Positions 1-35,218 of a stretch of 35,218 bases of DNA are shown here, piece by piece. This DNA comes from an uncultured Actinomycetes bacterium. Its GTDB lineage: Bacteria > Actinomycetota > Actinomycetes > Nanopelagicales > Nanopelagicaceae. The stretch is from contig CAIKCJ010000044.1 in assembly GCA_903825945.1 (NCBI GenBank), positions 1-35,218 on the forward strand, in the 5' to 3' direction. Within the stretch, counting starts at the first letter, position 1. The number at the start of each line of letters is the position of its first letter. The notes below the pieces were generated by a model, which was given only the letters and a program-made list of their open reading frames with translations, was not told where the DNA came from and ran no database searches. The position numbers and the translations under genes were made by a program.

Positions 1-25
1 AAAGAAGTAAATCCCCATTGGAAAA

Positions 26-53
26 GCCCGCCATGAAAATGGCGGGCTTTTTT
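26..53 (+). terminator. Rho-independent terminator of an upstream gene
   Basis: A perfect 9-bp stem (GCCCGCCAT, 26-34, with ATGGCGGGC, 39-47) closes a GAAA tetraloop and is followed by six T on the plus strand. It should end a plus-strand gene lying before the window. The A-run on its left side is short, so termination of minus-strand transcripts is less certain. Confidence 0.9.
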
Positions 54-101
54 ATTTATACAGATTTATTAGTGCAGAACTAATTCAGAATTGGTCTTAA
101 G

Positions 102-587
102 TTAATCGCACTCTTTGCTAAATTGCTTGCGAAGTTCTGCGCTTACTTTTTCAAATATTCGCGCCAGATCTTCCTGGTCTTTAACACTTAGTTGGTCCAG
201 AAACCTTGTGCGAACGCTTTCCACGTGATCGGGCGCAGCCTTAACAATCGCTTTCCAGCCCTTGTCAGTCATCACAGCAAATGAACCACGCTTATCTTCT
301 TCGCAGACTTTTCGGCTTACCCAACCAGCCTTCTCCATCGCCTTAATGCGGTGAGAAAGGCGAGATTTTGAGATGAGGGCAGATTCGGCAAGTTCGCTCA
401 TCCGAATCTGTCGCTCCGGAGCCTCAGATAGAAGCACCAAGATCTCATAGTCAGAGAGCGAGAGATCGTGAGGAGCTAGATCCGTCTCCATCGCATCCCA
501 AATTCGGCGACAGGTCTGGATATAGGCGCGCCAAGCTTTAAGCTCTTTTGGACCAAGCCACCTTGGTTCATTTTTCTTGGTCGACAT
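102..587 (-). CDS. MarR-family transcriptional regulator
   Basis: This 161-residue protein has the MarR winged-helix layout: an N-terminal dimerisation helix, then LSLSDYEILVLLSEAP, a recognition-helix region (SELAESALISKSRLSHRIKAM), and the wing with the usual D-R pair (EEDKRGSFAVMTDKG). MarR proteins are dimeric DNA-binding repressors that usually respond to phenolic or oxidant ligands; nothing here shows the ligand. An in-frame GTG/ATG-like start at 611 is possible but would run into the inverted repeat at 611-634. The ATG at 587 is preferred because a TACCCT hexamer sits exactly 6 bases before it, as for the other leaderless genes of this window. The gene is divergent from the M13 peptidase at 693, which is a candidate target along with itself. 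Confidence 0.9.
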   Translation of the reverse strand: MSTKKNEPRWLGPKELKAWRAYIQTCRRIWDAMETDLAPHDLSLSDYEILVLLSEAPERQIRMSELAESALISKSRLSHRIKAMEKAGWVSRKVCEEDKRGSFAVMTDKGWKAIVKAAPDHVESVRTRFLDQLSVKDQEDLARIFEKVSAELRKQFSKECD

Positions 588-593
588 ACGGCA

Positions 594-599
594 AGGGTA
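594..599 (-). promoter_or_regulatory. -10 box of leaderless marR transcript
   Basis: TACCCT on the minus strand ends 6 bases before the ATG at 587, so transcription would begin at or next to the start codon. No clear -35 is seen. Confidence 0.55.
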
Positions 600-610
600 C
601 GCCCAATCCA

Positions 611-634
611 CACTAGTTGAAAGTTGAATTAGTG
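611..634. promoter_or_regulatory. Candidate MarR operator
   Basis: The inverted repeat CACTA-N14-TAGTG encloses a direct repeat AGTTGAA-AGTTGAA. It lies at about -24 to -47 of the inferred marR start and about 59-82 bases upstream of the M13 peptidase start. MarR proteins commonly bind short A/T-rich palindromes overlapping their own promoter. The assignment is inference from position and symmetry. Confidence 0.5.
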
Positions 635-679
635 CCCCAAAGGTCGCACTCTTACAACACGGGTGTCAGAGTGATGTAT

Positions 680-685
680 TAAAGT
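680..685 (+). promoter_or_regulatory. -10 box of leaderless M13 peptidase transcript
   Basis: TAAAGT is followed by 7 bases and then the ATG at 693. This supports ATG 693 over the GTG at 684, which overlaps the hexamer. Confidence 0.5.
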
Positions 686-692
686 GCGGACT

Positions 693-2687
693 ATGACGCA
701 ATCAAGTAATACTGCCGCAGGTAAAAGTGGAATCTTTATCGATTACATAAAATCCGACATTAGGCCGCAAGACGATCTCTTTCGATACGTCAACGGGCTC
801 TGGCTAGATACCAAGGAAATTCCAGCCGATCGCGCCGCCGATGGCCACTTCAATCGACTTCGAGAAGAAGCCCAGGAACAAGTCAAGACAATTATTGAAG
901 ACCTCTCCAAAATCCCAGCGGCTCCAGGAAGTAACGCCCAAAAGATCGGCGACCTCTATCGCTCATTTATGGATGAGGAGCGAATTCAAGCTCTGGGCAT
1001 AACTCCAATTCAGGCAGATATCGAACGCGCATTGGCAGTTTCCAGCGCTGCCGAATTGCTCGCGGCAATGGGTGACCTAGAGTCACGTGGCAGTGGCGGA
1101 CTTTTTTATACATATATCTCAACCGATGCGCACGACTCCGATACCAACATCACATATATGGGTCAGAGCGGCTTGAGTCTTCCGGATGAGGCCTACTACC
1201 GTGAAGAGGAATATGCAGCAATTAGAACTGCGCTCCTTAGACATATAGAAAAAATGTTTGAGCTCGCTCACATTCCCGGCGCTAAAGATCATGCAAAGCG
1301 CGTACTGGCACTAGAAACTCAGATAGCAAGCCATCATTGGGATCAAGTAAAAGATCGCGATGCCGAACTGACATATAACAAATACTCCTTTGCAGAGCTA
1401 GAAACACTTACCCCCAACTTTGACTGGAAACTCTGGATGGCAGCAAGCAAGATGCCGGCACATGTCTTGGCGGATGTGGTCGTTGCAGAGCCTTCTTATT
1501 TCCAAGGAATCAGTTCGATGCTCTCTTCGATGCTCTCAGAGTTTGATAGCTCCTCATGGGCTTCATGGCTTACCTGGCATGTGATTTCAGGTAGCGCTTC
1601 TTATTTGAGCCGTGATTTTGTCAATCAAAATTTTGCTTTCTACGGAACGATTCTTTCCGGCATTCCACAGCTACGCGAGCGCTGGAAACGTGGCGTGGGC
1701 TTGGTTGAAGGGGCCATGGGTGAAGCGATCGGTCAGATCTATGTCGAGCGCCATTTTCCAGAAGCTGCCAAGGCGCGCATGAAAGAACTCGTAGCCAATC
1801 TCATTGAAGCGTATCGAGTGGATATCGCAGCGCTGGATTGGATGAGCGAGGAGACAAAAGCCAAGGCATTTATCAAACTCGACAAGTTCACCCCCAAGAT
1901 TGGTTATCCAGATAAATGGCGCGATTACTCTTCGCTCACCATCGTTCCTGATGACCTCATTGCGAATTTGGCTGCAATCTCACAATTCGGCCAAGAGTAC
2001 GAGTTCGCCAAAATTGGAGCACCGGTCGATCGCCTCGAGTGGCATATGACCCCCCAAACCGTGAACGCTTATTACAACCCGGGCATGAATGAGATCGTCT
2101 TCCCGGCGGCAATTTTGCAGCCACCATTCTTTGGTCTAGAGGCAGATGACGCCGTCAATTACGGCGCTATCGGCGCAGTCATTGGTCACGAAATTGGTCA
2201 CGGCTTTGATGACCAAGGTTCTAAATACGACGGGGATGGAAACTTAGAGAACTGGTGGTCACAAAGTGACCGCGATGAATTCGAAAAGCGCACCAAAAAT
2301 CTCATTGACCAATATGACGCCCTACATCCAGCAAATGCGCCTGATGTGCACGTTAATGGCGCCTTAACGATCGGTGAGAACATTGGAGACCTCGGAGGCC
2401 TCACAATCGCTTACAAGGCCTATCAAATAGCCTTAAATGGCCGTACAGCGCCGGTATTAGATGGTTTTACAGGTTACCAGCGGTTGTTTATCGGCTATGC
2501 GCAGACATGGTGCGGAAAACAGCGTCCAGAAGAGATTCGTCGTCGTGTTTCTAGCGATCCGCACTCCCCTGATGAGTTCCGTTGCAATCAGATCGTTAAA
2601 AACTTTGATCCATTTTATGAAGCTTTTGATGTCAAAGAGGGCGACGCACTATTCATGCCGCCCTCGCAGCGAGTTCGAATCTGGTAA
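693..2687 (+). CDS. pepO: M13-family zinc metallopeptidase (PepO/neprilysin-like)
   Basis: This 664-residue protein has the M13 signature: zinc site HEIGH at about 499-503 in the context GAVIGHEIGHGFDDQG, and the third zinc ligand plus stabilising Asp in ENIGD at about 562-566. The N-terminal half (DDLFRYVNGLWLDTKEIPAD) is the usual M13 propeptide-free cap domain. M13 enzymes cut peptides of limited size. No signal peptide or membrane anchor is visible, so a cytoplasmic peptidase acting on imported peptides is likely, which fits the peptide ABC transporter just downstream on the other strand. The usual C-terminal CxxW is degenerate: the protein ends VRIW without the Cys. The start was chosen by the leaderless -10 spacing. 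Confidence 0.93.
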   Translation: MTQSSNTAAGKSGIFIDYIKSDIRPQDDLFRYVNGLWLDTKEIPADRAADGHFNRLREEAQEQVKTIIEDLSKIPAAPGSNAQKIGDLYRSFMDEERIQALGITPIQADIERALAVSSAAELLAAMGDLESRGSGGLFYTYISTDAHDSDTNITYMGQSGLSLPDEAYYREEEYAAIRTALLRHIEKMFELAHIPGAKDHAKRVLALETQIASHHWDQVKDRDAELTYNKYSFAELETLTPNFDWKLWMAASKMPAHVLADVVVAEPSYFQGISSMLSSMLSEFDSSSWASWLTWHVISGSASYLSRDFVNQNFAFYGTILSGIPQLRERWKRGVGLVEGAMGEAIGQIYVERHFPEAAKARMKELVANLIEAYRVDIAALDWMSEETKAKAFIKLDKFTPKIGYPDKWRDYSSLTIVPDDLIANLAAISQFGQEYEFAKIGAPVDRLEWHMTPQTVNAYYNPGMNEIVFPAAILQPPFFGLEADDAVNYGAIGAVIGHEIGHGFDDQGSKYDGDGNLENWWSQSDRDEFEKRTKNLIDQYDALHPANAPDVHVNGALTIGENIGDLGGLTIAYKAYQIALNGRTAPVLDGFTGYQRLFIGYAQTWCGKQRPEEIRRRVSSDPHSPDEFRCNQIVKNFDPFYEAFDVKEGDALFMPPSQRVRIW

Positions 2688-2698
2688 CTGATACAACG

Positions 2699-2728
2699 AG
2701 CAAGTAGTCCCGAAACGGGCTACTTGCT
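2699..2728. terminator. Hairpin between convergent pepO and peptide-ATPase genes
   Basis: AGCAAGTAG-(T)-CCCG pairs with CGGGCTACTTGCT around an AAA loop: 13 bp with one bulged base. There is no strong T-run on either side, but it sits in the 32-base gap between two converging genes and contains the ATPase stop codon, so a shared terminator or mRNA end is plausible. Confidence 0.6.
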
Positions 2729-4366
2729 AGCCAAGCGGGCTTCGCGACGCGCCTTTTGCTCCTGTGGGTTTGGAACTGGAACCGCTGAAAGTAGTCGCTG
2801 TGTGTATGGATCTTGAGGGTTTTTCAAGATCGCATCGCGTGAACCAACTTCCACCAAATTGCCATTTTGCATAACCGCAATGCGGTGGCACAAAATGTCC
2901 ACAACAGCCAAGTCGTGGCTGATGAAAAGACATGCGAATTTAAGTTCTGCCTGAAGCTCTTGCAGAAGTTCTAGGAAGCGTGCTTGGACCGAGACATCTA
3001 GGGCCGAAGTAGGTTCATCAGCGATCAAAATATCTGGTGCGAGTGCAAGTGCGCGGGCAATACCTACGCGTTGGCGTTGGCCGCCCGATAGTTCATGCGG
3101 ATAACGGTTGCGATAGCTCTTTGGGAGTTCTACTTGGCTGAGTAGTTCTTCGACTCTGGCATCGAGTTCTTTGCCCTTGGCGATATTGGCCAGAAAGAGC
3201 GGCTCTCCAATGCTTTCACCGATCGGCAAACGAGGATTGAGCGAGCTTGCAGGATCTTGGAAAACGATTCCCGTATTGCGACGAATCTCTCGGAGCTCCT
3301 TCATCGATGCGCCGCTGATATCGCGACCTACTACTTCGAGTTTTCCTGACTTGATAGGAATTAGCCCAATAGATGCACGTCCCACGGTTGTCTTACCAGA
3401 ACCAGATTCGCCAACAAGGCCAACAATTTCTCCTGGATAGATCTCGAGATTGAAATCTCGAACTGCGGTGAAGGCTGGGATTCGTCCACGCTTTGGATAT
3501 TCGATAGTGACGTTCTCAAGTTTAAGGACTGGAACTGGCTTTGATTCAGTAGCGTATGGAAGCTCACGCATCTGAGTGCTGCCCAATTTAGGGACAGAAG
3601 CAAGAAGCTCGCGAGTATATGGATGGGAAGGTCGATTGAAGATCGCATCGGCGCTGCCTTGGTCTACGACCACACCATTTTTCATAACCAAGATGTCATC
3701 GGCCATATCTGCCACAACGCCCATATCGTGGGTGATGAGCAAAATCGCGGAGTTCATCTTGTCCCGCAGCCCGCGCATGAGATCAAGAATTTCGGCCTGG
3801 ACTGTCACATCGAGTGCAGTTGTTGGCTCATCTGCAACCAAGAGCGCTGGATCGCACGCAAGTGCTTGAGCGATCATGGCTCGTTGGCGCTGACCACCAG
3901 AGAGTTGGTGCGGATATTTATCGACTGACTTTTCTGGATCAGGGATTTCAACCAGTGTGATGAGCTCGATGGCACGAGCACGTGCCTGGGTTGGACCCAT
4001 ATCAAAGTGAGTACGAAGTGTCTCGATAATCTGAAATCCAATTGTGTAGACCGGATTAAGTGCAGTCATTGGCTCTTGGAAAATGTAAGCAACTTCTTTA
4101 CCGCGGAACTTCTGCAGTTCTCGAGGTGATGCACCAAGCATCTCTACGCCCTTGACCTGGACACTTCCCGAGGTGCGTGCATTAGAGGCAAGAAGGCTCA
4201 TCAAGCCCATCGCAGTAGTTGATTTACCAGAACCTGACTCTCCAACGATCGCAAGAGTCTTGCCGGGATAGAGGTCGAAGTTCATATCAACAGCCGCCGG
4301 GTACCACGTTCCATCTACCCAGAACTCAACTGTGAAATCTTTGACGCGTAAAACTGGCTCGCTCAT
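2720..4366 (-). CDS. Peptide ABC transporter, fused double ATPase (DppD-DppF type)
   Basis: The 548 residues hold two complete ABC ATPase domains in one chain. The first has Walker [10 protein letters not shown] (about 42-50), signature LSGGQRQR and Walker [13 protein letters not shown]. The second has [17 protein letters not shown] and [12 protein letters not shown]. Each domain ends with the oligopeptide-transporter tail ([24 protein letters not shown]). It should power the permeases at 5016-7615 for peptide uptake. A GAGG site lies 7 bases before the ATG. It is separated from the permease genes by about 650 bases carrying an opposite-strand gene, so it needs either read-through across that gene or a promoter of its own; none was clear. 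Confidence 0.95.
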
Positions 4367-4401
4367 TAAAGTACCTCGCTTACTTGTGGAAAGATGTCAC
4401 C

Positions 4402-5019
4402 GTGAAGGATCTGGGCAGGACGAATAAACGCGACCGAGTGAATAGTGAGTTGTTCCGCGCTCGGGGCAATTACTTCATCGCAGCGATGGTGGAAATTTTC
4501 TGCGCCTTTTATCTCTGGTCTAGCTTCATTGAAGGTGGAATCAGAAACATACTGACAACTGCTTTGGTGATCATGACTCTGAGCGCCGCCAACTACGCAG
4601 CTTTCATCAAGCCAAAGGTAGTTTTCAGTAGCGAGGGCATCGAGATTGCCAACCCATTGAGCGATGACTTCATTGCCTGGGGTGATATCGATGATATTGA
4701 TGCACGCTGGTGCATGACGATTACTTCTGGCGATCGAGTGATCAACGCTTACGGAGCTCCTGCTCCTGGACGCCATCGAGCTCGCAACGTTCACGAAACC
4801 GAGATGCGTGGAATCGCTGGTGGTGAGACGGGATTTATTCGACCAGCTAGATCTCCAAAATCCGACAGCGGAGCTGCCGTCCACATTGCCACACTCTGGC
4901 AAGCAAAAAGTCGTGACACCGTTGCTGCGCGAAGCACTTGGCACTCCAAAGCGTTCACTCCCTTGATTATTGGTCTCACAAGCGCCATAGCTGCGATTGT
5001 TCTTAACGTTATTCATTAG
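4402..5019 (+). CDS. Membrane-anchored PH-domain protein (actinobacterial)
   Basis: Function is not known. About 205 residues: two closely spaced N-terminal membrane segments, a bacterial PH-like domain (KPKVVFSSEGIEIANPLSD then FIAWGDIDDIDARW), a linker and one C-terminal membrane segment. This arrangement is common in actinobacterial proteins of this type. It lies on the strand opposite the peptide transporter, between permease and ATPase, and its stop overlaps the dppC stop by 3 bases. The start is uncertain. GTG 4402 has GGAAAG 8 bases upstream; TTG 4384 in the same frame would add six residues. The antisense open frame over the same DNA has no recognisable protein character. Confidence 0.8.
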   Translation: MKDLGRTNKRDRVNSELFRARGNYFIAAMVEIFCAFYLWSSFIEGGIRNILTTALVIMTLSAANYAAFIKPKVVFSSEGIEIANPLSDDFIAWGDIDDIDARWCMTITSGDRVINAYGAPAPGRHRARNVHETEMRGIAGGETGFIRPARSPKSDSGAAVHIATLWQAKSRDTVAARSTWHSKAFTPLIIGLTSAIAAIVLNVIH

Positions 5020-6092
5020 TTCTCACCCTGCTTGGCAAGAGAAACCGCTTTTGCTTGTGCGCGTTCCTTACGCGAAATTCTGCGGCGTTGACGCGGGTCA
5101 AATGCATCGCGCAGACCATCGCCAATGAAGTTCACGCAGAGCGCAATGATGATGATGAAGATACCTGGATACCAGAAGAGCCATGGTCTCGTTGTAAAGG
5201 AATCTTGGTACTGGCTGATGAGCAAGCCGAGTGATACATCTGGCGAAACGACACCAAAGCCCAGATAGCTCAAGCCAGTTTCCAACAAAATTGCTCCAGA
5301 CATAATCAACGTAACAGAAACGATGATCACGCCAACAGCGTTTGGCAGGATGTGCTTAAAAATAATTCGGCGATCACTCGCTCCAGCTACACGGGCGGCA
5401 TCGACGAATTCACGTTCGCGCAAAGATAGGAACTCGCCTCGAACTAGACGCGAAAGTCCAGTCCAGGCAAAGAGACCTAAGTAGAAAGCCAAGAAGGTCG
5501 CTCCGAGATTGCCGAAGTGGAAGCCAATAACCGATCCGATAATGATGGATGGAATTGTGATGATGAAATCTGTGAAACGCATCAAGATGGCATCGACTTT
5601 TCCGCGATAAAAGCCAGAGATGGCTCCAATCACTGTTCCGATAACTCCACCGACAATACCGATGATGAACATGACCAGAATTGAACGTTGGGCGCCACGC
5701 ATCACAAGTGCGAAGTAATCACGCCCAATGTCATCTTGGCCGAATGGGTGATCGCCTAGTCCGAAAGACTTGGAAAATGGATTGATGCTCAGTGTCGGAC
5801 AGCCTGATAGATACTGAGGACAACCCTGCGTCCGCAAGTCAGGCTGCTCGGTGTAGTTGTACTTCCACCAACCGTGGTATTTCAGGAAACCAATTTTGAA
5901 ATCCAGCGCCGAGAAGACAAATACGAGAATGGTAGAGAGAACGCCAAGCGAGATGATTGCACCGCGATGTCGAAGGAATCGACGCAGAACAATTTGACCC
6001 TGGCTTAGACCTTCGGTCTCCTTGTTGAAAATATCAACTTGGCTGGCATCGTTATCGACGCTCTTGCGCTTGAAGCGAGTAAAAATGCTCAT
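5016..6092 (-). CDS. dppC: Peptide ABC transporter permease (DppC/OppC type)
   Basis: This 358-residue membrane protein has the DppC pattern: an N-terminal segment before the first membrane helix (RFLRHRGAIISLGVL), a periplasmic-side loop with NPFSKSFGLGDHPFGQDDIGRD, and the cytoplasmic EAA coupling loop (REFVDAARVAGASDRRIIFKHILPN) that contacts the ATPase. It pairs with the permease encoded just upstream; their genes overlap by ATGA, implying translational coupling. It forms the inner-membrane channel for peptides delivered by the binding protein at 7804-9663. Confidence 0.95.
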   Translation of the reverse strand: MSIFTRFKRKSVDNDASQVDIFNKETEGLSQGQIVLRRFLRHRGAIISLGVLSTILVFVFSALDFKIGFLKYHGWWKYNYTEQPDLRTQGCPQYLSGCPTLSINPFSKSFGLGDHPFGQDDIGRDYFALVMRGAQRSILVMFIIGIVGGVIGTVIGAISGFYRGKVDAILMRFTDFIITIPSIIIGSVIGFHFGNLGATFLAFYLGLFAWTGLSRLVRGEFLSLREREFVDAARVAGASDRRIIFKHILPNAVGVIIVSVTLIMSGAILLETGLSYLGFGVVSPDVSLGLLISQYQDSFTTRPWLFWYPGIFIIIIALCVNFIGDGLRDAFDPRQRRRISRKERAQAKAVSLAKQGEN

Positions 6093-7615
6093 TTACTTAC
6101 CACCCGAATTCGAGGATCAAGATAGGAATACAAGAGATCGGCAGCCAAATTAGCAAGGACGGCCAAACTCGATGTCACGAAGAAAACTCCCATGAGCAGA
6201 GTGAGATCGAAATTAGTAATTGCGTTATTAAAGAGAGTTCCCATTCCCCGCCAGCCAAAGACGCGCTCTGTGATAATCGCGCCTCCGATGATGCCGGCGA
6301 AGTCCACAACAACAATCGTGGTCAAAGGAATCAAGGTATTTCTAAATGCATGTCGCATAATGACAGTGCGCTCAGTCAACCCCTTGGCTCGAGCCGTACG
6401 GATGTAGTCCTGGTTCATAACTTCCAACAACGTACCGCGTGAATAACGAACGTAGGTTGCGAACGAAATCAGCGTTAGTGCGATCGTAGGAAGGAATACG
6501 TGGAGCAAAATATCCAAGAAGGTAAACCAGAAATGACCTGGGGCCAACAATGAGTTTGATTCACCGATTGTTGGAATGGGGCGATTGTTAACAGCATCAG
6601 TATTGACGTAAGGAACCCATGTCTTCATCAACTTGTCAATGAGAATAATGATTCCCATAACCAAAGATGTGATAACCGAAGTGCGGATGACAGGGCGCCG
6701 ATCTTCTTTTGCAAAGTAATACCCACATCCCACTGCCAAACCAACAGTCAGGCAAGCAAGTAGAAAGACTGTCAGGGCGCCTGGGTATTTGTTAAATAGA
6801 TATTGCGTTGGGAAATAAAGCACTACGCCAAGTGCAACTACAGCCAAAGATGCATTGCGGGCGGCTTTATTTGCCAAACCAGTAGAAAGGAATGTGACCG
6901 CATATGCGATTCCTATGCCCATTGCGGCAATCATGATCGGTCCTAAACCAGGGTGAGAGAACCACTTGGTCAGTGAGAGAAGCGTGAGCACGATAGCTGT
7001 CGCTGCGCCAGAGATACCGAAAATTGTAAAGACGCGCTTTCGATCTCCACTAATAACTGCAGCCCAGAAGAAGCCACTAACTATCGATAGGCCGGCGATC
7101 CATGCTGGAGCAATTGTCGCAGTCCCTAAAAAGTTATTAAAACTGATTGCCAAGTACTGCTTCAGAAGTACGGCTACCCAGAAAATTGGTAGTGAATATA
7201 AGAGAAATGAAACAAATGTCATCGCGTAGTCAAAGCGAGAATATTGACGCAAGGCAGAGACGATACCTAGACCAATTCCTAGGATCACGGCAATGAGCGT
7301 CGCCATAAAGATGAGGCGGATCGTGATGGGGATGGCTTGACTCAGTTCGGTTGAGACTGGGTTGCCACTTCGGGTTAAACCAAGATTTCCAGTCAGGAGG
7401 TGCTTAAGCCAGATGAAATAGCGAGCAGGAGGTGGGACGTTGAGTTGAAGTTGGTGGATGAGAGCATTTATCTCAACTTTGACCTTTGGGTCAGTGCTTC
7501 CGCGAAGGCCCTCAAGGGGGTCTCCGGAGATCGCAGCTAAGTTGTAAAGAATGAAACTCGAACCGAACAAGATCACGATCAGAATGCTGATTCGACGACC
7601 GATATAGGCCAACAC
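6089..7615 (-). CDS. dppB: Enlarged peptide ABC transporter permease (DppB/OppB type)
   Basis: The first ~165 residues (MLAYIGRRISILIVIL, GNLGLTRSGNPVSTEL, LLYSLPIFWVAVLL) and the last ~150 (VRYSRGTLLEVMNQDYIRTARAKGLTERTVIMRHAFRN, the EAA loop at about 401-426) match DppB. The family is usually 305-340 residues; this one is 508. The excess is an insertion at roughly 165-345 with about six additional hydrophobic segments and no family that I recognise. It starts with GTG, with AAGGAGG 9 bases upstream, and couples to dppC by an ATGA overlap. Confidence 0.93.
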   Translation of the reverse strand: MLAYIGRRISILIVILFGSSFILYNLAAISGDPLEGLRGSTDPKVKVEINALIHQLQLNVPPPARYFIWLKHLLTGNLGLTRSGNPVSTELSQAIPITIRLIFMATLIAVILGIGLGIVSALRQYSRFDYAMTFVSFLLYSLPIFWVAVLLKQYLAISFNNFLGTATIAPAWIAGLSIVSGFFWAAVISGDRKRVFTIFGISGAATAIVLTLLSLTKWFSHPGLGPIMIAAMGIGIAYAVTFLSTGLANKAARNASLAVVALGVVLYFPTQYLFNKYPGALTVFLLACLTVGLAVGCGYYFAKEDRRPVIRTSVITSLVMGIIILIDKLMKTWVPYVNTDAVNNRPIPTIGESNSLLAPGHFWFTFLDILLHVFLPTIALTLISFATYVRYSRGTLLEVMNQDYIRTARAKGLTERTVIMRHAFRNTLIPLTTIVVVDFAGIIGGAIITERVFGWRGMGTLFNNAITNFDLTLLMGVFFVTSSLAVLANLAADLLYSYLDPRIRVVSK

Positions 7616-7678
7616 TTCTTCGTGCCTCCTTTATGCCTGCTACTGCAGTAATTGCAACGCGGGCAAGATTGACTTAAA

Positions 7679-7714
7679 AAGTGGTGGCACCGAACCAAGT
7701 CGGTACCACCACTT
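7679..7714 (-). terminator. Intercistronic terminator after the peptide-binding protein gene
   Basis: A 14-bp stem with one mismatch (AAGTGGTGGTACCG / CGGTGCCACCACTT on the minus strand), an 8-base loop, and a T-run on the minus strand immediately after. It lies between the binding-protein and permease genes, so partial termination would give much more binding protein than permease. Confidence 0.75.
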
Positions 7715-7756
7715 GAATAATTTACTGAACTGTTCTACTCAACAAACGTTGTGGAG

Positions 7757-7788
7757 TCTGGAGAATACCTTAAGGAGAGCTCCAGACC
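7757..7788 (-). other. Second hairpin downstream of the binding-protein gene
   Basis: GTCTGGAG (7757-7764) pairs with CTCCAGAC (7781-7788); flanking AACGT/ACGTT could lengthen the stem. It lacks a T-run and may be a 3' mRNA-stabilising structure for the binding-protein transcript rather than a terminator. Confidence 0.5.
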
Positions 7789-7803
7789 CCGGACGTTAAT
7801 TGG

Positions 7804-9663
7804 TTAGAAGTGCCACTTCCAGAAGTTCCAGAAGAGAGTTGGCGATAGTGGAGCTGGAACAATACCTGAGAGGGTGCTTGTCGCTGCTGTCACTGTTGGG
7901 TTCTGGAAGATACCTAGGAAGAAGGCATCTGAGTTGATCTGACGCTCTGCATCAACCTGGAGCACACGTACCTGTGAAGGTATAAGTGTCTTAGCCTGAA
8001 GCTTCTTGCAATCAGCATCTACACGGGCATTTGAATAACCTGTGTAGTTCGATCCTGCGCCAGTCTGGAAAGTGCCACATGCTTGCGCATCTTGTGGAAC
8101 AGCAGTCTGATCGAAGATGAAGAAGTGAGCATCGTAGGTAGAGCTTGTGAGCTTTCCACCCCAACCAGCTGTTGCTGGTGCCGTGACCTTGAAACCAGCT
8201 TGTGCTTCAGCAGCAATAATCAAAGCTGCTTCAGATGCACGACGTGTGTTTCCTGGTGAACCCCAGAGAAGGTTGATTGAGATTGGTGTGGTTCCGTTAC
8301 CGGCAGTTGGGTACCACTTCTTGACCAAAGCAAGTGCCTTGGCAGTACGTGATGCCTGTGTGCCTGATGAGTAACCAACAGAGTTGTTTTCTGCAGCAAC
8401 CGTTGCATAGCTTGGGTTACCTGGAAGTGTCCAAGTTGATCCCAAAACAGTAGCTGAAGGGTTGATTGGCTTGATCAGCTTGTTGACGATGTCTTCACGT
8501 GGGTAAGCGAGCAAGAATGCTTGACGCAAATCTGCTGCCTTCTGTCCACCTGACATTGCGAATGGGCCTGTGTAAGGAGTTCCATCAGATGACGCTACGC
8601 GCAGTTCAATGTGCTCGTAAGCCAATGATGATGTTGTTGAAACATCGACACCGCTAATTGCGTGCAATTGAGCAACTGTGTCAGCTGTTGGTTGACCCTG
8701 GTAAACATCGATGTCCTTGTTGGCTAGAGCCTGAGCTGATGGTGAACCATCGGCAATGCCCTGCTGGATGACCATTGTTGTGATGCCAGATAGTGCTGGA
8801 CCTGAGTTGTACTTAGGGTTAGCAACCATCTTGATCTGGTTTGCATCGATTGATGACACAACATATGCGCCGTTTCCGACAGCAATCAGCGGATTGCTTG
8901 AGCTATCAAATGTGGTGGTATCAAAACCAGTGCTAAATACAGCGCCCATAGCCTTGATTGCTGCGGCGTTGTATGAGGTGAAATCAGCCAAGAACTTGTT
9001 CGAAGCAGCTGAACCAGCAGCAACGGTTGGAAGTGTCTTTGAACCTGCTGCAAGAAGCTCGTATACGTGAGCTGGCATTGGAGAAGATGGTCCGTTGAGG
9101 ATTGGATCTGGAATAGCTGTGCTGTACTTGAATGTAGCGCTCATGTGATCTGCGCTAACGGTTGGTAGGCCAACGATGTATTGATCGTATACGCCGCCGT
9201 AGTTGAGTCCAGCCCAGACAGGTGTATCTGCAGTGTTTGGATCAGGAAGACCAGCCTTCTTGAAGTATGCAGAGCTTGCTGTGAGGTGGAATGGGAGCAG
9301 GTCAATCGCTGTGATTGGGACTCCATCAGACCACACGCGGCCTGGAGCAACCGTGTAAGTCACTTCGAAATCGCCAGGAGCGTTCTTTGTAATCTTGTAT
9401 GAACCAATTACTGGGTTAGGGACGATGTTGAGCTTGTCGTCGTAGTACCAGAATGGTGAGTTCGTGAGGTATGAAACATCTTGATTGATAACAATGTTGT
9501 TGTTCGGTGTTGCACCGTTGAACGATGTGAATGTGTTGCTCTCAACAACGATTGCAGTGTCGCGTGTCGCTGCATTCGCTGGGGCTGCAAGCGCACCAAC
9601 AGCTGCGAACGCAACTGCCGAGACGAGGGCAACGGCTGAGCGCGTATTGAAACGTGCCTTCAT
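7804..9663 (-). CDS. dppA: Peptide ABC transporter substrate-binding protein, family 5
   Basis: The 619-residue exported protein has a Sec signal peptide (MKARFNTRSAVALVSAVAFA... with a PANA-A cleavage site at about 31/32) and no lipobox cysteine. The body fits SBP_bac_5: GRVWSDGVPITAIDLL near the N terminus, and LRQAFLLAYPREDIVNKLI in the middle. It would deliver oligopeptides to the DppBC permease. A lipid anchor is usual in Gram-positive binding proteins, so its absence is notable; retention may rely on another mechanism. AAAGGAG stands about 6 bases before the ATG, unlike the leaderless neighbours. A terminator hairpin separates it from the permease genes. Confidence 0.93.
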   Translation of the reverse strand: MKARFNTRSAVALVSAVAFAAVGALAAPANAATRDTAIVVESNTFTSFNGATPNNNIVINQDVSYLTNSPFWYYDDKLNIVPNPVIGSYKITKNAPGDFEVTYTVAPGRVWSDGVPITAIDLLPFHLTASSAYFKKAGLPDPNTADTPVWAGLNYGGVYDQYIVGLPTVSADHMSATFKYSTAIPDPILNGPSSPMPAHVYELLAAGSKTLPTVAAGSAASNKFLADFTSYNAAAIKAMGAVFSTGFDTTTFDSSSNPLIAVGNGAYVVSSIDANQIKMVANPKYNSGPALSGITTMVIQQGIADGSPSAQALANKDIDVYQGQPTADTVAQLHAISGVDVSTTSSLAYEHIELRVASSDGTPYTGPFAMSGGQKAADLRQAFLLAYPREDIVNKLIKPINPSATVLGSTWTLPGNPSYATVAAENNSVGYSSGTQASRTAKALALVKKWYPTAGNGTTPISINLLWGSPGNTRRASEAALIIAAEAQAGFKVTAPATAGWGGKLTSSTYDAHFFIFDQTAVPQDAQACGTFQTGAGSNYTGYSNARVDADCKKLQAKTLIPSQVRVLQVDAERQINSDAFFLGIFQNPTVTAATSTLSGIVPAPLSPTLFWNFWKWHF

Positions 9664-9808
9664 GTGTTCTCCTTTATAGGTACGTTCTTACCCGACTGGT
9701 CTTTGAGCCACTGGTAAGGGGCCGAAAGGTGAACAGGTAATGACGTGAGGGTTAACAAGTAGGACCATCCTGCACCATTTGTCGCATTTATTTCAATAGT
9801 AATGGCCT

Positions 9809-9814
9809 TAGAGT
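9809..9814 (+). promoter_or_regulatory. -10 box of leaderless tgt transcript
   Basis: TAGAGT ends 6 bases before the tgt ATG at 9821. No Shine-Dalgarno site is present. Confidence 0.6.
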
Positions 9815-9820
9815 TGGGCT

Positions 9821-11086
9821 ATGAGCTCTACGTCATTCACCTTTTCAGAGACCGTAAGCCTGGAATTTAGGGGCACTGGCGTCGATAAAGGGGTAGGACT
9901 AGGCCGAGCGGGTGAGATTGTGACCCCCCATGGGGTGATCGCGACCCCAGCTTTTATCCCAGTTGGAACCAAGGCCACCGTTAAATCCGTCCTTCCGGAA
10001 TCCATGAAGGATCTCGGTGCCCAAGCAATTTTGGCTAATGCCTATCACCTCTACCTGCAGCCAGGTCCAGAGATCGTCGATGAGGCTGGTGGTGTGGGCT
10101 CGTTTATGAACTGGAGCGGTCCAACCTTCACAGATAGCGGCGGGTTCCAAGTTCTCTCGCTCGGCGTGGGCTTTAAAAAAGTGATTGCCATGGATACCGA
10201 AACTTTCAGATCGGATGAAGTAATTGCAGAGGGTAAAGATCGATTAGCACACGTTGATGATGACGGCGTGACATTTAAATCTCACCTCGATGGACAGATG
10301 CACCGCTTCACTCCAGAAGTTTCAATGCAGGTCCAACATCAACTTGGTGCTGACATCATCTTCGCATTTGATGAGTGCACCACGTTGCACAACACAAGAA
10401 GTTATCAAGAGCGTTCACTTGAACGTACTCGACTATGGGCAAAGCGTTGTTTGGTTGAACATGGGAGACTGACGATGGAGCGATCTCATCGCCCTTATCA
10501 AGCGCTCTTCGGAGTTCTCCAAGGCGCGCAATATGAGGACCTTCGTCGCAAGGCCGCGCAAGATCTCAGCGCACTCGATGAAGATGGAATCTCATTTGAT
10601 GGATTTGGTCTAGGTGGCGCGCTGAATAAAGCCGAACTTGGAACGATCGTTGGTTGGATGACAGAGGAGTTGCCACGCAACAAACCGCGCCATCTCCTCG
10701 GAATCGGCGAACCAGATGATCTCTTTACCGGCGTAGAAAATGGCGCAGATACTTTCGACTGCGTTGCACCATCTCGCCAGGCTCGAACGAGCGCAGTCTT
10801 CACGGAAGATGGTCGTGTCAATCTCACCAACGCAAGATATGCACGCGCGTTTAATCCGATAGATGCGAATTGCGATTGTTACACCTGCGCCAACTACACG
10901 GCCGCTTATGTAAGCCACCTATTTCGCGCAAAAGAGATGTCCGCCGCCACTTTAGCAACTATTCACAATGAGAGATTTATTGTTCGTTTAGTAGAGCGTA
11001 TGCGCCAATCGATCATCGATGGCAATTTCTTTGAATTTAAAGAGGACTTCCTCGGACGCTTCTACAGCGCAAAGAGCCCTGCTTAA
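9821..11086 (+). CDS. tgt: tRNA-guanine transglycosylase
   Basis: This enzyme exchanges guanine 34 of GUN-anticodon tRNAs for a queuine precursor (preQ1 in most bacteria). The 421-residue protein shows the family signatures: TDSGGFQVLSLG (substrate-site Asp), FDECTT, HLLGIGEPDDLF, the second catalytic Asp in NGADTFDCVAPSRQAR, and the zinc site CDCYTC with the later His in ATIHNERF. An N-terminal extension of about 25 residues precedes the barrel. No other queuosine genes occur in the window, so the precursor source is not visible. The gene converges on the MpaB-like gene with only 11 bases between stops. Confidence 0.96.
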   Translation: MSSTSFTFSETVSLEFRGTGVDKGVGLGRAGEIVTPHGVIATPAFIPVGTKATVKSVLPESMKDLGAQAILANAYHLYLQPGPEIVDEAGGVGSFMNWSGPTFTDSGGFQVLSLGVGFKKVIAMDTETFRSDEVIAEGKDRLAHVDDDGVTFKSHLDGQMHRFTPEVSMQVQHQLGADIIFAFDECTTLHNTRSYQERSLERTRLWAKRCLVEHGRLTMERSHRPYQALFGVLQGAQYEDLRRKAAQDLSALDEDGISFDGFGLGGALNKAELGTIVGWMTEELPRNKPRHLLGIGEPDDLFTGVENGADTFDCVAPSRQARTSAVFTEDGRVNLTNARYARAFNPIDANCDCYTCANYTAAYVSHLFRAKEMSAATLATIHNERFIVRLVERMRQSIIDGNFFEFKEDFLGRFYSAKSPA

Positions 11087-11097
11087 CCTAAAACTTC

Positions 11098-11982
11098 TTA
11101 TCCCCGAGCAATTCTCTCGCGCGCAACTTCCTGGCTAGGCGACTCTGCTCCCAAGACCCAACTCAGTAGCTGCAACACCTTTGAGCACGCCCAATGCCAC
11201 ACTCCTGAGACTTTCTTTAAACCCAAAATATTTCTCTGTTCTGGTGTCAATGTGTAGATCGCGCCATTGACTAAAACTTTGTAAAAAACCAAAGCACCCT
11301 TGCCAAGTGGTGGCTTAAGAATAAATTTCACTACCTCCTCGGTTTGCGGTCGAGCGCCGAGATCTTCGCGTAAAAAACTCTCCATAGTACTTTTTAATTC
11401 CGGGACTGATTGAGGGGCAGCTTTCAAGCCAAGCCCTATGGCGCTCTGGCTCCACTCTCGAACATATTCATCTGCACCTTTAGCAATGGGATACCCATAC
11501 GCTAAATGAGAAGTCAGAAATGAATCGGTAAAGGCACAATGCACCCAGAGTAGATAGCGCGGATCACTCGCGCGGTAATTAGTTTCTTCACCGATCATCG
11601 ATTGAAAGCTGCCAGAAACTTTTTGGTGCATTGCATTAACTCGCGCCGCTTCTTTAGCGATGGCTTCAGTGGACCCGAAGGTTGTAATTGTGAGCCAACG
11701 CGCTGTTCCGGCGAGTCGACCAAGAGGATCACTCTCATATCTGGAATGTTCACTTACCCCTGTAAGTGCAGCTGGATGGGTGGCCTGCAGTAGTAGTGCG
11801 CGCACTCCCCCAACTAATGTGGCGATGCACCCATGCACTTGCCAGACCGCACTATCTGGACCAAATAACCCAGGCCCAGAGCCTGCTGCGATGAGTTTTA
11901 CCCAATCAGGCCTGCCATCGGGACTTCCCGAGACAATTTCCCTAAATCGATTAGCCATCTTTCGTCGCACACTGGTGGCCAT
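11098..11982 (-). CDS. DUF2236 / MpaB-family oxygenase-like protein
   Basis: The 294-residue protein has the DUF2236 (MpaB/latex-clearing-protein catalytic domain) pattern: VGGVRALLLQATHPAALTGV, then SRYESDPLGRLAGTARWLT, then DPRYLLWVHCAFTDSFL. The family includes haem-b oxygenases, with His residues such as those in QATHPA and WVHCAF as likely ligands. The substrate here is unknown. No signal peptide is seen. The ATG at 11982 is set by a TAGAGT hexamer 6 bases upstream. Confidence 0.88.
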   Translation of the reverse strand: MATSVRRKMANRFREIVSGSPDGRPDWVKLIAAGSGPGLFGPDSAVWQVHGCIATLVGGVRALLLQATHPAALTGVSEHSRYESDPLGRLAGTARWLTITTFGSTEAIAKEAARVNAMHQKVSGSFQSMIGEETNYRASDPRYLLWVHCAFTDSFLTSHLAYGYPIAKGADEYVREWSQSAIGLGLKAAPQSVPELKSTMESFLREDLGARPQTEEVVKFILKPPLGKGALVFYKVLVNGAIYTLTPEQRNILGLKKVSGVWHWACSKVLQLLSWVLGAESPSQEVARERIARG

Positions 11983-11988
11983 TTCGAC

Positions 11989-11994
11989 ACTCTA
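11989..11994 (-). promoter_or_regulatory. -10 box of leaderless MpaB-like gene
   Basis: TAGAGT on the minus strand, 6 bases before ATG 11982; identical hexamer and spacing to tgt and the aquaporin gene. Confidence 0.6.
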
Positions 11995-12036
11995 GAACAG
12001 TCGGGGGCGCTTGGCGATTTAAGAGATATTCAGATT

Positions 12037-12070
12037 TCGGACATATTAATTAATCGGACATATTAATTAA
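12037..12070. repeat. Perfect 17-bp tandem repeat in a promoter region
   Basis: The unit TCGGACATATTAATTAA occurs twice without a gap (12037-12053 and 12054-12070), ending 14 bases before the -10 of the small membrane protein gene. Each copy contains the palindrome TTAATTAA. It covers the -35 region, so it could be a duplicated regulator site or a recent duplication. Confidence 0.9.
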
Positions 12071-12083
12071 TAGGAGCAATCGG

Positions 12084-12089
12084 TAGGCT
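12084..12089 (+). promoter_or_regulatory. -10 box of leaderless small membrane protein gene
   Basis: TAGGCT ends 6 bases before ATG 12096, favouring this start over the TTG at 12090. Confidence 0.55.
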
Positions 12090-12095
12090 TTGCCC

Positions 12096-12461
12096 ATGAA
12101 ACTTACACAGAATATTTTCTTGGCAATCCACATCCTCGCGGTAGCAGCGATGGTCCTCTTGCTCCTACGCCAGGCTGGCAAGAGCGTAAAGGCGATTCCT
12201 AAGGGATTTACTCACGCCGGACTTACCGCCCTCGTCGCAGGATTCGTCCTTACTGGAGTTCATCCAGCCCTTCACAAGCACTATCCACTTCAGTATGGGG
12301 CCCTGAACATGGGGACAGTTGCCGTCAAGCTTCTGGTCCTTGTGGCCGTCATAGTTTTGGCCTTCAAGCACCAAAAGCAAGAGTCAATCAAAACCTCTCA
12401 GTGGTGGACCCTGCTTGGCTTAATCGTGGTCAACATTGGCTTGGCAAGCACCCTTAAGTAA
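12096..12461 (+). CDS. Small four-helix membrane protein, unknown function
   Basis: I do not recognise a named family. The 121-residue protein has four hydrophobic segments at about 5-24, 43-59, 74-96 and 104-120, with short charged loops (KSVKAIPKG; HKHYPLQYG; KHQKQESIKTSQ). Two His residues lie in the second loop (HPALHKHYP). The layout resembles small actinobacterial integral membrane proteins annotated as hypothetical. It is monocistronic, preceded by the 17-bp tandem repeat and a leaderless -10. Confidence 0.75.
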   Translation: MKLTQNIFLAIHILAVAAMVLLLLRQAGKSVKAIPKGFTHAGLTALVAGFVLTGVHPALHKHYPLQYGALNMGTVAVKLLVLVAVIVLAFKHQKQESIKTSQWWTLLGLIVVNIGLASTLK

Positions 12462-12691
12462 GTGCGGTTCTTAGCTATCTAATCTCTTTAACTAAACCAA
12501 TTTTTGGGGTGTGTTGCGCTTAACTCTTAAGGTCAACTTGAGGTCGTAATCAAGATGTAACGCAAAGAACCCGTATCTGGCTGTCGCTGACTAGGGCTTC
12601 TTGAGTAAGTTGTACTCACTAGGCCCCTGAGCCTGATGGGCACGAGTTCCAAGTGTTAACGCCCATTTCACTAAGTAAACCTGGAGGAAAC
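12462..12691 (+). promoter_or_regulatory. Leader region of the nucleoside-binding protein gene
   Basis: This 230-base stretch has no gene. Near its 3' end are two possible stems: TGAGTA/TACTCA (12602-12607 with 12613-12618) and GCCC/GGGC (12623-12626 with 12638-12641). I could not match it to a purine, preQ1 or other riboswitch core, nor find a convincing -35/-10 pair. A long structured 5' leader would contrast with the leaderless genes nearby. Confidence 0.35.
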
Positions 12692-13735
12692 TTGAAGAAG
12701 TCTCTTAAAGTAACAGGCGTCGTTGCAGCTGCAGCGCTCGCTTTTGCTGGCCTTGCTTTGGCACCCGCCTCGCAAGCAGCAACACCTAAAGTATGTCTCG
12801 CACTTGATACCGGCGGCATCGACGATCACTCATTCAACGCTTCAGCCTGGGCCGGCGCTCAGACTGTTAAGTCACTCGCTAATGTTTCATACGTTGTAGC
12901 CGATGCAAATAACCCTGACTACACAGGCGAAGTGAATTCTCTTGTTAACAACAAGTGCAACCTCATCATTGGCGTTGGCTTCTTGATCACCTCTGCTATC
13001 GATGCAGCTGCAGTCAAGAACCCAACAATCAACTTCGCACAGGTTGATGATCCAGGTCTTGTTAACGGCAAGGCAATCGCAAACCTTCGTGGTCTCACAT
13101 TCGCAACAAATCAGGTCGGGTTCCTATCTGGTTACCTTGCTGCTGGATATTCAAAGACTGGCACTGTTGCGACATACGGCGGAATTAATATTCCACCAGT
13201 CACCATTTACATGGATGGCTTTGCTAAGGGCGCTGCGTACTACGCAAAGATCAACAAGAAGACAATCAAGGTTCTTGGCTGGGATCCAGCAGATCCTAAG
13301 ACCGGCGTATTCGTTGGCGACTTCTCAAGCCAGAACAAGGCGCTTCAGATCACAAAGAACTTCGAACAACAAGGTGCAGACGTTGTGTTCCCAGTTGCTG
13401 GTGGCCTAGAGCTCGCTTCAGCACAAGAAGCTGCTGCATCAAAGAAGTCAGTCGTCATTGGCGTTGACTCAGATGCTTATGGTTTGTACCCAACAGCACT
13501 TCATGGCGTCTGGTTGAACTCAGCACTCAAGGGTGTCGGAGCTTCAGTTGCAGCTGTCATCAAGGATCAAGCTGCTGGAAAGTTCAACAACGCTGCATAC
13601 GTTGGAACTCTTGCAAATGGTGGAACTGGCCTTGCTGGTTACCATGACCTTGCAGCCAAGGTTCCAGGCTCATTGCAGAACGCTGTACGTGCACTCGGCA
13701 AGGCAATTGCTACTGGCACAGTTTCAGCTAACTAA
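12692..13735 (+). CDS. Nucleoside-type ABC substrate-binding protein (BmpA/PnrA family)
   Basis: The 347-residue protein starts MKKSLKVTGVVAAAALAFAG with cleavage near SQA-A; there is no lipobox. The mature N terminus VCLALDTGGIDDHSFNASAW is the Bmp family signature, and VVFPVAGG and VVIGVDSDAYGL continue it. Bmp proteins bind nucleosides; the adjoining catabolic genes support that here. The start is TTG 12692 with GGAGG 4 bases upstream; the GTG at 12653 would add 13 residues that spoil the signal peptide. A strong terminator follows, so it is probably made in excess over the rest of the transporter. Confidence 0.92.
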   Translation: MKKSLKVTGVVAAAALAFAGLALAPASQAATPKVCLALDTGGIDDHSFNASAWAGAQTVKSLANVSYVVADANNPDYTGEVNSLVNNKCNLIIGVGFLITSAIDAAAVKNPTINFAQVDDPGLVNGKAIANLRGLTFATNQVGFLSGYLAAGYSKTGTVATYGGINIPPVTIYMDGFAKGAAYYAKINKKTIKVLGWDPADPKTGVFVGDFSSQNKALQITKNFEQQGADVVFPVAGGLELASAQEAAASKKSVVIGVDSDAYGLYPTALHGVWLNSALKGVGASVAAVIKDQAAGKFNNAAYVGTLANGGTGLAGYHDLAAKVPGSLQNAVRALGKAIATGTVSAN

Positions 13736-13754
13736 CCAGTTACCTAGGTAGTGC

Positions 13755-13797
13755 AAAAAAACCGAGAGAGTGAGTACTTCGCTCTCTCGGTTTTTTT
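13755..13797 (+). terminator. Terminator between binding-protein and ATPase genes
   Basis: ACCGAGAGAG (13761-13770) pairs perfectly with CTCTCTCGGT (13782-13791) and is followed by seven T; an A-run on the left makes it potentially bidirectional. As the downstream transporter genes lie on the same strand, it probably acts as a partial terminator or is bypassed by a second promoter. Confidence 0.9.
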
Positions 13798-13813
13798 GAT
13801 AGTTTTTCGCCAG

Positions 13814-13843
13814 TCAAGACCATTCAAGACCATTCAAGAAAAT
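13814..13843. repeat. Three 10-bp tandem repeats before the nucleoside ATPase gene
   Basis: TCAAGACCAT, TCAAGACCAT and TCAAGAAAAT follow each other directly, ending 17 bases before the GTG start. The period is close to one helical turn, as in tandem regulator sites, but no regulator is identified. Confidence 0.85.
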
Positions 13844-13860
13844 TGCAGAAAGAGGAACGA

Positions 13861-15363
13861 GTGTCACTAGAACTTCGCGGCATAACCAAGTCATTTGGCG
13901 CGCTAGTAGCAAACGACTCGATCGATTTACGTGTAGAACGCGGTGAGATTCACGCAATTCTTGGCGAGAATGGCGCTGGCAAATCCACGCTGATGAATAT
14001 CGTTTATGGTCTCCTCAAGGCAGATGCTGGCGAAATTTATGTAAACGACACACTTCAAGAGATTAATGAACCCAGCGATGCACTTGCAGCAGGAATCGGC
14101 ATGGTTCACCAACATTTCATGCTTGTCCCTGTCTTCACAGTCGCCGAGAACATCATCTTGGGACATGAAAAATCAAAGCGGAATGGAACACTTGACCTTG
14201 ACCAAATCCGCGCCGATATTAAGCGCGTATCAGACGAATTTGGATTCGAAGTCAACCCTGATGATCTCGTTGAAAATCTTCCTGTAGGAGTGCAGCAGCG
14301 CGTTGAGATTATCCGCGCGCTCATTTATGACGCCCAAGTTCTTATTCTGGATGAACCAACTGCAGTCTTAACACCTCAAGAGACCGATGAACTCCTCAAA
14401 ATTATGCAGAAACTTGCCGATAAAGGCACTTCAATCATTTTCATTACCCACAAACTTCGCGAAGTGAAGATCGTTGCTGACAAAATCACAATTATTCGGC
14501 GAGGAAAAGTAGTCGGAACAGCGCAACCATCTGCATCTCAAGAAGAGCTCGCCTCGCTCATGGTGGGACGCCACGTTGTGCTTAATCCAGATAAGGCCGC
14601 TCACCCTATTGGCGAGGTAGTTTTGAGCGTTAAAGATCTAGCCATTAAAGATCACTTTGGCCGCACTATCGTTAAAAACGTCTCCTTTGATGTGAAAGCT
14701 GGAGAAGTACTCGCTATTGCTGGAGTGCAAGGAAACGGACAGTCCGAGCTCGCTCAAGCAATGATCAATCTCGAAGAATTCGTCGAGGGCTCCATCAAGT
14801 TGGGTGATGATGAGATCGTCGGTAAGAGCGTCAAGCGAGCCTTAGATGATGGAATCGCATTTGTCCCCGAATCTCGCGAACTCGATGGGTTGATCTCTAC
14901 CTTCTCAATTGCCGAAAATCTGATCTTGGATCGACATGATGGCGCTCCTTATGCCAAAGGGATCAACTTGAATCCCAAGGTAGTCAAAGAGCAAGCGCAG
15001 GAAGATACGAAACTCTTTGATGTCAGATTCCAATCAGTTGATGATCCAATCTCCTCTCTTTCAGGGGGCAATAAGCAAAAGGTTGTTCTCGCTCGCGAAC
15101 TTTCCCGTCCCGTACGCCTGATAGTTGCATCGCAACCAACTCGTGGACTCGATGTTGGTTCTATCGAGTTTGTGCATGAGCGAATCTTGGCTGAACGCGA
15201 CATGGGGCGCGCAGTCCTTCTCTTTAGCACCGAGCTGGATGAAGTTCTCGCACTCGCAGACCGAGTCGCTGTGATGTACCGAGGTGAAATTTTGGCAATT
15301 GTTCCAAGCACTGTAACCCCGCAAGAGTTAGGTCTACTGATGGCAGGTGTCGTACATGCGTAA
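13861..15363 (+). CDS. Nucleoside/sugar ABC transporter double ATPase (NupO/YufO type)
   Basis: The 500-residue protein has two ABC domains as in ribose and nucleoside importers. The first has Walker A GENGAGKST (about 35-43), the divergent signature NLPVGVQQRVEI and Walker B LILDEPTAVLTPQE. The second has the degenerate Walker A GVQGNGQSE, signature SLSGGNKQKVVLAREL and ASQPTRGLDVGS, typical of this subfamily. The GTG start has AGAGGA about 5 bases upstream. The TTG at 13843 is in frame but less likely. The stop overlaps the first permease start by 8 bases. Confidence 0.93.
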   Translation: MSLELRGITKSFGALVANDSIDLRVERGEIHAILGENGAGKSTLMNIVYGLLKADAGEIYVNDTLQEINEPSDALAAGIGMVHQHFMLVPVFTVAENIILGHEKSKRNGTLDLDQIRADIKRVSDEFGFEVNPDDLVENLPVGVQQRVEIIRALIYDAQVLILDEPTAVLTPQETDELLKIMQKLADKGTSIIFITHKLREVKIVADKITIIRRGKVVGTAQPSASQEELASLMVGRHVVLNPDKAAHPIGEVVLSVKDLAIKDHFGRTIVKNVSFDVKAGEVLAIAGVQGNGQSELAQAMINLEEFVEGSIKLGDDEIVGKSVKRALDDGIAFVPESRELDGLISTFSIAENLILDRHDGAPYAKGINLNPKVVKEQAQEDTKLFDVRFQSVDDPISSLSGGNKQKVVLARELSRPVRLIVASQPTRGLDVGSIEFVHERILAERDMGRAVLLFSTELDEVLALADRVAVMYRGEILAIVPSTVTPQELGLLMAGVVHA

Positions 15364-16534
15364 ACCACTTCTGCGCTCTTTCTCGCTTCGCGCACTCATC
15401 CTGCCCGCTCTCGCATTTGCGCTGTCGATGTTTTTCGGAGGTCTGCTTATTGCCCTCTCGGATTCAAATGTTTTGCATAAGGCGAGCCATCCGATTGCAT
15501 TCATCAAGGCGGCGGGGGCTTCGGCCGGAAACGCTTATTTAGCGCTCTTTCAAGGAGCAATTTTTGATCCAGGGCTCGCAAAGCCACATCAGTGGTATCT
15601 GGCTTTTGGCCCGCTATCAGAATCTTTAGTAGGCGCCGCTCCCCTCATCCTCGCTGGATTGTCAGTAGCACTGGCATTTCGAGCGGGTTTATTTAATATC
15701 GGCGCTCAAGGCCAATTCATCTTTGGCGCAATGGCTGCCTCATACGTGGGATTCCACTTTCATATGCCGATTGGCATCCATCTAGTTGTCGCTGCGCTGG
15801 CAGGAACACTCCTTGGCAGCATCTGGGGTGGAATGGTCGGCTTGCTCAAAGCCCGTACCGGTGCTCATGAAGTAATTGTGACAATCATGCTTAACTACAT
15901 CGCCCTGTACTTCCTGCAATGGATATTGGGCACGACTACATTTCTTATTCCAGGACGTAACGATCCGATCGCTCCACCTGTTCTCCAATCGGCACGTCTG
16001 CCACTTCTTGCTGGCAGCAACTTCCGACTCAACGCTGGCATATTGGTAGCTTTCGCTGTTGCAGTATTTGTCTGGTGGCTCCTTAATAGAACCACGATCG
16101 GCTTTAAATTCCGCGCTGCAGGTGCCAATACATTTGCATCAAAGACGGCAGGCATCTCGGTTCCGTTTGTTATGACCAGCGCAATGGCCGTTGCTGGTGC
16201 GCTAGCAGGACTAGCTGGCGCAGTTCATGTACTTGGAGATAACTTCCAGCTGACATCTGGTGTCGCCGGTAACTTTGGTTTTGACGCGATCACCGTGGCG
16301 TTGCTTGGACGCGCAAAACCCCTAGGAACCGTTCTTGCCTCACTTCTCTTTGGAGCCCTCGGTGCGGGTGCAGCTGCTATGCAGGCCAAAACAAATACTC
16401 CGATCGATATCGTTCTTGTGATTCAGGCACTCGTAGTTCTCTTTATCGCAGCGCCAGATGTGGTGAAATCAATCTTTAGATTGAAAAGCCTCAAAACAGC
16501 TGGCGGGCTAGTTTCGAAGGGATGGAACGGATAA
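15356..16534 (+). CDS. Nucleoside ABC transporter permease 1 (NupP/YufP type)
   Basis: This 392-residue multi-spanning protein belongs to the BPD_transp_2 permeases: LFNIGAQGQFIFGAMAA, the conserved segment KARTGAHEVIVTIMLNYIAL, and FDAITVALLGRAKPLGTVLASLLFG. It pairs with the next permease to form the membrane channel. ATG 15356 lies inside the end of the ATPase gene; a GTG at 15347 would add three residues. Confidence 0.93.
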   Translation: MRKPLLRSFSLRALILPALAFALSMFFGGLLIALSDSNVLHKASHPIAFIKAAGASAGNAYLALFQGAIFDPGLAKPHQWYLAFGPLSESLVGAAPLILAGLSVALAFRAGLFNIGAQGQFIFGAMAASYVGFHFHMPIGIHLVVAALAGTLLGSIWGGMVGLLKARTGAHEVIVTIMLNYIALYFLQWILGTTTFLIPGRNDPIAPPVLQSARLPLLAGSNFRLNAGILVAFAVAVFVWWLLNRTTIGFKFRAAGANTFASKTAGISVPFVMTSAMAVAGALAGLAGAVHVLGDNFQLTSGVAGNFGFDAITVALLGRAKPLGTVLASLLFGALGAGAAAMQAKTNTPIDIVLVIQALVVLFIAAPDVVKSIFRLKSLKTAGGLVSKGWNG

Positions 16535-16536
16535 CC

Positions 16537-17796
16537 ATGAAAAACCTATCTGCTGCAGAACTTCGTCGACGTCGCGGTGTTTACACCATGGCAATACTTT
16601 CACTCCTCGCATTTATCGGATTTGGATTAATTCCAGCATCAGGACGGAACGTCACCTACGGATTTATCCTCGACAAAGAATGGATCTTGATCCATCAATG
16701 GGTAATCGGAGCTAAGAGCGCATCTCAGCTCTTTGCAGGGATTGCGATGCTCGGATCCATCGTTGCGTACATGCAATTTCGGGCCCGTAAAACGATTCGC
16801 GTAGCTAGCGCGATTACGAGCGCAGGGCTATTAATGTCCTTCCTATCGTGGGCTGCTGCCGGAAAATTTATTCCGTTTACAGGTTTACTCCAAGGCGGTC
16901 TCCTACTCTCGGTTCCATTGATCTTTGGCTCGATGGCTGGCGTCATGAGCGAACGCTCCGGCGTAGTCAACATTGCCATTGAAGGTGAGTTACTTGCTGG
17001 TGCATTCGCATCTGGCGTGATCGCAAGCCTCACTCACAGCACCACGTGGGGGCTCCTCATCGCACCTTTTGCTGGCGCGATGATCTCATTTCTACTTGCA
17101 CTTTTTGCCATCAAGTATTCAATCGATCAGATCATCTTGGGCTTTGTTCTCAATGTATTGGTTTATGGATTGACTGACTTTCTCTATAAGCGCCTGCTCA
17201 TTCCTTACCAAAGTACATGGAACTCAGGACCGACTCTGCAACCCCTCAAGATCCCGGTACTGTGGAAGGTTCCAATCTTGGGCCCTATATTTTTTGATCA
17301 GACGATCATTGTCTACATCATGTATTTAGCGGTTATCTTCATCCACCTCTCACTCTTTAAGACCAAGTGGGGCTTGCGCACTCGCGCGGTTGGAGAGCAC
17401 CCAACAGCTGCAGATAGCGTTGGAATCAACGTCAATCGTCTACGTTTCAAAAATGTCATCATCGCTGGAATGATCGCTGGATTTGGTGGTGCTTACTTTA
17501 CCGTTGGCGCTGTTGGCTCCTTTGGTAAAGAGATGACCGCCGGCGAGGGCTTTATCGCCTTGGCCGCCATGATCTTTGGTCGTTGGAGTCCGTGGGGCGC
17601 AGTGGGAGCATCGCTTCTCTTTGGATTTGCCGACAACCTTCAAGGTGTTCTATCGATAACGGGAACACCTATTCCAAGTCAGTTCATGTTGATGGCTCCC
17701 TATATCGCCACAATCATTGCTGTCAGCGGATTCGTTGGAAGAGTTCGTGCGCCTGCAGCCGATGGTGCACCATACAAACGTGGCGGTAACGCATGA
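16537..17796 (+). CDS. Nucleoside ABC transporter permease 2 (NupQ/YufQ type)
   Basis: The 419-residue protein is the second BPD_transp_2 permease: GVMSERSGVVNIAIEGELLAGA, a central block IDQIILGFVLNVL, RAVGEHPTAADSVGINVNRLR (the coupling loop), and GEGFIALAAMIFGRWSPWGA. It has an N-terminal extension of about 120 residues with extra hydrophobic segments compared with a minimal family member. Its start may instead be ATG 16522, overlapping the previous gene; neither has a convincing ribosome site. The stop overlaps the cdd start as ATGA. Confidence 0.92.
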   Translation: MKNLSAAELRRRRGVYTMAILSLLAFIGFGLIPASGRNVTYGFILDKEWILIHQWVIGAKSASQLFAGIAMLGSIVAYMQFRARKTIRVASAITSAGLLMSFLSWAAAGKFIPFTGLLQGGLLLSVPLIFGSMAGVMSERSGVVNIAIEGELLAGAFASGVIASLTHSTTWGLLIAPFAGAMISFLLALFAIKYSIDQIILGFVLNVLVYGLTDFLYKRLLIPYQSTWNSGPTLQPLKIPVLWKVPILGPIFFDQTIIVYIMYLAVIFIHLSLFKTKWGLRTRAVGEHPTAADSVGINVNRLRFKNVIIAGMIAGFGGAYFTVGAVGSFGKEMTAGEGFIALAAMIFGRWSPWGAVGASLLFGFADNLQGVLSITGTPIPSQFMLMAPYIATIIAVSGFVGRVRAPAADGAPYKRGGNA

Positions 17797-18197
17797 GTGC
17801 CTCTTTAGCGTCAGATATTGATTGGCAGGGACTTACCTCTGCTGCAACGCTGGCGATGCACAAGGCATACGCTCCGTACTCCAAATTTCCAGTTGGAGTA
17901 GCAGCGCTTGTAGATGACGGTCGAGTGATCGCTGGCTGCAATGTTGAAAATGCCAGCTATGGACTCACGCTCTGCGCTGAATGCGGCCTAGTCTCCGAAC
18001 TTATTGCAAGTGGTGGCGGTCGCTTGATTGCCTTCGTATGCGTAGATGGTGCTGGTAATTATTTGGCACCGTGTGGCCGATGCCGTCAATTGTTATTCGA
18101 GCATGGTGGCAACGAGCTCCTTGTTATGACTACGGATGGAGTTTCTACGATGTCAGCACTACTTCCATGGGCATTTGGCCCAAGCCACCTCTCATGA
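17793..18197 (+). CDS. cdd: Cytidine deaminase
   Basis: This enzyme hydrolyses cytidine and deoxycytidine to uridine and deoxyuridine. The 134-residue protein is the tetrameric short form, with NVENASYG for substrate binding, the zinc/catalytic site C61-A-E63, and the second zinc pair in PCGRC (C94, C97). It is coupled to both neighbours by ATGA overlaps, which places deamination directly after uptake and before phosphorolysis by DeoA. Confidence 0.97.
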   Translation: MSASLASDIDWQGLTSAATLAMHKAYAPYSKFPVGVAALVDDGRVIAGCNVENASYGLTLCAECGLVSELIASGGGRLIAFVCVDGAGNYLAPCGRCRQLLFEHGGNELLVMTTDGVSTMSALLPWAFGPSHLS

Positions 18198-19489
18198 GCG
18201 AGCAATTTGCTGCAGTCGAAATCATCGCTGCCAAGCGCGACAAATACGAATTAACTGATCCACAAATCGACTGGGTGATCGATGCCTACACGCGCGGAGC
18301 AGTGGCCGACGAACAGATGTCTGCACTACTTATGGCGATTTTGCTTAATGGCATGAACATGCGCGAGATATCTCGTTGGACTGATGCCATGATCAATAGC
18401 GGCAAACGGATGGATTGGTCGATGCTCTCGCGACCTACTGTCGACAAACACTCCACAGGCGGGGTCGGCGACAAGATCACTCTCCCACTTGCTCCATTGG
18501 TAGCGGCGTGTGGTGGCGCGGTCCCACAGCTATCCGGGCGTGGACTTGGACATACAGGAGGCACTCTCGATAAGTTGGAGTCGATTCCCGGCTGGAGAGC
18601 TTCACTAACAAATGAGGAGATGCTCCACGTCATCCAGAGTTGTGGCGCAGTTATTTGCGCAGCTGGTCCAGGGTTAGCGCCTGCAGATAAAAAGCTCTAT
18701 GCATTGCGCGATGTGACATCAACAGTCGAATCGATCCCCCTGATTGCTTCTAGCATCATGAGTAAGAAAATCGCCGAGGGAACTGGCGCACTTATTTTGG
18801 ACGTCAAGACTGGCAATGGTGCCTTTATGAGTGACCCAGCGAAAGCACGCGAACTGGCGCAGATTATGGTTCAGCTCGGAACTCGAGCTGGCGTAACCAC
18901 TCGCGCTTTAGTTACCGCTATGGATGTTCCGCTTGGATTAACTGCAGGTAATTCTCTTGAAGTTCGGGAGTCAGTTGAAGTGCTTGCAGGAGGTGGACCT
19001 GCCGATGTTGTCGAACTGACAATCACACTCGCCCGTGAAATGTTAGATGCTGCTGGCATTAAACCTCTCCACGACCCTGCCGATGCACTAAAAAATGGCG
19101 CAGCTATGGATACATGGCGAGCAATGATCAAGGCTCAAGGTGGCGACCCAGATGCATCGCTGCCAATAGCTAAAGAGAAACACATCATTGAAGCTTCAGC
19201 GAGCGGTGAAATTATTGAGATGAACGCTCTCGATGTTGGTATCTCCGCCTGGAGACTTGGAGCTGGTCGTGAACGATTGGGTGAGAGCGTGCAGGCCGGT
19301 GCAGGAATTGAAATTCATGCAAAACCTGGCCAAACGATTACTGCCGGTCAGCCTTTATTTACCTTGCATACAGATGAGCCTGAAAGGTTTGAGCGTGCTA
19401 TTGAGGCGCTTGCCGACTGCGTGCGCATCTCATCCACTGGAGAAAAGGTAGAGCGTTTGCCACTCATCCTCGAAAAGATCACGGGATAA
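18194..19489 (+). CDS. deoA: Thymidine/pyrimidine-nucleoside phosphorylase
   Basis: The 431-residue protein phosphorolyses thymidine or uridine-type nucleosides to the base and (deoxy)ribose 1-phosphate. Signatures are DKHSTGGVGDKITLPLAPL, LSGRGLGHTGGTLDKLESI (the family motif) and SIMSKKIAEGTGALILDVK with conserved Lys/Asp. The C-terminal domain (SGEIIEMNALDVGISAWRLG) is present, so the protein is full length. The start is the ATG in the ATGA overlap with cdd, although the frame stays open upstream to 18071. Confidence 0.96.
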   Translation: MSEQFAAVEIIAAKRDKYELTDPQIDWVIDAYTRGAVADEQMSALLMAILLNGMNMREISRWTDAMINSGKRMDWSMLSRPTVDKHSTGGVGDKITLPLAPLVAACGGAVPQLSGRGLGHTGGTLDKLESIPGWRASLTNEEMLHVIQSCGAVICAAGPGLAPADKKLYALRDVTSTVESIPLIASSIMSKKIAEGTGALILDVKTGNGAFMSDPAKARELAQIMVQLGTRAGVTTRALVTAMDVPLGLTAGNSLEVRESVEVLAGGGPADVVELTITLAREMLDAAGIKPLHDPADALKNGAAMDTWRAMIKAQGGDPDASLPIAKEKHIIEASASGEIIEMNALDVGISAWRLGAGRERLGESVQAGAGIEIHAKPGQTITAGQPLFTLHTDEPERFERAIEALADCVRISSTGEKVERLPLILEKITG

Positions 19490-19497
19490 CTCAAGAT

Positions 19498-20592
19498 ATG
19501 TCACTTACAAACAGACCAACGGCGGATCAGATTAAGCGCGCTCCCAAGGCTGTGCTTCATGATCACCTCGACGGGGGTTTAAGGCCGCAGACAATCATCG
19601 AGTTAGCTAAAGAGATTGGCTATGACGGATTGCCTTCCCATGACCCCATCGAACTAGCTACGTGGTTTGAGGAGTCGGCTAATTCTGGATCACTCGTTCG
19701 CTACCTCGAGACGTTCGAACACACGGTGGCGGTAATGCAGAGCCGCGAAGCCATTATCAGGGTGGCTCGCGAAGCAGTCGTCGATCTAGCTCGAGATGGT
19801 GTCGTCTATGCTGAAATCCGCGGCGCACCGGAACTATTTGTCACCGATCAGCTCGACCTAGATGGCGTCATCGAAGCGAGCACCGAAGGTTTTGCACTCG
19901 GTATGCAGGATGCCAAGGTGGAAGGAGTTTCGATTCGAGTAGAACAGATTCTCTGCGCTCTTCGCCAAAATGATTTCGCCAACGAGGTCGCGCGCAAAGT
20001 CGTACAGTTTCGCGATCAGCATGTGGTTGGTTTTGATATCGCCGGCCCAGAAGATGGCTTTCCTGCCAAAAACTATAGCGAGGCATTTGATTACCTTCGC
20101 CAAGAGAATGCTCACTTCACGATACACGCAGGTGAGGCATTTGGCCCCGCATCGATTTGGCAGGCCATTCAATTGTGCGGCAGCGATCGCATTGGTCACG
20201 GTGTGCGAATTATTGAAGATATCGACTTTAGCCACAGCGTTCCCAAACTAGGTCGTTTGGCTTCTTATGTTCGTGACCGTCGCATAGCGCTCGAACTCTG
20301 CCCTACATCGAATATCCAAACAGGAGCAGCGAAGGATTACGCCACGCACCCAATCACCATTCTCAAAAATCTCGGTTTTCGCATTACTATCAATACAGAT
20401 AATCGCCTGATGAGCAATACATCTGTCAGCAAAGAGATGCAACATCTCGTTGCTTCTGCTCAATGGACACTTGGCGATTTGCAATTGGCCACGGTCAATT
20501 CTTTAAAGAGTGCTTTTATCCCATTTGATGAGCGTGAAGCAATTATTGAAAATATTATTAACCCAGGCTATGCCGCATTAGCAGCTGAATAA
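19498..20592 (+). CDS. add: Adenosine deaminase
   Basis: The 364-residue protein deaminates adenosine and deoxyadenosine to inosine forms. It has the zinc site HDHLDGG (H21, H23), the catalytic Glu in IHAGEAFGP, GHGVRI, and the Asp pair region INTDNRLMS. The products suit the purine nucleoside phosphorylase at 22918. It follows deoA by 8 bases in the same operon. Confidence 0.96.
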   Translation: MSLTNRPTADQIKRAPKAVLHDHLDGGLRPQTIIELAKEIGYDGLPSHDPIELATWFEESANSGSLVRYLETFEHTVAVMQSREAIIRVAREAVVDLARDGVVYAEIRGAPELFVTDQLDLDGVIEASTEGFALGMQDAKVEGVSIRVEQILCALRQNDFANEVARKVVQFRDQHVVGFDIAGPEDGFPAKNYSEAFDYLRQENAHFTIHAGEAFGPASIWQAIQLCGSDRIGHGVRIIEDIDFSHSVPKLGRLASYVRDRRIALELCPTSNIQTGAAKDYATHPITILKNLGFRITINTDNRLMSNTSVSKEMQHLVASAQWTLGDLQLATVNSLKSAFIPFDEREAIIENIINPGYAALAAE

Positions 20593-20601
20593 AGGATGAT
20601 C

Positions 20602-21312
20602 ATGAGTGAGAAATCTCCGTACACGCTCCACCAGGTAGCTAAGACAATCGATCACGCTCTGCTCCGACCAGAGATGAGCAGAAGCGAAGTTATCGAAGGG
20701 TGTGCTGTTGCAAAAAAGTATGACGTCGCTTCGGTCTGCTGCAAGCCTGCTGATGTCGCGCTCTGCGCTGGCGAACTCAAAGGTAGCGATGTATTAGTAG
20801 GAACAGTCGTTGGATTTCCGCACGGATCAAGTACTACGGCAACCAAAGTTTTTGAAACTAAAGACGCTGTTGCTCATGGGGCTGTCGAGATCGATGTTGT
20901 GATCAATATCGGCTGGATGAAGTCGGGTATGTATCAAGATGTGCAGGACGAAATCGCCGCAGTCGTTCAAGCTGCTGCTCCCCACCACGTCAAAGTCATT
21001 CTTGAAAATGCCTACCTAACAAAGGATGAGATCGTAAAGGCATGTCAGCTCGTTGAAGCAGCTGGGGGCCACTACGTAAAAACTTCAACTGGCTTTGCGC
21101 CAACAGGTGCCACGCTAGAAGATGTAAAACTCATGCGTGCAAGTGTCTCCCCCAAGGTTCACGTCAAGAGCGCTGGTGGAGTAAAAACCTTGGATATGCT
21201 CCTGGCCTTTATGGATGCTGGTGTGACCCGTTCGGGTGCAAGTGGGACGCAAGGGATGCTCGAAGAGTTCGTGGCTCGCTTTGGTTCAGAAGCTGGCTCA
21301 ACTCAGGCGTAA
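20602..21312 (+). CDS. deoC: Deoxyribose-phosphate aldolase
   Basis: The 236-residue enzyme splits 2-deoxyribose 5-phosphate into glyceraldehyde 3-phosphate and acetaldehyde. Motifs are VGFPHGSSTTATKVFE, EIDVVINIG (catalytic Asp region), KVILENAYLT, the Schiff-base Lys in YVKTSTGF and VKSAGGVKT. ATG 20602 is preferred to ATG 20596 because AAAGG ends 6 bases before it. The last 104 bases overlap the 3' end of the converging mutase gene. Confidence 0.96.
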   Translation: MSEKSPYTLHQVAKTIDHALLRPEMSRSEVIEGCAVAKKYDVASVCCKPADVALCAGELKGSDVLVGTVVGFPHGSSTTATKVFETKDAVAHGAVEIDVVINIGWMKSGMYQDVQDEIAAVVQAAAPHHVKVILENAYLTKDEIVKACQLVEAAGGHYVKTSTGFAPTGATLEDVKLMRASVSPKVHVKSAGGVKTLDMLLAFMDAGVTRSGASGTQGMLEEFVARFGSEAGSTQA

Positions 21313-22921
21313 GCCGCGCAAGGATTGTTTCGGCAATAGCGCGATCGGACTTGCTGCCGCTGGGCACCACAATCTCCACATAACACTTTACTTTTGGCTC
21401 AGTGCCGCTTGGGCGAATGATGATGCGCACTCCTTCATCAAGGAAGAAACGCAACCCATTGGTAGCAGGCAATCCATCTTTCGGACGCTCTAAATCATCG
21501 AATTTAAGCACTTCAATTCCGGCGATATGTTTAGGAGTTTCCGATCGAAGGGACTCCATCACTTCATCAATTTTCGACAGTTCGCTTACTCGAACCGAGA
21601 TCTGCTCTGTCCGATAAAACCCGTACTGATCCCAAATCTCATCAAGAAAGTGCCCAACGCTCGATCCGCGGGCCTTCAAATCGCCCGCGATATGAGCCAG
21701 CATCAAGGCCGCGCTCACACCATCTTTGTCATTCGCTATCGCTGGGTCAACGCAGTATCCAATTGCTTCCTCATATCCAAAAGCCAAATTTTCAATTTTG
21801 GAGAGCCACTTAAACCCAGTGAGAGTCTCCTGGAATTGCACTCCATGGCGATGGGAAATCTTGCGCAACAACGATGAAGAAACGATTGAGTTAGCAAAAG
21901 CCTTATCCTGTAAACGCTCCGCCATACGTGTAGCGATGTATTGACCGAAAATTGCACCAATCTCATCCCCTCGAAGCATTCGCCAGCCAGCTGCCCCATC
22001 CCTAATTGCCGATGCACATCTATCGGCATCTGGATCATTTGCGATCACAATATCTGCATCAACATCTTTTGCCTGCGCGATAGCAAGATCAATAGCACCG
22101 GGCTCTTCTGGGTTTGGAAATTTTACTGTTGGAAAATCTGGGTTTGGCGAACATTGCTCAGTGACCAATAGTGGATCTGGATATCCCGCTGCTCTAAATA
22201 CAGCTTGGACGGTCTCAGTGCCGACTCCATGCATGGCTGTATAAACAACCGTGGATGGGAATACTTCATTGGTTAAAGCTGCAGTCTGTGCTACATAACG
22301 ATTGAAAACCCCGTCGTCGAGATCAATCCAGTCGGTGCCCCGAGGCAGGACATGATTAATTTTGGCAATTTCTTGCGAGATTAGCGCATCGGTTGGAGCA
22401 ATAATTTGAGAGCCGTTGTAATTAATCTCATCAACGTTTCCACCAAGATAGACCTTATAGCCATTGTCTTCTCGTGGGTTGTGGCTCGCTGTGATCATCA
22501 CGCCCGCATCGACTTCCAACTCTCGTACTGCAAATGCTAAAACTGGCGTGGGCATCGGCCTGGGTAGGACATAAACTTTCAAGCCTGCACCAGAAAATAT
22601 TTCTGCGCTCTCTTGGGTAAATGCCTCCGAGCCATGCCGGGCATCTCGACCAATTACAACTGAGGTTAGCCCGCGTGCTTTCATATAAGAGGCAATACCC
22701 GCAGCGGTCCTTCCAACAACTGCGCGATTCATGCGAGAGGGACCTGGCCCTACGGCTCCGCGCAGACCTGCAGTTCCAAATTGTAAAAAGCCAGAAAAAG
22801 CGGCTCGGATTTCTGGCTCGTTCTCTGATTTAAGCCATGAGCGAAGTATTGCCGCAGTTGCGAGATCTGGATCTAGCGCAATCCATGCCTCTACTTCTGT
22901 GCGTAACTTCTCGTCGATCAT
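21209..22921 (-). CDS. Phospho-sugar mutase (phosphoglucomutase/phosphomannomutase family)
   Basis: The 570-residue alpha-D-phosphohexomutase has all four active-site blocks: the phosphoserine loop TASHNPRED (S146), metal site DPDADR (D296-R301), sugar loop GYEEAIGYCVDP and phosphate site RPSGTEPK. Its length fits the PGM2/PgcA-like branch, some members of which act on ribose and deoxyribose phosphates. Its place directly behind pnp (ATGA overlap) suggests it supplies the phosphopentomutase step, since no deoB is seen; this is inference. The last ~34 residues are encoded antisense to deoC and look like a low-complexity tail. Confidence 0.92.
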   Translation of the reverse strand: MIDEKLRTEVEAWIALDPDLATAAILRSWLKSENEPEIRAAFSGFLQFGTAGLRGAVGPGPSRMNRAVVGRTAAGIASYMKARGLTSVVIGRDARHGSEAFTQESAEIFSGAGLKVYVLPRPMPTPVLAFAVRELEVDAGVMITASHNPREDNGYKVYLGGNVDEINYNGSQIIAPTDALISQEIAKINHVLPRGTDWIDLDDGVFNRYVAQTAALTNEVFPSTVVYTAMHGVGTETVQAVFRAAGYPDPLLVTEQCSPNPDFPTVKFPNPEEPGAIDLAIAQAKDVDADIVIANDPDADRCASAIRDGAAGWRMLRGDEIGAIFGQYIATRMAERLQDKAFANSIVSSSLLRKISHRHGVQFQETLTGFKWLSKIENLAFGYEEAIGYCVDPAIANDKDGVSAALMLAHIAGDLKARGSSVGHFLDEIWDQYGFYRTEQISVRVSELSKIDEVMESLRSETPKHIAGIEVLKFDDLERPKDGLPATNGLRFFLDEGVRIIIRPSGTEPKVKCYVEIVVPSGSKSDRAIAETILARLTPELSQLLNQSEPRTLRASLASHLHPNGSHQHP

Positions 22922-23736
22922 AGTTTGTGCAAAACCTTGCTCAGCAAATCACCCATCTTGCCTGCAGCAGCTTTTCCAGCAGCCATAACTTCTAGATGAC
23001 TGAGTTTTTCACCACTGATGCCAGCAGCCGCGTTGGTGACAAGGGAAATTCCAAGCACCTCTGCGCCTAGTGCATGAGCTGCGATTGCTTCGGGCACGGT
23101 GGACATGCCGACCAAATCGGCACCTACAGTGCGCAGAAAATTAATCTCGGCTGGAGTCTCATACGCTGGGCCGCGCCAGTGAACGTAGACACCTTCGGCA
23201 AGAGTTGGATCTTCTTCATACAAGATCGCTCTCATTCGCTTGCTATAAAGATCTGTCAGGTCTACAAAATCAGCTCCGATTAACGGACTTACAGCTGTCA
23301 TAGAAATATGGTCACGGATCAACACGGGTTGCCCGACTTTGTACTCACGATTGATTCCACCACATGCATTTGTCAGCACTACGAACTTGCATCCAGCCTT
23401 AACTGCCGTGCGAACTCCATGAACAACAGGTTCCACGCCTTTTCCCTCGTAGAGGTGGGTTCGACCCAGAAAGACCAGGGCGCGAATCGTGCCGTTTGCT
23501 CCTTGCAGGTCATAGGACCGAACAAGGCCACCATGTCCCTCAACTGTGGGAGCAAGAAAGCCTGGGAGCGAGGTTGCTGGGAACTCGTGCGTTGGGGTTC
23601 CAAGAGCATCGGCGGCTGAGACCCAACCGGAGCCCATCACCAGCGCTACATCGTGGTGTGGCTTGCCCGTAAGCTGCGCTAGCTTTGCTGCAGCAACAGT
23701 GGCTGTACCAATAGGGTCGGTGTAAAGATCGCTCAT
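22918..23736 (-). CDS. punA: Purine nucleoside phosphorylase
   Basis: The 272-residue trimeric-type (PNP/MTAP family) phosphorylase cuts inosine and guanosine forms to base and pentose 1-phosphate. It shows the phosphate loop VMGSGWVSA (about 33-41), TNACGGINREYKVG, the conserved GPAYETPAEI with base-contacting Glu, VGMSTVPEAIAA, and SLVTNAAAG with the 6-oxopurine-selective Asn. The operon continues into the mutase. It is leaderless, with TAGGCT 6 bases before the ATG, and is divergent from yaaA. Confidence 0.95.
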   Translation of the reverse strand: MSDLYTDPIGTATVAAAKLAQLTGKPHHDVALVMGSGWVSAADALGTPTHEFPATSLPGFLAPTVEGHGGLVRSYDLQGANGTIRALVFLGRTHLYEGKGVEPVVHGVRTAVKAGCKFVVLTNACGGINREYKVGQPVLIRDHISMTAVSPLIGADFVDLTDLYSKRMRAILYEEDPTLAEGVYVHWRGPAYETPAEINFLRTVGADLVGMSTVPEAIAAHALGAEVLGISLVTNAAAGISGEKLSHLEVMAAGKAAAGKMGDLLSKVLHKL

Positions 23737-23741
23737 GGCAG

Positions 23742-23747
23742 TAGCCT
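23742..23747 (+). promoter_or_regulatory. -10 box of leaderless yaaA, overlapping the opposite punA box
   Basis: TAGCCT is followed by 7 bases and the GTG start at 23755. It shares five bases with the opposite-strand hexamer at 23743-23748. Confidence 0.5.
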
Positions 23748-23748
23748 A
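23743..23748 (-). promoter_or_regulatory. -10 box of leaderless punA
   Basis: TAGGCT on the minus strand, 6 bases before ATG 23736. The whole intergenic gap to yaaA is 18 bases. Confidence 0.6.
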
Positions 23749-23754
23749 TCTCCC

Positions 23755-24411
23755 GTGTTGATCTTGTTGCCTCCGAGTGAAGGAAAAAATCAGGCCAGCG
23801 GCGAGAAGGTTTTAGATTTGTCACTCCTGCGCTTCCCAAAAGAACTCACAGATTTACGCCGTAGGGCAATCACTTCGCATGATTCGGCTATTTTAGATTC
23901 GCACGCTAGCCCCGCAATAGAGGTTTACTCCGGGGTTCTTTATCAGGCGCTTGATTGGCAGAGCCTCGGCACAGCCGCGAAGAAGCGTGGACGAAACGAG
24001 CTCTTGATTGTCTCTGCGCTCTACGGCGTACTCAGCCCAGATGACCCAATTGCGCCATATAAAGCGAAGCTCAAAAGCTCGTACTGGAAACCTGCAATCT
24101 CGAGCGTTCTAGATGCACTCAATCCAGAACTCATCATTGACTCTCGCTCCTCAACCTATGCGGGTGTTTGGCACCCTGACCCCGAGAAAACGGTTGGAGT
24201 AAGAGTCTTTCAGGAACGCGAAGGCGTGCGTTCTACGATCACCCATATGTCTAAAAAATACCGAGGTGAACTCACCCGGCTATTACTCGAACACAAGGCG
24301 GCTAACAGCCCACAAGAGGTTCAGGCGATTGCAAACAAGAAATTCACAACCGAGTTAATCAACCCTTCAGATCGAGAGAGTTGGTATCTCGATCTGATTA
24401 TTCGCAACTAG
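23755..24411 (+). CDS. yaaA: YaaA-family (UPF0246/DUF328) peroxide-stress protein
   Basis: The 218-residue protein has the family N terminus LILLPPSEGK, then ALYGVLSPDDPIAPYK and VWHPDPEKTV, and the C-terminal DLIIRN. In Escherichia coli, YaaA limits free iron during hydrogen peroxide stress and has been linked to DNA binding; the biochemical activity is not settled. The gene starts with GTG with no ribosome site and is divergent from punA. It converges on the heliorhodopsin gene with 15 bases between them. Confidence 0.92.
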   Translation: MLILLPPSEGKNQASGEKVLDLSLLRFPKELTDLRRRAITSHDSAILDSHASPAIEVYSGVLYQALDWQSLGTAAKKRGRNELLIVSALYGVLSPDDPIAPYKAKLKSSYWKPAISSVLDALNPELIIDSRSSTYAGVWHPDPEKTVGVRVFQEREGVRSTITHMSKKYRGELTRLLLEHKAANSPQEVQAIANKKFTTELINPSDRESWYLDLIIRN

Positions 24412-24426
24412 TCGTCGTTTAACGAC

Positions 24427-25212
24427 TTAATGTGACTGAGCTAGGACACCAGCGAAGATCTGCCAAGCAAGTGCGGACTTAGCGACAAAGCTGAGCACGA
24501 TATAAATCCGCTCTCCGTAAAGGTAGTTCTTCCACTTACCAATCTGCCTGTATTGAAGGTATTGATTGAGAGCAAAGCAGTTAAAGAAGATGAAAAGCGA
24601 TGCCACGATGCCATAAACAAATCCTGGGGCGTGAGCAGAGCCAGCTTCTCCTGGTGCGATCAAGAGCCAAACAATGGCAGCCCATGGCACGACTCCGGCG
24701 ATGCATCCAAACCAGAACGGGAGCATTCCACCGCCGGGCACTTCGTACTTTTCCTGAAGCCAACCAAAGAGAATCATTGAGACATTGACGAAGAAGAGTG
24801 CAGCTAAGGTAACGATGTCTCTCACAGAACAAATCACCGAGATCAAGACAATCATGATCGATGAAGAGATCGAGTACTCGACCCATCGAGCAATGTTTCT
24901 ATTGTTGGAGAGGTCATCGATATAACGTGGGAAGCCTCGATAGGACGCTACCCATAGGTGTGCAATCGAGCTTAAAAAGAGGAAGAGGGCGCAGAGCAGT
25001 CCAATTGGCAAGTGGCCAAGTGTTGCAATTTGGTAATTAGTTGAGCCAGGTTCACCTTGAATATAGCTGGCGACAATTGGCATCGAATAACCATTGCTCA
25101 GCGTGAGAATAATGATTGCTGACCCTAGGTGAAGAACCGCTGCATAAAGGTTCATGCGGCGAAGTTTCGAAGCAACCGAGTCGTGAATTACATGCGGAGT
25201 TTTAGCAGCCAT
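24427..25212 (-). CDS. Heliorhodopsin
   Basis: This 261-residue retinal protein has seven membrane helices and the diagnostic heliorhodopsin blocks: RWVEYSISSSIMIVLIS with the counterion Glu at 112, ILFGWLQEKYE, LPFWFGCIAG, FALNQYLQYRQIGKWKNYL and the Schiff-base Lys at 245 in SFVAKSALAWQIF. These correspond to E107 and K241 of the 48C12 protein. Heliorhodopsins sit inverted in the membrane relative to type 1 rhodopsins, do not pump ions in known cases, and are thought to sense light. No retinal biosynthesis gene is in the window. ATG 25212 follows a TAATAT box by 6 bases; GTG 25218 is in frame. Confidence 0.96.
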   Translation of the reverse strand: MAAKTPHVIHDSVASKLRRMNLYAAVLHLGSAIIILTLSNGYSMPIVASYIQGEPGSTNYQIATLGHLPIGLLCALFLFLSSIAHLWVASYRGFPRYIDDLSNNRNIARWVEYSISSSIMIVLISVICSVRDIVTLAALFFVNVSMILFGWLQEKYEVPGGGMLPFWFGCIAGVVPWAAIVWLLIAPGEAGSAHAPGFVYGIVASLFIFFNCFALNQYLQYRQIGKWKNYLYGERIYIVLSFVAKSALAWQIFAGVLAQSH

Positions 25213-25218
25213 GATCAC

Positions 25219-25224
25219 ATATTA
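25219..25224 (-). promoter_or_regulatory. -10 box of leaderless heliorhodopsin gene
   Basis: TAATAT on the minus strand, close to the consensus, 6 bases before ATG 25212. It lies in the 32-base gap after the SDR gene, so heliorhodopsin can be transcribed on its own. Confidence 0.6.
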
Positions 25225-25244
25225 GTGCTGACTGCTATCGCAGA

Positions 25245-25988
25245 CTAGAGGACGCGGTGAACTTTATGGTTGGCAGCTTGGGCTACCGGGCGGATTACAA
25301 GTGAGTCAATATTGACGTGGGCAGGCAGCATGACTGACCAGCGAATGGACTCCGCAATGTCTTCTGCGCTCAATGGATAAGCAACACCCTCGTAGACCTT
25401 CTCTGCCTTAGCTGCATCTCCCCCGAGGCGTACTTTGGCGAATTCTTCAGTCTTCACCATTCCTGGTGCAATCTCTGTGATACGAATTGGCAGACCGTTG
25501 AGCTCCAGGCGCAAGGTTCGTGCCAACGAAACTTCGGCAGCTTTGGCTGCCACGTAGCTACCACCATTTTCATAAGCGGCGTATCCAGCAGTCGATGTCA
25601 CAATAACAATATGGCCGCCATGCTTAAGGCTTGGCAAGCAGGCTTTCACCATTCGAACGGTTCCGACGACATTGACCTCGAAAGTCTTAGTCCAAATTTC
25701 GGGGTCCGAATTCTCAACTGAAATAGCATCAAATGCACCACCGGCATTGTTAACAAGTACCGCGATATCTTTCCCGTTAAGAGATTCAACAAAAGCATCA
25801 ACTGAAGTTTGATCAGTAATATCTAATTGCGAAGCAACAATGTTGGGGTGTTCATTGGCGAGTGCTGCGAGCTTTTCAGTTCTACGAGCAGCAGCAAAAA
25901 CCGTGTAGCCATTTCGAGATAGCTCGATTGCTGTCGCTGCCCCAATCCCGCTGCTAGCTCCGGTTACGACCGCAATTTTCTGGCTCAT
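25245..25988 (-). CDS. Short-chain dehydrogenase/reductase (YdfG-like)
   Basis: The 247-residue classical SDR has the nucleotide loop TGASSGIG (about 9-16), the Arg pair AARR that favours NADP, NNAG, the catalytic Ser in VTSTAGY and the YVAAK active site. The closest functional type is the YdfG group acting on serine and 3-hydroxy acids, but substrate cannot be read from the sequence. It is followed by the heliorhodopsin gene on the same strand. A TAACCT box overlaps the stop of the preceding DsbA-like gene. Confidence 0.92.
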   Translation of the reverse strand: MSQKIAVVTGASSGIGAATAIELSRNGYTVFAAARRTEKLAALANEHPNIVASQLDITDQTSVDAFVESLNGKDIAVLVNNAGGAFDAISVENSDPEIWTKTFEVNVVGTVRMVKACLPSLKHGGHIVIVTSTAGYAAYENGGSYVAAKAAEVSLARTLRLELNGLPIRITEIAPGMVKTEEFAKVRLGGDAAKAEKVYEGVAYPLSAEDIAESIRWSVMLPAHVNIDSLVIRPVAQAANHKVHRVL

Positions 25989-25994
25989 GCCTGA

Positions 25995-26000
25995 AGGTTA
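25995..26000 (-). promoter_or_regulatory. Possible -10 box of the SDR gene
   Basis: TAACCT on the minus strand, 6 bases before ATG 25988. Its first three bases are the stop codon of the upstream gene, so chance is harder to exclude here. Confidence 0.4.
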
Positions 26001-26642
26001 CTTCAGTTCGGCTTGATAATCTTCCCAAGCTTGGTTCAGGGTTGCAGTGAATGCTTCCAGCGGCTGGGCGCCAGAAATCCCATATTTCATATCCAGAACA
26101 AAAAATGGGACTCCATTTGCGCCAAGTTGCGTCGCCAAGTTGCGGTCGGCGATCACCTCATCTGCGTACTGATCAGATCGCAAGATGTCATCGATAACGT
26201 CGGCATCAATGCCAACAGTCAGAGCAACGGCGACCAGATCTGCATGGCTAAAGATGGGGCGAGATTTCTCAAAATATGCACTGAAGAGTGCCTCTAGAAG
26301 TTCATCCTGCTTACCAAGGGTTGCAGACCACAGAAGTAGGCGATGGGCATCAAATGTATTTCCAGAGAGGGTCTCATCGAGCTGATAACAAAGTCCTTCG
26401 CCATCTGCCACCGCGCAAACATTCGCTTGCATCTCTTTCACCTGACTGGGAGAAGCGTTGTACTTGCTCGCAAGCAAATCTTTAGTTGGAAGCGTTCCTT
26501 TGGCGTTTGGATCTAATTGAAACGCACGATGTCTGATAGTGATTTCATCGCGGCGCTCAAATGATGCCAGCGCCTTTTCCAGCCGGCGCTTGCCGATAAA
26601 ACACCACGGACAGACAACATCAGCCCAGACATCAATAATCAT
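25998..26642 (-). CDS. DsbA-family oxidoreductase, FrnE-like
   Basis: The 214-residue thioredoxin-fold protein has the redox motif CPWC at residues 11-14 (DVVCPWCFIGKRRLEKAL), a helical insertion, and the cis-Pro region GANGVPFFVLDMKYGISGAQ. It lacks a signal peptide, so it acts in the cytoplasm. This branch (FrnE, next to 2-hydroxychromene-2-carboxylate isomerase) includes disulfide isomerases tied to oxidative stress tolerance. It precedes the SDR by 9 bases. Confidence 0.92.
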   Translation of the reverse strand: MIIDVWADVVCPWCFIGKRRLEKALASFERRDEITIRHRAFQLDPNAKGTLPTKDLLASKYNASPSQVKEMQANVCAVADGEGLCYQLDETLSGNTFDAHRLLLWSATLGKQDELLEALFSAYFEKSRPIFSHADLVAVALTVGIDADVIDDILRSDQYADEVIADRNLATQLGANGVPFFVLDMKYGISGAQPLEAFTATLNQAWEDYQAELK

Positions 26643-26654
26643 GGCACGATCATT

Positions 26655-26740
26655 TCATACCTTGGCTGGAGTGTTGATCCTGGGTACCTCAAATACCGCA
26701 ATCACGCAGAGCAGTCCTGCGCCATAGAAGGCAGCAGCAT
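26655..26740 (-). pseudogene. Possible C-terminal remnant of a membrane transporter
   Basis: In the gap between the sugar permease and the DsbA-like gene, the minus strand reads a plausible transporter-like tail (YAAAFYGAGLLCVIAVF, then EVPRINTPAKV and a stop). There is no start and the frame runs back into the permease terminator. The resemblance to an MFS C terminus is only impressionistic. Confidence 0.25.
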
Positions 26741-26774
26741 AAAAAATAGGGCCAGAGCGGACTCTGACCCTATT
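26741..26774 (-). terminator. Terminator of the sugar ABC operon
   Basis: On the minus strand AATAGGG-T-CAGAG pairs with CTCTG-G-CCCTATT (one mismatch) around a 4-base loop and is followed by a run of T. It lies 17 bases after the permease stop. Confidence 0.85.
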
Positions 26775-26790
26775 CCTATAATCGTGATCC

Positions 26791-28026
26791 TTAGCGGGTG
26801 GTGCCATTTCCACGGCGAGCAACTGAGTCAATAGTTACAGCTGCAAGCAGAACAAGCGCTGTTGCGATGTACTGGGTTGCTGCTGACATACCGATCAAAG
26901 CCATTCCGTTGTAAATGGTTGCGATGATGACTCCACCAATAACAGCGTGGATCATCTTTCCGCGGCCACCGAAGAGGCTAGTTCCGCCGATAACAGCGGC
27001 TGCTACTGCGTAGAGGACCAGCGTTCCGCCATCAATACCATCTGAGATACCTCCGAGGCGTGAAGCGTAAAGCAGGCCAGCGATACCGGCTGTAAATCCT
27101 GCAAGAGCGAATGCGAGCAAGCGATAGCGGTTTACATTAACACCAGCGCGACGAACTGCTTCTGAGTTTCCACCAATTGCGTAGATATAACGTCCGGCCT
27201 TGGTCTTGTTCAGAATGAAGCTACCTGCAAGCAAGATGAAGATATCGATTGGGATAGCAAAAGGCATACCGTGAAGCACGATAAATGTTGCGCGGTCTGT
27301 ATTGAAAATCAGGACCAATACGAGAGCTGCAATTACGAGTGAGCCGATCTTGAGAGCCACAATCGCCATTGGGGTTGACTCAAGGCCAGCTGCACGACGC
27401 TTAGCTTGACCACGAATCATGAAAATTGCGGCAAGTAGAACGGCGCCAACTGAGACAATCCATGTCCACATTGGAGTGAGGTTTCCGTTGACGAGGTCAG
27501 CGAGAACCTTCTCGTGAAGTGAAACAACTCCGCCTGTTCCCTGGTGATCGATCAAGAAGATCAGTACGCCAGCCCAACCAAGCTGTCCAGCAAGTGTTAC
27601 CACGAAGGATGGTAGGCGCAGACGGATAACAAGTGTTCCGTGCAAAATACCAATAAGGGTTGTCACTGCTAGTGCCAGCGGGAGCACGACGAGTACAGGC
27701 CAGTGATACTTGTTATCGACCAAAATCACGGCTGTTGATGCGCCGATACCAGCGACGAAGCCAATAGAAAGGTCGATCTCGCCTAGGAGCAAGAGCCAGA
27801 TTTCGGCCATGCCAAGAAGAATAAATACTGTTGCTTGAATGAAGAGGTTGGTGACGTTCGCAGCTGAGAGGAATACGTGGCTGCGGATATCGAAGTAAGC
27901 AACGAGGGCTGCTAGACCAACAAGGATTGGAATGAGACCACTGTTGCCAGTGCGTAAGCGCTTAAACAAGTCCCCTACCGTGAAGCGAGGAGTCGACTCG
28001 GTGGAGTCTGGTGAAGTTTTCGACAT
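26791..28026 (-). CDS. xylH: Sugar ABC transporter permease (XylH type)
   Basis: The 411-residue permease has about ten or more hydrophobic segments. It carries the CUT2 family signatures MAEIWLLLLGEIDLSIG, YAIGGNSEAVRRAGVNVNRYR (coupling loop) and VIGGTSLFGGRGKMIHAVIGG. The length and the N-terminal segment point to the xylose-type XylH rather than the shorter RbsC. GAAAGG stands 9 bases before the ATG. It is the last gene of the transporter operon. Confidence 0.92.
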   Translation of the reverse strand: MSKTSPDSTESTPRFTVGDLFKRLRTGNSGLIPILVGLAALVAYFDIRSHVFLSAANVTNLFIQATVFILLGMAEIWLLLLGEIDLSIGFVAGIGASTAVILVDNKYHWPVLVVLPLALAVTTLIGILHGTLVIRLRLPSFVVTLAGQLGWAGVLIFLIDHQGTGGVVSLHEKVLADLVNGNLTPMWTWIVSVGAVLLAAIFMIRGQAKRRAAGLESTPMAIVALKIGSLVIAALVLVLIFNTDRATFIVLHGMPFAIPIDIFILLAGSFILNKTKAGRYIYAIGGNSEAVRRAGVNVNRYRLLAFALAGFTAGIAGLLYASRLGGISDGIDGGTLVLYAVAAAVIGGTSLFGGRGKMIHAVIGGVIIATIYNGMALIGMSAATQYIATALVLLAAVTIDSVARRGNGTTR

Positions 28027-28099
28027 ATGTAAAAACCTTTCAATATCTAATCAAGTGAAGAATCACGTTGTGGCTGCGAGGGTTCGCGCCGATCGGGAA

Positions 28100-28933
28100 T
28101 TAGCGAGACGAGGCGAGCGATGAAGGCGCGCCTTTAGACTCACCAGTTGTGATGAGCTCCACTGCAGAAGTGGTGTCGTACTGCGAAATGTCTCCACTGC
28201 TCACGAGCGTTCCAAGATGCATAACCGCAAGACGGTCAGCGACTTTAAAGACATCGGTGAGGTTGTGAGAAATCACGATCACAGCAATTCCGCGATCCGA
28301 AAGATTCTTAATAAGTTCGAGAACTTGATGGGTTTGTGAAACACCCAATGCAGCGGTTGGTTCGTCCATGATGACTAGCTGGGTATCGCGCATAACTGCA
28401 CGTGCCACGGCCACAGCTTGACGCTGTCCACCTGAGAGAGATCCGACGAGCTGGCGTACTGACTTAACAGTCGACACAGAAAGTTCTTTAAGGACCTTCT
28501 TTGTATTGAGCTCCATAGCGATCTCATCGAGTGTAATTCCGCGAGTCTCTTCGTGGCCTAGATACATATTCTGGACGATATCGAGGTTGTCGCAGAGCGC
28601 GAGATCTTGGTACACGGTTGAGATTCCAAGAGATGAGGCATCACCAGGGGTATGCACTTTTACTTGCTCGCCATTCCAGAAAACGTCGCCAGCTGTTGGC
28701 GCCCAGATTCCTGAGATGGTCTTGATGAGGGTGGATTTACCGGCACCATTGTCGCCGATAAGTGCAGTGACCTTGCCTGCTGGGATATCTAGGTCAACAT
28801 GCTTCAAAGCCTGCACAGCACCAAAGTGCTTAGCGATGCCACGCAGGCTCAGAAGATGTTCAGATTTTTTCGATGGCGCCACTCCCGAACCGTTTCCGGT
28901 TTGGGAGTTAGCTGATTCGGGAGTGGTGGTCAT
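28100..28933 (-). CDS. xylG: Sugar ABC transporter ATPase, single domain
   Basis: The 277-residue protein has one ABC domain: Walker A GDNGAGKST, Q-loop region, signature LSGGQRQAVAVARAV, Walker B LVIMDEPTAALG and switch His VISHN. CUT2 ATPases such as XylG or RbsA normally have two domains and about 500 residues, so this one is of the FrcA-like single-domain class and probably works as a homodimer. An N-terminal extension of about 25 Ser/Gly-rich residues precedes the domain. A perfect TATAAT stands 6 bases before its ATG, giving it a promoter separate from the binding-protein gene. Confidence 0.92.
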   Translation of the reverse strand: MTTTPESANSQTGNGSGVAPSKKSEHLLSLRGIAKHFGAVQALKHVDLDIPAGKVTALIGDNGAGKSTLIKTISGIWAPTAGDVFWNGEQVKVHTPGDASSLGISTVYQDLALCDNLDIVQNMYLGHEETRGITLDEIAMELNTKKVLKELSVSTVKSVRQLVGSLSGGQRQAVAVARAVMRDTQLVIMDEPTAALGVSQTHQVLELIKNLSDRGIAVIVISHNLTDVFKVADRLAVMHLGTLVSSGDISQYDTTSAVELITTGESKGAPSSLASSR

Positions 28934-28939
28934 CTATTT

Positions 28940-28945
28940 ATTATA
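28940..28945 (-). promoter_or_regulatory. -10 box of leaderless sugar-ATPase transcript
   Basis: Consensus TATAAT on the minus strand, 6 bases before ATG 28933, inside the 18-base gap after the binding-protein stop. No ribosome site is present. Confidence 0.7.
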
Positions 28946-28951
28946 TAGCCT

Positions 28952-30172
28952 TTACTTGATTCCGTATGTTGCACAATCAGCAGCGAATGTTGGCTGTGTT
29001 GAACCAGCAACTGAAGGAGCTGTTGAAGTACATAGCATCTTAGGATCGATAACCTTGTCAGCAACAACTGTTGCTTCAACCTTATCTGCAGTTACCCATG
29101 TAGCAGTCAAAAGTGATGACTTAACAGGAGCGTTCTGTAGTGAATCGGTTGTTGTTCCGTTAATGATACCTGCTGGAGGTGTTTGACCAGCGTTTAGGTA
29201 TACAGCCAAAGCAGCTGCAGCCTGTGCCTCAAGCCAGATTGGCTTGTAAACAGTTCCGCACTGGTAGCCAGAGATTACGTTCTGGAAACCTGTGAGTGAT
29301 GCATCCTGACCTGTGAATGGGAATGTCTTAGGTGTAAGACCCTTGCCCTGGAGGTAAGTGATGATGCCTGCTGCGTTGTTGTCGTTAGGTGTTACAGCAG
29401 AGTTGATTGATGGGTGTGCAGCGTATGCAGCTTCGAAATCGCTTGCAGCTGTTGCGCCATCCCATGTACCAGCGTTCTCAAGAACGGTCTGCTTGTCGCC
29501 TGACAATGTTGTTGCAGCTGTGTTGAAACCAGCAGCTGAGAGAACAGCGTTGTAACCCTTTGCGAACAAAGTAGCGTTGTTATCTGTTGGTGAGCCGTAA
29601 GAGATGTATGTAACTGGGCTCTTTACTCCCCAAGCAGCCTGGCAAGCAACTTCACCCTTACCAATAAGAGTTCCTACTGCTGTGTTATCAAATGAAACGT
29701 AGTATGAACGTGCGCCACCAAGTGTTAGGCGGTCGTAGTCGATCACTGCAACGCCGCGAGCCTTTGCGTAACCTTCAATAACTGCACCTGTTGTTGAATC
29801 GATTGGATCGATTACAAGAACCTTTGCACCCTTTGAGATGTCAGCTTGAGCATCTGTGAACATTGTTGTGTCTGAACCTTGTGCGTTCTGAACTGTGAAC
29901 TTCTTGACGCCTGCAGCTGTGAAAGCCTTGGTCAAGTAAGGAGCATCGAACTCTGTGTAACGAGCTGATGACTTTGTATCAGGAAGGATTACAGCGATGC
30001 TGCCCTTGCCTGCTGCTGCAACTGACTTAAGTGAAGCCATTGTTGAGAAGCTTGTGTTGAATGTTGCGTTTGAAACGGTTCCAGCAGCTGACGCCATTGT
30101 TGGCATTGCTGTTGCTACAAGTGCGCTGATTGCAACAGCACCTGTGAGAACCTTCTTAGAAGTGAACTTCAT
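28952..30172 (-). CDS. xylF: Sugar ABC substrate-binding protein (XylF type)
   Basis: The 406-residue exported protein has a signal peptide (MKFTSKKVLTGAVAISALVA..., cleavage near ASA-A) and no lipobox. Its periplasmic-binding fold carries XylF-like features: AVILPDTKSSARYTEFDAP, VLVIDPIDSTTG, VIDYDRLTLGGARSYYVSFD, YGSPTDNNATLFAKG and FTGQDASLTGFQNVISGYQ. D-xylose is the likeliest ligand, but no xylose catabolic genes are seen. AAAGGA lies 6 bases before the ATG. Three LacI-like sites lie 155-187 bases upstream. Confidence 0.88.
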   Translation of the reverse strand: MKFTSKKVLTGAVAISALVATAMPTMASAAGTVSNATFNTSFSTMASLKSVAAAGKGSIAVILPDTKSSARYTEFDAPYLTKAFTAAGVKKFTVQNAQGSDTTMFTDAQADISKGAKVLVIDPIDSTTGAVIEGYAKARGVAVIDYDRLTLGGARSYYVSFDNTAVGTLIGKGEVACQAAWGVKSPVTYISYGSPTDNNATLFAKGYNAVLSAAGFNTAATTLSGDKQTVLENAGTWDGATAASDFEAAYAAHPSINSAVTPNDNNAAGIITYLQGKGLTPKTFPFTGQDASLTGFQNVISGYQCGTVYKPIWLEAQAAAALAVYLNAGQTPPAGIINGTTTDSLQNAPVKSSLLTATWVTADKVEATVVADKVIDPKMLCTSTAPSVAGSTQPTFAADCATYGIK

Positions 30173-30326
30173 TCAGTGTCCTTTCAGAGGAACATGATTA
30201 GGTTTTCATTTGCTTACAAACATTTGAAGCAAAAGCCCAAAAAAAGCCATGGGGATTTTCTTGGGTTGTGGCGTCAGCCTAGGGGGCGCCTTTGGGCAAG
30301 AACAGGGAAATGTCCGTTTTGAGCCT

Positions 30327-30359
30327 AAACGTTATCCAAACGTTATCGAAACGCTATAG
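30327..30359. promoter_or_regulatory. Tandem LacI-like operator sites upstream of the sugar transporter
   Basis: Three 11-bp units lie head to tail: AAACGTTATCC, AAACGTTATCG and AAACGCTATAG. Each carries the central CG with A/T flanks typical of LacI-family half-sites (ATAACGTTT on the minus strand), at one-helical-turn spacing. They sit in the 214-base gap before xylF, after the end of the YdeI gene. No LacI-family gene is in the window. The rest of this gap shows nothing recognisable. Confidence 0.55.
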
Positions 30360-30386
30360 CCCAGCTCTTCAGTCAATCGAGGGCGA

Positions 30387-30977
30387 TTACTCGTTGAGAC
30401 CTTTTCCCTTAAGAATTGCTGGGAGCGCCTTTTCGATACGAGAATCCACCGTTTTTTCCTGTTTGCTAGCCATGAAGTGCAATACATAAGCACGACGACG
30501 GCCCGGAGTAAGTTTGTTGAAAGCAGCCAATAGACCAGGGTGTTTTTTGAGTTTTGCGACAATCTCTTGGGGAACCTCAAAATCCTGCGATTTTTTCACT
30601 GGTACCTGTACGCCGGATTCCTCGATGACAATCGCTTCATTCATATAACTCTTGATGGTCTTTTTGAGCTTGATGATCTCCTCGAGCGATGTGAATCGAA
30701 TCTGTCGGCCTGCTTGAACGTTGGCAGTCTGCTGAATCAAGATCCCTTTGGGATCCTTCATAAGCACGCCCTTCATGAATAGGACAGCGCAATACTCTTT
30801 AAATCCATGAAGCAAGAAGACATTTGCATTATCTAAGGTATAGCAAGGATGCATCCATTTCAGATCCTCGGTGAGGTCGGTAGTCAGTGCGATTGCTCGT
30901 AGCTCCTCGAGCTCCGCTGGCCAGCGCTTCTCATTTTTAAAAAATACATCTACGCGTTTATTTTTTACCGAAGCCAT
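30387..30977 (-). CDS. YdeI/OmpD-associated family protein
   Basis: The 196-residue protein has an N-terminal DUF1801-type fold (VDVFFKNEKRWPAELEELRA, LKWMHPCYT, LLHGFKEYCAVLFMKG) and the C-terminal YdeI block (RRAYVLHFMASKQEKTVDSRIEKALPAILKGKGLNE). The biochemical role is unknown; Bacillus YdeI has been tied to antimicrobial-peptide tolerance in reports. It is the last gene of a three-gene unit with VOC and GNAT genes, 3 bases after the VOC stop. Confidence 0.9.
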   Translation of the reverse strand: MASVKNKRVDVFFKNEKRWPAELEELRAIALTTDLTEDLKWMHPCYTLDNANVFLLHGFKEYCAVLFMKGVLMKDPKGILIQQTANVQAGRQIRFTSLEEIIKLKKTIKSYMNEAIVIEESGVQVPVKKSQDFEVPQEIVAKLKKHPGLLAAFNKLTPGRRRAYVLHFMASKQEKTVDSRIEKALPAILKGKGLNE

Positions 30978-30980
30978 GAT

Positions 30981-31424
30981 TTACCCAGCGTTCGTCACGG
31001 GTGCAACATTTACCATCCAGCGGATGCCATATTTATCAAGCGCGCAACCCCAATAACCAAATGGCATATCCAACATGCCAGCCTTTTCTTCTGAACCTTC
31101 TGCAAAAATCGCAAAAAGTCGATCTGCTTCATCGCGTGAATCAAGATTAAGACTAATAGTGGTGTTGTTTCCGATTTTTGCATGTTGGCCCATGGATTCG
31201 AGCATGTCGGTGGCCATCAGAGTGTGATCATTAAGAATATGGAGTTCGGCATGCAGTACGAAGCCCATGTCGCTCTCCTGCATTGCTGGAGCACCTGGCA
31301 TTGCTGGCATATCTGAAAAGTGCATAATTTTGAGAGTTGATTCGGTGCCGAATGCTTTAGCGTAAAACTTCATTGCTTCTTCGGTCTTGCCCTGAAAATT
31401 TAGATACGTACTCACAAATGCCAT
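30981..31424 (-). CDS. VOC-family (PhnB-like) protein
   Basis: The 147-residue protein has the PhnB/glyoxalase-like layout: VSTYLNFQGKTEEAMKFYAKAFG at the start, MHFSDMP, then LNDHTLMATDM and the C-terminal FGYWGCALDKYGIRWMVN. PhnB-type proteins are often annotated as 3-demethylubiquinone methyltransferase-like, which is not a reliable function. GGAGG stands 6 bases before the ATG. Confidence 0.9.
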   Translation of the reverse strand: MAFVSTYLNFQGKTEEAMKFYAKAFGTESTLKIMHFSDMPAMPGAPAMQESDMGFVLHAELHILNDHTLMATDMLESMGQHAKIGNNTTISLNLDSRDEADRLFAIFAEGSEEKAGMLDMPFGYWGCALDKYGIRWMVNVAPVTNAG

Positions 31425-31441
31425 GGCAATCCTCCGATGCG

Positions 31442-31882
31442 CTAAAGAGTAATTCGGTACTGAACTTTACCTGACTCATTCACATATGTGTCATAGAGCT
31501 TTCGAGCGGTTTCATTAGTGGAATCTGTGTTCCAATAGAGCCGACTTGAGCCCGCAGCCACAGCAATTTCCTTAACCGCATCAATCAAGGCACGGCCTAG
31601 CCCTAGCCCACGTGATTTTGGTGCAACGAAGAGATCCTCTAGATAGCAGTAATTCTTCGGTGCCCATGTGGAAGCTTGAAATGAGTAATGGGTGATGCCT
31701 AAGACTTTTCCATCTGATTCCGCAACGATGCCATAGGAGTTATAGCCCTCATCGAGTAATCGTGACCAGGTGAGTTCGAATTGCTCCTCGGGTAGGTTGG
31801 CTTTATAGAACTCGATATAGCCACGCCATAGCGTGAGCCACTGTTCTTTATCTTGGGAAGCAAGAGCGCGAGTTGTGATCAC
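31442..31882 (-). CDS. GNAT-family N-acetyltransferase
   Basis: The 146-residue protein has a GNAT fold with YLEDLFVAPKSRGLGLGRALIDAVKE holding the acetyl-CoA loop (R-G-L-G-L-G-R-A) and the C-terminal YWNTDSTNETARKLYD. The substrate is not predictable. It starts with GTG, with TATTCT 6 bases upstream. It heads the GNAT-VOC-YdeI unit. Confidence 0.9.
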   Translation of the reverse strand: MITTRALASQDKEQWLTLWRGYIEFYKANLPEEQFELTWSRLLDEGYNSYGIVAESDGKVLGITHYSFQASTWAPKNYCYLEDLFVAPKSRGLGLGRALIDAVKEIAVAAGSSRLYWNTDSTNETARKLYDTYVNESGKVQYRITL

Positions 31883-31888
31883 CTCTGA

Positions 31889-31894
31889 AGAATA
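31889..31894 (-). promoter_or_regulatory. -10 box of leaderless GNAT gene
   Basis: TATTCT on the minus strand, 6 bases before GTG 31882. Confidence 0.5.
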
Positions 31895-31924
31895 GCGGTC
31901 ATTCGGATTTTGGGTCCGAACGCT

Positions 31925-32242
31925 CTACTTCTCCGACACGATCCAACGTTGAAACGGACCACTGTTAAATACATAGACCATTGTCTTTCGGCGACGATAC
32001 ACGGCGGCGAAATCCTTGCCTTTAAATCTACGCAACGTCCCAAGCATGATGACACCTGGCATTCCCGTTCCTGGTGCACGAGCACCCGTCATGCCATCCT
32101 TTCGATTCCATGGATTCTGCATTTCTTCCACCGACATTAGGGCGCTCTTTGGCGCTCTAGGCGAACCGTGAAACGCACCGAGCTTCTCCCAAAAAGAGAG
32201 CTCTAGAACTAATTCATCTCCTACTTCTTGAACCTGCGCCAT
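31925..32242 (-). CDS. Conserved small protein, unknown function
   Basis: The 105-residue soluble protein reads LVLELSFWEKLGAFHGSPRAPKSAL, then GARAPGTGMPGVIMLGTLRRF, then VYVFNSGPFQRWIVSEK. This resembles small actinobacterial hypothetical proteins with a PH-like beta fold, but no function is known. GGGGGAG lies immediately before the ATG. A second frame at 31879-32085 is a shadow. Confidence 0.75.
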   Translation of the reverse strand: MAQVQEVGDELVLELSFWEKLGAFHGSPRAPKSALMSVEEMQNPWNRKDGMTGARAPGTGMPGVIMLGTLRRFKGKDFAAVYRRRKTMVYVFNSGPFQRWIVSEK

Positions 32243-32257
32243 ACTCCCCCGACTCCT

Positions 32258-33430
32258 CTACCTTTGACGTGCGAGAAAGCTAGTTTTGCATCCTTCCATG
32301 CAGAAGTAATAGTCGACACCATTCACTTTTGCAGTAGCTGCTGCATCCGATTTTCGCACCTGCATTGCGCACACGGGATCTACAGCAAAATCACTCGACT
32401 CCCCTGGTTTGTGTCTATAAGCCCAAATAATGAAGGCCACCAAACAAAGCGAGAATCCATTTAATATGGTCGTTGCATTGAGTCCAACATGATGAGTGTT
32501 AGCTACAACGCTGCGACGTACTGGAATCCAATGGAGGGCAGAGAAAATTTGATCGGTTATTAGTCCACTTAGGGATATCACGCCCCAAAATACAAATACC
32601 AAACGACGCGTTAATCGCACTCCGAAATATTTGCGATAAAGAAGAATCAGTGGCAATGAGAGAAGATCAGCAAAAATAAATGAGATTGTTCCGCCAAATG
32701 TAATCCCCGCATGCCAGAGTGCTGCCGCCAGCGGAATGTTGCCAACGCTGCAAACAAAGCTAATGCAGGCAATCACTGGACCTATCAGAGCATTCTCTGC
32801 CTGCGTCAGCCAGCCGTGTCCGCTGACGAACAGAGATGTCCATACGTGTGTCGGTACCAAACGAGTTGCCAGTCCTGCAACTATAAAACCGATAATTAGT
32901 TCGGTGCGCATCATCCGATAATCACCAATTGCAAATCCTGCCGCATCGCGAATTGATGGCTGACTTGGGATGGCTTCTTCATCTGCCATTGCAAGCCCAC
33001 GATTATTAGCCACCAAACCTCGCGTAACCCGCGGCAATGTCACCCATAACAGTCCAATCATTATGAGGCCACCTATAAATTCCGCAGCAGCAAATTGCCA
33101 ACCTATGAGGACGAACAATACGAGTCCGAGTTCAATGACGAGATTGGTACTCGCGAACATAAAGATCATCGCCGCCGTGAAGTCTGCGCCTTTCTTATGA
33201 AGGCTATTTGCAAGTCCGCTAGCTGCGTAGGAACATGAAGAAGAGATGATTCCAAAAATTGTTGCGCGTGCAACCGCTGGAGCGGAATGGTCGCCCAAAA
33301 GAGATTTCATTCGATTGCGCGAAATATAGGCTTGAATCAAGCCGGATAGAGAAAAGCCAAGGATCAACGCCCAGAAAGTTTCATAGAACATCCACCAGCC
33401 ATCGCCAAGCCCATTGAGCGTCGCACTCAT
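32258..33430 (-). CDS. COG0701-type metal permease fused to a YHS domain
   Basis: The 390-residue protein has an N-terminal permease part (about 1-335, eight or so helices) with the motif FGIISSSCSYAASGLANSLHKKGADF and a second half-repeat around CSVGNIPLAAALWHAGITFGG. A C-terminal YHS metal-binding domain follows (DPVCAMQVRKSDA ... YYFCMEGCKTSF, with Cys residues). The permease resembles mycobacterial Rv2963, a copper-responsive gene, and more distantly ArsP, the methylarsenite exporter. Metal or metalloid export is likely; copper or arsenic cannot be chosen from sequence alone. TAGGGT lies 6 bases before the ATG. Confidence 0.85.
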   Translation of the reverse strand: MSATLNGLGDGWWMFYETFWALILGFSLSGLIQAYISRNRMKSLLGDHSAPAVARATIFGIISSSCSYAASGLANSLHKKGADFTAAMIFMFASTNLVIELGLVLFVLIGWQFAAAEFIGGLIMIGLLWVTLPRVTRGLVANNRGLAMADEEAIPSQPSIRDAAGFAIGDYRMMRTELIIGFIVAGLATRLVPTHVWTSLFVSGHGWLTQAENALIGPVIACISFVCSVGNIPLAAALWHAGITFGGTISFIFADLLSLPLILLYRKYFGVRLTRRLVFVFWGVISLSGLITDQIFSALHWIPVRRSVVANTHHVGLNATTILNGFSLCLVAFIIWAYRHKPGESSDFAVDPVCAMQVRKSDAAATAKVNGVDYYFCMEGCKTSFLARQR

Positions 33431-33436
33431 AATGAA

Positions 33437-33442
33437 ACCCTA
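33437..33442 (-). promoter_or_regulatory. -10 box of leaderless permease-YHS gene
   Basis: TAGGGT on the minus strand, 6 bases before ATG 33430. Confidence 0.55.
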
Positions 33443-33496
33443 CACAAACTTTTGAGCCGCCATTTATTCTAAGAGTTGTGTCCGGTATTGAATCGG

Positions 33497-33633
33497 CTAC
33501 TTCTGTTTCTTTAGATCACCCAAGTGCGTGTGCTTGAAATCAGTGTCATGTTTGAGACCGTACCCGAAGAATCGATCCCAGCCAATATGGCCGAGCCAGA
33601 TAATGCCGATTGCCAGAGCTTCGGCTTACCAGA
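33497..33633 (-). pseudogene. DUF4260 relic, copy A
   Basis: On the minus strand the DNA reads GKPKLW, then, after a frame change, AIGIIWLGHIGWDRFFGYG, LKHDTDFKHTHLGDLKKQK and a stop. This is the N-terminal edge and the C-terminal third of a DUF4260 membrane protein (normally about 115 residues) with the middle deleted and no start codon left. It aligns closely with copy B at 34777-35018 but has a larger deletion, so both are independently decayed copies. Confidence 0.75.
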
Positions 33634-33658
33634 GATGTGTAGGGAATCTAGGTTAAAA

Positions 33659-33691
33659 AGTATAAAAGAAGAGTCGCCCTCTAAGCCGGAT
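33659..33691 (-). repeat. Displaced copy of the rnpB 3' end
   Basis: This stretch repeats the last bases of rnpB and the following DUF4260 promoter (compare 35025-35056): the shared cores GAAGAGTCGCCCT and TAAGCCGGAT differ by one substitution and one inserted A. The match stops at the arsC stop codon, where the real rnpB continues. Confidence 0.85.
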
Positions 33692-34092
33692 TAGGTGAGA
33701 AGTTGTGAAAGCAGTGCCTCTACTCGCACTTTGATCTCATCCCTCACTTTGCGAACAAACGCCAAGTCTTGACCTGCGGGATCTTCAAGTACCCAATCTT
33801 CATAACGCTTTCCTGCATAGAACGGACAGGCATCTCCACATCCCATTGTGATCACTGCGTCAGATTGAAGAACCGCCTCTGTCGAAAGGATCTTTGGCTG
33901 TTGGCTTGCAATATCAATACCGACCTCAGCCATTGCAGCAATAGCAACGGGGTTGATTTCAGTCTTGGGTGCTGATCCAGCAGAAAGAACTTCAACACGA
34001 TCTCCCCCAAGCTCACGCATAAAGCCTGCCGCCATCTGTGAACGCCCTGCATTGTGAACACAAACAAAGAGGACTGTTGGTCTCTTACCCAT
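33691..34092 (-). CDS. arsC: Arsenate reductase, LMW-phosphatase fold
   Basis: The 133-residue enzyme reduces arsenate to arsenite in the cytoplasm. It has the CX5R phosphatase loop VCVHNAGRSQMA (nucleophile C11), TMGCGDACP (C85, C89) and the WVLEDPAGQD Asp-Pro loop. The GCGDACP spacing is like the actinobacterial mycothiol-linked enzymes rather than the thioredoxin-linked Staphylococcus type; that is inference. Its start overlaps the end of the aquaporin gene by 8 bases. Its stop codon abuts the displaced rnpB repeat. No arsR or arsB/acr3 is visible. Confidence 0.94.
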   Translation of the reverse strand: MGKRPTVLFVCVHNAGRSQMAAGFMRELGGDRVEVLSAGSAPKTEINPVAIAAMAEVGIDIASQQPKILSTEAVLQSDAVITMGCGDACPFYAGKRYEDWVLEDPAGQDLAFVRKVRDEIKVRVEALLSQLLT

Positions 34093-34747
34093 GTTTACTC
34101 GTCTCTGAATTGAAAAATATGCTTAACCCAAAGCCAATTACTGCTCCAGCGCACTGTGCAATAACGAAATCTGGGACCGATGAAATATTGATCCCTGGAA
34201 AGGTATCGGTGAAGCTTCTTGCCAAAGTGACCGCAGGGTTGGCAAAAGATGTCGAAGAGGTGAAGAGATAAGCTGCCCCTATCCAAGCTGGGACGAGAAT
34301 CGGGATCAGTTTTGATTTACCAAGGTTTATCGAGTGGAAGATGACAAAGATAAGGCCGGCTGTGGCAACAACCTCGCCTAACAAGAGTGCATCTCCGGTC
34401 CGAGAATGTTGGGAGATAGCTACTGCCGGATGAGAGAACATGAGATTTGCGAGCATCACTCCGAGTATTGCTCCTAGGAATTGTACAACCACATAAAAAA
34501 TGCCCTCGGATATGGAAAGTTCTCGACGAATTACTTGGATCACGCTCACCAAGGGGTTGAAATGTGCGCCACTAATCGGAACAAATAACTCGATAAGAAG
34601 TCCTAGAGCCAGAACAGTGGAAACTGTATTTATGAGAAGTTCTATTCCAACATCTTGAGTGAGATTCTGTGCCATTGCACCCGAACCAACGACCGCTGCC
34701 ACAAGTAAGCCTGTGCCAAAAAATTCTCCAACCAGGCGTTTGAACAT
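34085..34747 (-). CDS. MIP/aquaporin-family channel of the arsenic type
   Basis: The 220-residue protein has six helices and two half-helix loops: GAHFNPLVS (N64-P65-L66, so NPL instead of NPA) and SFANPAVTLARSFTDTFPG (N170-P171-A172, with selectivity-filter Arg R177). Aquaglyceroporins in ars operons, such as Sinorhizobium AqpS, let arsenite leave down its gradient once ArsC has made it. Overlap with arsC makes that role likely. The gene has its own TAGAGT box 6 bases before the ATG. Confidence 0.92.
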   Translation of the reverse strand: MFKRLVGEFFGTGLLVAAVVGSGAMAQNLTQDVGIELLINTVSTVLALGLLIELFVPISGAHFNPLVSVIQVIRRELSISEGIFYVVVQFLGAILGVMLANLMFSHPAVAISQHSRTGDALLLGEVVATAGLIFVIFHSINLGKSKLIPILVPAWIGAAYLFTSSTSFANPAVTLARSFTDTFPGINISSVPDFVIAQCAGAVIGFGLSIFFNSETSKHG

Positions 34748-34753
34748 TTGAGA

Positions 34754-34759
34754 ACTCTA
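34754..34759 (-). promoter_or_regulatory. -10 box of leaderless aquaporin-arsC transcript
   Basis: TAGAGT on the minus strand, 6 bases before ATG 34747. No inverted repeat for an ArsR-type regulator was seen next to it. Confidence 0.6.
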
Positions 34760-34776
34760 CAGGAGTCTAAACGACT

Positions 34777-35018
34777 TTAAGAAGATCGGTTACCTTTATT
34801 CAAATCCCCAAGGTGAGTGTGTTTGAAATCTGAGTCATACTTGAGGCCGTATCCAAAGAATCTATCCCAACCGATATGTCCTAGCCAGATGATTCCAATA
34901 GCCATGACTAATTTGCTCTCTGCTCGCCATGCAAAAATAATCATGAGCCGATAAGAAGCACTAGTCCTTCCAGGCGAAGCCACAACCTAGGCTTACCAGT
35001 TACGTAAGTTGGTTCCAT
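34777..35018 (-). pseudogene. DUF4260 relic, copy B
   Basis: The N terminus is intact and typical of DUF4260: an ATG at 35018 gives MEPTYVTGKPRLWLRLEGL followed by VLLIGS and a stop. After a shift to another frame the C-terminal third follows: VMAIGIIWLGHIGWDRFFGYG, LKYDSDFKHTHLGDLNKG. About 100 bases of the middle are missing. It keeps a leaderless TATACT box at 35025-35030, 6 bases before the ATG. DUF4260 proteins are small membrane proteins of unknown role. Confidence 0.8.
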
Positions 35019-35024
35019 AGGGAG

Positions 35025-35030
35025 AGTATA
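35025..35030 (-). promoter_or_regulatory. -10 box of the decayed DUF4260 gene
   Basis: TATACT on the minus strand, 6 bases before ATG 35018. The same hexamer survives in the displaced copy at 33659-33664, where no ATG follows. Confidence 0.5.
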
Positions 35031-35035
35031 AAGAA

Positions 35036-35218
35036 GAGTCGCCCTATAAGCCGGATCCTGTCCATCGCTTTCGCGAGTGGGCCATCATCCATCTAGTCGC
35101 GCAATTACTCACGCGATCAAGCAACCTACCTGATGACTCGAGCGAGCAGCTCTCAAGCGCCATCTTTTTAGTCTTGCTCCAAGTGGGGTTTGCCTTGCCG
35201 CCGATGTCACCACCGGCG
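35036..35218 (-). ncRNA. rnpB: RNase P RNA, 3' part (cut by the window edge)
   Basis: Read on the minus strand, the sequence contains the bacterial type A RNase P elements GGCAAACCCCACTTGGAGCA and AAAAAGATGGCG, and ends GATCCGGCTTATAGGGCGAC, the usual 3' strand that closes helix P1. The 5' half with AGAGGAAAGTCC lies beyond the window. The mature 3' end is placed at about 35036 by analogy with other actinobacteria. Confidence 0.9.

Follow-up and report, generated by a model that had tools for sequence, protein, structure and literature searches.

Gene cassettes behind rnpB in freshwater Nanopelagicaceae and a candidate attachment site at the end of the RNase P RNA gene

An aquaporin–arsC unit between two copies of the rnpB end

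How did an aquaporin gene and an arsenate-reductase-like gene (arsC) come to lie between two copies of the 3′ end of the RNase P RNA gene (rnpB)? The question is raised by the window, meaning here the whole 35,218-nt stretch analyzed, which constitutes contig C44 of a 1.26-Mb draft genome (G000). All features discussed are on its minus strand, in the order rnpB, core 1, DUF4260 relic 1, aquaporin, arsC, core 2, DUF4260 relic 2, and an ArsP-type permease. The 3′ half of rnpB (class A; 35031..35218, Rfam RF00010, 126 bits) is cut by the contig end, and the last 27 nt of the gene form core copy 1 (35030..35056), the proposed attachment site. Repeat alignment placed a displaced copy, core copy 2, at 33665..33691, identical to copy 1 at 26 of 27 positions, in the same orientation and 1365 nt away. 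A TATACT box comes after each copy, immediately adjoining core 1 at 35025..35030 and following core 2 at 33659..33664; it resembles a −10 element and may act as one. An initial annotation of this DNA had described a repeated string of rnpB end, TATACT box, and DUF4260 remnant in one orientation; that description is confirmed, with the limits of the rnpB part now refined to the 27-nt core. Its second rnpB-like stretch does align, at the 26 of 27 positions given above, but contains no more of rnpB than its final 27 nt.

The unit between the cores holds the two cargo genes predicted earlier, both now with Pfam matches: a MIP-family aquaporin (34085..34747; PF00230, E 6e-25) and arsC (33691..34092; PF01451, E 5e-20), which has the low-molecular-weight phosphatase fold and matches arsenate-reductase models at scores below the model cut-offs. 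The arsC stop codon, said to touch the displaced copy, shares one base with it. Upstream of the aquaporin lies DUF4260 relic 1 (34777..35018; PF14079 positions 65–112 of 113), which keeps its start and end and lacks the middle present in the genomes G006 and G013. The more decayed relic 2 (33497..33664) follows core 2 and aligns to relic 1 with 80% identity over 102 nt (E 7e-17); alignment to the intact G006 and G013 genes shows both relics to be without a large internal part, relic 2 having lost more. An ArsP-type permease gene (32258..33430; PF03773) opens the right flank and is common to G006. Chance alignment of the second copy can be dismissed: the window genome contains the 24-nt core (≤2 mismatches) four times, while a reversed control gave 0 matches in the 296 genomes of the order. 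We regard the two-core unit and its limits as established.

Close relatives bear on how the unit arose. In G006, whose rnpB end is 97% identical to that of the window over 190 nt and whose right flank is 91–96% identical over 5.8 kb, an intact DUF4260 gene forms a core-bounded cassette directly behind rnpB, with arm-like repeats (described below) on both sides. A relative with rnpB, one intact DUF4260 gene, and no aquaporin–arsC was the arrangement sought in checking the initial annotation, and G006 gave no match to the aquaporin–arsC DNA; the stretch right behind rnpB is seen there, and because the genome is 86% complete, absence of the pair elsewhere in it is not certain. The cargo behind the rnpB core differs among G000, G006, G010, and G023, the last two carrying other genes at the same point as had been predicted, which supports the rnpB 3′ end as an insertion point. 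Because DUF4260 is itself a core-bounded cassette in G006, its presence on both sides of the window unit could be explained by two stacked DUF4260 cassettes.

The proposed arrival of an arsenic segment beside rnpB fares less simply. The aquaporin–arsC pair could instead be an old neighbor of rnpB, with the DUF4260 cassettes and the displaced core as the newcomers, an alternative that concerns polarity only and is compatible with a site-specific mechanism. In its favor, G013 has a core, an intact DUF4260 gene (PF14079 positions 1–112), and arsC about 1.2 kb from the core, and arsC lies 2.5–10 kb behind a core on the same contig in four further genomes of the window's genus (G016, G018, G022, and G042). 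Against it, G006 shares the right flank and lacks a match to the pair, and the unit is core-bounded on both sides with its last stop codon touching the core, as in other cassettes. We regard the old-neighbor alternative as rather doubtful. Gain of the pair by the window locus is likely and, given arsC and an intact DUF4260 gene behind the core in G013, unproven. DNA resembling at least part of aquaporin–arsC occurs in 228 of the 296 genomes, its location having been checked in a few.

In the window assembly, moreover, the 5′ half and the 3′ half of rnpB each occur twice and share a central 141 nt without differences. Contig C47 of this assembly (loci L035 and L036) carries 20 kb flanked by an rnpB 3′ half on one side and a 5′ half on the other, with genes for aerobic CO-dehydrogenase, molybdenum-cofactor, and molybdate-transport functions; this arrangement may reflect a tandem copy, a circle, or mixed strains. 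The same 19.9 kb (97.6% identity) is found in G042 on the 5′ side of rnpB, beside an rnpB 5′ half, a placement that weakens the case for the CO-dehydrogenase segment as an ordinary cassette; coxL is present in three of the 32 genomes of the genus. In G004, of the same genus, rnpB is likewise present twice in full, on contigs C29 and C58, and one of the genes follows a displaced core.

Core copies and cassettes across the order

The 24-nt core (≤2 mismatches) was found in 175 of the 296 genomes, with at least two copies in 106 and at least three in 64 (a tally transcribed from a per-genome table, which reproduces the total of 175), amounting to 399 copies against 0 for the reversed pattern; within the window's genus, 21 of 32 genomes possess it. 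A pattern scan of public genome contigs retrieved at least 117 core-bearing stretches. Among the matches listed, core-bearing loci include Candidatus Planktophila, Nanopelagicus, and Nanopelagicaceae, labels from which we infer that the core-bearing group is the freshwater acI lineage. Named complete genomes have their copies mostly clustered behind rnpB, as in IMCC26077 with five cores within 3.7 kb; the complete genomes G049 and G052 carry three cores each, and in G050 one of four cores is situated about 1 Mb away. One region taken from G148 contained no core. Core-bearing contigs labeled Ilumatobacteraceae, Phycisphaerae, Dehalococcoidia, and others (L092, L158, L184, L190, L191, L194, and L199) were also encountered and may be misbinned acI contigs. 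In a single-cell genome, L224, several cores run opposite to the array direction (at 865, 1445, and 6599).

The displaced copies stop at the core with great regularity. Two criteria were used to separate cores of rnpB itself from displaced ones: a short motif upstream, which gave 75 rnpB and 179 displaced cores, and a conserved motif of rnpB, which gave 72 and 179, with three sites too short to judge. At 175 of the 179 displaced sites, the 25-mer upstream of the core is no closer to rnpB than shuffled sequence. The four exceptions comprise one true longer repeat, in G017, where the displaced copy repeats 46 nt of rnpB at 91% identity, two sites resembling divergent ends of rnpB, and one unclear case; the displaced set still includes a few such divergent-rnpB-like sites (L161 and L179), both counted in these four exceptions to the shuffled range.

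What lies between the cores is mostly short. From the fetched loci, 112 core-to-core segments were collected (core at ≤4 mismatches, length 60 to 16000, duplicates dropped by a shared 40-nt midpoint), with a median of 707 bp; 85 are shorter than 1.5 kb, and 69 have one ORF. With orientation and ORFs assigned mechanically, 128 of 178 ORFs read away from rnpB (forward) and 50 read in reverse, a count in which four ORFs appear twice because the opposite-strand L224 segment spans other segments. A forward ORF is present in 77 segments; in 67 of these the end falls no more than 100 nt from the next core, and in 40 no more than 20 nt. Seven ORFs have their stop inside the core. Eighteen cassette families (53 members), grouped by a match over >60% of one member only, recur between loci, and 17 of them have at least one pair that differs on both flanks; L044 and L091, for example, share a cassette at 99%.

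Cargo was surveyed by Pfam in 58 different hand-chosen proteins; the names given are family names, and functions are predicted. Acetyltransferases, glyoxalase-like, FMN-binding, and GyrI/Cass2-like proteins, EamA and DUF418 membrane proteins, a metal-type P-type ATPase, a phosphotransferase-family protein, and a metallo-β-lactamase-fold protein were found, together with an operon encoding ring hydroxylase, catechol dioxygenase, and thiolase domains and a type III restriction-modification pair. The heads of cassettes have features of their own: a TANNNT box is found one base after the core at 72 of 246 sites, whereas other positions average 3.2 such boxes and reach 13 at most, an excess of which part may be core sequence running on. 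Of 103 cassettes, 34 have a leaderless-like head, a feature present at 2% of interior points.

Such a recurrent element might have been repeated as a transcription-end or RNA-processing signal, with no recombination involved. Many cassettes do open with a hairpin and T-run soon after the core in the sequence listings, which would suit a signal. The occurrence of same-content cassettes between different flanks argues against this, as do integrase genes that end at or near the core, and we judge a pure signal function to be highly improbable.

Arm-like repeats, integrases, and the proposed mechanism

Strand-specific [GA]NGGGCA repeats concentrate 20–80 nt before displaced cores and 80–140 nt after cores. 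Upstream of displaced cores 74 were counted against 9.8 in shuffled sequence, downstream of displaced cores 54 against 7.0, and downstream of rnpB cores 72 against 2.9, while the mid-cassette control gave 2 against 2.9. Among the 103 cassettes of at least 300 bp, head arms are present in 22 and tail arms in 22 (21% each, versus 8% and 7% at interior control points); 32 have arms at either or both ends, and 71 at neither. The idea that arms mark every cassette was accordingly dropped, and the window cassette itself has no arm-like repeats at its ends.

Integrase genes were found at the same sites. Five tyrosine recombinases, four of them full (about 370 aa) and one cut by a contig end, are 42–86% identical and located in core-bearing loci; their alignment (A1) was used as a profile against the 296 genomes. 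Seven strong matches (E <1e-90) were retrieved in six genomes and weaker ones in seven further genomes. Among solved structures, the closest to the family bear the name Int protein (6en0 and others). For six of the seven A1 integrases, a core (≤5 mismatches) follows within about 310 nt of the integrase stop codon. In the remaining case, G113, the rnpB core lies 5.6 kb before the integrase, and the stop is followed by no more than a degenerate core. A divergent integrase in L184, about 25% identical to A1 members, likewise has a core 97 nt past its stop. The fullest form seen is an 11.1-kb element in G023, of the window's genus, which lies between rnpB and a displaced core and contains a primase-like gene, type III restriction-modification, and, at the displaced-core end, an integrase. 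The window genome itself has no A1-type integrase, its only two Phage_integrase matches being of Xer size and on other contigs.

We consider it very probable that the best explanation of these data is that the rnpB 3′ end serves as the chromosomal attachment site (attB) of a tyrosine-recombinase family in Nanopelagicaceae (acI), with cassettes stacking behind it. A circular element bearing the same core of about 24 nt, itself presumed, would recombine with the rnpB core, whereupon the incoming core would restore rnpB and the old core would be displaced to the far side. Repeated insertion would stack core-bounded cassettes behind rnpB, mostly single genes without an integrase, and these were probably moved in trans by the integrase of a full element elsewhere in the population. 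At the window locus, one such event would have left the DUF4260 relic 1–aquaporin–arsC unit between rnpB and the displaced core, followed by the more decayed DUF4260 remnant; both the integrase route for this unit and the enzyme that acted are conjectural. Several observations sit less comfortably with an integrase: the absence of an A1-type gene from the window genome and the rarity of strong A1 matches, the 71 armless cassettes with that of the window included among them, the G017 copy that exceeds the core, and the lack of any viral contig with the exact core or two shorter forms.

The initial annotation had instead favored homologous recombination between rnpB-linked segments: a fragment carrying rnpB and DUF4260 would have exchanged with the resident locus, with direct repeats as the outcome. 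The similar DUF4260 remnants flanking the unit speak for such an exchange, as do the G017 copy with its 46 nt of rnpB, the two cores of L135 that share the same 30 nt upstream, and the duplicated rnpB halves of the window assembly, whose 141-nt identity makes exchange inside rnpB possible, at least for the 20-kb C47 segment. However, the displaced copy of the window comprises the last 27 nt only and 175 of 179 displaced sites stop alike, integrases and arm-like repeats accompany the cores, and DUF4260 in G006 is a separate core-bounded cassette. Since hardly any displaced copy extends past the core, homologous recombination is rejected as the main mechanism, and we regard it as decidedly improbable. 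Judged from sequence comparison, site-specific integration at rnpB fits better, given core-only repeats, cassettes that recur in different contexts, arm-like repeats, and core-linked integrases in relatives.

Site-specific integration might also proceed without a dedicated integrase, if XerC/XerD or another chromosomal recombinase used the rnpB core as a dif-like site. The three-core complete genomes G049 and G052 would suit this possibility, each having just two Phage_integrase matches, of Xer size. Where A1-type integrases are present, however, they are located at cores; arm-like repeats are not a known feature of Xer systems, and the rnpB core is probably unlike a dif site. A Xer-only route seems improbable to us, and a dedicated tyrosine recombinase acting at the rnpB end remains the preferred reading.

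Relation to known systems and significance

Tyrosine-recombinase integrative elements and satellites insert at the 3′ ends of RNA genes, usually of tRNA and tmRNA, and accretion of integrase-free remnants is known from CIMEs. The rnpB arrays resemble them in having an integrase beside the core, a presumed restoration of the core on insertion, tandem accretion, and integrase-free remnants, and differ in their rnpB target; in the window genome, the element has no integrase inside it. RNase P RNA is suggested as an addition to the RNA genes that serve as integration targets. We found no report of rnpB as an integration target in the openly licensed literature searched, which is weak evidence of absence; one paper retrieved there employs rnpB merely as a promoter, and the excerpts of PMC7771536, PMC11039613, PMC10872708, and PMC11389934 show no rnpB target.

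Additive flexible genomic islands of streamlined plankton offer a close parallel. Methylophilaceae fGI-2 islands are described, in excerpts of PMC10872708, as additive islands at tRNA 3′ ends with insertions of 330 bp–42 kb and 1–63 genes, and fGI1 of Actinomarinales, in excerpts of PMC7771536, as an additive island at a tRNA 3′ end. As far as these excerpts go, both share with the rnpB arrays direct repeats of the end, or a part, of an RNA gene, cassettes of variable size, and content that differs between close strains. At the window locus an RNA-gene 3′-end repeat does bound the insert (27 nt, 26/27), and close relatives (G000, G006, G010, and G023) do differ in cargo at one point. On the same partial descriptions, the known islands target tRNA genes, whereas the arrays described here use rnpB, are linked to a core-associated integrase family, are dominated by single-gene units, and hold cassettes found in different contexts. 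Tycheposons, defined in the excerpted text of PMC10872708 by a tRNA target, an xerD-like recombinase, and an element of 4–200 kb, do not include the present unit, which targets rnpB and is 1.4 kb long without a recombinase.

Integrons invite comparison for another reason. Integrase-less integron cassette arrays (CALIN; PMC11389934, in part) and integrons are, like the rnpB arrays, series of cassettes that usually hold a single gene, end in a recombination site, and share one orientation for the most part; the integrase is often missing. One cassette protein of an rnpB array matches Pfam Cass2 and GyrI-like. Unlike integrons, the genomes checked have no integrase gene beside the first site, and the anchor is an RNA gene. 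The GTTRRRY motif of attC R and L boxes, read off the sequence, is found on neither strand of the core, and no attI with an adjacent intI was found in the window genome, G049, or G052; in the latter two, both Phage_integrase matches lie >100 kb from the cores. Integron membership is therefore rejected, as there is no intI at the array and no GTTRRRY in the core. By analogy, the array appears to work like an additive genomic island with integron-like cassettes.

A broader proposal, which we advance as plausible but tentative, is that rnpB acts across the family as an integron-like capture anchor, at which short cassettes are shuffled between species in trans by a phage-type integrase that is rarely resident. 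This capture-system reading takes in that a −10 box and a leaderless gene directly adjoin the core in some cassettes, and that one family carries an unusual tRNA-ACC. If it is true, the gene of an essential ribozyme would provide a permanent entry site and allow cheap swapping of single genes in streamlined plankton. In fresh water, acI actinobacteria rank with the most abundant bacteria, and their genomes are small, which makes their mode of gene gain of interest. In practice, the rnpB core offers a single marker by which any assembly can be scanned for genes acquired here, and the A1 family names a candidate enzyme.

Viral sequences provided distant relatives of the integrases. The 80 A1 relatives kept from viral contigs are mostly 24–33% identical; one in L339 reaches 60% over 62 residues, with no core in the piece examined, and the exact core and two shorter or degenerate forms gave 0 matches in viral contigs. 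Two viral contigs of 35 and 33 kb (L300 and L301) encode integrases 29 and 31% identical to A1, and each carries, on the opposite strand and about 115–120 nt beyond the integrase match, a GC-rich rnpB 3′ end (L300:4110 and L301:4110) with 1 and 4 mismatches to the pattern. The reversed control gave 0 matches at 4 mismatches, and at 6 mismatches pattern and control gave four matches each. In the viral contigs L296–L298, tRNA genes take the place of the rnpB end after the integrase. The L300 and L301 arrangement suggests that phages of other bacteria likewise target rnpB. Against a phage collection, one weak match was obtained over the arsC stretch and none for contig C47, and a 40-nt core query had no match in a plasmid collection.

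One recurring cassette of about 400 bp has no long ORF and carries a tRNA gene with anticodon ACC (L170:2341-2744, L112:2206-2609, L120:879-1378, and relatives). ARAGORN assigns it to Gly, with CCA encoded. ACC glycine tRNAs are rare in bacteria. A pattern for this tRNA matches 49 of the 296 genomes, some non-cassette tRNAs included. In 19 sequences of the cassette tRNA, the D-stem pairs in only 54%, and the anticodon stem covaries, with 14 cells changed on both sides and 1 of 500 shuffles as high.
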